A stretch of 64,000 bases of DNA from Methanosphaera sp. BMS (GTDB taxonomy: Archaea > Methanobacteriota > Methanobacteria > Methanobacteriales > Methanobacteriaceae): assembly GCF_003268005.1 (NCBI RefSeq), contig NZ_CP014213.1:372001-436000 (forward strand). Direction: 5' to 3'. The notes under the pieces are model-generated. The model worked only from the letters and a program-made list of their open reading frames with translations. It was not told the DNA's origin and searched no databases. The translations under genes were made by a program, and so were the position numbers. Below are positions 1-64,000 of this stretch, piece after piece; the first letter of the stretch is position 1, and each line of letters starts with the position of its first letter.

Positions 1-2442
1 GGTGCTTTGACCTGAAGCTTGTAATGCCATTCGTTCACATTCAGATAACATTAATGTAGATATTAATCTAAAGTATAGTTTATTAGATTCATTTCCCCAT
101 ATGTTCAAACCCAATGTTGGATCAGGTGTTGTCATATAAGTCATTCCAGTAAGATGTACTCCAATAAGTATTTGAGCTTCTTGTTGTCTGGAAAAAGCTA
201 TATTCAACTTGTCTGCAAAAAATTTGCTTGTTTCATCATAGAAGTATATGGTTGAAAGTGCTGTTAAATAGGTTCCATAATATGATTTAAGTACATTAGT
301 ATTATAGTTATCTTTAAGATTCATGTAGGACTTCAATATACTTGTATTTATTAATTTATTAGTTAAAACATATGTTTGTATCGTGTTAAAAGATATATCT
401 GACTTATGCTCTGAAGTCAATATTTCTGTTTTGGATATCATGTCTGGATTATGGTTTGAGATAAATCTAGTGAAAAATTTTTTACCTCCTTCCATATTAT
501 AAAAATACATGTCAACAATTTTTGTACGTTTATTATTATTAAATGCATAAATACTGGTAATATTGTTATTATTAAATAATTTACTAATACTAATCGTGTT
601 AATATCACCATACACACGATTATAATATTTAATAACTAAATTATAACCATCTTTATATAATAATACTCCATTTTCATTTACAGGAGCGTTATTTGATATT
701 GTTGTAGTATTTATTCTATAATTGTAGAAATAATATTTTCCATTGTTTAAATTATTAATGAATGTTTGATTAGAGGTGTATAATTTAGTATTACCTAGTG
801 AAATCCACATGCTTTCATATGGAATCTCCATTGAATAAGTATAATTCATTACGGTTTTAGTTCCATTATGTGGATTATAATTAATGGTTTTAGAGTATTT
901 ATCACCATATTGCGTGTATACTTCAATATTAGTATTTGTATCTGTTGTGAAACTGCCGGGGTTGTTTATAGTTTCTTCTGGTGTTTGTGTTTGGTTGTAT
1001 TGGGTTATGTTGAATTTTCCTGGCTGATTGGATTGTATGATGATCTTCTGCTGTCCGTTGTTCCATATATTGGATGCGTTGAATATTGTTATTGTTGGTC
1101 TTTCATCTGGATGTTGTACTGGCTTGTAATTGAATACCTTTGACTTATATAGTTGTATGTCATCCTGTGTGTAGTATTTGAGTCGTGTGTTCTTGTTCAG
1201 GTTTATTTTATCATTGTTCTTGGCGGTTTTTACTGTTGAACTGTTTAATGGGTTGGATCCATCAGTGGTATAGTAAACTGTGCAGTTTAGTTTGTTTGTA
1301 CTGAACTGTATTCTCTGCACATTATTTACGAGCGTCGTTAATGGTCTTATTGCTGTTACTGGTGGTGTTATTATTTTATCTGGTTGATAAAATATTACAC
1401 TAGATGTAAATCCTTCATCATCTACAAGGATAGCTCGTACTTGTGTTTTTATGGATATCATTACCTTTGTGTTATTATTCCATGTGTTGCAACTGGTGTT
1501 GGGTTGTGAACCATTTCTTGTATAGTATATTTTACCTGGTTTGTTGATTTTGACTGTTATGTTCTGGTAGTTGTCACGTACGTCGGTGAGGTTTTTAATG
1601 CTAACTACCGGTTTTACTGCATTCATCCTATAACTGTATACATTACTTGTTATTGAGCCATAGACTGAGATAAATCGTAGGTCAGTATTATTATTTATTT
1701 CGATAGGTGCATTGTATTTGGTACTATCTATGGTCGGCGTGCTGCCGTCGGTTGTATAGTATATGCTGGTTGTGGGTAGGGTATATGAGATGTATACCTG
1801 TTGTTTTTTATTGGTAATCGGCGTTTTGTATACGATGTATGGTGTGGATTCCTCACCGAGTTTCATTGACAGTACCACGCCACATTCACCGTTAGCTTTA
1901 ACTGCAAAATACTTCAAGGTCTTACTACTATCATAAATAAATGCCTTGGTATACTTGGTACTACTGCTTGTTGGTGTTGCACCATTTAATGTATAATAGA
2001 CGGTACAGTTATTTACTCCACTAAAAGTAGTATTATATGTTGTTGATGTAAGCTTGTTTAACACTACCTTCACACTCAAAGCTGTGGTGGTGTTACTTAC
2101 AATAGCAGGGGTATCTCCACTTCCCCTAGTATTACCTTGGTTATGGCGGGTTGAATCTGTGGATTTGTCATTTTCCTCGAATTCTTCCTCATCTTCGTCA
2201 ATTGACGTATCGTTTAATTCTATTATCTCTGAATTTTCATATCCGTCCTCGAAATTATTATCAGGAATAATTTCATCATCATATAAATCTTCATCCATGT
2301 CCTGTTTTAAATTATTATCATAACTTGCACTTGCAGTAGTACTTATGCTGGAGTCACTTGATTTGCTGACATCCATGGCACATACTACACTAATACAAGA
2401 GAGAATAATAAACAAAAACAAGATTATCTTCTTATAATTAAT
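1..2442 (-). CDS. Secreted Asn/Thr-rich protein with chitobiase/FN3-associated-type repeats (3' part outside window)
   Basis: The minus-strand frame stays open from about 2450 to the left edge, so at least 800 residues are present and the C-terminus is missing. It begins with a lysine-containing segment and a hydrophobic core (IILFLFIILSCISVVCA), a signal peptide. An acidic Asp/Glu/Asn linker follows at about 2160-2340. Then come four copies of a repeat with the signature YYTxDGSxP or YYTLNGATP (about 1150-2010), which matches the CHB_HEX_C/FN3-associated fold common in methanogen surface proteins. The part at 1-1100 is Asn/Tyr-rich and not recognised. The start is unclear: the only ATG near the GGAGG at 2452-2456 is out of frame and stops after six codons, and the first in-frame ATG lies after the signal peptide. 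An ATT at 2442 or TTG at 2421 could serve. Family and secretion are fairly sure; the ligand is unknown. Confidence 0.72.
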   Translation of the reverse strand, partial: MNYKKIILFLFIILSCISVVCAMDVSKSSDSSISTTASASYDNNLKQDMDEDLYDDEIIPDNNFEDGYENSEIIELNDTSIDEDEEEFEENDKSTDSTRHNQGNTRGSGDTPAIVSNTTTALSVKVVLNKLTSTTYNTTFSGVNNCTVYYTLNGATPTSSSTKYTKAFIYDSSKTLKYFAVKANGECGVVLSMKLGEESTPYIVYKTPITNKKQQVYISYTLPTTSIYYTTDGSTPTIDSTKYNAPIEINNNTDLRFISVYGSITSNVYSYRMNAVKPVVSIKNLTDVRDNYQNITVKINKPGKIYYTRNGSQPNTSCNTWNNNTKVMISIKTQVRAILVDDEGFTSSVIFYQPDKIITPPVTAIRPLTTLVNNVQRIQFSTNKLNCTVYYTTDGSNPLNSSTVKTAKNNDKINLNKNTRLKYYTQDDIQLYKSKVFNYKPVQHPDERPTITIFNASNIWNNGQQKIIIQSNQPGKFNITQYNQTQTPEETINNPGSFTTDTNTNIEVYTQYGDKYSKTINYNPHNGTKTVMNYTYSMEIPYESMWISLGNTKLYTSNQTFINNLNNGKYYFYNYRINTTTISNNAPVNENGVLLYKDGYNLVIKYYNRVYGDINTISISKLFNNNNITSIYAFNNNKRTKIVDMYFYNMEGGKKFFTRFISNHNPDMISKTEILTSEHKSDISFNTIQTYVLTNKLINTSILKSYMNLKDNYNTNVLKSYYGTYLTALSTIYFYDETSKFFADKLNIAFSRQQEAQILIGVHLTGMTYMTTPDPTLGLNIWGNESNKLYFRLISTLMLSECERMALQASGQST

Positions 2443-2899
2443 AAATATTAGCCTCCATTCTTTTTATTTTATTGATTATTCATTTATTAAAATACTTATT
2501 TTGTTGTTAATTGTAAAAGTCAATTTGATTTTCTTTATATCAAAATCGATTAACAACATCACAAGTTATGTCTTAGGTTATTAATAAACATTACTATTAA
2601 AATAAAAATCGAACTCTTTAAAAAATTGTGTGGGGTTGAGATTATTTTAGTCTTGGAGTAATATATAAAAATATCTTCTGAATCAGTTGAAAAATAATAA
2701 ATGTTTGATAAAATTACTTGTTATGGGTGGTGGATATAATGAAGTGGAAATATTAAAAAATACTACGATGTCTAATAAAATGCTAATAGATAACTTCTTA
2801 CAAAAAAATAAGGGGGGTCGGGATAATTCACGAACAAAGTCTTTAATAGTCTTGTCATAGTTATTGTGATATAATTTTTTGCCCATGAATTTTCTAATT
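2443..2899. other. AT-rich intergenic region between two leftward genes
   Basis: This stretch should hold the promoter of the left gene. A 67-codon minus-strand frame at 2683-2886 has no convincing ribosome site and an odd Pro/Phe/Ile composition, so it was not accepted as a gene. Nothing else is supported. Confidence 0.4.
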
Positions 2900-3441
2900 T
2901 TAAAATCTTGTCATTATGTCTGTTTTATGTTCCAAGTATTCTGTTAAAGTTTTATAATTTCCAAGTGTCTCTTTATCCAACATTTCTTTCCATAATTTAT
3001 TGGCTTCTTTGAAGGTGATTAGTTGAGAATCTATTGCATATTCAAGTATGTCTCCCGTTTTTATCCAAGGTATGTTTTCTGCTTTTACAGTCAAAGCAAC
3101 ATCTCTTGAATTGTTACTTGCCAGTATTCCATCATATATTTTTGCAAGAGCCAGTGCGGATGCTTCACCATTTTCGATGATTTCTTTAATGTAAATGTTA
3201 TGTTTAAATTTGTAAAACATTATTATTTCTTCCATGCTCTCTACATTTTTTATTTTAATGAATTTTTTTCAATCAGTAGATTTACTTCCTTTTTAATATC
3301 ATATGGTGCTTGAAGGAATTCTTCATAGACATAGCTCGGTATTGTAATATATTCAAATAATTCCTGTAGGATATCTGTTCTATTTATCATTATAAAACAG
3401 CTTAAACAATCAGTATCTGCGAATATTGCATTGTTTTGCAT
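2900..3441 (-). pseudogene. PIN-like (DUF3368-type) nuclease gene split by a frameshift
   Basis: Two consecutive minus-strand frames form one PIN-like protein. The 5' part (3250-3441) starts at ATG 3441 after a GAGG motif and carries FADTDCLSCF and VYEEF, the N-terminal strand and helix of PIN-like nucleases. The 3' part (2900-3235) carries GEASALALA followed by ILASNNSRDVAL, the second half of the fold. The first frame stops just after a run of seven A (plus strand T at 3263-3269). One extra base there would join the halves, and the sequence between them is open in the second frame. It directly follows the ImmA-like gene, so it looks like the effector of that cassette. It may be a decayed gene, a slippage-controlled gene, or a sequencing error in the homopolymer. 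The role as an RNA-cutting toxin is inferred from the family. Confidence 0.72.
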
Positions 3442-3453
3442 GGTTAGCCTCAT

Positions 3454-4167
3454 TTAATCTTTCCATACCTTATCTTCACAGAATGCATCTAGTAATAGTT
3501 CATCTCGTTTTGCAAATGAGATTATATCATCCTCATACAATGTATTTAATAAGTATATATAGTTTCCATCTGTAGTATTGCCTTGTGTGTATGGCTCGTA
3601 TAGTTTCGTATTATATCCAAGTTTGCGTACATTGTTTACCGGGTTATTTTTGTATTTATTATACTGGTTGTATGTGATTTTTTCTAAATTTCTAAGTCTC
3701 CACATTAATGCATGGTGGCTAATTTGGAAGTATTGCTCTGCATGTATTATTTCATCAATCGTCCATTCTGTTATATTGTTTACCTGTTCATAATAGCTTA
3801 AAGCTCCATGAGGAAGCAGTAGACATGATGCAAACTGATCTGCTTTCTTTTCAATCTTATCATTGCTTTCATTTAGGCATGTGACTAATCCTTCATCAAA
3901 TCTCAGATGATATATTTCATGACCAAGGTTAAATCGTTGTCTTGCATATGTCTGGGTGGAATTAATAAATATTACCGTTTCATCATCAAATTTGCTTGAA
4001 GCACCACTTACCTCATCGCCCATATCCATAAACACTATTGTCAGGTTTTTTATTTTATTTTCTGCCACAGCGAATATGTCTATTGGTACATTTTCATCTA
4101 TAAACCATTCGCGTCTGCATTTATTTGCCTCTTCATTCATTTCAAAATGATATTCCGAGTTAATCAT
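3454..4167 (-). CDS. ImmA/IrrE-family metallo-endopeptidase
   Basis: This roughly 237-residue protein contains the zinc-protease signature HEIYH, with a following DEG and a conserved Asp/Glu-rich stretch, as in COG2856 (ImmA/IrrE) peptidases. In known systems such proteases cleave or inactivate a partner XRE-type repressor. Here the gene overlaps the end of an XRE regulator by a few bases (start within ATGATTAA), which supports such pairing. An alternative ATG lies six codons upstream at 4185; the 4167 start is preferred because GAGGAG lies about ten bases before it. It is followed without a gap by the PIN-like gene, so the three form one leftward operon. The substrate is inferred, not seen. 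Confidence 0.82.
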   Translation of the reverse strand: MINSEYHFEMNEEANKCRREWFIDENVPIDIFAVAENKIKNLTIVFMDMGDEVSGASSKFDDETVIFINSTQTYARQRFNLGHEIYHLRFDEGLVTCLNESNDKIEKKADQFASCLLLPHGALSYYEQVNNITEWTIDEIIHAEQYFQISHHALMWRLRNLEKITYNQYNKYKNNPVNNVRKLGYNTKLYEPYTQGNTTDGNYIYLLNTLYEDDIISFAKRDELLLDAFCEDKVWKD

Positions 4168-4501
4168 CCGTATAATTCTCCTCATACAATTCTTTCATAT
4201 ATTTAAGATTATTGATTATTCTATTCATTCGTGCTATTGTTTTTAAATTGATGGATTTGTTATCCTTTCTGAATGCTATAGTGTTTTTATCATAATTTCC
4301 TTTGCCAAATATTAAATATTCTTCTGAAACATTGAATAAATCACATAGTTTTAATATTTTTGTAATGTCCAAGTTTCTTTCATTTGATTCTACCTTTGCC
4401 AGTAGGCTTTGACTGATATCTAAGAATTCACCTACTTCCCGTTGAGTAAAATTATGCTTTTGTCTTAAGTATTTTATTCTCATACCCATGCTATCTTCCA
4501 T
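4160..4501 (-). CDS. XRE-family helix-turn-helix transcriptional regulator
   Basis: The 113-residue protein has an N-terminal Cro/cI-type HTH: RIKYLRQKHNFTQREVGEFL followed by the recognition region ISQSLLAKVESNERNLDITK, ending near residue 70. The C-terminal 40 residues are basic and helical, and may contact the co-encoded ImmA-like protease. The start at 4501 is chosen because AGAGGTGA lies seven bases upstream; an ATG eleven codons earlier has no such site. As first gene of the cassette it probably represses its own promoter; paired direct repeats lie just upstream (4549-4607). Confidence 0.87.
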   Translation of the reverse strand: MEDSMGMRIKYLRQKHNFTQREVGEFLDISQSLLAKVESNERNLDITKILKLCDLFNVSEEYLIFGKGNYDKNTIAFRKDNKSINLKTIARMNRIINNLKYMKELYEENYTDD

Positions 4502-4548
4502 ATTATTTTCACCTCTATTAAAATAATGTGTCATTAATAATTATAAGT

Positions 4549-4607
4549 ATTACTTTAATTAATAACAATAACAATTTTATAATATTCTTAATAATTACTT
4601 TTATTAA
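4549..4607. promoter_or_regulatory. Direct repeats upstream of the XRE cassette, candidate operator
   Basis: Two near-identical 14-base sequences, ATTACTTTAATTAA (4549-4562) and ATTACTTTTATTAA (4594-4607), lie 45 bases apart, starting about 50 bases before the regulator start. Spacing and position fit repressor sites, but the region is so AT-rich that chance similarity cannot be excluded. Confidence 0.35.
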
Positions 4608-5452
4608 GAAAATAAGTAGTATAACATCTTAATTCATAGCATGATTATATAAGTCATCATTATAACATTATTAAATATGGTTATTTTAATGACAATTAGA
4701 GTATAAATATTTAATTTCAGAATTAACATTTTTGATTCTTAAATCATCTTATTAAACATTCTTTTTACACTTTGTTATATTAACTCTCTATATTAATTGG
4801 AGGAATCTTATTGCCCAGTAAATGATTTGTTGTATATGGATATAGCGAAGTATAAAAATATAATCCACATCACAAACAAGACAAAGACAAGACAATATGA
4901 GAATAAGGAATATGTCGATACAAAAGAACAGGTAACTAATTGTCCATGTTTTATATTTAAAGAACTCTAGCCGTTTGTTTGTATTTTTATTTAGTGTTGT
5001 TGTTTTTTGAAAGTTTTTTCCAGTATCTTTTTAAATTTAATTTATGGTGAATATTGTCGTATGATTGGTGTTGTTTGTGATGTTTTGTTAAGTATCTTTT
5101 TGTGTAATTATATTATTCAATTTATTTTTTTTATATTATTGTATATTATTCTATATTTAACATCGAAATATTTAAATAGTATTATTATTATACTATTTTT
5201 AGTGAAAATATTTTAATAATAATGCTCGTATCATGTGAATTGTAAAACACATATTTGATGTTGTTTTGAAATATTTTTTCATGATGGTCGAACTGTAATT
5301 AAAAATATTTGTAGGTTATAAATTCAGTTATTCTATTTTAATATGGAAAAATAACATTATTTAATCCTTCAGAAGGGTGTTTTGGAATTGATATTTGTAG
5401 ACAGATACAGTAATACAAATCAATGTCAAATATCTTCCATTTTGTAAATAAT
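4608..5452. other. AT-rich intergenic region with no supported gene
   Basis: About 850 bases separate the XRE cassette from the TnpB element. A 69-codon plus-strand frame at 5007-5216 is a low-complexity Phe/Ile/Leu string without a ribosome site and is not accepted. No repeats or RNA structures were recognised. Confidence 0.4.
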
Positions 5453-5473
5453 CATCTTTAGGCTCTGTAGAAA
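5453..5473. repeat. Left target duplication and left terminal inverted repeat
   Basis: CATCTTTA (5453-5460) is immediately followed by GGCTCTGTAGAAA (5461-5473). Both are matched exactly at the other end of the element. Confidence 0.85.
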
Positions 5474-5539
5474 ACCTTGCTTTGAGTGAAGTATGAGTAA
5501 TAACTCAAATATAATTTTTTACAGAGGGAATATATTCTA

Positions 5540-5692
5540 TTTCAATATTATCCTTTCTTCATCAATATACAATTCTCACTCATATTGAGTAATTGTATTT
5601 GTCATTTGATTCCTGCCTAATTGCCGCCAACGCAGCATAGTAAGTGGTACAGGCGATCCCCGGGAAACCCTCGGTTCATATAAATAAATATA
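5540..5692 (-). ncRNA. Candidate omega (reRNA) guide RNA region downstream of tnpB
   Basis: Just 3' of the tnpB stop, on the same strand, is an unusually GC-rich structured stretch. It includes CCGAGGGTTTCCCGGGG, then TGCTGCGTTGGCGGCA, then AGGCAGGAATC, and further on a hairpin with arms around ACAATT..ACTCA and TGAGTGAGAATTGT. This order, and the GGAATC near the end, resembles the conserved right-end sequence of archaeal tnpB elements, where TnpB's guide RNA is encoded. The surrounding DNA is far more AT-rich. The exact ends cannot be set by eye. Confidence 0.5.
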
Positions 5693-5696
5693 GTAA

Positions 5697-6809
5697 TCAA
5701 TATTGTATTTGATTAATTATTTTTAATCCTTCATGATGTATATTTTTAGCAGCATTAATGTCCCTATCATGTCTATTACCACAATGGGGGCATGTCCATG
5801 TTCGGTTGTTTAGTGTTAGGTCTTCTTTGTGGTATTTACAGTTGTTGCATGTTTTGCTGGATGGGTACCATTGGTCTATGTGTATTAGTTTTCGTCCGTG
5901 TTCGTATGCTTTTTGTTCTAGTATTCTGATGAACATGTGCCAGGATTTTTCTTGTATACTTCGTGATAGTCTGCTGTTTTTTAGCATGCCTTTAATGTTT
6001 AGTGTTTCCATAGAGATTACGTGATATTTTTCTGTTAATCGTTGTGCTATCTTATAGAAATGATAGTCTAGTATGTTATGTCTTTTTTCATATGCTAAGG
6101 CTATCTTCTTTTTGATTTTATTGTAGTTTTTGCTGCCAATTTCTTTTTTGGATAGTTTTCTTTGTAATCTTTGTATTTTCTTGTCTAATTGTATGATCTT
6201 GTTTTGTTGTGGGAAATGTATTATTTCGCCCGTGTTTATTGTGACAAAACGTGATATTCCCAAATCTATACCACAACTGCGATTATTAATCTTAAAAACA
6301 TGTCTTGTGACATCTTTACATAAAATAGATACAAAATATTTACCGGATGCTTTTTGTTTAACAGTGACAGATTGTATTTTGCCGGATATCTTTTGATGTG
6401 TACGAAATCGTATCCAACCTACCTTGGGAAGACGAATACGTTTACCTTCAATTCTGATGTTGTTATTGATATTATTGGTTTTATAAGATTGTACTGGATT
6501 ATATTTACTTTTATAGCGTGGATACTTGTTAAGGTGTTTAAAAAATCTGTCAAAAGCATTTTCTAAATTTTTCAACGATTCAATCAAAGCTTGTGAATCA
6601 ACTCGTTTTAACCACGTCTTAGACTTCTTCAACTCAGTCAACATAGTCGAACAATCATAAAAAGACAAATACTCTCCATTATCTGAGTATACTGTCTTTT
6701 TAGCATCCAGAAAAGTGTTAAAAACAAAACGGCAACAACCAAACTGATTAATAAAAAAACTCTCCTGAACCTCATCAGGATAAATACGAACAACAAAACT
6801 CTTATACAT
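5697..6809 (-). CDS. tnpB: RNA-guided endonuclease TnpB (IS200/IS605 OrfB family)
   Basis: This 370-residue protein is full length for the family. It has the N-terminal OrfB helix-turn-helix-like region (YKSFVVRIYPDEVQ), then the RuvC-like catalytic residues Asp182 (GIDLGIS), Glu268 (SMETLNIKGM) and Asp350 (HDRDINAAKN). A four-cysteine zinc ribbon sits between the last two (Cys321, Cys324, Cys340, Cys343). TnpB proteins are RNA-guided DNA nucleases that help IS elements persist. All catalytic residues are intact, so the enzyme may be active. There is no companion tnpA Y1 transposase. The gene lies inside an element with DDE-type ends, an unusual setting, and a candidate guide RNA follows its 3' end. 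Confidence 0.93.
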   Translation of the reverse strand: MYKSFVVRIYPDEVQESFFINQFGCCRFVFNTFLDAKKTVYSDNGEYLSFYDCSTMLTELKKSKTWLKRVDSQALIESLKNLENAFDRFFKHLNKYPRYKSKYNPVQSYKTNNINNNIRIEGKRIRLPKVGWIRFRTHQKISGKIQSVTVKQKASGKYFVSILCKDVTRHVFKINNRSCGIDLGISRFVTINTGEIIHFPQQNKIIQLDKKIQRLQRKLSKKEIGSKNYNKIKKKIALAYEKRHNILDYHFYKIAQRLTEKYHVISMETLNIKGMLKNSRLSRSIQEKSWHMFIRILEQKAYEHGRKLIHIDQWYPSSKTCNNCKYHKEDLTLNNRTWTCPHCGNRHDRDINAAKNIHHEGLKIINQIQY

Positions 6810-7129
6810 AACAACTATCTACACACCAAAAATAATGAAATATTAAATACATATAATAAAATATTACTAATGGTATAGTTAATAATTTTATTTAAAGTAG
6901 TATATAAATATTTTGATAAAAGTATTACTTTTAATTGTTTTTTCATAGGATTTCTACAGAGCCCATCTTTAATTAAAAGTGGTATTTAGTGATAGTATTA
7001 GTTATTGTCCGATTTTCACGGCTAAACACCCGTAGTTATATGATGTTAATCATTTATTATGGAGTTATAACAGTAATTATATGAAATGAATTATATACTA
7101 TATTACAATAGATTATGATGGTGATTATT
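6810..7129. other. tnpB upstream region, right end of element, and leader of next gene
   Basis: The region contains the tnpB promoter side, a 15-base near-perfect palindrome with arms AAAAGTA/TACTTTT just inside the element end (about 6919-6933), the right inverted repeat, and AT-rich DNA leading to the next gene. No gene is visible. Confidence 0.4.
6951..6971. repeat. Right terminal inverted repeat and right target duplication
   Basis: TTTCTACAGAGCC (6951-6963) is the exact reverse complement of the left end and is followed by the duplicated octamer CATCTTTA (6964-6971). Confidence 0.85.
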
Positions 7130-7501
7130 ATGGTTAACTCTACTCGCATATATCAACAAAAATCTTTTAATGTTAAATATAATACTATCAAATTTTCTTC
7201 TGAAATAATTAATAAGGTTGTCCTGTTTAATAATAAGGTATTTGAGGAATTTAAATCTCTGGAAGAAAATGGTGTTTTCGTTAATGATAATTATTATGAA
7301 TACATTACAGAATTAAATCAGAAAGTTTTTGATTCATTATCAATAAACAATTATAATGATTTTTATAAAGCATTAGGTGCTATTAAAAGTTCGGAATTAT
7401 TGGTGGATAATGCCATTGCAAATAATGATTTAGAAGCTTTAACTGAAGGATTATATGGTTTAGGTTTTCTTTTAGAAGATTTGAATTTATTTGGGAGGTA
7501 A
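7130..7501 (+). CDS. Hypothetical protein, 123 residues
   Basis: Start ATG 7130 is chosen because GGTGAT (7120-7125) sits four bases upstream; a frame-compatible ATG at 7115 would bury that site. The protein is acidic, has no signal peptide or membrane segment, and is predicted by eye to be mostly helical (SSEIINKVVLFNNKVFEEF). No family was recognised. The nuclease-like open frame beginning 14 bases downstream suggests co-transcription. A small helical protein before a nuclease could be a partner or immunity protein, but this is only a guess from context. Confidence 0.6.
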   Translation: MVNSTRIYQQKSFNVKYNTIKFSSEIINKVVLFNNKVFEEFKSLEENGVFVNDNYYEYITELNQKVFDSLSINNYNDFYKALGAIKSSELLVDNAIANNDLEALTEGLYGLGFLLEDLNLFGR

Positions 7502-7515
7502 ATTTTAGTTATATT

Positions 7516-8187
7516 ATGATGGAAATAGTTTTTAATAGAAATAATTTTAATAATAGAAGAAAGTTTTATGATGATGTCTACTTGAACAGATTGGTTGATT
7601 TATCTATTGCGAATTATAACATATCATGATTGAATATCTTTATAAGATACATGTTTTATTCTTATAATGCTCTTGACTATGAAGAGATGTTATCATCATT
7701 TAACTTAATGTATAATGAATCAATCTCTTGTCTTTTTGAAGTATATGGATTATTTTTACAGTGGAATGTTTATGAAAAATATAATCTCGGAGAAGTAAGA
7801 GGAGCTTTTCTTGAATTGTTAACATTCAAGTTATTGAAAAATATTCATGACAATTCCAATATACATAGAGAGTCATATGTTAAGCTGGATGACTATCGAA
7901 GTCATTCATGGGATATAATTGTTGAAATAGATGACATTTTAGAGTTATATGAGTGTAAGTTTTCATTCGAATCATTAAAGAGAGGTCAATTAAATCAGAT
8001 ATTCGGTTCTATAAATAATTTAAATGCTAATGTATTTCTAATATTTTACCAATTAAAACGAAAATTAACTGATAATATTGAAATATGGTGAGAAAATACT
8101 TCTAAAGATAAGTTTGATTACTTGATTAATTCTGTAAATATCATCACGTTGGAAGATTTTTCAGATGGAAATCCCTTTTTAAAATAA
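7516..8187 (+). pseudogene. PD-(D/E)XK nuclease-like gene interrupted by two in-frame TGA codons
   Basis: From ATG 7516 to TAA 8185-8187 the frame is continuous for 223 codons apart from TGA at 7627-7629 and TGA at 8089-8091. Sequence on both sides of each stop reads as normal protein (LVDLSIANYNIS before the first; YLINSVNIITLEDF after the second). The central part has GAFLELLTFKLL, SWDIIVEIDD and LYECKFS, matching the E / D / E-x-K pattern of PD-(D/E)XK nucleases. A TTG directly after the first TGA could restart translation and give about 153 residues. The most likely reading is a recently inactivated gene. Selenocysteine is unlikely because the machinery is not known in Methanobacteriales (general knowledge). 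Confidence 0.65.
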
Positions 8188-8217
8188 AACATTCACCCTT
8201 CCCTCAACTTTTTTATA

Positions 8218-8690
8218 GTGCGACGAGCAATTGTCTTTAATTTTGTTCTCACCTAAAACAGTGTTTTATGTGTTTTAGTATTGTAATCCTTTTGGGTTAC
8301 ATTTAACCTTGTTGTATGGGTTATTCTCCCTTGAAAACTGTGTTACTGGTAACGATAGGTAGGTTGCATGATAGGTAAAGCCTAATCTTATTCCTAGCAT
8401 CCCTAGAGTAAAAGCGAAAGAAAGATCAATAATTGGCTAATGTTAAATGAACTCTTATAAGCATCGTAAAAGTTGGCAGTGCGATAGGATGAATAAAGGA
8501 TGTACTGTATTTGCAGGCAGATTAGACGAAGTTATAAAAGTACGTCTATATGTTACAACCAGTATGTCTGTTGGAGTAGTATACGTTAACCGTTAACAAT
8601 CAAGCCCTAGAAAATAGGATATCGATTAAAACTAAAAATAGTTCACAACACAAAAATACAAAAGCGTCAACCGATATCCACGATAAAAAA
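8218..8690 (+). mobile_element. Group II intron RNA 5' fragment (domain I region), truncated
   Basis: The stretch starts with GTGCGAC, the conserved group II intron 5' end, right after a T-rich run. It continues with landmarks I recognise from bacterial-type intron domain I, such as AGGTAGGTTGCATGATAGGT, AATTGGCTAATGTTAAATGA, AAAGTTGGCAGTGCGATAGG, GATGAATAAAGGATGTAC and CAATCAAGCCCTAGAAAA. A pair GGATATCG (8620s) / CGATATCC (8670s) could form a later stem. No reverse transcriptase/maturase frame and no domain V motif is seen before the next gene, so it is a fragment that cannot splice alone. The 3' limit is approximate. Identification rests on memory of conserved intron sequence. Confidence 0.62.
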
Positions 8691-8825
8691 TTTACCAAAT
8701 ACATATAAATAAGTATTAATAAAATAAATATCAAGCTTTAATCAATTTAAGAAATAAATCTACTTGAATTGATAAAAGTTTCAAAATTACGATTTAAATC
8801 ATATAAAAAAAACAATAAGGGATGA

Positions 8826-11800
8826 ATGAATATGAACAGGAAAATAATAAAGATGTTCATACTTGTTACGCTACTGGCACTGCTTGCAGGCATAGCAAGT
8901 GCAACAGACGTATCCGATGATACGGATGCTGGTGGTATTACAGAAGAAGTATCGCTACAGGATACACAAATGGTATCACAGACAGATACCATAACAAAAG
9001 AAGCAAATGTAAATGATAACTTACAGGCAGATGAAAGTAAAATCAAAAAAAATAAGATAAACAAGACCAATCTTAAAAAAGCAGAAAGATATGCATCCTC
9101 TTGGGATGAACTTACTCGAAAAGTTTCTGATGCAACAGAGGATACAACCATTACCTTAACTGAAGGAACATATACAAACACAGGTACAATCACATTGAAC
9201 AAAGAATACATATTAACAATAGATGGAAATGGACAAACAATAAATGGAGACCAGAAGCAGGTATTTTTTATTGCAAGCGGAAGTTCTCTAATTCTAAAAA
9301 ACATAACAATAACAAATGGCAGATCATATAATGGTCCAATATACAACAGCGGAGCTTTAACAATCACCCATTCCACACTCTACAACAACAACGCAAACAG
9401 GTTTGGTGGAGTAATATACAACAACGCTGGAGTTACAACCATAACCAACAGTACACTAAACAACAACAACGCAGAATATGGAGGAGCAATATACAACACC
9501 AACTTAGGAATTATAAACATAACCAACAGTACACTAAACAACAACACTGCAACAGGACAAGAATATTATGCAGGGGGAGGAGCAATATGTACTTGGCATG
9601 CAACTGCAATCATAACCAACAGTACACTAAACAACAACAACGCAGAATATGGAGGAGCAGTATACAACTGGTATAATACTGCAATCATAACCAACAGTAC
9701 ACTAAACAACAATCATGCACGTGATTCAGGAGGAGCAATATATTCTACGGGAATTGTGAACAGTACATGTAACATATTTAGCAATAATACTGCCGGTAAC
9801 GAAGAAACGATAGATTTAAACGAATATAATTATGGAATACTTAACGATAACACATACAATAATACAAGTATTGCATTAAACCTTGAACTATCCGTTGAAG
9901 ATGATAAAACAATATTTGTAGAAGGTGAGGAGATAGCCTTAAATATTAATATGGGATTAGAACATCCAAACTACTATGATACAAATGTTTTAGAACAAAT
10001 AGGTTTTAATAAAGATTTGAACAAAACATTTTACATCAATGGTGTGGAAAATGTTACAACTAAAGATGAAAACATCATATTAAGCAATTTAGAACCAGGT
10101 ACCTACACAGTTAATTATGTAATTGAGTGTAATATGCGTAATTATACGTCAAACAATGTGATAGTCAAGGTTTTCAGTTCAAATCAAATTAACGAAATGA
10201 ATGTGACAAACTACACTGAACTAATAAATACTATAGAACGAGCAAAAACCGTAGGATATAATACTCTTATAATTAATTTACTGTCCGGCAATTATAATGC
10301 TACAGGAAACATAACTTGGAAAGACTCTGATACAAAAAATATCGTCATAAAGGGAAATGGATTAACATTAGATGGACAAAACAGATACCAATTTATACAA
10401 ATAGCAAGTGGACACAATCTGACGCTGGAAAACATTACCTTAACAAACTACACGGCACAAAATGGGGGAGCAATACAAAACCAGGGAACACTAACAATAA
10501 TCAACAGTACATTAAACAACAACCATGCTTATACTTCAGGAGGATCAATAGAGAACAAGGGAAATACAACTATAATCAACAGTACACTAAACAACAACAA
10601 CGCAGAATATGGAGGGGCAGTATACAACTGGTTTAATACTGCAATCATAACCAATAGTACACTAAATAACAATCATGCACGTGATTCAGGAGGAGCAATA
10701 TATTCTACGGGAATTGTGAACAGTACATGTAACATATTTAGCAATAATACTGCCGGTAACGAAGAAACGATAGATTTAAACGAAACAAATTATGGAATAC
10801 TTAACGATAACACATACAATAATACAAGTATTGCATTAAACGTGGAACTATCCGTTGAAGATGATAAAACAATATTTGTAGAAGGTGAGGAGATAGCCTT
10901 AAACATTTATATAGGTTTAGAACATCCAAATTACTATGATACAAATGTTTTAGAACAAATAGGTTTTAATAAAGATTTGAACAAAACATTTTACATCAAT
11001 GGTGTGGAAAATGTTACAACTAAAGATGAAAACATCATATTAAGCAATTTAGAACCAGGTACCTACACAGTTAATTATGTAATTGAGTTTAATATGCGTA
11101 ATTATACGTCAAATAATGTGATAGTCAAGGTTTTCAGTTCAAATCAAATTAACGAAATGAATGTGACAAACTACACTGAACTAATAAATACTATAGAACG
11201 AGCAAAAACCGTAGGATATAATACTCTTATAATTAATTTACTGTCCGGTAATTATAATGCTACAGGAAACATACTCTGGAAAGACTCTGATACAAAAAAT
11301 ATCCTCATAAAGGGAAATGGACTAATACTGGACGGACAAAACAGATATCAATTCATACAAATAGCAGCAGGACACAATTTGACGTTGGAAAACATTACCT
11401 TAACAAACTACACGGCACAAAATGGAGGAGCAATACAAAACCTGGGAACACTAACAATAACCAACAGTACACTAAACAACAACCATGCACGTGATTCGGG
11501 AGGGGCAATATATTCAGAGGGATATGTGAACAGTACATGTAACATATTTAGCAATAATACTGCCGGTAACGAAGAAACTATAGATTTAAACGAAACAAAT
11601 TATGGAATACTTAACGATAACACATACAATAATACAAGTATTGCATTAAACATGAAATTATCCGTTGAAGATGATAAAACAATATTTGTAGAAGGTGAGG
11701 AGATAGCCTTAAATATTAATATGGGATTAGAACATCCAAATTACTATGATACAAATGTTTTAGAACAAATAGGTTTGGATAAAGATTTGAACAAAACATT

Positions 11801-14800
11801 TTACATCAATGGTGTGGAAAATGTTACGACTAAAGATGAAAACATCATATTAAGCAATTTAGAACTAGGTACCTACACAGTTAATTATGTAATTGAGTTT
11901 AATATGCGTAATTATACGTCAAACAATGTGATAGTCAAGGTTTTCAGTTCAAATCAAATTAACGAAATGAATGTGACAAACTACACGGAATTAATAAACA
12001 CTTTAGAACAAGCAAAAACCGTAGGATATAATACTCTTATAATTAACTTACTGTCCGGTAATTATAATGCTACAGGAAACATACTCTGGAAAGACTCTGA
12101 TACAAAAAACATTATCATAAAGGGAAATGGACTAATACTGGACGGACAAAACAGATACCAGTTCATACAAATAGCAAGTGGACACAATCTGACGTTGGAA
12201 AATATTACCTTAACAAACTACACGGCACAAAATGGGGGAGCAATACAAAACCAGGGAACGCTAACAATAATCAACAGTACATTAAACAACAACCATGCTT
12301 ATTATACTTCAAAGGGAGGAGCAATACAAAACCAGGGAACACTAACAATAACCAACAGTACACTCTACAACAACAATGCATCCATTTTTGGAGGAGCAAT
12401 ATACAACGACCAATATGGAAATATAATCATAACCAATACCACACTTCACAACAACACCGCAAGCGAGGGAGGAGCAATATATAACAACGAGGGAACTACA
12501 ATCATAACAGACAGTACACTCTACAACAACACCGCAGGCGAGGGAGGAGCAATATATAACAAAGAGGGAACTACAATCATAACAGACAGTACACTCTACA
12601 ACAACACCGCAGGCGAGGGAGGAGCAATATACAACTACTACTTGGGAAATACAACCATAACCAACAGTGTATTCTACAATAACAACGCAAACGAAGATGG
12701 GGGAGCAATATACAACGTTAATGGAATTTTTAATATTACAAACAATATCTTTTATAAAAATACACCAACAAACTTCATCATAAACCAGGACAACCACATA
12801 CAAATAAAACATGATGATCGTTTCATCAGCATTGGTGATTTCAGTATCATAGTAGATGATGAAAAAGTATTCAATGGTTCTAGTGCTGATGATTTTAATA
12901 AGTATACTCTAGGTGATCATTACATTAAATTAATACTCAACGGTACAGGAACAAATACAATTAATAACGTATTCATACTTAGAAAATCAAAGACAAAAAA
13001 TGTAAACGGTTATCATGAATTGATAGATGCAATAGGAGAAGCAAAACTTGAAGAATATGATAAATACATAATTAATCTGGGTTCTGGAGATTATAATGCA
13101 ATATCTAATATAAGATTGAGTGATTCAGCTACAAAGAATATAATCATAAATGGTAATGGACTGACACTTAATGGAAAGAAAGAATTTCAATTCATACAAA
13201 TAGCAGAGGGATACAACCTGATATTGGAAAATATCACGATAACAAACTACACGGCACAAGAGGGAGGAGTTATATATAACAATGGAAATTTAAGCATCAG
13301 AGATTCCACACTAGAAAACAACCAAGCAACAGAAACAGAAAGAGGAGACATTGGAAATGCTCTTGCTAAGGGAGGAGTTATATATAACAATGGAAATTTA
13401 AGCATCACAGATTCTACACTAAGAAACAACCAAGCAACAGCAACAGTAGCAGCGGTAGTAGCAATAGGAGGCTCTGGAAATGCTTATAGTTATGGTGGAG
13501 CTATATATAACAATGGAAATTTAATCATCACAAATTCCACACTAGAAAATAATCAGGCAACAGCAATAGAAGAAGACTTGGGAAATGCTTATAGTTATGG
13601 TGGAGCTATATATAACAAGGGAAATTTAAACATCACAGATTCCACACTAGAAAACAACCAGGCAACCGCAACAGGATTCTTTACAACTGATGCTGAAGGA
13701 GGAGCAATATTTAACTGGAATGGAAATACAACCATAACCCGCAGTACACTCCATAACAACAACGCAAAAATTGGAGGAGCAATATATAACGACCATGGAA
13801 CTGCAATCATAATCCAAAGTACACTCTACAACAACAATGCAACAAGTGGAGGAGTAATATACAACTACTTTGGAATTTATGAGGTTATACATACTATCTT
13901 TTATAATAATACACCAGCAAACTACATAATAAATGATGAAAAGTATATCCAATTGGATAATTATAATGATAACTATATTCCAGGGGATGTCACTTATGCC
14001 ATTTACCTCGATGACGAAGAGGAATGTGTATACACCGGACAGTTAAATGGTTATACTGTGCCTAGAAATCATATGATACGTTTAGTGGTAAACGGTACTG
14101 ATACAAGTGCTTTTGTCGATAATACATTCATATTATACTTCTATGATAAAATGTTAAGAAACTACTCAGAACTAGTAGAAGCCGTTGAAGATGCTAAAAG
14201 ATCCGATGAAGAGGAATATTACATTTACCTATTACCAGGTGACTACAATGCAACTGATGATATGACCTGGGGCAGTGCAAGTGGCAGTACACGTAAATTA
14301 ATCATAAATGGAAACGGACAAACACTAGACGGTATTAAAAACCATCAATTCATGACAGTAGATGAGGGTTATAATTTAACATTATACAATATCACACTAA
14401 GCAATTACACGGCAACACAAGGAGGTGCAATAAATAACAATGGTATTCTTAGTATAACAGATTCCAGCCTCACAGACAACACTGCAACAGGACAAAATGG
14501 ATATGGAGGTGCAATATTCAACTATGGTACTCTTAGCATAACCGACTCCAATCTCACAGACAACACTGCAACAGGACAAAATGGACGTGGAGGAGCAATA
14601 TACAACAACCGTGGTACTCTTAACATAACAGGTTCCAGCCTCACACACAACAACGCAACAGGACAAACTAGATTTGGATATGCGGGTGCAATATTCAACT
14701 ATGGTACTCTTAGCATAACCGACTCCAACATCACATACAACACCGCAACAGGACAAGAATATGGATATGGAGGTGCAATACACAACCTTAATGGTACTCT

Positions 14801-17800
14801 TAACATAACAGGCTCCAACCTCACAGACAACATCGCAACAGGACAAACATATGATGGACGTGGAGGTGTAATATTCAACACTGGTAATCTTAACATAACA
14901 GACTCCAATCTCACAGACAACACTGCAACAGGACAAAATGGATATGGAGGTGCAATATACAACGATAATGGTTATTCTCTTAGCATAACAGGCTCCAAGT
15001 TAACAAACAACAAGGTAACAGGACAAACATATGATGGACGTGGAGGTGTAATATACAACAATGGTGGTACTTTTAGCATAACAGGTTCCAACATCACAGA
15101 CAACACTGCAACAGGACAAAATAGAGATGGACGTGGAGGTGTAATATTCAACACTAGAGGTACTATTAACATAACCAACACCAACCTCACACACAACACT
15201 GCAACAGGACAAAATGGAATTGGGGGTGCAATATACAACCATGGTACTCTTACCATAACAGGCTCTAACCTCAACAACAACACCGCAGCTGGACAAAATA
15301 CTGGAATTGGAGGAGTAATATTCAACGATGGTGGTACTCTTAATATAACAAACTCCAACTTCACACACAACAACGCAACAGGACAAGAATATGCAATTGG
15401 AGGTGTAATCTACAACACTGCTATGGGTACTCTTTCCATAACCAACACCAATCTCAACAACAACACAGCAACAGGACAAAATGGACTTGGAGGTGCAATA
15501 TACAACCACAATGGTGGTATTCTTAACATAACCAACACAAACCTCACACACAACAACGCAACATATGGGGGAGCAATAGTTAACAATGGTACCAGTAGTA
15601 ATTTAACAATTACTGATTCCAAACTAGAAAACAATAATGCAAACAAAGATGGAGGAGCAATCTACAATAAGCAGGGTAATGCTTTGATTGAAGGTAACAC
15701 TTTCATAACTAATACGGCAGGCACATCAGGATCTGCAATAAAGGATGATAGTGGAAGTGCTACGATTCATGATAACATTAATGCAGATACATCCACCTAC
15801 AGCTCAACAATATATACAGATGGAAGTGATGTTAGTATGATAAGCAATGTATTCTATGAACTTAATACCAACATTAATATATCATCCAATAATAGTAATC
15901 CTAGTGTGTTTGAAGTGGTTAACTTGACTTTCTTACTCAAAGATCAACTAGGAAACCCACTTGCAAATCAGATTATTAACATAACAATCAATGATATAAG
16001 ATATAATATCACTACAAATGATGAAGGATACAATACTCTGGAGTACACCATTCAAGCTAATGAAACGATAATTAATGCAATATATCCTGGAAATGACAAA
16101 TACTTCTCTAACACTGCATCGCTAGTTATGTATGCTCAAAAACTGGGCACACAATTATTAGTAGATGATGTGAATGCCAAGGTAGGTGAGGAATTTACAA
16201 TAAACGGAACGCTCAACACTAAAAACAATACTCCAATAAAAGATGCAACAATAAAGATAACAGTCAATGATAAAACAAACACCACAACCACAAATGAAAT
16301 CGGACAATTCAACATGACCTTCACACTAGACAAAATGGGAAAATATCCAATAACAGTAACATACCTTGGAGACAAGATATACAATCAATCCATCAACAAC
16401 ACAGCAAAAGTCACCGCAACAAAAACAGACACAAAACTAACACTAAACGTATCCAACACGACAGCAGTAAACAACACAAAAATAAACATAACAATAAAAT
16501 TAACAGACAACAATAACAATCCAATAGAAAACCAAGACATAAACATCACAATAAACGATGAAATAATCACAGTAAAAACAAACAATAATGGAACAAACAC
16601 CACAGAATACACCACTAGCAAAATAGGATCACAAACAATCACCGCTACATACCATGGAAACAACATGTACAACAATAACACAACAACAACACAAATAAAA
16701 GTGATAAAAATAGATACCAAACTAACACTAAAAGTATCCAACACGACACCGGTAAACAACACACCAATAACCATAACAGCCATACTAACCGATATAAACA
16801 ACAACAAACTAGCAAACCGGAACATCACATTTACAATAGATGATAGAACATACACCACACCAACAAACAATGAAGCAATAGCAACACTAAACTACACGCC
16901 AACAACCCCTGGAAAACAAGCAATAACAGCAACATACAATGGTGACAGCCAATACAACAACAACACTGCAGCCACCAGCATAACAGTCAAAAAGATTAAC
17001 ACTAGAATAGATTTAAAAGTATCCAACACGACACCAGTAAACAACACACCAATAACCATAACTGTTACACTAAAAGATACGGATGGTAACAAACTAGCAG
17101 GCCAGAACATTACAATAATAGTTGCCGGTAAGACATTTAACATTAAAACAAATGCTAATGGAGTAGCCATACAAAGCTACACGCCAACCAGGGTAGAAAC
17201 CCAGACAATAACAGCTAAATACAATGGTGACAGTCAATACAATAACAGCAGTACAACTGCAAGTGTAACTGTCAAGAAGATTACCACGAAGCTAACACTT
17301 AAAGTATCCAACAGCACACCGGTAAATAATACATCCATAACGATTACTGCTACATTAACAGATGAGAATAATAATAATAAAGTGGCAAATCAAAACATTA
17401 CAATAACTGTTGGTGGAAAGACATTCAAAGTAAAAACTAACAGTAATGGAATAGCAACACAAAGTTATACTCCTACAAAGGTAGAAACCCAAACAATCAC
17501 TGCTACATATAAAGGAGACAGTCAATATGTAAACAGTACTGCTACAGCAAACATAACCGTCAAGAAAATCAACTCAAAATTGACAGTAAAAGCATCCAAT
17601 ACAACGCTGACACTAAACACGTCAATAAATATCACAGCAATACTAACAGACGCTAACGGCAACAAATTATCAGGACAGAATGTTACAATAAATGTTGCCG
17701 GTAAAACATATACGGTAAAAACAGATACTAGTGGTGTGGCAACAAAAGCATACACGCCAACAACCGTTGGAAAACAAACAATAACAGCCACCTACAAGGG

Positions 17801-19676
17801 CGACAGCAAGAACAACAACAGCACAGCAACCATGAACATAACAGTTAACAAGATTAACACTCAACTAACACTAAAAGTATCTAACAATACACCAAAAGTA
17901 ACAGACACGATAACAATCACAGCAACACTAACAGATAAAGACAACCAAAAACTATCAAACCAAAACATAACAATAACTGTTGAAGACAAGACATACACGG
18001 TTAAAACCAACAACAATGGAATAGCAACACAAACACACAAACTAACACGGGCAGGATCCATTAACATCACGGTCAAATACAATGGAAACAACAACTACAA
18101 CCCAAGCACTACATCCACTAAGGTCACTGTAAAAGAAAACATTCTAAACACCAGAATGAAAATAACCGTAAACAATACCAAGCCAAGAGTAAATGATAAT
18201 GTACTGGTAACGTTCACATTAAAGGATGAGAAAAACAATCCAGTCAAAAATCAGGAAATAAAAGTGTCAATGAACGGAAATAACACTACAGTAAAAACCA
18301 ACAACAACGGAGTAGCAACCACCAACTACACGGTAGCCAAGAAAGATAAACTTGTAAACATAACGGCAACGTATAATGGTAATGCTACACTAAAAGCCAC
18401 AACAGGCAACCTGACAATAGATAAATACTATAAGGTGGACATGGAACTACTCACAGGGTCATTTGACTCCAAACCAGGTCAGACAGTAAAGCTCATAGCA
18501 CACATCAAGGATAATGGCGTAGACATTGACGGTGGACAACTGGTATTCAAGTTAAACGGTGTAAGCCTCAAGGATGAAAACGGCAGTGCAGTAATAGTAA
18601 ACATCAAGAATGGACTGGCAGTACTCGAATACAAGATACCAGACACACTTGGTGCACGTACACATAACTTGACGGCGGTATATGCTTCTAATACTTATGG
18701 AAGGGTTGAGCTAACGACTCCTATGACAATTGGTAAGTACACGACACACATCGACGTAAACCCACTATACACAACCACGGATAAGATTACAATCAAGGCA
18801 CAGATTGTTGACCAGAACAACCAGGCACTAAACAAACAAACCACCATTAGTATAAAAGTAAACGGTAAAAGCTACTCATTAAACACAATAAACGGTACAA
18901 TAGACTACCAGATTAGTCAAACATTAAAAGACGGATACTACAACATCACAATAATTAGTGGTGAAAACGGTAAATATCTAGGAGCAAACGTAAAAACAGT
19001 ACTCATAAAAAGCAACTCTACGATAAAGACAAACTACATAAACAACACCCTAAACAAGGATACGACAGCTAAGAGTGGAGACACCAAAACCAGCAACATC
19101 ATGAGCATACTCACAGGAGCAAGCACGGTTAAACCAGGTGACAGACTAAAACTAATAGCACACCTATCCGAGAATCAAGTAGACATAACAGGTGGACAAC
19201 TTGTATTCAAACTAAACGGAGTAAGCCTCAAGGACGAAAATGGTAACGCTGTAGTAGTAAACATCAACGATGGACTAGGAGTACTTGACTATAAGATACC
19301 AGACACACTTGGTGCAAGAACACATAACCTAACCGCGGTATACTCCTCCAAACAGTATGGAAGAGTAGAACTGACAACACAACTAACCATGAACCGCCTA
19401 AACACGCACATCGAAGAAGAACCAATCTACACCACTGGCACAACAAGCTACATAAAAGCAAAGATACTAGATGACAACAACCAACTAATCAACAAACAAA
19501 CAAGCGTAGTAATAAAAGTAGACGGAAAAAGCTACGCATTCAACACATCAACAGGAAGCATCAACTACAAAGTGCCAACAACACTCTCCAAGGGACTACA
19601 CCAGATAACAATAATCGCCGGTGAAAACGGTAAATACATCTCTTCACGTGCCAACACAGTACTCATCAAAATATGA
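8826..19676 (+). CDS. Giant adhesin-like protein: beta-helix repeats, nine Ig-like domains, duplicated C-terminal module (3616 aa)
   Basis: An N-terminal signal peptide (IIKMFILVTLLALLAGIASA) is followed by a short acidic linker. Residues about 90-2350 are right-handed beta-helix/PMP-type repeats marked by GGAIYN and NSTLNNN or NLTDNTATGQ. They are interrupted by Ig-like inserts such as LSVEDDKTIFVEGEEIAL and LSNLEPGTYTVNY. Residues about 2352-3200 hold nine tandem Ig-like domains (VSNTTPVNNTPITITATLTD type). From about 3205 a two-part module ending in VLIK is present twice. No C-terminal membrane helix or known wall-binding repeat is seen, so anchoring is unexplained. Asn-X-Ser/Thr sequons are extremely dense, suggesting heavy N-glycosylation. 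A surface adhesin role is inferred from the family. ATG 8826 is used; ATG 8832 is equally possible. Confidence 0.93.
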   Translation: MNMNRKIIKMFILVTLLALLAGIASATDVSDDTDAGGITEEVSLQDTQMVSQTDTITKEANVNDNLQADESKIKKNKINKTNLKKAERYASSWDELTRKVSDATEDTTITLTEGTYTNTGTITLNKEYILTIDGNGQTINGDQKQVFFIASGSSLILKNITITNGRSYNGPIYNSGALTITHSTLYNNNANRFGGVIYNNAGVTTITNSTLNNNNAEYGGAIYNTNLGIINITNSTLNNNTATGQEYYAGGGAICTWHATAIITNSTLNNNNAEYGGAVYNWYNTAIITNSTLNNNHARDSGGAIYSTGIVNSTCNIFSNNTAGNEETIDLNEYNYGILNDNTYNNTSIALNLELSVEDDKTIFVEGEEIALNINMGLEHPNYYDTNVLEQIGFNKDLNKTFYINGVENVTTKDENIILSNLEPGTYTVNYVIECNMRNYTSNNVIVKVFSSNQINEMNVTNYTELINTIERAKTVGYNTLIINLLSGNYNATGNITWKDSDTKNIVIKGNGLTLDGQNRYQFIQIASGHNLTLENITLTNYTAQNGGAIQNQGTLTIINSTLNNNHAYTSGGSIENKGNTTIINSTLNNNNAEYGGAVYNWFNTAIITNSTLNNNHARDSGGAIYSTGIVNSTCNIFSNNTAGNEETIDLNETNYGILNDNTYNNTSIALNVELSVEDDKTIFVEGEEIALNIYIGLEHPNYYDTNVLEQIGFNKDLNKTFYINGVENVTTKDENIILSNLEPGTYTVNYVIEFNMRNYTSNNVIVKVFSSNQINEMNVTNYTELINTIERAKTVGYNTLIINLLSGNYNATGNILWKDSDTKNILIKGNGLILDGQNRYQFIQIAAGHNLTLENITLTNYTAQNGGAIQNLGTLTITNSTLNNNHARDSGGAIYSEGYVNSTCNIFSNNTAGNEETIDLNETNYGILNDNTYNNTSIALNMKLSVEDDKTIFVEGEEIALNINMGLEHPNYYDTNVLEQIGLDKDLNKTFYINGVENVTTKDENIILSNLELGTYTVNYVIEFNMRNYTSNNVIVKVFSSNQINEMNVTNYTELINTLEQAKTVGYNTLIINLLSGNYNATGNILWKDSDTKNIIIKGNGLILDGQNRYQFIQIASGHNLTLENITLTNYTAQNGGAIQNQGTLTIINSTLNNNHAYYTSKGGAIQNQGTLTITNSTLYNNNASIFGGAIYNDQYGNIIITNTTLHNNTASEGGAIYNNEGTTIITDSTLYNNTAGEGGAIYNKEGTTIITDSTLYNNTAGEGGAIYNYYLGNTTITNSVFYNNNANEDGGAIYNVNGIFNITNNIFYKNTPTNFIINQDNHIQIKHDDRFISIGDFSIIVDDEKVFNGSSADDFNKYTLGDHYIKLILNGTGTNTINNVFILRKSKTKNVNGYHELIDAIGEAKLEEYDKYIINLGSGDYNAISNIRLSDSATKNIIINGNGLTLNGKKEFQFIQIAEGYNLILENITITNYTAQEGGVIYNNGNLSIRDSTLENNQATETERGDIGNALAKGGVIYNNGNLSITDSTLRNNQATATVAAVVAIGGSGNAYSYGGAIYNNGNLIITNSTLENNQATAIEEDLGNAYSYGGAIYNKGNLNITDSTLENNQATATGFFTTDAEGGAIFNWNGNTTITRSTLHNNNAKIGGAIYNDHGTAIIIQSTLYNNNATSGGVIYNYFGIYEVIHTIFYNNTPANYIINDEKYIQLDNYNDNYIPGDVTYAIYLDDEEECVYTGQLNGYTVPRNHMIRLVVNGTDTSAFVDNTFILYFYDKMLRNYSELVEAVEDAKRSDEEEYYIYLLPGDYNATDDMTWGSASGSTRKLIINGNGQTLDGIKNHQFMTVDEGYNLTLYNITLSNYTATQGGAINNNGILSITDSSLTDNTATGQNGYGGAIFNYGTLSITDSNLTDNTATGQNGRGGAIYNNRGTLNITGSSLTHNNATGQTRFGYAGAIFNYGTLSITDSNITYNTATGQEYGYGGAIHNLNGTLNITGSNLTDNIATGQTYDGRGGVIFNTGNLNITDSNLTDNTATGQNGYGGAIYNDNGYSLSITGSKLTNNKVTGQTYDGRGGVIYNNGGTFSITGSNITDNTATGQNRDGRGGVIFNTRGTINITNTNLTHNTATGQNGIGGAIYNHGTLTITGSNLNNNTAAGQNTGIGGVIFNDGGTLNITNSNFTHNNATGQEYAIGGVIYNTAMGTLSITNTNLNNNTATGQNGLGGAIYNHNGGILNITNTNLTHNNATYGGAIVNNGTSSNLTITDSKLENNNANKDGGAIYNKQGNALIEGNTFITNTAGTSGSAIKDDSGSATIHDNINADTSTYSSTIYTDGSDVSMISNVFYELNTNINISSNNSNPSVFEVVNLTFLLKDQLGNPLANQIINITINDIRYNITTNDEGYNTLEYTIQANETIINAIYPGNDKYFSNTASLVMYAQKLGTQLLVDDVNAKVGEEFTINGTLNTKNNTPIKDATIKITVNDKTNTTTTNEIGQFNMTFTLDKMGKYPITVTYLGDKIYNQSINNTAKVTATKTDTKLTLNVSNTTAVNNTKINITIKLTDNNNNPIENQDINITINDEIITVKTNNNGTNTTEYTTSKIGSQTITATYHGNNMYNNNTTTTQIKVIKIDTKLTLKVSNTTPVNNTPITITAILTDINNNKLANRNITFTIDDRTYTTPTNNEAIATLNYTPTTPGKQAITATYNGDSQYNNNTAATSITVKKINTRIDLKVSNTTPVNNTPITITVTLKDTDGNKLAGQNITIIVAGKTFNIKTNANGVAIQSYTPTRVETQTITAKYNGDSQYNNSSTTASVTVKKITTKLTLKVSNSTPVNNTSITITATLTDENNNNKVANQNITITVGGKTFKVKTNSNGIATQSYTPTKVETQTITATYKGDSQYVNSTATANITVKKINSKLTVKASNTTLTLNTSINITAILTDANGNKLSGQNVTINVAGKTYTVKTDTSGVATKAYTPTTVGKQTITATYKGDSKNNNSTATMNITVNKINTQLTLKVSNNTPKVTDTITITATLTDKDNQKLSNQNITITVEDKTYTVKTNNNGIATQTHKLTRAGSINITVKYNGNNNYNPSTTSTKVTVKENILNTRMKITVNNTKPRVNDNVLVTFTLKDEKNNPVKNQEIKVSMNGNNTTVKTNNNGVATTNYTVAKKDKLVNITATYNGNATLKATTGNLTIDKYYKVDMELLTGSFDSKPGQTVKLIAHIKDNGVDIDGGQLVFKLNGVSLKDENGSAVIVNIKNGLAVLEYKIPDTLGARTHNLTAVYASNTYGRVELTTPMTIGKYTTHIDVNPLYTTTDKITIKAQIVDQNNQALNKQTTISIKVNGKSYSLNTINGTIDYQISQTLKDGYYNITIISGENGKYLGANVKTVLIKSNSTIKTNYINNTLNKDTTAKSGDTKTSNIMSILTGASTVKPGDRLKLIAHLSENQVDITGGQLVFKLNGVSLKDENGNAVVVNINDGLGVLDYKIPDTLGARTHNLTAVYSSKQYGRVELTTQLTMNRLNTHIEEEPIYTTGTTSYIKAKILDDNNQLINKQTSVVIKVDGKSYAFNTSTGSINYKVPTTLSKGLHQITIIAGENGKYISSRANTVLIKI
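9689..12233 (+). repeat. Three near-identical ~775-bp direct repeats inside the giant ALP gene
   Basis: Copies lie at about 9689-10463, 10649-11423 and 11459-12233, with offsets of 960 and 810 bases; the first interval carries an extra beta-helix segment. Each copy encodes the end of one beta-helix block, an Ig-like insert (IFVEGEEIALN to NVIVKVF) and the start of the next helix block. Only scattered base changes separate them, so duplication or gene conversion is recent. Confidence 0.9.
18430..19673 (+). repeat. Duplicated C-terminal module of the giant ALP
   Basis: The segments at about 18433-19011 and 19099-19671 encode the same two-domain unit. The first domain has GGQLVFKLNGVSLKDENG and YKIPDTLGARTHNLTAVY; the second has SIKVNGKSY or VIKVDGKSY and ends GENGKY..VLIK. 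An Asn/Thr-rich linker separates the copies. Confidence 0.85.
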
Positions 19677-19693
19677 AAAAACCCCTTAACCCC

Positions 19694-19714
19694 CTAATAA
19701 TCTTTTTTTATTAG
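19694..19714 (+). terminator. Terminator after the giant ALP gene
   Basis: CTAATAA (19694-19700) pairs with TTATTAG (19708-19714) around a T-rich loop 18 bases after the stop codon; a T-rich stretch continues after it. Confidence 0.55.
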
Positions 19715-19830
19715 CGTTTCAACCTTTTATATTATTCAAATTAGTCATAATAGTCCGCTTCTAATAATTATGATAAAAAATAGGTAACAGAGTAATTATC
19801 CGAATATTAAAAAAAACCAACCATCGACAC

Positions 19831-20007
19831 GAGAAAATAAAACAATAACACGTTAGAAAATCAGAGAAATATACAAATATTTAATATGTATAATGTCTAA
19901 AGCTATTATCATATAAAACCTAAATAAAATGTTTAGCTTTTATGAAAACATACACATAAATAATATGTTATTTATGAAAATTATTAAAATAAGTGATGTG
20001 AACAAAA
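19831..20007 (+). promoter_or_regulatory. Upstream region shared with the ALP gene at 29352
   Basis: About 177 bases before this start match the 178 bases before the gene at 29352. Shared blocks include GAGAAAATAAAACAATAACA, ATACAAATATTTAATATG, ACCTAAATAAAATGTTTAG and ATGAAAACAT, in the same order and spacing. The TATA-like TTTAATATG and the AATAAAATGTTTAG block are candidate promoter parts. Common control of the two genes is inferred. Confidence 0.6.
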
Positions 20008-23000
20008 ATGGAAAAAACCAAAATAATCCTGCTACTAGCCATCCTACTGGTATTGCTGGTAGGAGCTGTAAGTGCAAGCGATGTATCAAGTGATACAAGT
20101 GATATGCTTGAAAGTATTGGTACGGATGCACCTGCAGCAGTGGAAGTAGCGGTACAAGAAAAAAGTACACCCAATATGGATGTACAGGAAAAAGTAGTAG
20201 AACAAAAAGAGAATAGTTTAAACGGAGTGAAAAATTCAAAAAGAGATAATAATGATTATTATAGCGAACAATCTATCGAAAAAAGCATATATGATACTCC
20301 CAATATAAAAAGGGAGGCAAATACCGGAACATTCACACAATTAATCGATTTGATAAATCAAACCCAGGAGGGCAGCATTATCGAATTGGATATGGATTAT
20401 GAATATGACGGTGCTTCAATCGACGGCGTATCTATCACTAAATCAATAACCATCGACGGACACGGATACACATTAAACGGTAAAGATTCAGGTGCAATCA
20501 TGGACATAACCGCCGGTACGATAGTATTGAAAAATATAATATTCACAAACGCTTCCCTCAAAAGGAATATAAGTGCTGATCTTGGTGCTGCAATTTATAA
20601 TGATGCTGATTTAACAGTGATAAACTGCACATTCACCAATAATAATGCCACCAACATGGGCGGTGCCATTTATTCCAAGGGTAACCTTGTCATACTTGAT
20701 TCAACATTCATAAATAATCACGCCAAGTATGGTGGTGCTATAGAGAATAATGTAGGAAACCTCACCATAAATAATTCAACATTCATTGAAAACTCAGGAA
20801 TATTTATCGGAGCTATTGATATTACCAAGGGAAACTGTACTATAACAAATTCCACGTTTGAAAAAAATACAGCCATGATGGCCGGAGCAGTATATGATGA
20901 TGATGGTATCCTAACGATTTCTGACAGCATATTCACCAATAACAGTGCCAGCATTGCTGGAGCAGTACGTGGTGGTACTTGTATTAACTGTACGTTTACC
21001 GAAAATTCGGCAGTGTTTGTCGGAGGAGCATTATCCGAAAGCGATGCAATTAATTCCACTTTCATCAGGAATCATGCGGAAACTGGTGGAGCAATGAGTG
21101 GTGGAAATATAATTAACTGTGAATTCGTAGATAACGAAGCAGAAGAAGGAGCTGATACATATAACACAGATTCTACTGGAACTTTCGAAGAATTATCTGA
21201 GTTAATCGACAATACTCCTGAGGGTGATGTACTTGAATTGGACATGAATTATGGATATTATGGCGGTTCAGTTGACGGTATCCAGATTAGTAAATCCATA
21301 ACTATTGATGGAAAAGGTCATACCATCAATGGAAAAAAGTTGTCACGAATATTTACTATCGTTAACGGAAATCTCACATTAAAAAATGTTACAATAGCAA
21401 ATGCAAATGAAGGAAAGGCCTCAGTAATATATTCAAATGCAGAAACTATAATAAATATCGTCAATTCCACATTAATAAACAATAAAGGGGATTATCTAAT
21501 TTACATACCTGATGGTTTCTTTAACATAGCAGATTGTGAATTCTATAATAATGCTCCACAGTGGGAAATTATATATTGTGAGGGAGAGTATAAGAATATT
21601 GCACTGAATATTACAAATTCAACATTTAATAATCCACAATTGTACTTCACATTGGACATTAGTTCAAGAGATTTAAACGTTATAAATTGTACGTTTGAAA
21701 ATGCAGAATTTGTCTTATCTGAAATTCCATCACTGAATATCGTCGATTCCACATTTAATTGTGGTGATGAAATGGGTATTTATTCACTTATGTATACTAA
21801 CGGATCTATTATCAATAATACATTTACATGTCATTCAGTAGATTTCGATACATCAAATTTAAACGTTTCATATAATATATTCATTCAATCTGAAGTATCA
21901 TCTTCCAAGTCAAACGTTAACTTTTCAAACATTGAAATCAATGATTTTACTGGAAAATTTAATGGAGCATTAAGTATTGAAAAGTCAAATATAAGCATAA
22001 CGGATTCCAGTTTTGCTAATGATTCTGCTGAAAGGTATGGTGGTGCAATATACTTCAACCAAGGTAATTTAAACATTTCCGATACAGTATTTGATAACAA
22101 TAGTGCCGGATATGGTGGAGCATTAATGATAATGAATTATGACTCCATAAACATAGAAAACAACACCTTTAAAAAAAATCATGCGATAATTGGAGGTGCA
22201 GTATATTCATTTTATGAATTCAATCAAAACAATACCTTCATCCGTAATTCAGCAAAAGATTGTGATGATGTGTATCAGTTTACTACCAAGGATTCACTCG
22301 ATTCATTGGTATTCAGAAGCAGAAATTACACTCCATTACAAACTAACATTACTGAGATTACAGAACTTCCATCATACTACAATCTAAATGATGATGGCTA
22401 TGTAACACCTGTTAAAGATCAGGGATTCACTGGCAGTTGTGTGACTTTTGCAGCAATAGCTGCTCTTGAATCTGCAATTTTAAAAGCAAATAATACCGCT
22501 ATGGATTTATCCGAAAACAACATGAAAAATTTGATTCACCGATACTCAATTTATGGTCAAAAATTTAATTCACCTAATCTATCAACTGCAACTGTTGCTT
22601 TAATAGATTATTTAACTAGTTGGATTGGACCTGTTTTAGAAAGTGAAGATGAATTTGATGAAAACAGTATATTCTCAGTAAAATATGATACTGTATTACC
22701 AGTTCAAAATATGGCATTCATAGGAGAAAATGATAACCATAATATTTCCTTAATGAAAAAATACATAACAGAATACGGTGGCATTATAATAGAATTATAT
22801 ATGAACGCTAGTATAGATAATGACTATAAACAATACATCAATACTGCATACCCTACCGATCATAATGTCTGTATCGTCGGCTGGGATGATGATATGGAGA
22901 TTCCAAATGCTCCAAGTAAAGGTGCATGGATTGTGAAAAACAGTTATGGTACTGATTGGGGTTATGATGGATACTTCTATCTTTCATATTATGATACACA

Positions 23001-24174
23001 ATATAATGTAGAAGTGGGTTCTTCATATGTATATAATAATCCAAACTATAATGCTATTGCAATAATCTTCAATGACACGGAAAAATATGATAAAAACTAT
23101 CAATATGAGCTAGGATTATCTGCATTCTTTAATACTGAAGATGAGTACTCCTGGTACAAAAACGTGTTCTACTCAACCGAGGAGGAAACGCTTGCGGGAA
23201 TATCCACATTCTTTGAAAAACAGACTGACTGGCAGTTATACATATACCTAAACGATGAATTAACACTAACACAGACTGGTACAAACAATGCCGGCTACTA
23301 CACTATCAAACTCGACGAATACATACCACTACAGAAAGATGACAAATTTGAAGTAGTCTTCAAAATACTAACACCAGATACGAGAATACCAATATCACTT
23401 GAGAATGATTTCATATACGGATTGTATCGTGAAAACCTATCATATGTCAGTAATGATGGAGAAAACTGGCAAGACTTGACAAATATAACATGGAAATCAT
23501 TATATTTGACATTCAACTCACAAATAGCATGTATCAAGGCATTCACAATACTGCCAACAAACACACTAAAAGTAGATACAACCGAATTTACAATAGGTCA
23601 GCCAGCAACAATACAGGCAAGCATATACTACGGCAGTCAAATAAACACGACCATAAACAAGGGAAAAATCACATTCAAGGTAAACGGTAAAACACTTAAG
23701 GACGCTGACGGTAAGGTAATCTACGCTAAGGTAGTAAACGGTACGGCTATTATCGAAGATTATGTTGTACCAAGTGATTGGGCAAAAGAAAACACGACCA
23801 TACAGGCGGTATATTCAGGTTCAAGTGATGTTGCAAAGATGACTAGCGATAAAGAAACAGTAACAATCAACACCGAAGAAACGACAATCACCACATATGA
23901 CGTCACAGCTTCTATAGGTGACGAGGTTAAACTCACTGCGACAATCAACTCACCAAATACGATAAACAATGGAAAAATAGTCTTTAAAATAAACGGTAAG
24001 ACTGTTAAAGACGCTAACGGCAAAGTAATCTATGCCAAAGTCGTCAACAATCAGGTAGTAGTAAATTACACAGTGCCTGCGGATATGAAATCTAAAAGTT
24101 ATAATCTTACAGCTGTTTTCATATCATCGGAGTATGAACGTATTGAAGATACGAAGACCTTGACCGTGATATAA
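20008..24174 (+). CDS. Surface papain-like (C1A) protease with beta-helix, lectin-like and Ig-like domains (1388 aa)
   Basis: The signal peptide (IILLLAILLVLLVGAVSA) is followed by two beta-helix blocks (residues about 110-390 and 400-770). A C1A peptidase domain follows with the oxyanion Gln805 (VKDQGFTGSC), nucleophile Cys811, His952 (DHNVCIVGWD) and Asn978 (WIVKNSYGTDWGYDG). The residue after Cys is Val where papains usually have Trp. Residues about 1025-1180 form the lectin-like domain often paired with this peptidase in archaea (YQYELGLSAFF to DDKFEVVFKIL). Two Ig-like domains end the protein (KVNGKTLKDADGKVIYAKVV twice, slightly varied). It probably acts outside the cell; substrate unknown. 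GTGATGTGAAC upstream may serve for ribosome binding. Confidence 0.92.
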   Translation: MEKTKIILLLAILLVLLVGAVSASDVSSDTSDMLESIGTDAPAAVEVAVQEKSTPNMDVQEKVVEQKENSLNGVKNSKRDNNDYYSEQSIEKSIYDTPNIKREANTGTFTQLIDLINQTQEGSIIELDMDYEYDGASIDGVSITKSITIDGHGYTLNGKDSGAIMDITAGTIVLKNIIFTNASLKRNISADLGAAIYNDADLTVINCTFTNNNATNMGGAIYSKGNLVILDSTFINNHAKYGGAIENNVGNLTINNSTFIENSGIFIGAIDITKGNCTITNSTFEKNTAMMAGAVYDDDGILTISDSIFTNNSASIAGAVRGGTCINCTFTENSAVFVGGALSESDAINSTFIRNHAETGGAMSGGNIINCEFVDNEAEEGADTYNTDSTGTFEELSELIDNTPEGDVLELDMNYGYYGGSVDGIQISKSITIDGKGHTINGKKLSRIFTIVNGNLTLKNVTIANANEGKASVIYSNAETIINIVNSTLINNKGDYLIYIPDGFFNIADCEFYNNAPQWEIIYCEGEYKNIALNITNSTFNNPQLYFTLDISSRDLNVINCTFENAEFVLSEIPSLNIVDSTFNCGDEMGIYSLMYTNGSIINNTFTCHSVDFDTSNLNVSYNIFIQSEVSSSKSNVNFSNIEINDFTGKFNGALSIEKSNISITDSSFANDSAERYGGAIYFNQGNLNISDTVFDNNSAGYGGALMIMNYDSINIENNTFKKNHAIIGGAVYSFYEFNQNNTFIRNSAKDCDDVYQFTTKDSLDSLVFRSRNYTPLQTNITEITELPSYYNLNDDGYVTPVKDQGFTGSCVTFAAIAALESAILKANNTAMDLSENNMKNLIHRYSIYGQKFNSPNLSTATVALIDYLTSWIGPVLESEDEFDENSIFSVKYDTVLPVQNMAFIGENDNHNISLMKKYITEYGGIIIELYMNASIDNDYKQYINTAYPTDHNVCIVGWDDDMEIPNAPSKGAWIVKNSYGTDWGYDGYFYLSYYDTQYNVEVGSSYVYNNPNYNAIAIIFNDTEKYDKNYQYELGLSAFFNTEDEYSWYKNVFYSTEEETLAGISTFFEKQTDWQLYIYLNDELTLTQTGTNNAGYYTIKLDEYIPLQKDDKFEVVFKILTPDTRIPISLENDFIYGLYRENLSYVSNDGENWQDLTNITWKSLYLTFNSQIACIKAFTILPTNTLKVDTTEFTIGQPATIQASIYYGSQINTTINKGKITFKVNGKTLKDADGKVIYAKVVNGTAIIEDYVVPSDWAKENTTIQAVYSGSSDVAKMTSDKETVTINTEETTITTYDVTASIGDEVKLTATINSPNTINNGKIVFKINGKTVKDANGKVIYAKVVNNQVVVNYTVPADMKSKSYNLTAVFISSEYERIEDTKTLTVI

Positions 24175-24234
24175 TTAAAAACGTTAACGTATCATGTTTT
24201 ATTTTTAATTATTTATTTTTTTTCTTTTTTTTTT
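24173..24234 (+). terminator. Terminator after the first C1A ALP gene
   Basis: AATTAAAAA (24173-24181), overlapping the stop codon, is complementary to TTTTTAATT (24202-24210), followed by a nearly unbroken T run to 24234. Confidence 0.65.
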
Positions 24235-24726
24235 AGTTTCTTTCCCCATTAAATTGTTCTACAACCCTTTTTTTATTCAGATTAACCAGTATCAACTTTA
24301 TAAAAATATTCTCATAATCATGAATTCTTTTAATGTCACTATGATTGTTTTTCAATCTTTTTATAGCAAATGATGTCATAAGCAATCTAGTTTAGGTTTT
24401 TTATGTGATCAGTGTAGCTTTTTCTATTAGCTAAAAAGAAGAATATCACATAGGAATACTTAGAGTCTTATAATCCTCAAGACTCATATGCATTTTTTCA
24501 ATTATCCAACTAAATCCCTAAAAATAAACACACCCCAATAAACAAAAGAAAATTAAGAATATTTGATAAAAGACGGAATTTAATAAGAATTATTTTAAAA
24601 AAAATAGGAAATAATAATCAAATTACATTGAAATTAATGAATTTCATATATGTTAACATTTTTATAAAATGTCTAATAAATACATTCATATGCAGGATTT
24701 TGTATAAAATATTTAGGAGGCTTTTT
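24235..24726. other. Intergenic region before the second C1A ALP
   Basis: This is AT-rich DNA with no gene. The frame of the next gene stays open back to an ATG at 24628, but that extension is low-complexity and the good ribosome site AGGAGG at 24715-24720 argues for the start at 24727. No similarity to the shared upstream region of the neighbouring ALPs was seen. Confidence 0.45.
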
Positions 24727-27700
24727 ATGAAGAGAAAACTCGTTCCTGTATTAATATTTCTCGTGTTGATCTGTTCGCTTGTTTGTGTAGCTTCAGCAAC
24801 GGACATGAACAACATTGATGATGGGATTGATTATGAAATCGATTCCCAAGACAATAGTATTGCTAATGAGGTTAGCATTACTGATTTAAATGAAGTAAAA
24901 AATCTAAAATCAAATGCCAAGGACTTTTCCAGTGAACGTTCTATTGAAAAAAATACACAGGATAGGTCTAGTCTAAAAGAAGATGAAAATACTGGAACAT
25001 TCACACAATTATCCGATTTGATAAATCAAACCCAAGAGGGCAGCATTATCGAATTGGATATGGATTATGAATATGACGGTGCTTCAATCGACGGTGTCTA
25101 TATCAATAAATCAATAACAATTGACGGACACGGATACACATTAAACGGTAAGGATTCCGGTGCAATCATGGACATAAATGCCGGTACGATAGTATTGAAA
25201 AATATCATATTCACAAATGCTCGTATTGACAGAGACATTGATGGTGACGTCGGAGCTGCAATTTTTAATGATGCTGATTTAACAGTGATAAACTGTACCT
25301 TCACAAATAATTACGCCGGTAACTTGGGCGGTGCAATTTATTCCGGCGGTACATTAGTAGTACTTGATTCAACATTTACAAATAATTCAGCAAAGTATGC
25401 AGGTGCAATACGTAACTTTGGGGGTACTCTCAGCATAAGCAATTCAACATTCAGCGAAAACACAGCAGCAATTGGCGGAGCAGTAAATAATCAAGAAGGA
25501 GACTGTTACATAAGAAACTCAACATTCGAAAACAATACTTCTATGATAGGTGGAGCAGTATACAACGCTAACTGTATTAATTCCACATTTACCCAGAATT
25601 CAGCATCAATTGGTGGTGGAGCATTAGCTGATTGTGATGCAATTAACTGTACATTCATCAATAACAGTGCCCTTGTTGGTGGAGCTATGAGTCATGGAAG
25701 TGCAATTGACTGCATATTCATAAACAATACAGCAGAAGAAGGAACTGATAGCTACGATACTGATTTTCCAGGAACATTCGAGGCATTATCCGACTTAATC
25801 AACAATACCCAAGAGGGTGGTGTACTTGAATTGGATATGAATTATGGATATTATGGTGGTTCGGTTGACGGTATCATAATCAATAAAACAATAACCATAG
25901 ATGCAAAAGGACATAGCCTCGATGGAAGGAAACTATCCAGGATATTCACAATCCTTGACGGAAATCTTACATTGAATAATATTACATTAGCAAATGGAAT
26001 TGACGAGGAAGGATATGCCTCAGCAATATACTCACAAGCAGATAACATAATAACCATTGCCAATTCCACAATCAAAGACAATACAGGATACTATATAATC
26101 AACATTGATGGTGGATTTCTTAACATAATAGATAGTGAATTATATGATAATACTCCAGAGTATGTACTTGTAAATGTTCATGGTGACTACAAGAATATAA
26201 CGATGAATATTACAAATTCAAGATTTGATAATTCTTTAGAGTATAGGGATACATTGGATGTCACTTCAAGAGATTTAAACATAATAAATTGTACATTTGA
26301 AGATAAAAGCTTTACCCTTTTTGAGGTTTCATCATTAACTATCGCTAATTCCACATTCAATGGTGATAAGGGGGTTGCTTACATTATATATGCTAACGGA
26401 TCATTCATCAATAATACTGTTACAGATGGTAGGATAGTTTTTAATGAGGGAAACTTCAACGTCACGGATAATACATTCAACAATACCCGTATAGGCTGTA
26501 GCATTTCAACAGTTAACTTTTCAAACAATGAAGTTGTTGAACAAAAAGAAAGCAGTACCGGAGCATTAACTATTGATAATGCAAATATAAGCATAACAGA
26601 TTCCACTTTCGTTAATAATGCTGCTGAAATATATGGTGGGGCATTATACTTTAATCAAGGAAACCTAAACATATCCAACACAGTCTTTGATAATAACTCT
26701 GCCGGAACGGGTGGAGCACTACTGATAATGGATTATGAATCCATAAAAGTAGACAACAACACTTTTAAAAATAATCATGCAACTGTCGGAGGAGCAGTAT
26801 ATTCATTATATGAATTCAATCAAAACAACACATTCATCAATAATTCGGCAAAAACAGGAAATAATGTATATCAGTTCACTACCAAGGATTCAATTGATTC
26901 ACTAGTATTCAGAAGCAGAAATTACACGCCATTACAAATCAATTATACTGATGAGATAACTGATCTTCCATCATACTATAACCTAAACGATGAGGGTCTT
27001 TGTACCCCTGTTAAATATCAGGGAAGAAGTGGTGCATGCGTATCCTTTGGAACATTAGCTGCTCTTGAATCCTCCATATTAAAAGCCAATAATACCATAA
27101 TGGACTTATCTGAAAATAATATGAAAAATCTGGTTCACAACTACTCAATTTTCGGTAAATACTATAATAGGGTTAAACAAGGAGGAACTTATAATGATAT
27201 AATATACTATCTTACAAGCTGGTTAGGCCCTGTCCTGGAAAGTGAAGATGAATTTGATGATAACAGTATCTTCTCACCAAGATATGATACCATATTGCCA
27301 GTTCAAAATGTAGCATTCATAGGGGACGATGATATACTCCTGATATTTCATTAATCAAAACATCCATAATAAAATATGGTGGGCTTATGATAGCAGTGGA
27401 TTTAAACGCCAGTAGTGAAAATGATTATAAGCAATATAAAAAGTATACAGGTTCACCAGATCACTTTGTATGTATCATCGGATGGGATGATGAGATGGAG
27501 ATTCCAAATGCTCCGGATAAAGGTGCATGGATTGTGAAAAATAGTTATGGTGAAGAGTGGGGATATGACGGATACTTCTATCTTTCATATTATGATGAAA
27601 CATATGACAATGGAATAGACGTTGGAAGTGTGTTAGACTTACTTGATTTTAGACATTATGACGCCAGTGCAATAATATTCAATGACACGGACAAATATGA

Positions 27701-28787
27701 TAAAAACTATCAATACGAGCTGGGATTATCCACATTCTTTAACAACGAAACAAACTACTCATGGTATAAAAATACATTCTATTCAACCGAGGAGGAAACA
27801 CTTGCAGGAATATCCACCTACTTCGAAAAGCCGACCGACTGGCAGTTATACATATACCTAAACGATGAATTAACACTAACACAAAGCGGTACAAACAATG
27901 CCGGCTACTACACTATCAAACTCGACGAATACATACCACTACAAAAGGATGACAAATTTGAAGCAGTCTTCAAAATACTAACACCAGAAACCGCAATACC
28001 AGTATCCATAAAGGGCGACTTCATCTATGGAATCTACCATGAAAACCTATCCTATATCAGTACTGACGGAGAAAACTGGCAAGATCTGGCAAATATGACA
28101 TGGAAGACATCAATATTTAGAACGATAAACTCACAGGTAGCATGTATCAAGGCATTCACAATACTGCCAACAAACACACTAAAAGTAGATACAACCGAAT
28201 TTACGATAGGTCAGCCAGCAACAATACAGGCAAGCATATACTACGGCAGTCAAATAAACACGACCATAAACAAGGGAAAAATCACATTCAAGGTAAACGG
28301 TAAAACACTTAAGGACGCTGACGGTAAGGTAATCTACGCTAAGGTAGTAAACGGTACGGCTGTAATCGAAGATTATGTTGTACCAAGTGATTGGGCAAAA
28401 GAAAACACGACCATACAGGCGGTATACTCAGGTTCAAGTGATGTTGCAAAGATGACTAGCGATAAAGAAACAGTCACAATCAACGCCGAAGAAACGACAA
28501 TCACCACATATGACGTCACAGCTTCTATAGGTGACGAGGTTAAACTCACTGCGACAATCAACTCACCAAATACGATAAACACCGGAAAAATCGTGTTCAA
28601 AATCAATGGTAAAACAGTTAAAGACTCTAACGGCAAAGTAATCTATGCCAAAGTCGTCAACAATCAGGTAGTAGTAAATTACACAGTGCCTGCGGATATG
28701 AAAGCTAAAAGTTATAATCTTACAGCCGTTTTCATATCATCGGAGTATGAACGTATTGAAGATACGAAGACCTTAACAGTGATATAA
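24727..28787 (+). pseudogene. Frameshifted paralogue of the surface C1A protease (beta-helix/peptidase/lectin/Ig)
   Basis: Start ATG 24727 follows AGGAGG. The first frame (to 27354) encodes a signal peptide, two beta-helix blocks and the first half of the peptidase with Cys771 (QGRSGACVSFG). It then runs into LLIFH and a stop. The second frame carries DISLIKTSIIKYGG, the His (DHFVCIIGWDD) and Asn (KNSYGEEWGYDG) of the triad, the lectin-like domain and two Ig-like domains to 28787. Removing the extra AT in ATATA at 27332-27336 restores alignment with the intact neighbour. As sequenced, the Cys and His lie on separate polypeptides, so no active protease is made. The Asp before the active-site Gln is Tyr here. 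This may be a phase-variable or recently broken gene, or an assembly error. Confidence 0.87.
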
Positions 28788-28791
28788 AATA

Positions 28792-28845
28792 AATTAAGAA
28801 GAAAAGGATATGATTACTTTAATTTCTTAATTTTCTTTTATTCAC
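28792..28845 (+). terminator. Terminator after the second C1A ALP
   Basis: AATTAAGAA (28792-28800) pairs perfectly with TTCTTAATT (28824-28832), followed by a T-rich tail. Confidence 0.65.
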
Positions 28846-29173
28846 CTTTCTTTTATCTATAATCCATAAAAAAAGTTGTGGTGAATAAAAACATGGATTT
28901 AACACGTCTTAACCTCCTCTTTCCTTCTTTTTTATTAGCAATCTGATACTACTATTAAATTGATAGACTAAACTGTTTTATATTTATTAACATAAGAAAT
29001 ATTCAAACAAACTAAACTACGAAGATTAAAAACCATCAAATGATATAAGGATAATATACATTTACCATTACCACCTACACCCCCTTTTTTTAATAACACC
29101 ATGTGTATCCCATTTTAATCATTATATAACAGAAAACATGTTAAAAGCCGAAAATAAAAATAACCACCCCTCT

Positions 29174-29351
29174 GAGAAAATAAAACAATAACAAGCATAC
29201 AAAACTCAACGAAAAATACAAATATTTAATATGAATAATATCAAAATCTAATATCATATAATACCTAAATAAAATGTTTAGTTTTAATGAAAACATTTTA
29301 TACTATGTTATTATGAAAATTATCAAAAAATAATATGCCAGGTTGATAAAA
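29174..29351 (+). promoter_or_regulatory. Upstream region duplicated from the ALP gene at 20008
   Basis: It has the same blocks in the same order as at 19831-20007. The ribosome-site area reads CCAGGTTGATAAAA before ATG 29352, where the other copy has AAGTGATGTGAACAAAA. Confidence 0.6.
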
Positions 29352-32300
29352 ATGGAGAAGACCAAAGTGATTCTGCTACTAGCCGTACTGCTAGTACTAC
29401 TAGTAGGAGCTGTAAGTGCAAGTGATGTGTCAAATGATACACTAGGTGCAGATGCACCTGAAAGTATAGCTACGGATACACCAGCATATGAAGAAGTAGC
29501 AGTACAAAAACAAGCTACGCCAGAAATGGATGTGCAGAAAAACACAGTAAAAAGTAATGAAAAATTACAAGATGAGAAAACTCTCAAAACAGCATCATCA
29601 TATGATGTAACTACCTATCAGGAATTGCATGATGCATTAACAAATTTGGATGATGAATATATAACAGTCAATATTAAAGATAACATAAAACTTAACGGTA
29701 CCATAATGGTTGAAGCTATAGATGTTACTTCTCCTATATATGTAACTATCAACGGAGAAGGAAAAACGATAGATGGAGACCATAAACACTACTTCATGAA
29801 TATACATTCACCACTGCTGGAAGTTACTATAAACAACCTCACAATCAACAACTGTACTGGTGCTCCTTCTCTAGTTGATGGTTCTCAATTAACTGCCGGT
29901 GGAGCAATCAGAAATTATGCTACTTTAACCGTAAACAACACACGATTTGAGGGCAACAATGCTGAATTGTATGGTGGGGCAATTTGGAATCATGATACTT
30001 TAATTGTCGATAACAGTGAATTCAACAACAACACTGTACATGCTGATAACTTCGGATCCAACAATGGAGTTGGACAAGGTGGAGCAATTTATGGAGGTTT
30101 TGTAATCGTCAACAACACACGATTTGCCAGCAACAATGCAGAGGGTGGTGGAGCAATCTTTATTGATTCTGGTAATTTAACTGTGGATAACACAGAATTT
30201 ACGGGCAACCATGCAGAAATGGGTGGTGGAGCAATCTACATTGGCAGTACTTCAACCGTAACTAACACGGTATTCAACAACAATACCGCAGAGAGGTTGG
30301 GTGGAGCAATCAATAATGGTGGTACTTTAATTGTAGATAACACAGAATTTACCAACAACAATGCACATGGATTATATATAGAATATGATGAGATAGTTGG
30401 TGGTTATATGATGAGTGGTGGTTATGGTGGAGCAATCAGCAATGCCGGTACTGGTAATTTAACCGTGAATAACACAGTATTTACGGGCAACCACGCAGAT
30501 AATTATGGTGGAGCAATTGACACTACAGCATATAGTAATTTAACCGTGACTAATACACGATTCAACAACAACCACGCAGACTGGTGGGGTGGAGCAATAT
30601 ACTACACTAATGCTAGCGAACCCTCCGGATTAGGGGAATTCCATCCTCATGAGATTGGTAGTTATAATATTGCAGACACAACCTTTTATAATAATACTCC
30701 GGCAAACTTCATCATAAACCAAGATAACTATATAGACCTGGAAGAAAATGCTAATTACATTAACGTTAGCAATATGGCTATAATAGTAGATGGTGAAGAA
30801 ATATACAATGGCCCACTCTATATAGACGGGGGAAATGGCCCGGAGCGAATAGCTTATTGTGATATTCCCGAAGGTAATCATTTTGTTAAACTAATAGTCA
30901 ACGGTACAAATATAATCAATAATGAATACATACTCTCAGATACGATAGACGTAACCTATCAGGGTTTAATAGAGGTAATAGAAGAAGCAACAACGGATAT
31001 AACTATTAAACTAAAAGATGATGTATCATATAATGTACTAGAAACAATCACATTGGATAAGCCGGGCATAACCATTACAATTGATGGTAATGGACAAACG
31101 ATAAATGGAATGCAAAAACAGGTATTTCATATTAATAGTGGATCTTCATTAGTTCTGAATAATATCACAATAACAAACGGCCAAGCAAATATGGGAGGAG
31201 CAATATACAATGAGGGAACACTTATAATCATCAACTCCACACTATCAGACAACAATGCAACTTTGGGAGGAGCAATAGAAAACAATTATGGAAATTTAAC
31301 CATCACAGGCTCTACACTAGAAAACAACCAAGTAACATCAATAGTAGGAGATACATTTGAGGCTTATGCCCGTGGAGGAGCAATATACAACTTGTATGGA
31401 AATGTAACTATCACAAACACAACAATAAACAATAACCAAGCAACAGCAACAGGAGAAGACGTAACTGCTAATGCTCATGGGGGAGCAATATCCAACTTGT
31501 ATGGAACTGTAACTATCACAGACTCCACACTAGAAAATAACCAGGCAACCGCTACAGCAACAGGAAACTGGGATGTAGCTGCTAATGCTTTTGGAGGAGC
31601 GATATTCAATACCGGAACTTTAACCGTCACCGACTCCACAATAGAAAATAACCAGGCAACCGCTACAGCAACATCAACAGAAGAATATATAACTGTTAAG
31701 GCTAATGCTCTTGGAGGAGCAATATACAATACTGATACTTTAACCATAACAGAATCCGCAATAGAAAACAATAAAGCAACAACAACGGTATCAGCAACAG
31801 GATATGATGTAACTGTTGATGATAATACTAGTGGAGGAGTAATATACAATGATGAGGATAATTATAATATTACAGACACGATATTTTATAAAAATAGTCC
31901 GGCAAACTTCATCATAAACGAAACAACAAAGAACATACAACTGGTAAATAATGATAATTACATTTCTATTGTTAACTTCACTATCATAGCTGACGGTAAA
32001 GAAATAGGAAATGGTAGTTGTGTAGAAAATCTAACACAGTTTACAATACTGGATGAATATAAAAACGTTGAAATAGTCATTAACGGTACAGATGAGAAAA
32101 CATTGAATAACAGGTACATACTTAGAGGATATAGTACTGAAGTACATAATTACACGCAATTAGTAAAGGCAATAGAAAAAGCTCAACGTGAAAATTATGA
32201 TAGTTACATAATCAACTTACTGGAAGGGGATTATAATGCAACAGCCACTATATGCTGGAATAATTCAGCTACAAGAAACATCACCATAAAGGGTAATGGA

Positions 32301-35300
32301 GTGACACTCAACGGACTAGACAGATACCAATTCATCAAGATAGGAAATGGTCACAGCCTAACACTAGAAAACATCATCATTACAAACTACACGGCAGGAA
32401 CTGGTGGAGCAATCTACAATGAAGGTAATTTAACAGTGACTGACTCACGATTTGAAGACAACAACGCAAACTTTGCTGGAGCAATCTACAACTACAATGC
32501 TAATTTAAGCTTGACAGGTACAGAATTTAAAGACAACAACGCAAAAGGGTATGGTGGTGCTATCTTCAATAGCTACTATGCTAATTTAACCGTGACGGAC
32601 ACACGATTTAAAGACAACAATGCAGGGAGTAATGGTGGAGCAATTTACAATTACTGGTATTGTACTTTAACTGTGACTGACTCACGATTTGAAGACAACA
32701 ACGCAAACTTTGGTGGAGCAATCGACAATCATTTGAGTACTTTGACCGTGACGGATACACAATTTGCAGACAACAATGCAACATATTATGGTGGTGCTAT
32801 CTACAATACCTATTATAGTTATTTAGCCGTGACAGGCACACGCTTTGTACATAACAACGCTGAACGTGGTGGAGCAATCGATAATTGTGTGGATAGTACT
32901 TTAACAGTGACCGGCACACAATTTGCAGACAACAACGCAAGCAGTGGTGGAGCAATCTTTAATAACCAGAGTACTATTGAAGAAATTACTAATACGTTAT
33001 TCTACAATAATACCCCGGTAAACTTCATCATAAATCAGACGACAGGAAACATACAACTAGTAGAAAATGATGATTACATTACCCTTAGCAAAGTTACACT
33101 AATAGTAGATGGTGAAGAAGTATTAAATAATATTGATGCTGCACAGTTAAGTACTTATACACTTCCAGAGGGTAATCATCTTGTTAAACTAATATTTAAC
33201 GGTACAAATACAACCAATAATGAATATATAATATCAGATTCAATAGACATAACGGATTATGATGCTTTAGTAGCCACAGTAGCAATAGCCAAAGAGAGTC
33301 AATATTTCAATATGATAATTAACCTACGGCCAGAAGGAAACTACAATGCAACAGCCAGTATAGACTGGAGTAATTCAGCTACCCGGAATATCCTCATAAA
33401 CGGTAATGGAGTGACACTCGACGGACTAGACAGATACCAATTCATCAAGATAGGAATGGATCACAACCTAACACTAGAAAACATCACAATAACAAACTAC
33501 ACAGCAGAAGATGGTGGAGCAATATACAACTATGGTACTTTAACCCTGACCGACACACAATTTGCCAACAACTATGCAGATTATGGTGGAGCAATCTACA
33601 ATGAGGGTATTTTAACCGTGACTGGCACTCAATTTACGGGCAACCATGCTGGAAGTATTGGTGGAGCAATCTACAACTACCATGGTATTTTAACCGTGAC
33701 TGGCAGTCAATTTGCAGGCAACAATGCAACATATAATGGTGGAGCAATCCATACTGAAGTTGGTACTTTAACCGTGACAGACACAGAATTTACAAACAAT
33801 AATGCAAGTACTATTGGTGGAGCAATTGACAATAGTGGTAGTACTTTAACCGTGACCGGCACACAATTTACAGGCAACAACGCAAATAATAATGGTGGAG
33901 CAATCTACAACTACCATGCTACTTTAACCGTGAACAACACACAATTCACGGGTAACCACGCAATGGGTGGTGGAGCAATTGACAATAGTGGTGGTATCTT
34001 AACCGTGACCGACACACAATTTACCAAAAACAACGCATCATATTCTGGTGGAGCAATTGACAATATCTGGCATAGTACTTTAACCGTGACTGACACACAA
34101 TTCACGGGCAACAACGCATCATATGGTGGAGCAATCAATAATTACTTCAATAGTACTATAACCGTGACTGGCACACAATTTGCAGACAACAACGCAAACA
34201 GTTATGGTGGAGCAATCTACAATTACTACAATAGTACTTTAACCGTGACTGGCACACAATTTGCCAAAAACAACGCATCAAATGGTGGTGCAATTCACAA
34301 TGACTTCTATAGTAATTCAACTGTGATTAACACGCAATTTGCCAAAAACAGCGCAAGCAATGTTGGTGGAGCAATATGTAATAACCAGTCAAGTAATTTA
34401 ACCGTTAACAATTCAGTACTAGAATACAATAACGCAACAAGTGGTGGAGCAATCTACAACGATAATAGTATTGCTAGTATAGGATACAATTACTTCATAG
34501 CAAACACTGCACAGATGACTGGAAATGCCATAATAAACGAGGGAGCCGCCACAATAGAAAACAATGAAGGTGATAAAACCACCAAGTATAGCGGAACAAT
34601 ATACACAAACTCAACCCTTCAAGTGACAATAAAAAACAATAAGTTCTATGACAAATACAACACCAACATCAACATAACCACAAATAACAGTAATCCTACA
34701 GTACATTATAAGATAAACTTAACATTCACATTAAAGGACATGTTTGATGAACCAATAGCCCAACAAAACATCACCATCATCATAGATCACACATACAACA
34801 TAACAACAAACGATGAAGGAATAACAACGATGGAATACACAGTTAAAAGTAATGAAACAGTAGTTACTGCAACATACCCCGGTAACGACAAGTATAGTAC
34901 AAACACCACGATATTACGTATTACGGCCCAGAAATTAGACACACAACTCAAAGTAGATGACGTGGATACAAAAGTAGGAAAAGTATTCACGATAACCGGA
35001 ACACTACTAACGGATGGTAAACCAGTACCAGAAGAAACTGTAAAGATAACCGTTAATGGCTCAACAAAACCTGCAATCACAAACAAAGAGGGAAAATTCA
35101 ACACAACATTCACACTACAAGAGATGGGAGAATACAATATAACCGCAGTATTTGCTGAAACAGGTGCATATAATCCATCAACCAACAACACGGCAAAAAT
35201 AAATGCAACAAAGACCGACACAAAACTAACACTAAAAGTATCCAACATAACACCCGTAAACAGCACTCCAATAAATATTACAGCAACACTAACAGATACA

Positions 35301-37073
35301 AACGGTAACAAGCTAGCAAATCAAAATGTTATAATAACTGTTGCCGGTAAAACATACACGGTAAAAACAAATGCTAACGGAACAGCCATACAAAGCTACA
35401 CGCCAACCAGGCTAGAAAAACAGACAATAACAGCAACTTACAAAGGAGACAATAAGTATATTAACAGTACTGCAACAGACAACATAACAGTCAAGAAAAT
35501 CAACACGAAACTGGTAGTTAAAACATCCAATAGTACTCCTATTAACAATACACAAGTAAACATTACAGCTACCCTCACGGATGCAAATGGTAACAAACTA
35601 TCTAATCAGAATGTTACAATAACCATTTCAGGTAAAACATTCACGGTAAAAACAGATACTAATGGTGTGGCAACAAAAGCATACACGCCAACAACCTTGG
35701 GAAAACAAAACATAACCGCTACCTATAAAGGTGATAGCAAGTATGTAAACAGTACTGCAACAACCAGTATAACAGTCAAGAAAATTAACACGAAAATAAC
35801 GCTACAGGCATCCAACACGACACCGATAAACAATACACCAATAACTATTACAGCTACGCTCACAGATGCTAGTGGTAACAAGTTATCCGGTCAGAACATA
35901 ATCCTAAACATCAACGGTAAAAACTACACGGTAAAAACGGATAGTAACGGTACTGTTACTAAATCTTACACTCCTACGGTGGTAGAATCACAAACAATAA
36001 CAGCTACCTATAATGGAAACAGCATGTACAACAACACGACAAAATCAGTGAAGATAACCGTGAAAAACAAGATAAAAACCAAGACCACAGTCACTCCGGT
36101 CACAGGTGTCATAGGAGAGAAAGTAACAATCAAGGCAACGGTAACCGATACAAACGGAGGTAAGGTAAACGAGGGAAATCTTATCTTCAAGGTAAACGGT
36201 GTTACTATCAAGGATAACGGCAAACTTACAGGCTCATCCAACCCACTTAAGATTAAAGTGGTAAACGGTGTTGCTACGGCTACTATCATACCGGATATAA
36301 ACATGACCAACGCCAAAAACATTATCGCTTCATACATCGGTACAACGATATATAATGCATCCATAAGCAGTCCCGCTAGTATAAATATATCAAAACGAAA
36401 CGCCAGTATAGAAGTAAGCATTAACAAGAAGATAATCAAACAGGGACAGGTACTCACTATAACCGCTAAAATATATGACACAACAGGCGGCAAGAAGACA
36501 ACCAACATCACAAAGTACCAGGATGAATATGTCTACTTCAAAGTAAATGGCATAACTTTAAAGGATGCTGATGGCAACATGCTTAAAGTCAAGATAGTTA
36601 ACGGCACAGCAACGGTAAACTACACCATACCACTGGGAATATCATGCGTAACTGATATGCAAACATTAACACCAAAAAATCACACCATACAGGTAGGACT
36701 CTACAACAAAAACTACCAGAACATCATGACAAAAACACCAACCTTCCAAGTGGAAAGATCAAATATTACAATAAACCTATCCAACGCTACAATAAACAAC
36801 AAGACACACACATTATCCATGAAAATCACAATCAAAGACTATCTCGGCAATGTAGTGGCCGGTCCTAACAAGTGTATTATAAAAGTAAATGGTGTAACAC
36901 TCAAAAATGGTACGAACGTACAATACTACTACACAACCGATGGAGTCTTAGACCTTAAAAACATACCGGTACCTCAATCTAAAAACTACACCAGCATAGA
37001 GGTCATTACACAGGACAGACTGGCATACAACTCACAGAGAAACACTACAAAGGTTATTATAATAACGAACTAA
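29352..37073 (+). CDS. Large adhesin-like protein: beta-helix repeats and Ig-like domains (2573 aa)
   Basis: ATG 29352 is preferred over a TTG three codons upstream. The signal peptide (ILLLAVLLVLLVGAVSASDVS) is nearly the same as in the protein at 20008. Residues about 80-1760 are beta-helix repeats rich in GGAIYN, LTVTDTQF and TGNHA or ADNNA, with short inserts (IIVDGEEIYNG type). About eight Ig-like domains follow, among them copies of SNxTPINNTPITITATLTD. The last three have diverged and include KVNGITLKDADGNMLKVKIV. No cell-wall motif or C-terminal hydrophobic anchor is visible, and sequons are very dense. It is probably a surface adhesin sharing regulation with the C1A ALP at 20008. Confidence 0.92.
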   Translation: MEKTKVILLLAVLLVLLVGAVSASDVSNDTLGADAPESIATDTPAYEEVAVQKQATPEMDVQKNTVKSNEKLQDEKTLKTASSYDVTTYQELHDALTNLDDEYITVNIKDNIKLNGTIMVEAIDVTSPIYVTINGEGKTIDGDHKHYFMNIHSPLLEVTINNLTINNCTGAPSLVDGSQLTAGGAIRNYATLTVNNTRFEGNNAELYGGAIWNHDTLIVDNSEFNNNTVHADNFGSNNGVGQGGAIYGGFVIVNNTRFASNNAEGGGAIFIDSGNLTVDNTEFTGNHAEMGGGAIYIGSTSTVTNTVFNNNTAERLGGAINNGGTLIVDNTEFTNNNAHGLYIEYDEIVGGYMMSGGYGGAISNAGTGNLTVNNTVFTGNHADNYGGAIDTTAYSNLTVTNTRFNNNHADWWGGAIYYTNASEPSGLGEFHPHEIGSYNIADTTFYNNTPANFIINQDNYIDLEENANYINVSNMAIIVDGEEIYNGPLYIDGGNGPERIAYCDIPEGNHFVKLIVNGTNIINNEYILSDTIDVTYQGLIEVIEEATTDITIKLKDDVSYNVLETITLDKPGITITIDGNGQTINGMQKQVFHINSGSSLVLNNITITNGQANMGGAIYNEGTLIIINSTLSDNNATLGGAIENNYGNLTITGSTLENNQVTSIVGDTFEAYARGGAIYNLYGNVTITNTTINNNQATATGEDVTANAHGGAISNLYGTVTITDSTLENNQATATATGNWDVAANAFGGAIFNTGTLTVTDSTIENNQATATATSTEEYITVKANALGGAIYNTDTLTITESAIENNKATTTVSATGYDVTVDDNTSGGVIYNDEDNYNITDTIFYKNSPANFIINETTKNIQLVNNDNYISIVNFTIIADGKEIGNGSCVENLTQFTILDEYKNVEIVINGTDEKTLNNRYILRGYSTEVHNYTQLVKAIEKAQRENYDSYIINLLEGDYNATATICWNNSATRNITIKGNGVTLNGLDRYQFIKIGNGHSLTLENIIITNYTAGTGGAIYNEGNLTVTDSRFEDNNANFAGAIYNYNANLSLTGTEFKDNNAKGYGGAIFNSYYANLTVTDTRFKDNNAGSNGGAIYNYWYCTLTVTDSRFEDNNANFGGAIDNHLSTLTVTDTQFADNNATYYGGAIYNTYYSYLAVTGTRFVHNNAERGGAIDNCVDSTLTVTGTQFADNNASSGGAIFNNQSTIEEITNTLFYNNTPVNFIINQTTGNIQLVENDDYITLSKVTLIVDGEEVLNNIDAAQLSTYTLPEGNHLVKLIFNGTNTTNNEYIISDSIDITDYDALVATVAIAKESQYFNMIINLRPEGNYNATASIDWSNSATRNILINGNGVTLDGLDRYQFIKIGMDHNLTLENITITNYTAEDGGAIYNYGTLTLTDTQFANNYADYGGAIYNEGILTVTGTQFTGNHAGSIGGAIYNYHGILTVTGSQFAGNNATYNGGAIHTEVGTLTVTDTEFTNNNASTIGGAIDNSGSTLTVTGTQFTGNNANNNGGAIYNYHATLTVNNTQFTGNHAMGGGAIDNSGGILTVTDTQFTKNNASYSGGAIDNIWHSTLTVTDTQFTGNNASYGGAINNYFNSTITVTGTQFADNNANSYGGAIYNYYNSTLTVTGTQFAKNNASNGGAIHNDFYSNSTVINTQFAKNSASNVGGAICNNQSSNLTVNNSVLEYNNATSGGAIYNDNSIASIGYNYFIANTAQMTGNAIINEGAATIENNEGDKTTKYSGTIYTNSTLQVTIKNNKFYDKYNTNINITTNNSNPTVHYKINLTFTLKDMFDEPIAQQNITIIIDHTYNITTNDEGITTMEYTVKSNETVVTATYPGNDKYSTNTTILRITAQKLDTQLKVDDVDTKVGKVFTITGTLLTDGKPVPEETVKITVNGSTKPAITNKEGKFNTTFTLQEMGEYNITAVFAETGAYNPSTNNTAKINATKTDTKLTLKVSNITPVNSTPINITATLTDTNGNKLANQNVIITVAGKTYTVKTNANGTAIQSYTPTRLEKQTITATYKGDNKYINSTATDNITVKKINTKLVVKTSNSTPINNTQVNITATLTDANGNKLSNQNVTITISGKTFTVKTDTNGVATKAYTPTTLGKQNITATYKGDSKYVNSTATTSITVKKINTKITLQASNTTPINNTPITITATLTDASGNKLSGQNIILNINGKNYTVKTDSNGTVTKSYTPTVVESQTITATYNGNSMYNNTTKSVKITVKNKIKTKTTVTPVTGVIGEKVTIKATVTDTNGGKVNEGNLIFKVNGVTIKDNGKLTGSSNPLKIKVVNGVATATIIPDINMTNAKNIIASYIGTTIYNASISSPASINISKRNASIEVSINKKIIKQGQVLTITAKIYDTTGGKKTTNITKYQDEYVYFKVNGITLKDADGNMLKVKIVNGTATVNYTIPLGISCVTDMQTLTPKNHTIQVGLYNKNYQNIMTKTPTFQVERSNITINLSNATINNKTHTLSMKITIKDYLGNVVAGPNKCIIKVNGVTLKNGTNVQYYYTTDGVLDLKNIPVPQSKNYTSIEVITQDRLAYNSQRNTTKVIIITN

Positions 37074-37212
37074 CCTTCCCTCTATTCTTATTTTTTTGTT
37101 AATTATTATCCAATTTATGAATCTTAAAAAATCTTTTTAATTGTATATTTAAAGAAATGATTATGTATATTATTATTTATAACTAACAAATAATATTGCA
37201 TTCTGTAGACCT

Positions 37213-37680
37213 TCAGATATTGAATAAAGATATTATTTGGATTTTTACAGGTGTGTTCTTTCTTATTTTCTTGTTGTATATAAAGGTTGCATGAGTTGAT
37301 TGATTAATCATGTGCCATTTTCCATATTCATCTGATATTTTCAAGCGTAGTTTATGTAATCGTGTAACTGTTTCATATCTATTTATAATCAAGTTTCTGT
37401 GTCCAAAAAAGATATTGAATCGTTACATCAACCAAAGAAATAATAGTCAAAATACAAAATGAAACATAATATTGGCAAAATAATTGTCAGGTTCTTTAGC
37501 ATGATTTCTTTCTAAATAATCTTGACGTAAGATAATATTGGATTTAGCTTCTTCAAATAACTAATGTACTTGAGCTGTATGTTATGAAAGTGGCACGTAC
37601 TGTTCTGAAGAGGAGAAGAAAGCTAACTGTCTAACTTATCCGATATAACTCATTATCACCACATTTTTTGTTGTATAGCC
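37213..37680 (-). pseudogene. Decayed protein-coding remnant, possibly transposase
   Basis: One minus-strand frame reads as ordinary protein but contains several stops. Recognisable stretches are SSSEQYVPLS, FEEAKSNIILRQDYLER, EPDNYFANIMFHF and FGHRNLIINRYETVTRLHKL. The last ends near 37216 with a normal stop. At least three or four internal stops, TAA, TAG and TGA, break it. The family was not identified with confidence; an insertion-sequence transposase C-terminus is the best guess, given similar debris at 50834-51325. Confidence 0.5.
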
Positions 37681-37690
37681 TTAATTCAAC

Positions 37691-38458
37691 AGTTAACTTT
37701 CAAATTTATATATCTATTGCCTGATATTAGAATATGGCTTATTGTAAATTTAAATCCATATTAATTAACATGTGGTATAAAATTATAATGATTTAAGTTT
37801 ACACATGCATGATTGTTATGGGTTATCAAATCAATACCTGTAAAAATGTCTTTATTTTTATTGTCAAATTAATAATTAAATCTAAAGCTGCTATAATTTA
37901 TGTAATGATTGTATATGGATGTGTTAATTATTGGATTGGGGTATATTAGTCTATTAAAACTGTATATTATTATTCATTAATTCTTTATTTTCATGAAATA
38001 GGGTTTGAATTATATGTAATTGTATAATCTGATGTTTAATGGTTTATAATTGGATGTTCTAATAGTATATGATTTTTTAATAACTTTTATTTTTCAAAAA
38101 TACTTGATTTTTTATAGAATAATTATATTAATTGTTAAAAACATATATTTAATTGGTTTGTTTGATTATTAAATAAATAAAATTAAATAATAATATTTTT
38201 AAATTATTTATCTTTTCTTAAAAAAAAGGATATGTGAAAAATGCTTTTTTGATAAATGGTATTATTTCATAATAAGGATTATATCACATTCATTTAATCA
38301 CAATAAGCCAATAACATCTTAATATATAAATTGAACTATTAACTATTCCAGTATATTCTTATCTACTGGGGTGTTTTAGTATCACTTGTATGACCTATAC
38401 ACGTGGTTATACAATAATTATCGGTTTTTTATATTAAGTATAGAATAAGGAGAAAATT
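37691..38458. other. Long AT-rich intergenic region and leader of the next ALP
   Basis: No gene is supported in this roughly 770-base stretch. A clear ribosome site, AAGGAG, lies at 38447-38452 before ATG 38459. The promoter cannot be chosen among many TATA-like sequences. Confidence 0.45.
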
Positions 38459-41400
38459 ATGTTTAAAAGAAAATACTTAATTGTTTTTCTTACATTGCTC
38501 TTTGCTTTTATGAGTGTAGCTGTGGCCGCTGATGCTAATGATTCAACAGTTGACACAACTGTTATATCAGATGATGTTCCAACGGCTATCTCAAACGTAC
38601 AGGAGCAGACAACTGTAAGTGAAAATAATATAATAACAAAAGAAACAAGGAATTTAAAACAGGATCCGACACCAATAATCGTTAATTCAGAAGCAGATTT
38701 TAATAATCTGTTTGATTCTGACGGTTATTTAACTGGTGTAACGGATGGTTCAACAATTAAAATTAATGCCGACATTTCAAAAAATGACAAATCATATATT
38801 ATTAACAAGGCCATTAATTTAACAAGTGATAACAATAACACAATAGATTTAAATACTTCTATGGGATATAATCTTCCCAACAGTCAGTTACATTATACGT
38901 CATTTAACTTTGTAGCAGGAGCTGCCGGCTCCAACATCACGAACATACATTTCCATAACACTGAAATATATGTAAACAATACAAACAGTATTGTATTTGA
39001 TGGTGTTAGTGTTACCGTTACAGATAATAGTGTAGGTACAGAAGTAGGAATAATGTCAATACGTGATGATTCAACCAATATCACAGTTAAAAACAGTTAT
39101 TTCAATACAAACAATAATGGTGGATACAGCACATTAGTGCTTGCCGGAACCAGTTATTCAACAATAGATAATAACACCATAATTGGAAGTGGAACTGTTG
39201 GTAATTTACTGTATTTAACCACATACAATGTAGCAAATATAGCAGAGGATGATATTGAATTAAATTCATATAACAATATAACAAATAACACTATAACCGG
39301 TCCAAGTACAGCATCCGGCATCTGCTATGGTATTGCATTAACAGGTCATGACAACCTCATAGCAAACAATATTGTTAACATGGCTGGTCAGGGTATAACA
39401 ACCCAATGGGCTTATACCGATCCTGCAACTCCGGAAATAGGTAACAATAGTGAACGATATAAAGGAAACAATTATACTAACAATACAATAAATGGTGGTG
39501 CGTTATTCAAGGCAACCAATAACAGTACTATTGAAAACAACACATTTACGGGTACCGTTACAAGTGGTGCTAACTCAACACTAACTAACAATACAATTAC
39601 TAAAAAAGTTACTGCTCAGACCGGTTCATCATTATACAATAACACTATATTTAATGGCGTGTTAATAAATGGTCAAAATGTTCGATTAATTGACAATAAT
39701 ATCAGCAAAACAGTCAATACGACATATGATAATATATACATAGAATATAATCACATTTGTGGTAAAATTAAAGTACCGACAACCACAACAAATGTTACCG
39801 TACAAAACAATATCTACTGTAAAGATACTATTTCCGGCAATCCAACCATATTTGTCAATAACACTCATTGTACTGGCAGTTGTACAGCAAATACATGTGG
39901 ATGTAGTCATGATACACCTAATTCCATGGGAAATCTAAAAGGTGCTGGTCAAATAATTGAAATTACTAGTGATAATATATATGAGTACTTTGAATTTGAT
40001 GATGAAGAATTTTATATGCCACGTTCAATACAAAATCGTAATGCGGGTAATACATTTATATTTGATCAATCAGCATTTGATGAAATGAAACAGGCTGATT
40101 ATGTGACGTTAAGCTGTCCTAATGCAACATTTACCGCTAAGGATAATCCTACCTTTAACACAATATTATTCATCACAGATACTCCAAATTACATTGGAAA
40201 TTTCACTGTTAAATATAATAAAAATAAAGATCATTACTATGCAGGAGTTATGTATTTAAGCGGTGGAATGACTAAAAAAGAGATGCCATGTGTTATAGAA
40301 AACATTACGGTAACGGTAGATTATGATTTCGACTTACCTGATGAAACCATTAGGATGATTGTAATTCAATGTGATAAAGACCCATCTCATATAGCTTATG
40401 ATGAGGATGGAAATCCATATCTATTGGAATATGTAATTAGAAACTCAAATATTAACATGAATATACCTTCTGATGATATAAACTGGGAAGGAAGTGCTAA
40501 ACCTATTATCATACCTATAGAATTAGTATCTACTGTACAGGGAAATACCGGTAATGATACAGGTAAAAACTGCATTATTGAAAATAACAATATTACACTA
40601 AATGAATCAGAATACTATGGTAACTATTCAACAATATGGTCCATATTCAACTGTAAAAACAATACAAAAATACTTAACAACAATATGTACATGAGTGGAG
40701 AAAAATATCTGTATGCAATAGAAAATGCCGCATCCAACACCACAATATCAGGTAACAACATTGTAGTCAACGGTACACACTACACTGCAGGTGTATATAT
40801 AACCGGATTAAATATGCAGAATAACACTGTAGAAAACAATAATATTACACTATACTCAGGTTACGGACATGCAGGAACCAATGGTAAAGAAGAAGACAGC
40901 GGATATGCAGTTGTAATTGAGGACAGAGGATATGGCGGAAAAACATATGATGAAAACAAGGGAAGTGCAGTATACAACAACAAAATACTAAACAACAACA
41001 TCACCACATACGGTAATAACCCATACAGTATAGAACACTTCGGTGGAAAAAACACTACAATAGCAGGAAACAACATAACAGCACATGGATACAACCCAAC
41101 AGGTATAGCACTCACAGGAGTAAATGTAACCATAGAAAACAACACCATAAAATCATATGCACTTACCAACATAACCGGTGGAACAGTAGACTACTTCCCT
41201 GCAGTAAGTACAGGAGTATTACTCCAATGGTCCAAAAACACAACTCTAAACAACAATGTTATAGAAGTGGAAAACGGAACAGGAGTCACCGCAAACAAAT
41301 ATACAGAACTTTACATAATAAACAACAACATTACAACGACAGATGACTATGCAGTTGCACTATATGGAGTGGTAGATGCATCAGTTACTGAGAATACCCT

Positions 41401-42106
41401 CATTGCAAGAAGCCTAAAGGGTGATGCTGCAGTAAACGATGATGATGGAACAGGCAATATCATCCAGGACAATCAGCCTGCAGAACCTGTCAAGGAATAC
41501 TCACTTCAGATAGACACTACAGAATTTACACAAGGTACAAATGCAACAATCACGGCAAGCATATACTACGGTGAGGATATAGCAACAGACATCAACAAAG
41601 GAAAAATATCATTCAAGGTAAACGGCAAAACATTAAAAGACGCTAACGGCAAGGTAATCTATGCCAAAGTGGTAAACGGTACAGCAATAATAGAAAACTA
41701 CCAAATACCGGATACATGGACCAATAAAACAGTAATACAGGCAATATACTCAGGATCAAATCAATTGGAAAAAATGACAAGTGAAAAAACAAACATAACA
41801 GTAACATCAAAAGAATTAACATTAACTACTAGTGACGTCACTGCAACAGCCGGTTCAACAGTTACACTCACGGCAACTCTAAGCGACAATACGATTAATA
41901 TTGGTAAAGTAGTCTTCAAAGTTAACGGTAAATCAATCAAAGATGCTAACGGTAAGGTAATATATGCTAAAGTAGCCAATGGTCAAGTAAGTGTAGAATA
42001 CACATTACCTGAAGATATGAAGGCTAAAGATTACAATATTACTGCAGTATTCCTATCACCAGATTATGAACGCATAGAAGATACTAAGACATTGACTGTC
42101 AATTAG
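38459..42106 (+). CDS. Adhesin-like protein with beta-helix and two Ig-like domains (1215 aa)
   Basis: The signal peptide (YLIVFLTLLFAFMSVAVAA) is followed by a parallel beta-helix of the NosD-like type. Its repeats are Asn-rich (NNNITTYGNNP, IENNTIKSY, ITNNTITGP) and lack the GGAIYN motif of its neighbours. A Cys-rich spot, CTGSCTANTCGCSH near residue 474-487, is unusual in this protein class and might bind metal or form disulfides. Residues about 1015-1215 are two Ig-like domains (FKVNGKTLKDANGKVIYAKV and FKVNGKSIKDANGKVIYAKV). These match the ends of the two C1A ALPs closely, so this end module is shared across different N-terminal parts. The start has a good AAGGAG site. The role at the surface is inferred. 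Confidence 0.9.
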   Translation: MFKRKYLIVFLTLLFAFMSVAVAADANDSTVDTTVISDDVPTAISNVQEQTTVSENNIITKETRNLKQDPTPIIVNSEADFNNLFDSDGYLTGVTDGSTIKINADISKNDKSYIINKAINLTSDNNNTIDLNTSMGYNLPNSQLHYTSFNFVAGAAGSNITNIHFHNTEIYVNNTNSIVFDGVSVTVTDNSVGTEVGIMSIRDDSTNITVKNSYFNTNNNGGYSTLVLAGTSYSTIDNNTIIGSGTVGNLLYLTTYNVANIAEDDIELNSYNNITNNTITGPSTASGICYGIALTGHDNLIANNIVNMAGQGITTQWAYTDPATPEIGNNSERYKGNNYTNNTINGGALFKATNNSTIENNTFTGTVTSGANSTLTNNTITKKVTAQTGSSLYNNTIFNGVLINGQNVRLIDNNISKTVNTTYDNIYIEYNHICGKIKVPTTTTNVTVQNNIYCKDTISGNPTIFVNNTHCTGSCTANTCGCSHDTPNSMGNLKGAGQIIEITSDNIYEYFEFDDEEFYMPRSIQNRNAGNTFIFDQSAFDEMKQADYVTLSCPNATFTAKDNPTFNTILFITDTPNYIGNFTVKYNKNKDHYYAGVMYLSGGMTKKEMPCVIENITVTVDYDFDLPDETIRMIVIQCDKDPSHIAYDEDGNPYLLEYVIRNSNINMNIPSDDINWEGSAKPIIIPIELVSTVQGNTGNDTGKNCIIENNNITLNESEYYGNYSTIWSIFNCKNNTKILNNNMYMSGEKYLYAIENAASNTTISGNNIVVNGTHYTAGVYITGLNMQNNTVENNNITLYSGYGHAGTNGKEEDSGYAVVIEDRGYGGKTYDENKGSAVYNNKILNNNITTYGNNPYSIEHFGGKNTTIAGNNITAHGYNPTGIALTGVNVTIENNTIKSYALTNITGGTVDYFPAVSTGVLLQWSKNTTLNNNVIEVENGTGVTANKYTELYIINNNITTTDDYAVALYGVVDASVTENTLIARSLKGDAAVNDDDGTGNIIQDNQPAEPVKEYSLQIDTTEFTQGTNATITASIYYGEDIATDINKGKISFKVNGKTLKDANGKVIYAKVVNGTAIIENYQIPDTWTNKTVIQAIYSGSNQLEKMTSEKTNITVTSKELTLTTSDVTATAGSTVTLTATLSDNTINIGKVVFKVNGKSIKDANGKVIYAKVANGQVSVEYTLPEDMKAKDYNITAVFLSPDYERIEDTKTLTVN

Positions 42107-42127
42107 TTTAAATTCATTTATTATCAT

Positions 42128-42162
42128 GTGGAGATTAGATTCTCCACTGATACTTTTTTTTT
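42128..42162 (+). terminator. Hairpin and T-run terminator
   Basis: GTGGAGA (42128-42134) and TCTCCAC (42141-42147) form a perfect 7-bp stem with a 6-base loop, followed by a run of T to 42162. Confidence 0.75.
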
Positions 42163-42687
42163 AAATAAAAAATTATTGATTTAAATAACTCAATTCTAGA
42201 AATAAAAACAAATTATTTTTAATATAAGAAACATTTTAAGAATTTATTTAATCCTCGCCTCCGTTGAGTGCTGGTTACCACTATCCGGTTAAATATTTTT
42301 TACATTTAAAATTATTGGAAATTATATTAACTGCCTGTAACCATATTAAATATTAATCTACTATGTACTGGATAGTAATAAGAATACAAAAAAAACTTAT
42401 TAATGATATTTTTCATTATACTGTATTTGTTGCTGCCGGTAACACAGGCATCTCATGGAAATTATTTAATTTCATCTTTAATGAGGATAGGATAGTTAAT
42501 GATGATTGTTCATCGATGATTATTAAATTAATCCTTTTTTTTTTAGATGGGAGTAAGTATCAGGTATTTCCAAGATTATTTAAAGGTTCCCAAAAAGCAT
42601 ATATAATAAATTGAACACTTAACACAGTAACTTCAACAGGACTAATGAATAAAAAGGAGGATGCCAAGAGTATATGGGGGGATAAAT
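42163..42687. other. Intergenic region before the DUF2207 gene
   Basis: An 83-codon frame at 42363-42614 was not accepted: it has no ribosome site and no family resemblance. A short GC-richer patch at 42254-42290 (ATCCTCGCCTCCGTTGAGTG) is unexplained. AAGGAGG at 42653-42659 is too close to ATG 42661 to serve it. Confidence 0.4.
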
Positions 42688-44457
42688 ATGAATGCCAAGA
42701 AGCTGATAATAATATTATTAATTCTTATGATGCTATCCATACCAATAACCTTTGCCAAAAATGGGGATTATACTGTTCCATCAGTGGTTAAGGATATAAC
42801 GGTAGAAAAGGATGGATCAACGGTTATCACAGAAAAAATAGTTTATGAGATTGAAGGAAGTGTTAATGGAGTATTCAGGGATATTCCATTAAAGGATAAT
42901 CAGTCAGTCATTAACATTTCCGTTAAAACACCCGGTTATTATAACAAGCTGGATATAGAAAGGAATGATTCCAATGTGAAAATGAAGGTATGGCTCTACA
43001 ATGATGAGGCCAAAACCCAGAAGACAAACAATGAGAAGGTAGAGGTAACCTATAAGTATACGATAACTAAAGGTTTAAAGATATATAATGATATTGCCGA
43101 ACTGCAGTACATGACATGGGGAAATGACTGGAATACAAATGTAGACCATATGGAATCCAATATTCACATACCATGCACCAAGGATGATGTTGAATACTGG
43201 AACAACCCGGAAACCTATGTCACCTCAAGTGAGTGGACAAGCACTGATACATTAACGACAAAACTGGATAATATTTCTTCAAAGACTTCATTCGAGCAGA
43301 GACTGCTAATGCCAAAGGACTACTTTGAAAATGCGACAAATGCTCAGATAATAAATATTAATGCAAAGGATTTAATAGAACAGAATCAGAGGGAGTACAA
43401 GCAGCAAAACGATTTTAACGCTACTGTATCAACGATATACAAGATATTTATTGGACTGCTTTGTCTTATACCATTTGGGGTATATTTGAAATATGGCCGG
43501 GAACCCAAAATTGATTATGATGCCGAGTATGAATATGATGTTCCATCGGATGAATCACCGGTACAGGTCAATGCCATAATGGTCGGTGATGTTGGTGAGG
43601 TGGATATCGACGCGATACCTGCGACAATACTGGACTTAATAGATAGAAAGTATTACAGGATAGTATTGAATGACCAGACAAGTACGATTATAAGACGAAC
43701 AGATAAGGATGCATCAGATTTAAGGGAATATGAAAAATCAATAATAGCGTACCTGTCAAAGTATGAAGAAAACGGTGACATATCAATCGGGGAGTTTGGA
43801 AAAAAATCAAATAGGTCTGATTTCAGGTCGTTCATGTTCAAGTGGCTTAAAGATGCAAAAGAGGAGGTAGCTTCAGAGTCTGTTATTGAAAAATATTTCG
43901 ATAATAGTGGAAATAGGATTTTTAGGATATTGGCTCTAGCATTCATGTTATTTATTCCACTATCCCTGATATTTGTATTGCTGAGGGTAATACCAATTCG
44001 TGTCAGCCCATTTTACATATACTCCTTATTACTATTGTTTGTAATGGCAATAATAATAATTATTCTACCAAACACTCTTGGTGGAAGATGGACAAGAGAA
44101 GGAAAAGAAAAACATGAAAAATGGAAGAATTTCAAGAAATACATTAAGGATTACAGTCTAATCGAGGAAAGACCACCTGCATCGGTACAGGTGTGGGGAA
44201 GATATCTTGTATATGCGGCGGCACTTGGATGTGCAGATGAAGTAACCAGGAACATGAAACAATACCTGAACTCACATGACGTATCAGAGGACTACTTCAG
44301 CCAATCAAGTGCAGTATCATTTGCATATTACAACGGATTTGCACATGTCGAAAGTTCAGTAAACACATTTGCACGTACAGATTCCGACTCCGGCATTTCA
44401 GGAATAGGAAGTGCTGGAAGTGGAGGATTCGGTGGTGGAGGAGGTGGAACCTTCTAA
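42688..44457 (+). CDS. DUF2207-family membrane protein (589 aa)
   Basis: Start ATG 42688 is preferred: GGGGGGAT precedes it at good distance and the signal peptide (LIIILLILMMLSIPITFA) then begins correctly. An upstream ATG at 42661 would add nine residues. The N-terminal extracellular domain has the family hallmark NGVFRDIPL near residue 63. One membrane helix (IFIGLLCLIPFGVYL) lies near residue 255, followed by a cytosolic winged-helix-like part (IPATILDLIDRKYY). Two further helices lie near 420-465 (ILALAFMLFIPLSLIFVLL and the following IIII segment). The tail is the characteristic Gly-rich GSGGFGGGGGGTF. The function of DUF2207 proteins is not established. Confidence 0.88.
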   Translation: MNAKKLIIILLILMMLSIPITFAKNGDYTVPSVVKDITVEKDGSTVITEKIVYEIEGSVNGVFRDIPLKDNQSVINISVKTPGYYNKLDIERNDSNVKMKVWLYNDEAKTQKTNNEKVEVTYKYTITKGLKIYNDIAELQYMTWGNDWNTNVDHMESNIHIPCTKDDVEYWNNPETYVTSSEWTSTDTLTTKLDNISSKTSFEQRLLMPKDYFENATNAQIININAKDLIEQNQREYKQQNDFNATVSTIYKIFIGLLCLIPFGVYLKYGREPKIDYDAEYEYDVPSDESPVQVNAIMVGDVGEVDIDAIPATILDLIDRKYYRIVLNDQTSTIIRRTDKDASDLREYEKSIIAYLSKYEENGDISIGEFGKKSNRSDFRSFMFKWLKDAKEEVASESVIEKYFDNSGNRIFRILALAFMLFIPLSLIFVLLRVIPIRVSPFYIYSLLLLFVMAIIIIILPNTLGGRWTREGKEKHEKWKNFKKYIKDYSLIEERPPASVQVWGRYLVYAAALGCADEVTRNMKQYLNSHDVSEDYFSQSSAVSFAYYNGFAHVESSVNTFARTDSDSGISGIGSAGSGGFGGGGGGTF

Positions 44458-44715
44458 AACCACTATTAATTCTTTAATTAAACTTTTTTTAGGTGATTAT
44501 TTTCATAATTTCCTTTTCTTTTTATTATGATGTTAACATTAATGATTTCATTATGTGAATCGTATACTTTTTTAGTCATATATCTTCAACAAATTAATAA
44601 CATTTATGTGGAGTTAAATTATTTCATGTTGTCAATATTCATTTTTCTTCTTTAAATTTTTAAGTAAACTAGTAATAATAGCACATTAGTACAGGAATAT
44701 CTAAAAGAATACAAA

Positions 44716-45039
44716 GTGGCAACACAGGTTAGCATGGTAATTGAGGAAATACTGGTAAATATAATAAACTTAAATGATAACGTGGATGTGATTGATGTAA
44801 TAGTAAAAATAAAAGATGAACATATACTCGTATCAGTCAAAGACTCCGGTATAGAATATAATCCAATAATTAAACAAGATAACTTAAAATTTGATAACAT
44901 TAGTGTATTAAATAAAATAGCAGATAATATAGATTATTCAAGGGTTCTGGGATTGAATAGTACTGTTATTGTATCAAGGCATTCGATAATGAAAATATTG
45001 CCGTTTTATTTTAAAATAAAAAATTTAAAGAAAAAATAG
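44716..45039 (+). CDS. GHKL/HATPase domain protein, N-terminally truncated (RsbW-like)
   Basis: The N box (VIEEILVNIINL), the G1 region (VSVKDSGIEYNP) and the later Gly-Leu-Asn-Ser-Thr stretch are those of HATPase anti-sigma-factor kinases such as RsbW/SpoIIAB. These bind ATP and phosphorylate an antagonist. The usual first strand and helix are missing: the open frame extends upstream only to a stop at 44665-44667 and offers no ATG. The part LVQEYLKEYKVATQV before the GTG used here already looks like family sequence. It is either a GTG-started short version or, more likely, a truncated relic. No partner gene (STAS or PP2C) is nearby. Confidence 0.6.
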   Translation: MATQVSMVIEEILVNIINLNDNVDVIDVIVKIKDEHILVSVKDSGIEYNPIIKQDNLKFDNISVLNKIADNIDYSRVLGLNSTVIVSRHSIMKILPFYFKIKNLKKK

Positions 45040-45072
45040 AAAATAATGGTGCTTTTAAGTATTAATAGCCGA

Positions 45073-45486
45073 CTATTTTTTAACAAACTTCACCTTCACT
45101 TTGTCATTTTCCGGCTTTTTGAAATTCTTCACATGCCCGATACGCGTATACTCATATGATGTGTTAAATGATTCATAAAAAACCACGATGCAATCATCAC
45201 CGTATAGCATCAAATCACCACTGTTAATCTGATTAACCTTTTCAGGTTTTGACGTTAAGGTAGTATTCAGGCTAACGAATTTCTCATTTGAATTCAAGTC
45301 ATCAATGTCCACTTCAAGTGGCAGCAAATCCAGAAATGCCTTTGTCGTTGGATTATCCTCCAGTTCAACATCATATTCCGCCTCATCTGTTATCAGTTTA
45401 ACGCTATCTGTGGTATTGTCCGCATAGGTTGAAGTGGAAAAAAGCATTGAAAGCAATACTATAAATAAAATGTAATGATATTTCAT
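45073..45486 (-). CDS. Secreted cyclophilin-like fold protein (137 aa)
   Basis: The protein begins with a signal peptide (YHYILFIVLLSMLFSTSTYA). The mature part shows NPTTKAFLDLLPLEVDIDDL, then INSGDLMLYGDDCIVVFYESF, then EYTRIGHV. These match the cyclophilin-like family (PF18050-type) of small proteins found in bacteria and archaea. Their biochemical role is unclear, and peptidyl-prolyl isomerase residues are generally not conserved. The start is supported by GGAGGAGTAAT immediately upstream. It converges with the HATPase gene, leaving 33 bases between stops. Alone on its strand here, it has no obvious operon partner. Confidence 0.78.
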   Translation of the reverse strand: MKYHYILFIVLLSMLFSTSTYADNTTDSVKLITDEAEYDVELEDNPTTKAFLDLLPLEVDIDDLNSNEKFVSLNTTLTSKPEKVNQINSGDLMLYGDDCIVVFYESFNTSYEYTRIGHVKNFKKPENDKVKVKFVKK

Positions 45487-45791
45487 ATTACTCCTCCGTT
45501 AATTGATAGCTTTGTAATTAATCAATCATAAAATTATCCATTAAAGAATTATGTTTATCCATCATATAATCCACAGTATTAATGGGACTATACCCCACTA
45601 AAATTGATGATAATAATGAAGAAAATCAAAAACTCCATATCGCTAATTACAACCAGTTTATCAATATATTCTTAACCAAATACAAGCTATGAATATGAAT
45701 ATCCAACATAACATCAAAACAGCAAATATAATAAAATATAAAAAATAAAAGATTACATAAGGATAAAATTTCAAAAAGAGGGTATTCTATA

Positions 45792-46523
45792 ATGACAAAA
45801 ATTGTACACATGTCCGATATACACGTGGGTTTTGCAGAATTCAGGGAAGATATTCTATTAAAGGCTATCAATCAAATAAATAAATTACATCCGGATGCAG
45901 TGGTAATATCCGGGGATATAACAGATCATGGTTATTACAGGGAATTTGTCAAGGTAAAGGAATACATAGATTTGATAGATTCACCGACAATAGTTATACC
46001 GGGAAATCATGATGCAAGAAACATAGGTGATGAGGTATTCGAGGAAATTATAGGTAGTCGTGACAGTACACTGGAATTAAAGGAGTCCAACATAAAAATA
46101 ATAGGACTGGACAGCAGCGTACCCGATCTTGGTCATGGTAAGATTGGTAGATTACAGAGAAAATTCCTGGAAACGGAAATAAGGGATGCCAAGGAAAGAG
46201 ACATGTTTATCATCATCACGGTACATCATCATATCATTCCCGTGCCTAACACAGGTAGGGAAAGAAACGTCTTAAGTGATGCTGGTGACATTCTCCTGTT
46301 GCTGCTTGAAAATAACATTAACTTGGTATTAAGTGGTCATAAACACGTACCTCACGTATGGAAAATGAACAATACCCTATTTGTAACTGCAGGTACGGTC
46401 TCCTCAATGAAATTACGTGGAAATACCCATCCGTCATTCAATGTCTTGGATATAAATGATGATAATGTAAAAATTACTTTATACAACTATGATGGGACAA
46501 TCCATGAGTTAACACCTCCATAA
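45792..46523 (+). CDS. Calcineurin-like metallophosphoesterase (243 aa)
   Basis: All five metal-binding motifs of the family are present: Asp9-x-His11 (MSDIHVG), Gly-Asp42 (ISGDITDHG), Gly-Asn72-His73-Asp (PGNHDAR), His145-147 (TVHHHIIP) and Gly-His183-x-His185 (SGHKHVP). Length and motif spacing resemble the CpdA/cyclic-nucleotide phosphodiesterase subgroup, but many of these act on other phosphoesters, so the substrate is open. No signal peptide; cytosolic. GAGGG sits upstream of the ATG. The gene stands alone between a divergent secreted-protein gene and the convergent helicase gene. Confidence 0.92.
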   Translation: MTKIVHMSDIHVGFAEFREDILLKAINQINKLHPDAVVISGDITDHGYYREFVKVKEYIDLIDSPTIVIPGNHDARNIGDEVFEEIIGSRDSTLELKESNIKIIGLDSSVPDLGHGKIGRLQRKFLETEIRDAKERDMFIIITVHHHIIPVPNTGRERNVLSDAGDILLLLLENNINLVLSGHKHVPHVWKMNNTLFVTAGTVSSMKLRGNTHPSFNVLDINDDNVKITLYNYDGTIHELTPP

Positions 46524-47092
46524 ATATTATTATTTTTTAAACATTAATGCAAATAAGGGATTTTTCATACTTTTAATCAACCCCATTTTTTGAAGCTTAA
46601 CACATATCTTATCAAACATCCCAAGCTTTAAAAACCCCTTTTTAATATATTGAATTTATCGATAAAAATTAGGCCCATGATTCTATAACTTCAATTATTC
46701 TCATACACATATCCAATTATTAATTATGATACTGAAAAAGATATGTATTTGATGGGGTATATATGCATGGATTATTATAAAAAACTGATAATTTAATGAT
46801 TAATCATAGGATGTGCAACAATCCCGTTTCAATGTCTTCTAACATGTTTAATAACATTATGTTTGATACTTTTTATAATTGATACAATATTTTCTTTAGA
46901 ATATGGGGGTTATATGATATGCAATTGGTCTACTAATATAATTGTCGCACACCCTCGTTTAAGTACTTTATGTGAATTTTATTGTACAAATTAATTTTGA
47001 TCGAAATCCAATATGTAAAAAGAAAAAAGGTTTTGAAATTTTTAAAAACTTAAACTGTAAGGGGGAGGATAGTTATGACCTACTCTTTCTAT
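46524..47092. other. Convergent intergenic region
   Basis: The 570 bases between the phosphoesterase and helicase stop codons hold no supported gene. They are AT-rich with T-runs near both ends, as expected for two terminators. Confidence 0.4.
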
Positions 47093-50000
47093 TTATAATC
47101 TTAACCTCAGTATCTCCTTCAGTTCTTCGTCTGACAGTTCTGTTATGAATGTTTCATCTGTGCTGATAGTTTTTTCTGCAAGGTCCGTCTTGTTTTTTAT
47201 TATCTTGTCAATGTTTTCTTCAAGAGTTCCTTTTGTAATGAATCGATAAACCATTACATCATTTTTCTGACCGATTCGATGTACACGATCGGTTGCCTGA
47301 TTTTCTATGGCGGGATTCCACCATAAGTCATAGTGGATGACATTTTGTGCCGCCGTCAGGTTCAGTCCTGTTCCACCAGTTTTCAGTGTTGCCACCATAA
47401 TCTTATATTCCTCTTCTTCCTGGAATGTGTTGATGATATTATTTTTTTCCTTTCGTGTCTGTGAGCCATGTAAAAACAGCACATCTGTTTTAAGCTTCTC
47501 GGATATCAGTTTCTGTATTATTTTACCCATTTCAACATATTGGGTGAATATCAGCACTTTTTCATCCACGTCCAGTATATTTTCCAGCATTTCGGTAAGT
47601 AACTCCATTTTTCCCGATTCATTGATTTTTACATTGTCTGACTTAAGGTATTGTCCGGGATGATTGCAGGTTTGTTTCAGGCAGGTTATCAGTTTCAGGA
47701 TATTTCCCTTTCTTTCAATGCCCTTTTTGTTGGTTATGGTTTCAAACAGTCCATTCAATAGGTTATTGTATAGTTTTATCTGTTTTTTTGTTAGATTACA
47801 GTAGATGTCGTTGACAAATTTCTCCGGCAGTTCTTTTCTTATTTCATTATCACTTTTAAGTCTTCTTAATACAAATGGCTTTGCTATAGTTTTAAGATCG
47901 TTTAATGCTTTTTCATCATCTATCTTTTCTATCGGTGTAACATATCTTGTTTTGAAGTCTTCCAAGGTGGATAAATATCCCCTGTTTACAAAATCAAATA
48001 TTGACCAATAGTCCGTCAATCTGTTTTCTATGGGCGTACCTGTTACCGCTATCTTATTGAATGCGGGTAATGTTTTGATTGCCTGTGTCTGCTTTGAGCC
48101 TGGATTTTTAATGTTTTGAGCTTCATCTATCACGCAGATAAACCATGACTCGTTTATAAACATTTCCAAATCCTGTCGTATAATGCTATATGATGTTAGT
48201 ATAATGTCCCGTATTTCGGATGGGAAGCTTCTATTGGGTCCATGGTAGATGTGATATGATAGTTCCGGGGTGAATCTCTCTATTTCCTGTTGCCAGTTTG
48301 ACAATAGTGTTGGCGGTACGATAATTAATGAGGAAGTGGCTTCCATCGGATTTTCCTCTTTGAAATATAATATGGTGGCAAGTACCTGTACTGTCTTACC
48401 CAGACCCATGTCATCTGCAAGGATGCTTCCAAAACCGCTTTTAATGTTCTGTATTAGCCATGAATAGCCTATCCTCTGATATGGTCGTAGATTTGCCTTT
48501 AGAGTTTGTGGCACTTCATAGAGTCCGGATGTTTTAATAAGTTTTCTGAAGTTATCGCTTAGTTTGACTTTCATATCATGGAATTCTTCAAGGATTGCAT
48601 AGTGCAGTATCTCATTGCTTTTATCCACATGTCTTAGTAGCCATGTGTGTCCTTTCAGTTGACGAAATGCGATTCCATCAACAATGTGGATTTCATCATC
48701 TATCTTAATAAGTCCGTTCATGTCATCTGTTATTTCATCAAATCTGTCAAGTGTAATTTCCACATCATCTAATCTTATCTTCCAGATGTAATGGTCAATT
48801 ATTTTATCCAATCGGAAATCTTCTTTGTCCAAATCAATATCCAATACCAAGTCCATATTGTTGTGTATGATTTTAAATGGGTTATGCAGTTCAACATTAA
48901 CGTATGGAAGAAGTTTTATTATATTTTCGCTAAATATGATAAAGTCTTTATTGTTTATCATGATTTTCTCATATATGGTATTTTCGATTTTAAAGTATGT
49001 GAATAGATCATATATTTTCCTGATATTCTCTAGTTGATCTGTAGTGGCCTCATTAATACTTTTATAATTATCATCCTCTTTTATTTTTATTTCAATATCA
49101 AGGTTGTCATCTATAAACATTGCATAACTATATTCCAATTCATTCAAACAGAAAGCTGAAAGCTGTTTTTGAATTCTTTGAATTGTACTATCGTGACTGT
49201 GTGTTTTCAGGCTTAACTTTTCTCCTGTAAATAACTTGAAAATATTATCGCCGATATTTTCAAAGTGTCCTATCTGATTTTTCCTGATTGTGTACCGTAT
49301 TAATCCCTTCATTATCAGACTGATTAGTACTATGACCTGATTATCTTTTGAAAGTCTTTTTTTGTTGAATGTAACCATGTCTTTCGGACAATCCTCATAG
49401 TATTTTTCACAGTAGTTAATTACATTGCCGCTATAGAATGATGGAATCCAGCGAATTTGACAAGAGTTTTCTGTTTTAAAAACTTCGGGCATCACTGCAT
49501 CATGATTAACCAGCGTATATGTCAAGTCCAATACTTCCTTTAGAAATAACACGTGTTCATCCATGTCTTCAATATCTGCCTGCTTTAATTCATTTAAGAA
49601 GATAAACAGTTTTTCTTCATCACTGACTTGTTTAAAGCCAACAAATTCATATTCATCATTAATCCGGATTTTTATATTATTTTCGAAGAAGCAGTTGCCC
49701 GTGAAATTCTCATTTTCTTCCTTTTGTGATTTGAATGAAGTTTCAATATCCCCGTTATAATCAATGTATGCTGTGTGGGGATTGAATTTATTTGGATATG
49801 AATTGATTTCATTTTTTAGTAATTCAAACAAGTCACTGTAGATGAACTCTAAGCCCTTGGTTGGATATTCAACATTTTTAAGTAAAATGACGTTTACATC
49901 ATATAAATCAATTAAAGAAACATCATCCGTTGTTTTTTTAAATTTAAGCTCTAAAATATCAGGGAATGTTTTAACGGGATATGTTATTTTTCTGGTTAAA

Positions 50001-50458
50001 TCCAATCCCCTGATTTTAAATATTAAAAAGTTATTCTTCTCCAGTCTGCGATTAAATTCCTTAAGAAGGGATAATGTGTCGATTAGGTTATCATTTTCAT
50101 TGTCATATGAACATTCAACATCCAATTCATCCAGTGATTCGGGTAAAATCTTAATTCCAGAATCTAAGAGTTCTTCAGGTAAAGTCTTGTTGATAACCTT
50201 ATGGACGTTAACGGGACTGTCATCAACAATTTTACATAATTTTTCCTTTTCATCATCGGTAAATTCCTTGAATTTGATATTAATACGGTTAAAATCATAC
50301 TTTTCATGACGTATTGACCCACTTAACATGTTGTCTTTAATCTCAACGGAAAGTATATCCTTATATGGACGAAGCTTTTTGTTATGGTTAAAGTTGTAGT
50401 GGTACTTATAGTCATGTTCAAAGTATTGTCTGGAAAAATTTTCAAACCAATCCTTCAT
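47093..50458 (-). CDS. SNF2/SWI2-family DEAD-like helicase (1121 aa)
   Basis: The C-terminal half is a complete SNF2 ATPase. Motif I is DDMGLGKT with Lys688, motif II DEAQ near 776 (VIDEAQNIKN), motif III TGTPIENRL. The helicase C lobe follows with LIFTQYVEMG, LHGSQTRKEKN, TGGTGLNLTAAQNV and the motif VI region DRVHRIGQKNDV. The N-terminal 640 residues are Asp/Glu/Asn-rich and of the type found before SNF2 domains in HepA/RapA-related prokaryotic proteins; no SWIM zinc motif is evident. Such ATPases remodel protein-DNA complexes and sometimes belong to defence systems, but no nuclease or methylase neighbour is present. The start is supported by GGGGGATT upstream. Confidence 0.93.
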   Translation of the reverse strand: MKDWFENFSRQYFEHDYKYHYNFNHNKKLRPYKDILSVEIKDNMLSGSIRHEKYDFNRINIKFKEFTDDEKEKLCKIVDDSPVNVHKVINKTLPEELLDSGIKILPESLDELDVECSYDNENDNLIDTLSLLKEFNRRLEKNNFLIFKIRGLDLTRKITYPVKTFPDILELKFKKTTDDVSLIDLYDVNVILLKNVEYPTKGLEFIYSDLFELLKNEINSYPNKFNPHTAYIDYNGDIETSFKSQKEENENFTGNCFFENNIKIRINDEYEFVGFKQVSDEEKLFIFLNELKQADIEDMDEHVLFLKEVLDLTYTLVNHDAVMPEVFKTENSCQIRWIPSFYSGNVINYCEKYYEDCPKDMVTFNKKRLSKDNQVIVLISLIMKGLIRYTIRKNQIGHFENIGDNIFKLFTGEKLSLKTHSHDSTIQRIQKQLSAFCLNELEYSYAMFIDDNLDIEIKIKEDDNYKSINEATTDQLENIRKIYDLFTYFKIENTIYEKIMINNKDFIIFSENIIKLLPYVNVELHNPFKIIHNNMDLVLDIDLDKEDFRLDKIIDHYIWKIRLDDVEITLDRFDEITDDMNGLIKIDDEIHIVDGIAFRQLKGHTWLLRHVDKSNEILHYAILEEFHDMKVKLSDNFRKLIKTSGLYEVPQTLKANLRPYQRIGYSWLIQNIKSGFGSILADDMGLGKTVQVLATILYFKEENPMEATSSLIIVPPTLLSNWQQEIERFTPELSYHIYHGPNRSFPSEIRDIILTSYSIIRQDLEMFINESWFICVIDEAQNIKNPGSKQTQAIKTLPAFNKIAVTGTPIENRLTDYWSIFDFVNRGYLSTLEDFKTRYVTPIEKIDDEKALNDLKTIAKPFVLRRLKSDNEIRKELPEKFVNDIYCNLTKKQIKLYNNLLNGLFETITNKKGIERKGNILKLITCLKQTCNHPGQYLKSDNVKINESGKMELLTEMLENILDVDEKVLIFTQYVEMGKIIQKLISEKLKTDVLFLHGSQTRKEKNNIINTFQEEEEYKIMVATLKTGGTGLNLTAAQNVIHYDLWWNPAIENQATDRVHRIGQKNDVMVYRFITKGTLEENIDKIIKNKTDLAEKTISTDETFITELSDEELKEILRLRL

Positions 50459-50833
50459 ATGAATCCCCCGTTTTAGAAAAAAAGTTATTTGTCAATTATA
50501 TACTATTGCATTTAGTCTGGAATGTAAAAGTGGCTATCGAAGCGTTTTAATAATCTAATTCTTGCATGTTGTCATAATGTTAACATCTTCTTTATAATTA
50601 CCTGTTTGTTTTTTGTGATTAATAGATTTATCGGAATATTATTCTTAGACAATCATTTAATTTGCATCATGTTGCCTATGATTTGAAAAAACTCTTAAAA
50701 TCTTTTATTTGCTATGTATTTCGTGTTTTTGGGGATTTATATGTGTTTATTTCGTTTATCATAGTATAGTGAAGTTTAAAAAAATATTTCATGATTTAAA
50801 CAAAAAATAGGAGTGGACTGAAATGTTAGCTGA

Positions 50834-51325
50834 AATCGCACACTTCCATCAAATTACCGTTATGTTTCAGGAGATATTAAACCTTCAGCAAGAATTATAA
50901 GACGATTTATCACTAAATATGAAGGTTATTTTAAAATATTACTTAGATATACTTTAATTTTTAGTCATGAAGTTAATTTAACTAGTTTTAATCAGGTAGC
51001 AGTTGATGGTAGTATTAAAAAAGCAAATAATAATAGATTTAATGTTATTCATAAGGAAAATATTGAAATATTACTTGATTATTATGAATGGGAGTTTATA
51101 TCAGCTGATAAATTAAATAATCTACGAAAACCTGCTAAAAATTACAACAACATAAGAACCCACGGAGTAATCCGGACAGAAAATATAATGAACTTATGTG
51201 CATTAACACACAACATAAAAAGAGTATACACTATCAAATACAATATACTCGATGAAATAACATAATTAGACAATTTCCTAGAAAAAATAGCCATACAATT
51301 CGAAACAGAACTCACAGCAAAATAA
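50834..51325 (+). pseudogene. Transposase remnant (IS1182/IS5-like)
   Basis: The frame from 50834 reads NYRYVSGDIKPSARIIRRF, then FNQVAVDGSIKKANNN (a DDE-type Asp-Gly strand), then FISADKLNN, then HGVIRTENIMNLCALTHNIKR. These resemble the N-terminal, catalytic and C-terminal parts of IS1182-like transposases, but large middle segments are missing. The start is lost (in-frame TGA at 50831), and a TAA interrupts the C-terminus near 51264 before the final stop at 51323. No terminal repeats were found. It cannot make an active enzyme. Confidence 0.7.
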
Positions 51326-51416
51326 ATAAAAAAAGTATTACTAAACAACAAAAAAGGATAATTATGTCAAGTACTCGATATATGAAAAAAAAATAAGAAA
51401 TAAGGTTATTTTTACA

Positions 51417-52112
51417 TTAAAGACTTAATGCTGCAATCATAAAAATAAATGCATCGGTACATAGGTGTGTGATGTATGATACTAGTAAATTTTTTGTCTT
51501 GATGTATCCTATGAATTCAAATATTGATCCAAATCCCTGTATGAATATTGCAAATAGGAACATTTTCAAATCATATGCATGTAATGATGCAAACATGAGC
51601 ATTACAATTATCATGGATATGATTATTGATGCTTTTCTGTTATCGGTGTATTTATAGAATATTCTAAGCAATAACAGGAATGGTATTAATTTGATTATTT
51701 CCTCAGTCATTAGTGAAAATATGAGTGGTATAATTGATATGAATGTTACTGTGCTTTGTTCAATAAGTTGTCCACCTGTGAGTCCGAATTGCTCTAATAA
51801 GACTGACATTGCCACTGCATATACAAGGTATCCTACAAATAGTCCTATTGCCAATAGAATATCTTTGGCTTTTGGTTTTTGGAATAATGCCTGATAATCC
51901 CAGTTAAGATAGTATAATAATGGCAGAATCATTATTATGAGTATTATTATTGACCCATGTATTGTGCTTCCTCCACCAAAAAGTGATCCGAATATTAATA
52001 AAATCAGCAGCACTATCCATGCTTTTTTGGATAAGAGTGGATTTTCTTTATAGAATGGAAAATCACGTTCTTTATCTTCAAATTTAAATCTATCCTTTTC
52101 TAGCATAAACAT
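51417..52112 (-). CDS. CPBP-like intramembrane protease family protein (231 aa)
   Basis: After a charged N-terminus of about 25 residues the protein has five or six membrane helices. The pattern of CPBP (CAAX protease/bacteriocin-processing) proteins is present in order: a double Glu at the start of a helix (LMTEEIIKLIPF), a His in FASLHAYD, and HLCTD near the C-terminus. The canonical EExxxR is EEIIK here, so the first motif is weakened. Family members cleave prenylated or small peptides in the membrane or act in immunity to bacteriocins; the substrate is unknown. There is no strong ribosome site; ATG 52112 or 52106 may be used. Confidence 0.7.
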   Translation of the reverse strand: MFMLEKDRFKFEDKERDFPFYKENPLLSKKAWIVLLILLIFGSLFGGGSTIHGSIIILIIMILPLLYYLNWDYQALFQKPKAKDILLAIGLFVGYLVYAVAMSVLLEQFGLTGGQLIEQSTVTFISIIPLIFSLMTEEIIKLIPFLLLLRIFYKYTDNRKASIIISMIIVMLMFASLHAYDLKMFLFAIFIQGFGSIFEFIGYIKTKNLLVSYITHLCTDAFIFMIAALSL

Positions 52113-52322
52113 TATGTTTATTGTTAATAGTATTAAAGAATATTGTTAATTATTGTGAAAGTATGTGACAATTATTTTTTCACTATGAATTATATGTGTT
52201 ATTTCTAGATATAAACTAAATATTCTATATAAAATGGGCATTATAAACACTAACAGCAAGTTATTGTTGAAATGTGCTGAAATTAAATTTTTTTATAAAA
52301 AAAAGAAGAAAAAGGTGAGTTT

Positions 52323-55300
52323 TTATGATATTGTAATGTTTTCAGTATAAGTTTGTGTATCATTACCAACGGTAAACTCTACTTTTAATTCATGATTTCC
52401 AAGTAGACTATCAATGATTTCAAAGATTATGGTTGATATGTCATCACCAACAGTACCATTAAAGACTACTTTTCCATCAATGTATACAACCAAATGTCCA
52501 TTTATAAAGTTTTGGCCAAAGATTTCATTTAATCTTTGAATTGTAAAGTATTTTCCTTCAAAGACTAATTTATCCTTAACAGATACCTTATATGTTTTTT
52601 GTATAGTATTTGGAGCTTTTATACTTTTAACCTTTTGGACATTATTATATGTATTGATAGGTTTTTTATACTCTGATGGTATGAATAGTGTAATATTCTC
52701 TACTTTACCGCTTATTGGATTTAACACAAATGCGGTGTGACGTCCTCCAGGCAGGTATAATTCGAATAATGCCACTCCATTTTCATCAGTAGTTGCAGTA
52801 TATTCAAGTCCATTTGATAAAACAGATACCTCTGCATTTGTTAATGGTTTTCCATTTTCATCATAGTATTTTACCTGTATGAGATTCTGTTGGGACTCTA
52901 TTTCCATATGTGACTTATCAGGTATTGTGTAAACTTTTATACATGCAATTTCATCATCATAATAAAGATCACTATATTTACCATTTATTCCAACAAATGA
53001 TGAGTTATTGGTATAATGTTGTCTTGTACCTTTTGATACGGGTACAGCTGCACCGGCACCAATTTCAACTATGAATGTATCGTTTTCATCTACTCCTATG
53101 TATTTTTCTAATGGTATTGTTTCAAATCCCATATAAGTTGATACACCACTTTGATTATATATGGATATATCATTTACTAAGACTTCAATATTGTAGTTTA
53201 CTCCACTTTGATTAAAGTAGGTTCCTACAGCAGTTATTAAGTCTTTTCCTACACTTGTATACTGATTAGCATAGGTTACATTTACTTTATAAAGATCATA
53301 ATCTATATCTGATATAATATCATACTGATAGTTTTTCTCATAGTTAGGATAATCCTCAATTATGAATGCTACAGGAAGTCTTCTTGTTCCAAAGGCAGTA
53401 TCATAATATGATACATAATAATAACCTTCATCTGCCCAGTCAGTTCCCCAACTGTTCTTGATAATCCATGCACCATCACCTGGTGGTGTAATTCTAAAGT
53501 TATCTTTTGAGTAGGAGTCATCCCATCCGACTAGAGTTACTGAATGATCAGTTCCAAGACCAAATGTTTCATTATAGAAGTATGCAGCATTTGTCTTTTC
53601 ATTGAAACTTGAATCATCTTTTGAAGCTCCATGTACACTTACACCCACAGCACCATATTTGACTAGTGCTTCCTTGAATTTCTGGTTATCGGTAACGTTT
53701 TCTCGTGGCATCATAAGTACAACATTATGAATATGATATTTTGTTCCATTATCATATATTGGACTTATCTTTCCAAGTTCATCATATGTATTATCCTCTG
53801 ATGTTGTAACACCAAGCCAACTTAACATATATGCTGAACCAACGGTTCTTAGAGCTCCTTCAGTAGAATCTGCCATACCATATATGGAATACATCAATCC
53901 TGAATCCTGAATGTTTGATTCAGAAATATCAAGTAAAGCCGTCTTATTTGATGCTTTAAGATATGCTGATTCTAGTGAACCAGTTACACCAAATGCCCAA
54001 CAGGAACCCATATCTCCCTGATTTTTTACTGGAGTTACAAGGCCATAATCTCTCAGGTCAAATGATGTTGCATTAACTAATGATTCATCTAAAATTATTG
54101 GACTGTAATCAATTGAACTTCCAATTGAGTCATATACATAAATGTAGTCAGTATCATTGAAATTGTTCTCTTTAAGGAATGTATTATTTTTAAGTTCTGT
54201 AGAGTTTTGATCAAACATTGAAGATATGTTACCTGCAAAGTATGAATTTGAAATATTATAATCTGCATCATAAAGATAAATATCACTACCTTCTAATGCA
54301 TCATTATCCTCAAATCGTGAATTTAAAATAATTAAATCTCCCAAGTCAAAGTAGATTGCACCACCTTGATTGTAATCTTCAATTTCCTCATTTGCACTAT
54401 TGTCAGTAAGGCTGGAATTTACCACAGACAAATCAGCATTTGATGTATAAACTCCTCCACCATTTATGACAGCATAGTTTTTAGTTAATGTAGAGTTAAT
54501 TATAGTTAAGGTTCCACCTAACTGCAGGATTGCTCCACCAAAGTTAGATCCACAATCCTCAAATAATGAATTTTTTACTAATACTCCTCCTCCTTTAATG
54601 CCAAGCATTCCGTTTATATCGGCAAATAATGCACCACCATTCTTAACTGAAGTTACATTAATGAAAGTACAATTATCAATCAGTACTATAGAACTATCAA
54701 TATCCTTAACACCTATAGCACCAGCAGTTTCATTAGCATTCAAGTTCATAAATGTACAATTATAAACAACAATCGTACCGTTGGTGTTATAAATAGCAGT
54801 TGCATATTTGGATTTCATATTGGCAAATGTTGTATTTGCAATGATGGCTTCAGAATTTGAAATATATATGCAAGCCCAGTTTATGTTTTTATTCATATTA
54901 AAGGTTGCATTTGTAAGTATTAGTCCACTTTCATAGGTTACAAATATTGCAGAACCAAACTCATTATTAAGGTTTGTGAAAGTATCACCACTACTGTTAT
55001 ATGAACTTTCAATTACCAAAACAGCTCTGGAATCAGATATATCATTGTTTTCGAAATTTACATGAGTTGTTGTTAAATTTGAATCCGTAATCCTAATTGC
55101 ATTAACATTTGTATTTCTAATATTTAAATTATTAATTGTGATATTAGAGTTATATGCAGTGAAAAAAGATCCTAAACTATTCATGTTAATGGTATAGTTG
55201 TTTCCTTCAATGAATACATCAGAATTATTAATAACAATACCAGTTTCAAAATACTTTGAATCAGGTCCCACTGTAAATTCATAATTACGTTTTAGGCTTA

Positions 55301-55544
55301 AATTACAATCACTTTCTAACAGATCATTTTTAAAATCATCTATAGTACCAGTTTGGGTGTTTTTATCAACAGTTGTTGAATCATCAATATCACTAGTAGT
55401 TGAATCATCAATATCACTAGCACTTGAATCATCCGCACCATTATCAACGGATTCTGTTGTATTATCTGCAGCAAAAACCATTGATGTTGACAGTAAACAT
55501 ACGAATATAAGACTTATAAATACAAGAACTGTCTTTCGATTCAC
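52323..55544 (-). CDS. Surface papain-like (C1A) protease with beta-helix and lectin-like domains (1073 aa)
   Basis: The gene starts with GTG 55544 behind a strong GGAGGTGA. The signal peptide (VFISLIFVCLLSTSMVFA) is followed by an acidic repeat of SDIDDSTT and a beta-helix (about 70-450). A complete C1A peptidase follows: VKNQGDMGSCWAFG with Cys515, DHSVTLVGWDD with His667, and IIKNSWGTDW with Asn697. The papain-typical Trp after Cys is kept, unlike in the two rightward paralogues. A lectin-like domain (about 740-880) and an Ig/CNA-B-like domain (KYYDENGKPLTNAEVSVL) come next. A short C-terminal domain differs from the FKVNGKTLKD module of the other ALPs. It probably degrades or trims proteins at the cell surface. 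Confidence 0.92.
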   Translation of the reverse strand: MNRKTVLVFISLIFVCLLSTSMVFAADNTTESVDNGADDSSASDIDDSTTSDIDDSTTVDKNTQTGTIDDFKNDLLESDCNLSLKRNYEFTVGPDSKYFETGIVINNSDVFIEGNNYTINMNSLGSFFTAYNSNITINNLNIRNTNVNAIRITDSNLTTTHVNFENNDISDSRAVLVIESSYNSSGDTFTNLNNEFGSAIFVTYESGLILTNATFNMNKNINWACIYISNSEAIIANTTFANMKSKYATAIYNTNGTIVVYNCTFMNLNANETAGAIGVKDIDSSIVLIDNCTFINVTSVKNGGALFADINGMLGIKGGGVLVKNSLFEDCGSNFGGAILQLGGTLTIINSTLTKNYAVINGGGVYTSNADLSVVNSSLTDNSANEEIEDYNQGGAIYFDLGDLIILNSRFEDNDALEGSDIYLYDADYNISNSYFAGNISSMFDQNSTELKNNTFLKENNFNDTDYIYVYDSIGSSIDYSPIILDESLVNATSFDLRDYGLVTPVKNQGDMGSCWAFGVTGSLESAYLKASNKTALLDISESNIQDSGLMYSIYGMADSTEGALRTVGSAYMLSWLGVTTSEDNTYDELGKISPIYDNGTKYHIHNVVLMMPRENVTDNQKFKEALVKYGAVGVSVHGASKDDSSFNEKTNAAYFYNETFGLGTDHSVTLVGWDDSYSKDNFRITPPGDGAWIIKNSWGTDWADEGYYYVSYYDTAFGTRRLPVAFIIEDYPNYEKNYQYDIISDIDYDLYKVNVTYANQYTSVGKDLITAVGTYFNQSGVNYNIEVLVNDISIYNQSGVSTYMGFETIPLEKYIGVDENDTFIVEIGAGAAVPVSKGTRQHYTNNSSFVGINGKYSDLYYDDEIACIKVYTIPDKSHMEIESQQNLIQVKYYDENGKPLTNAEVSVLSNGLEYTATTDENGVALFELYLPGGRHTAFVLNPISGKVENITLFIPSEYKKPINTYNNVQKVKSIKAPNTIQKTYKVSVKDKLVFEGKYFTIQRLNEIFGQNFINGHLVVYIDGKVVFNGTVGDDISTIIFEIIDSLLGNHELKVEFTVGNDTQTYTENITIS

Positions 55545-56819
55545 TTTTTCACCTCCGAATAGTTATATATAATAATATGTTTAAAGGGGTTTATATCTTT
55601 TTAAAAAACTGAATAATAATTGGATGATATCCATATAATCTATGACATATAAAATATTTATAAAATCAGGAAATATTGTTGTTTTAAAGGAATATAGGTT
55701 AAATATATGAAAAATAGTATTATTAAATTATCGGATTTAATATATCCCTAAAGTAGAAAATTATGAAAACTATCAATGAGATGAAAAAGATTATTCTACT
55801 TTTATTCATATTAGATCTCCATAATGTTTAAGTATGAATTATAAAAAATTATTGATAAATAGAGACTTGACCAAAACTATTATTAAAGAAGGTGTAGACA
55901 ATTATTTGCTATTAATAATATCTTTTAACTACCTATTCTATAGAAAATAACAACATAATTATAATTAAACTAAAAACAGCTATCCAATATTTGAAAAAAA
56001 AAAGTTTTTTTGTTGGATTGAATTTCAGACACTCCTGATTTAATTCTTTTTGCAAAATTTGACAAGAGATATTGTTAAAATTTTTGTGGCAAGTATTATC
56101 CCCATGATTTTTCAGTTTTCTCTTCGTTATATCTACGTATTGCGAAGAAAAAAAAATAAAAAACTACAAAGTTACCAAAAAAGGATTTCTCCTATTAAAC
56201 TTTAATGATAATTTAGAAAATCATTAAATAACTACAGATAAGATAACAGTCAAACAATAACTAAGATGCCCCATTAGTCAACTGCAGAATTACCACAATC
56301 AACATGAAACTATAAAAGAAACAAAAACAATAAATAATAATAGTATTACCAACACTCATGGGTAATACTAAAATACAAAAGTTATTATTTTGTATACTAA
56401 TTTTTAAGTATATAATCTCAATAATGGTTTTATTATCAAGAGGAATTACCTCTGCGTAATTCCTCTTAAAAAAAGAGACGAAAATCACTAATTTTAAGAA
56501 AATTCACAGCCCTTATTATAACAATTCAATTACCCTTTTTTTATAAATTACTAGAAAAACTAGAAAACAGCATATACACAAACAATGAAAAAATAGAAAA
56601 TGCAATAAATCTCCTTTAAAAAATTCAGCTTTAGGATAAATTCAACAAGAATTTATCGGTACATTTTATAATATCTCTTTTTGATATTTATCTTAATAAA
56701 TTTAGAAATAACAGTACCATTGGCTTGGCAATAGTTGTCGTACAAGCTATCTGGCAATAGAAAAAAGGTGGGGAGGTTAAAGGGAGTTTATCAATTATTA
56801 TTCCAAAGGGAGTAATAAT
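55545..56819. other. 1.27-kb AT-rich intergenic region
   Basis: The left part includes the promoter of the C1A gene. No intact gene is supported; a 75-codon minus frame at 56261-56488 lacks a ribosome site and family signal. Short protein-like stretches (for example LLEKLENSIYTNNEKIENAI, about 56548-56610 plus) may be remnants but cannot be identified. Confidence 0.4.
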
Positions 56820-59800
56820 CTATTTTTTTACAAGTACGCTTGTTATTCTATCTGATTTGTATGCTCCGGTTTCACCGGCTATGAGTTCTATTGTATGTGC
56901 TCCTGTTGTGATGTTTGTTGGAATTGTAACATTGATTATACCATTGGTTGCCGTTGTAGTGTTTATCATCTTGCCGTCTAGTTTTATACCAACAGTTACC
57001 TTTCCTGATACGTTGTTTTTGTTTTTATCTACGATATTGGCGGTTATTCTTGTGGTTGTTGTCTTTGTTGTTATTGGGGTGTATCTTATGAATGCTTCTC
57101 CTTTTGTCACGTTAAGTTTTCCTGTTGCCTCGATACGGTTGTATCCGGTGTATGCGTATACAGCGGTGAGGTTGTATTCTCTTGCACTTAAGGTGATATT
57201 GTAGTCAAGTACTGCTACTCCGTTTACTACGTTTGCCTGTAGGGCTTTACCGTTGGAGTCTTTGAGTGTTACGCCGTTTGCTTTTATTATGACTGTTCCA
57301 CCGGTTATGCTTTGTCCTTTTTCATCTGTTGCTGTTATGACAAATTGTATTTTGTCACCGTTTTCATGTGTTGGCAGTTTTGCTATTTGGATTTTCACAT
57401 TTCCTGGTGTAATGTTATTTTTGGTATTGTTTGCCCGGCTTGAGGCGTATTTGTCATTTCCTGCGTATGTTGCCTCTACAGTGGTGTTGTCCTTGTACCA
57501 GCTTCTTGGTATTGTATAGTTTAGTGTTGCAGTTCCGTTGTTTACGAGTGCATATAGCGTGTTTCCGGGTTCATCCTTTAGGGTAATTCCGTTTACTTTG
57601 AAGGTTACTCTTCCTGTGGTTACTGCTTTTTTGTTGTTGTCTTTGATTGTTGCTTTTAGTTGTGTGGTTGATCCTACTTTTCCGTTTATTTGGGATACTG
57701 TTGTTGTGGTTGGTGTTGGGGTGGTTGTTTTGTTTAGTTCTTTGATGATTTCCTGTAATTCTTTTATTGTGTTGTTTTGTGTTTTTATTGTGTCTTGTAG
57801 TTGTTTGTTGGTGTTGTTTAGGTTTTGTATTGTTTTGTTTTGGTTCTGGTTTTCTTTTGTGAGTGTTTGTATGGTGTTGTTTTGTTGTTTTATTGTGTTG
57901 TTTAGTGTTTTTATGGTGTCTTGTAGTTGTTTGTTGGTGTTGTTTAGGTTTTGTATAGTTTTGTTTTGGTTCTGGTTTTCTTTTGTGAGTGTTTGTATGG
58001 TGTTGTTCTGTTGTTTTATTGTGTTGTTTAGTGTTTTTATGGTGTCTTGTAGTTGTTTGTTGGTGTTGTTTAGGTTTTGTATTGTTTTGTTTTGGTTTTG
58101 ATTTTCTTTTGTGAGTGTTTGTATGGTGTTATTTTGTTGTTTTATGGTATTATTTAGTGTTTTTATTGTATTGTTTAGTTGTGTGATGTTTGCCTGTAGT
58201 TGTTTGTTTATATTGTTTAGTGTTTGTATCGTGTTATTTTGTTGTTTTATGGTATCGTTTAGTGTTTTTATTGTATTGTTTAGTTGTGTGATGTTTGCTT
58301 GTAGTTGTGTGTTTTGGTTGCTTAGGTTTTGGTTTTGTGTCGTTAATGTTTGTATGGTGTTGTTTTGTTCATTTATGGTGTTGTTTTGTTCATTTATGGT
58401 GTTGTTTTGTTCATTTATGGTGTTGTTTTGTTCATTTATGGTGTTGTTCTGTTCATTTACAGTATTGTTAAGTTGGGTTATTTTCTCTTCAAGTTCTCTT
58501 ATTTTGGCGTCCTTATCTATTTCTACTTTGAAGTTTATTATTGTGGTGGATGATTTGTACTCGTTTGTTTCTGTAAATTCTACTTGGATGGTGTAGTCTC
58601 CTGGTGTTAGTGTGGTTTCGGTGATTATTCCACTTGTCGTGGTTTTTGTTATGTCGCCGGTTATGATTATATTGGCATCTGTTATTGGGGTGTTGTCAAT
58701 TGTGTTGGTTACTGTTATGTTTAATTGTGTGTTTGATTGTGTGTTGTTTATGATGTTGTATGTTATTTTTGTATCCTTCTTGTTTACTGTTATTGATTTT
58801 GAAGCTGTGCTTCCGGTGTAGTTGTCGTTGTCATTGTATGTTGCGGTGACTTGTACTGTGTTGTTGTTTTTCGGGGTTATATTTACATGGTAGTTTCCGT
58901 ATTCATCTGTTGTCGTGGCAATACTTTCCTCGACCATATCTATTATGACTTCCTGGTTTGCCAGGAGTTTACCGGTTTTATCAAGTAGTTGTCCGTATAT
59001 TGTAACTGTTTTGTTTACCATTGCATTTGGAGTATTTTTAATGGTTATAATTGTCTCTTGTTTAGAGATGACAATAGTGGTTGAGTTTGTACTTTGAGTG
59101 TATTGACCGTTTCCTTCATAGGTTACTGTTATTGTATGTGTTCCCATCCTGTTTGGCGTATATTCTGTTGTTATTAATCCGTTATTGTCTGTTCGTAGAG
59201 TTTCTGTTTTTCCATTAATGTTTACTGTCACATCCCTGTTTGATAGTTTATTATCATTTTCATCAGTTAATACTGCATTTATGGTTATTGGTGTGTTTAT
59301 TTTTGGTGTAGTATCATTTAGTGTTATGTCAAGTTGGGTATTAAGCGTTTTGACGTTTATGGTGGTTGAGTTTGTACTTTGATTGTATTGGCTGTTTCCA
59401 TCGTATGTGGCTGTGATTGTATGTGTTCCTGTCCATCTTGGCGTGTAGTCTTTAATTATTCTACCTTCATTGTCTGTGCGTAGATTTTCAATGATTCCAT
59501 TGATGTTTAAGGTTAAATTCTTATTGTCGAGTTTATTGTCCTTGTCGTCGGTCAGTTGTATGGTAATTAGTACCATTGTATTGTTTAATGGTGTTGTATT
59601 TGTTAGTGTTAAATTTATTTTTGTAATATACTGAACAGTGATATCTGTTGATGTGCTGCAGTTGTAGTATGTTTCATCTCCATCATATGTAACTGTAACA
59701 GTATGTGTTCCTCCATGATTTGGTATGTATTCAATGTTTAGCTCTCCATCTTCGTTTGTCATCATATTTTGTTTATCCCCATCTATGGTGATGTTTAATG

Positions 59801-61769
59801 GTTGATTGGATAATCTGAGTCCGTATTGATCTTTTAATATGACGTTTATATTAATCTTATCATTTACAACAGGTTTGGTGTTATTTGTGGTTATTGTGAT
59901 GTTTGTATTGAGTTTGTCATGGAACTTGTTATGTTCTATTATAACTGTTTTATCTGAGTTTGTGTATATTGTTCCATGATATTGAGTAGTTGTATCTCCT
60001 TCATTGTCTTCTATTACTGCTGTTCCATCATTTATTATGGCATTTCCAGTCATTTTTGCAATATTGGCTATGAAATAATTAAATTCTATAACTGCACCAC
60101 CTGCATTGTTGTATATTGCACCTCCAACTCCATATCCATCTTGTCCTTGTCCTGTTGCGGTGTTTTGTGTGAGGTTGGAGTTTGTTATGGTAAGATTACC
60201 TGAGTTGTGTATTGCACCTCCAACTCCATTTGTTTGTCCTGTTGCGTTGTTTTGTGTGAGGTTGGATTGTGTTATGTTAAGAGTACCAAAGGTGTTGTAT
60301 ATTGCACCTCCATATCCATCATATTGTTGTCCTGTTGCCTTGTTTTGTGTGAGGTTGGATTGTGTTATGTTAAGAGTACCATATACGTTGTATATTGCAC
60401 CTCCCCATCCATCTTGTTGTCCTGTTGCAGTGTTTTGTGTGAGGTTGGAGTCTGTTATGTTAAGAGTACCATCCCAGTTGTATATTGCACCTCCACGTCC
60501 CACTCCATTTTGTCCTTGTCCTGTTGCCTTGTTTTGTGTGAGGTTGGATTGTGTTATGTTAAGATTAGCACCATATGCGTTGTATATTGCACCTCCATAT
60601 CCATATCCATTTGTTTGTCCTGTTGCGGTGTTTTGTGTGAGGTTGGAATTTAATATTGTTAAGTTACTGTTAGTACCGTTGTTGTATATTGCACCTCCAA
60701 CTCCATATCCATTTTGTCCTTGTCCTGTTGCTGTGTTTTGTGTGAGGTTGGAGTCTGTTATGGTAAGATTACCCCTATTGCTGTTGTATATTGCACCTCC
60801 ACGTCCCACTCCATTTTGTCCTTGTCCTGTTGCTGTGTTTTGTGTGAGGTTGGATTGTGTTATGTTAAGAGTACCATGGTTGTATATTGCACCTCCCCAT
60901 CCCCATCCATCTTGTCCTTGTCCTGTTGCCGTATTTTGTGTGAGGTTGGAGTCTGTTATGGTAAGAGTACCACTATTGCTGTTGTATATTGCACCTCCAT
61001 ATCCAGTATATGTTTGTCCTGTTGCTGTGTTGTTGTTGAGGTTGGAGTCTGTTATGGTAAGAGTACCACTATTGCTGTTGTATATTGCACCTCCATATCC
61101 ATCTTGTTGTCCTGTTGCTGTGTTGTTGTTGAGGTTGGAGTCTGTTATGTTAATAGTACCACCGTTGTTGTATATTGCACCTCCACATCCAACACCTTGT
61201 CCTGTTGCTGTGTTGTTGTTGAGGTTGGATTGTGTTATGTTAAGAGTACCACCATTGTTGTATATTGCACCTCCTTGTCCATTTTGTGCATGACAGTTGG
61301 TGATTGTGATGTTGTTAAGGTTTACCATTTGATTACTCTGTATATTTAAAAATCGGTATTTGTTATCTCCGTTTATTGTGTAACTGTTTCCGTTTATTGT
61401 AAGAGTCTTTATATTAGGATTTAGTGTTGGACTGGCTGTGAGTGTTATGTTGGAGTTAATGTTTATAGTTACCTCTTCATCGTCACTACCCATTGCATAG
61501 CTTAGATTAGCATAATTGCTTACGTTGTGGGTTTGGCTTGCGGTTTTTAAGTTTTCTTCTTTTTTGTTTATTTTTTCTACTCTATTGGTATCTTCTATGG
61601 ATACACTTTGTCTTTCTTGTACTGCTACTTCATTAACTACCTGTGCATCTGTACTTATACTGTCAGATATATCAGAGTTGATGCCATCAGTATTTGTGTC
61701 TGCTGCATTTGCTACTCCCACCAGTAGTAGTAATGTTACCAGTAGCAGGATTATTAATTTTCCTTTCAT
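56820..61769 (-). CDS. Adhesin-like protein with beta-helix head, Ig-like domains and long coiled-coil stalk (1649 aa)
   Basis: The signal peptide (LIILLLVTLLLLVGVANA) leads into a beta-helix built of about fifteen highly regular repeats (GGAIYN..LNITQSNLTQNTATGQ, about 130-600). Some five Ig-like domains follow (about 620-1075). Residues about 1090-1343 are a long Asn/Gln-rich coiled coil, first ELEEKITQLNNTV, then five NNT(V/I)NEQ heptads and three copies of a 42-residue repeat. Three Ig-like domains finish the protein (FKVNGITLKDEPG, IKANGVTLKDSNG and a final one ending SVLVKK). No membrane anchor is visible. The architecture suggests a head held away from the wall by a rod. Sequons recur along the stalk. 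Confidence 0.92.
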   Translation of the reverse strand: MKGKLIILLLVTLLLLVGVANAADTNTDGINSDISDSISTDAQVVNEVAVQERQSVSIEDTNRVEKINKKEENLKTASQTHNVSNYANLSYAMGSDDEEVTININSNITLTASPTLNPNIKTLTINGNSYTINGDNKYRFLNIQSNQMVNLNNITITNCHAQNGQGGAIYNNGGTLNITQSNLNNNTATGQGVGCGGAIYNNGGTINITDSNLNNNTATGQQDGYGGAIYNSNSGTLTITDSNLNNNTATGQTYTGYGGAIYNSNSGTLTITDSNLTQNTATGQGQDGWGWGGAIYNHGTLNITQSNLTQNTATGQGQNGVGRGGAIYNSNRGNLTITDSNLTQNTATGQGQNGYGVGGAIYNNGTNSNLTILNSNLTQNTATGQTNGYGYGGAIYNAYGANLNITQSNLTQNKATGQGQNGVGRGGAIYNWDGTLNITDSNLTQNTATGQQDGWGGAIYNVYGTLNITQSNLTQNKATGQQYDGYGGAIYNTFGTLNITQSNLTQNNATGQTNGVGGAIHNSGNLTITNSNLTQNTATGQGQDGYGVGGAIYNNAGGAVIEFNYFIANIAKMTGNAIINDGTAVIEDNEGDTTTQYHGTIYTNSDKTVIIEHNKFHDKLNTNITITTNNTKPVVNDKININVILKDQYGLRLSNQPLNITIDGDKQNMMTNEDGELNIEYIPNHGGTHTVTVTYDGDETYYNCSTSTDITVQYITKINLTLTNTTPLNNTMVLITIQLTDDKDNKLDNKNLTLNINGIIENLRTDNEGRIIKDYTPRWTGTHTITATYDGNSQYNQSTNSTTINVKTLNTQLDITLNDTTPKINTPITINAVLTDENDNKLSNRDVTVNINGKTETLRTDNNGLITTEYTPNRMGTHTITVTYEGNGQYTQSTNSTTIVISKQETIITIKNTPNAMVNKTVTIYGQLLDKTGKLLANQEVIIDMVEESIATTTDEYGNYHVNITPKNNNTVQVTATYNDNDNYTGSTASKSITVNKKDTKITYNIINNTQSNTQLNITVTNTIDNTPITDANIIITGDITKTTTSGIITETTLTPGDYTIQVEFTETNEYKSSTTIINFKVEIDKDAKIRELEEKITQLNNTVNEQNNTINEQNNTINEQNNTINEQNNTINEQNNTIQTLTTQNQNLSNQNTQLQANITQLNNTIKTLNDTIKQQNNTIQTLNNINKQLQANITQLNNTIKTLNNTIKQQNNTIQTLTKENQNQNKTIQNLNNTNKQLQDTIKTLNNTIKQQNNTIQTLTKENQNQNKTIQNLNNTNKQLQDTIKTLNNTIKQQNNTIQTLTKENQNQNKTIQNLNNTNKQLQDTIKTQNNTIKELQEIIKELNKTTTPTPTTTTVSQINGKVGSTTQLKATIKDNNKKAVTTGRVTFKVNGITLKDEPGNTLYALVNNGTATLNYTIPRSWYKDNTTVEATYAGNDKYASSRANNTKNNITPGNVKIQIAKLPTHENGDKIQFVITATDEKGQSITGGTVIIKANGVTLKDSNGKALQANVVNGVAVLDYNITLSAREYNLTAVYAYTGYNRIEATGKLNVTKGEAFIRYTPITTKTTTTRITANIVDKNKNNVSGKVTVGIKLDGKMINTTTATNGIINVTIPTNITTGAHTIELIAGETGAYKSDRITSVLVKK
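57775..58152 (-). repeat. Three tandem 126-bp repeats encoding six heptads each
   Basis: The block with TGGTTCTGGTTTTC on the plus strand recurs at about 57841, 57967 and (one variant) 58093, a period of 126 bases. Each unit encodes 42 residues, exactly six heptads (KTLNNTIKQQ to NKQLQDTI), so copy-number changes keep both the reading frame and the coiled-coil register. Confidence 0.88.
58355..58468 (-). repeat. 21-bp tandem repeat, five copies, one heptad each
   Basis: Five near-identical 21-base units encode NNT(V/I)NEQ five times in a row. Four of them are almost base-identical. Confidence 0.9.
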
Positions 61770-62127
61770 GTTAATTCATTCCATGTATTTTTTTTAGTTT
61801 TCATGTATTGCTATTTTGATATTTTGTATTATCTTTGCATGAATACTGAACATAATTTTTTTTTATATGATGATATTAGATATTGTTTTTATTTATATTA
61901 TAGTTTATATGGGTTTTGAATGTAAACCTCTGGAGGGATTAGTTCTTAATGGATACGATGTTATTTTCCTTATTTGTTTATTCATGAACTATTTTCGTCC
62001 CATTATATTTTTTATCGCTAATAATGTTTTCATATGCTTTTTATTAATGCGTTATATCCTGTCAAGTTGAAGTAGGAATCATAAGGGTTTCTTATTAAAA
62101 AAGTTGGGGGGTAAAGGGGTTGTTAAA
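61770..62127. other. Divergent intergenic region
   Basis: This stretch lies between the leftward ALP and the rightward TetR operon. A 67-codon hydrophobic frame at 61867-62070 has no ribosome site and is not accepted. Promoters for the ALP should lie in the left 100 bases. Confidence 0.4.
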
Positions 62128-62143
62128 TATAGTTATAACTATA
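62128..62143. promoter_or_regulatory. 16-bp perfect palindrome, candidate TetR operator
   Basis: TATAGTTATAACTATA reads the same on both strands. It lies about 150 bases before the TetR start and just upstream of a TATA-like TTTATATAGT (62169-62178). TetR proteins bind such palindromes as dimers; self-regulation is inferred. Confidence 0.5.
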
Positions 62144-62213
62144 AGAAAGACTTAAAGTATACGATATCTTTATATAGTATGATGTTAAGAGTATTATTAA
62201 AAACAATAAAAAC

Positions 62214-62226
62214 CGACTGAAAGTCG
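62214..62226 (+). other. Small hairpin in the TetR leader
   Basis: CGACT and AGTCG form a perfect 5-bp stem with a GAA loop in the leader, about 75 bases before the start codon. It is too small to assign a role. Confidence 0.3.
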
Positions 62227-62299
62227 AAAAAAGATTGATGAAAATATGAGGTTAATTATGATATGAAAACCCCTAAATCTTTAATTAATGGAGGCAACC

Positions 62300-62914
62300 A
62301 TGAAAAAAGGTGAAAAAAGGAAACAGATGTTATTAAAGATTGCCTATGATATGTTTCTCACAAAGGGATATGAAAATACCCCCGTCGACGAAATCATAGA
62401 AAAAGCACAAATAGCTAAAGGCACATACTACTACTATTTCCAAAGCAAAGAACAGATGCTCGAAGAAGTCATAGACATGATGATTGAACATGAGGCCGAA
62501 ATGGCAGAACAGATTATCAGAACGGATATTTCAGTACCGCAAAAAATAGTCGGAATACTTACATCAATGAAACCTACCGAAGCAGAACAACCCATAAAAA
62601 ACACACTTTTCCAAGAGGAAAATGTGTTAATGCACCATAAGGTTAGAAAAAAACTGATTGATACACTTACTCCACTTTTATCCGAAGTTATAGAAGAAGG
62701 AGTAAATGAAGGCATCTTTAAATGCGACAATATACCTGAACGTGTTAAGATGCTCCTTATCATAAGTGATGGTACATTTAATGAAGCTACATTCAGTCAA
62801 CGGGACATTGCAGTCTTCATAGACATGACTGAAAAACTTCTCGGAGCGGAAAACGGAACGATGAATTTCATATACAATCTGATTGATAAAACCGATATGG
62901 AGGCGGTCGAATGA
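62300..62914 (+). CDS. TetR/AcrR-family transcriptional regulator (204 aa)
   Basis: Start ATG 62300 is preferred because GGAGG lies six bases upstream; an in-frame ATG at 62288 overlaps that site. The N-terminal DNA-binding domain is typical: AYDMFLTKGYENTPVDEIIE, then the recognition helix AQIAKGTYYYYFQSKEQM. The C-terminal ligand domain has no recognisable specificity. The stop overlaps the start of the CPBP protease gene by four bases, so both are translated from one message and the regulator probably controls this pair. A palindrome upstream may be its operator. Confidence 0.92.
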   Translation: MKKGEKRKQMLLKIAYDMFLTKGYENTPVDEIIEKAQIAKGTYYYYFQSKEQMLEEVIDMMIEHEAEMAEQIIRTDISVPQKIVGILTSMKPTEAEQPIKNTLFQEENVLMHHKVRKKLIDTLTPLLSEVIEEGVNEGIFKCDNIPERVKMLLIISDGTFNEATFSQRDIAVFIDMTEKLLGAENGTMNFIYNLIDKTDMEAVE

Positions 62915-63750
62915 ACAATACAGGAAACTACAAATATAAGCCAGTACTCTTTTTTGTGATGGCATATGTTTTTACATGGATATTTTGGATTCCGGCAATC
63001 TATTTGCCAGAAAGCATCAGTCCATTACTCATGCTGGTAGGCCTTATGGCTCCAGCTATTGTATCTACAGTTTTCATTATGATGTCAAAATCAGATGCAC
63101 TTAAGCAGGACTTTAAGAATAAGATATTAGGCTTTTACAAAGTAAAATGGCTGAACGTACTTTGGGCCGTAATTGTATTTGCTATTGTTATAGTCTGTTC
63201 TATCATGTTGTCACTACCTTTTGGACAGTCGCTTGGCCAGTTTTCCTTCACTGAAGGCTTTTCTTTCACTGGAGTTGGAATAGCCGGAGCATTCATTACC
63301 ATTACGATTGCTTCGATAATTGAGGAAGTGGGATGGAAAGGATACTGTGAGGATTCAATCGGTAACTATATGAACTGGTTTTGGGAATCCATGATTTTTG
63401 GAGTGCTATGGTCTTTATGGCATCTTCCCTTAATCTTTATTTCGGGAACGTATCAGGCAGGACTTATGGTGAATCCTCTTTATGTGATTAACTTTTTCGT
63501 AAGTGGAATCCCAATGGGATTTGTTATTACATGGGTCTATCTTGAAAGTGACCGTTCGATATTGGCTTGCATGATATTCCATTTCTTCGTTAATTTCATG
63601 CAGGAGAAAATAGCGTTAACTCCAGAGACAAAGTGCCTGGAGACAATTGTGATAACTGTGCTTACAGTTATTATAATCATGGCTAAAAAAGACATGTTCT
63701 TCGAAACTAATCATGTCGGAAGACTACTTGAATACAGTAACAGAGATTAA
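62911..63750 (+). CDS. CPBP-family intramembrane metalloprotease (279 aa)
   Basis: This is a multi-pass membrane protein of about eight helices with the three CPBP motifs intact: Glu138-Glu139 in IIEEVGWKGY, then Phe163 to His171 in FGVLWSLWHLPL, and a His in CMIFHFFVNF near residue 225. These residues bind zinc in the membrane in the CAAX-protease fold (Rce1-like). The substrate is not known. It is translationally coupled to the TetR gene (ATGA overlap), a common arrangement for stress- or peptide-responsive pairs. It is a clearer family member than the CPBP-like protein at 51417. Confidence 0.9.
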   Translation: MNNTGNYKYKPVLFFVMAYVFTWIFWIPAIYLPESISPLLMLVGLMAPAIVSTVFIMMSKSDALKQDFKNKILGFYKVKWLNVLWAVIVFAIVIVCSIMLSLPFGQSLGQFSFTEGFSFTGVGIAGAFITITIASIIEEVGWKGYCEDSIGNYMNWFWESMIFGVLWSLWHLPLIFISGTYQAGLMVNPLYVINFFVSGIPMGFVITWVYLESDRSILACMIFHFFVNFMQEKIALTPETKCLETIVITVLTVIIIMAKKDMFFETNHVGRLLEYSNRD

Positions 63751-64000
63751 TAAAATAAAAAGGTTATCTGAAGATTAAATTAGATTATAACTAGTTTACA
63801 AGGATGTTTTAAAAATAATCAAATAAAAAACCCCTAACCCCCACATAACTCTTTTAATAAAATGGGTAACCTGTGAATATGTATAATAATTCGATTAAAA
63901 AAAAGATAATGTGATGCATATAAAATATGCAATAATATAAGTCAACAAATCATAATCGCTATTTAAGTGATTGTTTCACCTTTAACCTCTTCAATCTGAT
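63751..64000. other. Right-edge intergenic DNA
   Basis: AT-rich region after the CPBP gene with a C-rich patch AAAACCCCTAACCCCCAC (63827-63844) followed by T-rich sequence, similar to the patch after the giant ALP at 19677. No gene is supported before the window ends. Confidence 0.35.

Follow-up and report, generated by a model that had tools for sequence, protein, structure and literature searches.

In rumen and gut methanogens, adhesin-like proteins (ALPs) make up a large class of surface proteins that is believed to attach the cells to their partners. Among other fibrous adhesins, the trimeric autotransporter adhesins are obligate trimers with an outer-membrane beta-barrel anchor. The ALPs of Methanosphaera stadtmanae and Methanobrevibacter smithii combine an N-terminal hydrophobic segment, a right-handed beta-helix and repeated Ig-like domains (PMC11532034). 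The word "coiled" is absent from that survey, and searches on coiled coils in ALPs found nothing relevant in the literature covered. The tetrabrachion of Staphylothermus marinus has a 70-nm coiled-coil stalk with beta-rich arms, and the stalk is a right-handed tetramer built on undecads (PMC5744192).

We identified an ALP with a long coiled-coil stalk in a Methanosphaera species whose genome consists of one contig of 2.87 Mb. The gene (56820-61769, Table 1) lies within the window, the whole 64,000-nt stretch of DNA analysed here, which contains several further ALP genes. As in the M. stadtmanae and M. smithii ALPs, a hydrophobic N-terminal segment is followed by a putative beta-helix type region and repeated Ig-like domains; unlike the ALPs of PMC11532034, it has a coiled-coil stalk inserted between two sets of Ig-like domains. 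Big_3_5 matched seven stretches of the protein (E = 7e-28) and Big_1 matched with E = 7e-10, while the Chlam_PMP repeat match in the beta-helix region was just over the cut-off; the 90-bp repeats there are typical of such regions. With tetrabrachion the protein shares its nature as an archaeal surface protein whose long coiled-coil stalk carries beta-rich parts, but it is not of that type, as it has heptads throughout and a periodicity of 3.5 rather than the undecads of a right-handed tetramer. With the trimeric autotransporter adhesins of Proteobacteria it shares a fibrous stalk built of repeats and a presumably adhesive head held at a variable distance, although no beta-barrel anchor domain was matched in 56820-61769. 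By its anatomy the protein is an ALP, and it would work like other fibrous adhesin stalks.

Table 1. Features of the stalk-bearing ALP gene, in order from the N-terminus (positions in the window).
Feature	Coordinates	Strand	Evidence
ALP gene, 1649 aa	56820..61769	-	ATG open frame; Big_3_5, Big_1 and Chlam_PMP matches
Hydrophobic N-terminus MKGKLIILLLVTLLLLVGVANA, likely signal peptide or anchor as read from the translation	61704..61769	-	
Beta-helix type repeat region, ~aa 131-610 (boundaries approximate)	59940..61379	-	~90-bp repeats; Chlam_PMP match
N-terminal set of Ig-like domains, ~aa 611-1083	58521..59939	-	Big_3_5, Filamin and Big_1 matches
Coiled-coil stalk (aa 1084-1349) of 38 heptads without interruption; 24 of its 27 sequons at phase e	57723..58520	-	Heptad analysis; AlphaFold2 single helix, aa 1087-1346
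Five 21-bp units encoding NEQNNTI	58353..58457	-	
126-bp unit in three full copies, each coding for the same 42-mer with four sequons	57786..58163	-	
Pro/Thr linker PTPTTTT, terminates the helix	57699..57722	-	Translation; pLDDT <50 from segment residue 262 on
C-terminal Ig-like domains that recur in many proteins of the genome and may be a surface anchor	56823..57698	-	

The related stalks described below were parsed with a Viterbi heptad model that uses our own scores. In the present stalk, core phase a is Ile in 27 of 38 heptads and Asn in 9, and core phase d is Leu in 24 and Gln in 13; Asn occupies phase e in 25 heptads and Thr occupies phase g in 27. Hydrophobic periodicity peaks at 3.5, with a power of 8.2 compared with a maximum of 1.8 in 10,000 shuffles. 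AlphaFold2, given the stalk segment alone, predicted one 260-residue helix, mostly with pLDDT >90, that ends at the Pro/Thr linker. The scoring is home-made, but the heptads are clear and AlphaFold2 independently gives a helix; the coiled-coil stalk proposed in an earlier note on this DNA is supported. That note placed the feature at 57775-58468; the stalk is located there but is slightly longer, reaching 58520 and 57723. It also assigned Ile and Leu to both core phases, which describes about two thirds of the layers but not the five 21-bp units, all of which have Gln at d. Layers of Ile and Leu with interspersed Asn and Gln at a and d favour a parallel dimer as the oligomeric state. If fully helical, the 266 residues would extend ~39.5 nm (0.1485 nm rise per residue). 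The stalk also matches Pfam and NCBIfam profiles (SlyX, SMC, Rad50, Myosin tail), as coiled coils generally do, and we did not read these matches as homology. Two plus-strand ORFs antisense to the stalk (57538-58101 and 58111-58596) were dismissed, as their Cys/Phe/Val-rich text mirrors the repeat.

Both repeat arrays of the stalk have units that are multiples of 21 bp, as the earlier note had described. The three full 126-bp copies (58038-58163, 57912-58037 and 57786-57911, minus strand) encode KTLNNTI KQQNNTI QTLTKEN QNQNKTI QNLNNTN KQLQDTI, and in each of them the sequon Asn falls at residues 4, 11, 25 and 32, a single heptad phase, in agreement with the same note. The sequon also occupies the same phase in every one of the five NEQNNTI copies. 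Across the whole stalk, the sequon Asn is at e in 24 of 27 cases, at g in two and at c in one. Pairwise, the 126-bp copies differ by 3-8 synonymous and 0 nonsynonymous changes, a pattern that points to purifying selection on the encoded repeat. In the ~90-bp repeats of the beta-helix part of the same gene (60104-61274, minus strand), sequons likewise recur at set positions (LNITQSNLTQNTATGQ); register with a repeat is therefore not unique to the stalk sequons.

The geometry of the N-x-S/T sequon, in which Asn and Ser/Thr are two residues apart, limits where it can sit in a coiled coil. With Asn at a or d the Asn enters the core, and with Asn at b or f the Thr does, at d or a respectively. For Asn at c, e or g alone, both Asn and Ser/Thr stay outside the core, and e is the one phase that also keeps the middle residue outside. 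The sequons of ALP stalks are distributed accordingly by phase (217 at e, 117 at c, 48 at g and 34 at all others), with 92% at c/e/g compared with 63% in other coils. As the core tolerates sequons only at c/e/g and tandem duplication copies them, the register is explained without selection for a glycan face, and appears to be mainly a packing rule, a reading that fits the counts. The rule is a simple, testable statement of which sequon positions a coiled coil allows. Sequons of two stalks from different genera (L052 and L055) contradict it: 7 and 9 of their sequon Asn residues were parsed at core phase d (for example LTSNQTA), where there may be a local register change or a polar layer. The prediction of the earlier note that one face of the rod is decorated was not supported. 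In a symmetric parallel oligomer each helix would carry its own stripe, which would follow the supercoil, so that in a parallel dimer two e stripes would lie on opposite sides of the rod; moreover, many relatives use both c and e, which are on opposite sides of the helix.

We consider that the stalk is probably a heptad-modular, N-glycosylated coiled-coil spacer in a secreted ALP, and weighed this against two other readings. Asn and Thr are poor helix formers, Asn makes up 26% of the stalk, Gln is high and occupies d in 13 of 38 heptads, all of which would suit a disordered or aggregation-prone segment rather than a stable coiled coil. We find this very improbable, as 52 of the 58 hydrophobic residues are at a/d, AlphaFold2 returned a single confident helix, and homologous stalks show clear charged heptads (for example IENLTNQLDQAKEEIETLNNT). 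A more serious alternative, though still an unlikely one, is a coiled-coil stalk that carries no glycans, in which the sequons arise incidentally from an Asn/Thr-rich surface in a genome of low G+C content and from tandem copying of LNNTI, a motif that fits N-x-T by chance. The window has a G+C content of 33%, Asn is abundant as noted, and Thr at g is also common after Gln or Ala at e. Duplication places any motif in register, which makes the register weak evidence. The full shuffle gives 12.5 sequons (maximum 23 in 5,000) compared with the 27 observed, but phase composition alone gives 21 of the 27. When only unique heptads of this stalk were counted and column composition was kept, 10 sequons were found compared with 6.1 expected (P = 0.001).

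The by-product reading accounts less well for the related stalks, which we gathered from whole genomes and sorted according to what their non-coil parts are homologous to (an initial by-eye grouping into ALP and other, made after the counts had been seen, gave the same result). The ALP set comprised 33 coils from three genera and the other set 119 coils, mostly Rad50/SMC from the same genus. Sequons per 100 residues averaged 6.9 in the ALP coils (range 3.6-10.3) and 0.79 in the other, mostly intracellular, coils. With residues shuffled within each heptad phase of each stalk, 27 of 28 ALP stalks exceeded the expectation from phase composition, 24 of them at P<0.05, compared with 0 of 76 other coils. 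Because the ALP stalks share ancestry and are built of repeats, the tests partly depend on one another and the P values serve as guides only. The excess persisted among dissimilar ALP heptads (<5/7 identical), in which Asn was followed by Ser/Thr 25 times from e (14.6 expected), 25 times from c (9.5) and 15 times from g (5.2), and no such coupling excess was found in the equally dissimilar heptads of other coils. Where c is Asn, e is Thr in 52% of unique heptads; for each of the other residues tabulated at c, the share is at most 15%. Window ALPs likewise have more sequons than their own shuffles (165 vs 111 for 8826-19676, for example), whereas no excess was seen in the window phosphoesterase, TetR and most other non-secreted window proteins; the exception is 3454-4185, with 5 sequons compared with 2.1 shuffled.

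One protein of the genome matches the STT3/AglB family (882 aa, 219 bits); it has WWDFG where the family usually has WWDYG. At the gene level, the 27 stalk sequons thus occur together with a genomic AglB oligosaccharyltransferase, as in an N-glycosylated archaeal surface protein. The Thr residues might instead serve O-mannosylation by a PMT-family enzyme, but PF02366 had no match in the genome. The excess of sequons over phase composition in ALP stalks, its absence from other coils and the presence of AglB together suggest, indirectly, that evolution has kept the sequons of ALP stalks on purpose. Such statistics would provide a genome-only signal of ALP N-glycosylation, which is little studied in this group.

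Queried with the stalk and the C-terminal Ig part, the source genome gave 84 matches, most of them to the C-terminal part. One paralogue (L027, G000:C1:693954-695321) can be aligned over the Ig domains, the stalk and everything up to the C-terminus (71% over 778 positions). Its stalk counts 34 heptads compared with 38, and begins with the same heptad (IDKDAKI) and ends with nearly the same text (KELQEII KQLNKTS). A 105-bp repeat and a 42-bp KQQENTI NTLNNTI array take the place of the 126- and 21-bp arrays. With both ends aligned, the paralogues thus uphold the prediction that stalk length changes without loss of register. In several heptads of L027, Glu or Asp replaces the phase-e Asn, so individual sequon sites look dispensable. 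When contigs were scanned with the C-terminal domains, all matches were to loci of Methanosphaera sp. rholeuAM74, and a second strain of the source species was not among them.

Many Methanosphaera genomes encode ALP coils with sequons, as do two other genera of the family (L054 in g5; L051, L055 and L059 in g10), where the heptad text is different (for example VNELNRT VVAQDVT IGELNST). Across species the ALP coils range from ~51 to 477 residues and have 0.10 register breaks per 100 residues, compared with 0.82 in other coils. The single weak match in G016 is a low-sequon coil of intracellular type.

In the glycosylated-spacer reading, a long rigid coiled coil would hold the beta-helix and Ig domains away from the C-terminal Ig domains, which would anchor a protein that is presumably adhesive. 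In most heptads of each chain, AglB would glycosylate the N-x-T sequon, although occupancy could be partial because phase e flanks the helix interface. The resulting sugar stripe on each helix may keep the rod soluble and protease-resistant, with sequons held at e (elsewhere also at c and g), where neither Asn nor Thr enters the core. Gain or loss of 21-bp multiples would lengthen or shorten the stalk with heptad register kept and sequon number in step. More tentatively, these gut methanogen stalks might form a class in which the heptad itself is the glycosylation unit, with length and sugar load tuned together by tandem-repeat turnover and selection holding sequons at the phases that the coil tolerates. 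If so, each 21-bp step would lengthen the rod by ~1 nm and give every chain nearly one more N-glycan.

Other features were noted in the window. Two adjacent plus-strand ORFs (24628-27354 and 27387-28787) match pieces of a papain-type protease (profile positions 2-55 and 156-204), followed by Lectin_like and Big_3_5. As the protease profile is split over both, they look like one ALP gene broken in two. The plus-strand ORFs 20008-24174 and 27387-28787 have identical last 25 residues (SYNLTAVFISSEYERIEDTKTLTVI), and 38459-42106 finishes with a nearly identical stretch, which suggests gene conversion or a common module. Sigma-70 promoter scans were set aside as uninformative for an archaeon. Between two ALP genes, 37570-37639 (plus strand) matches the Rfam group II intron family (RF00029, 47.4 bits), and an IS605-type OrfB/TnpB gene with a Cas12f1-like TNB domain is encoded near ALP genes at 5697-6809 (minus strand).
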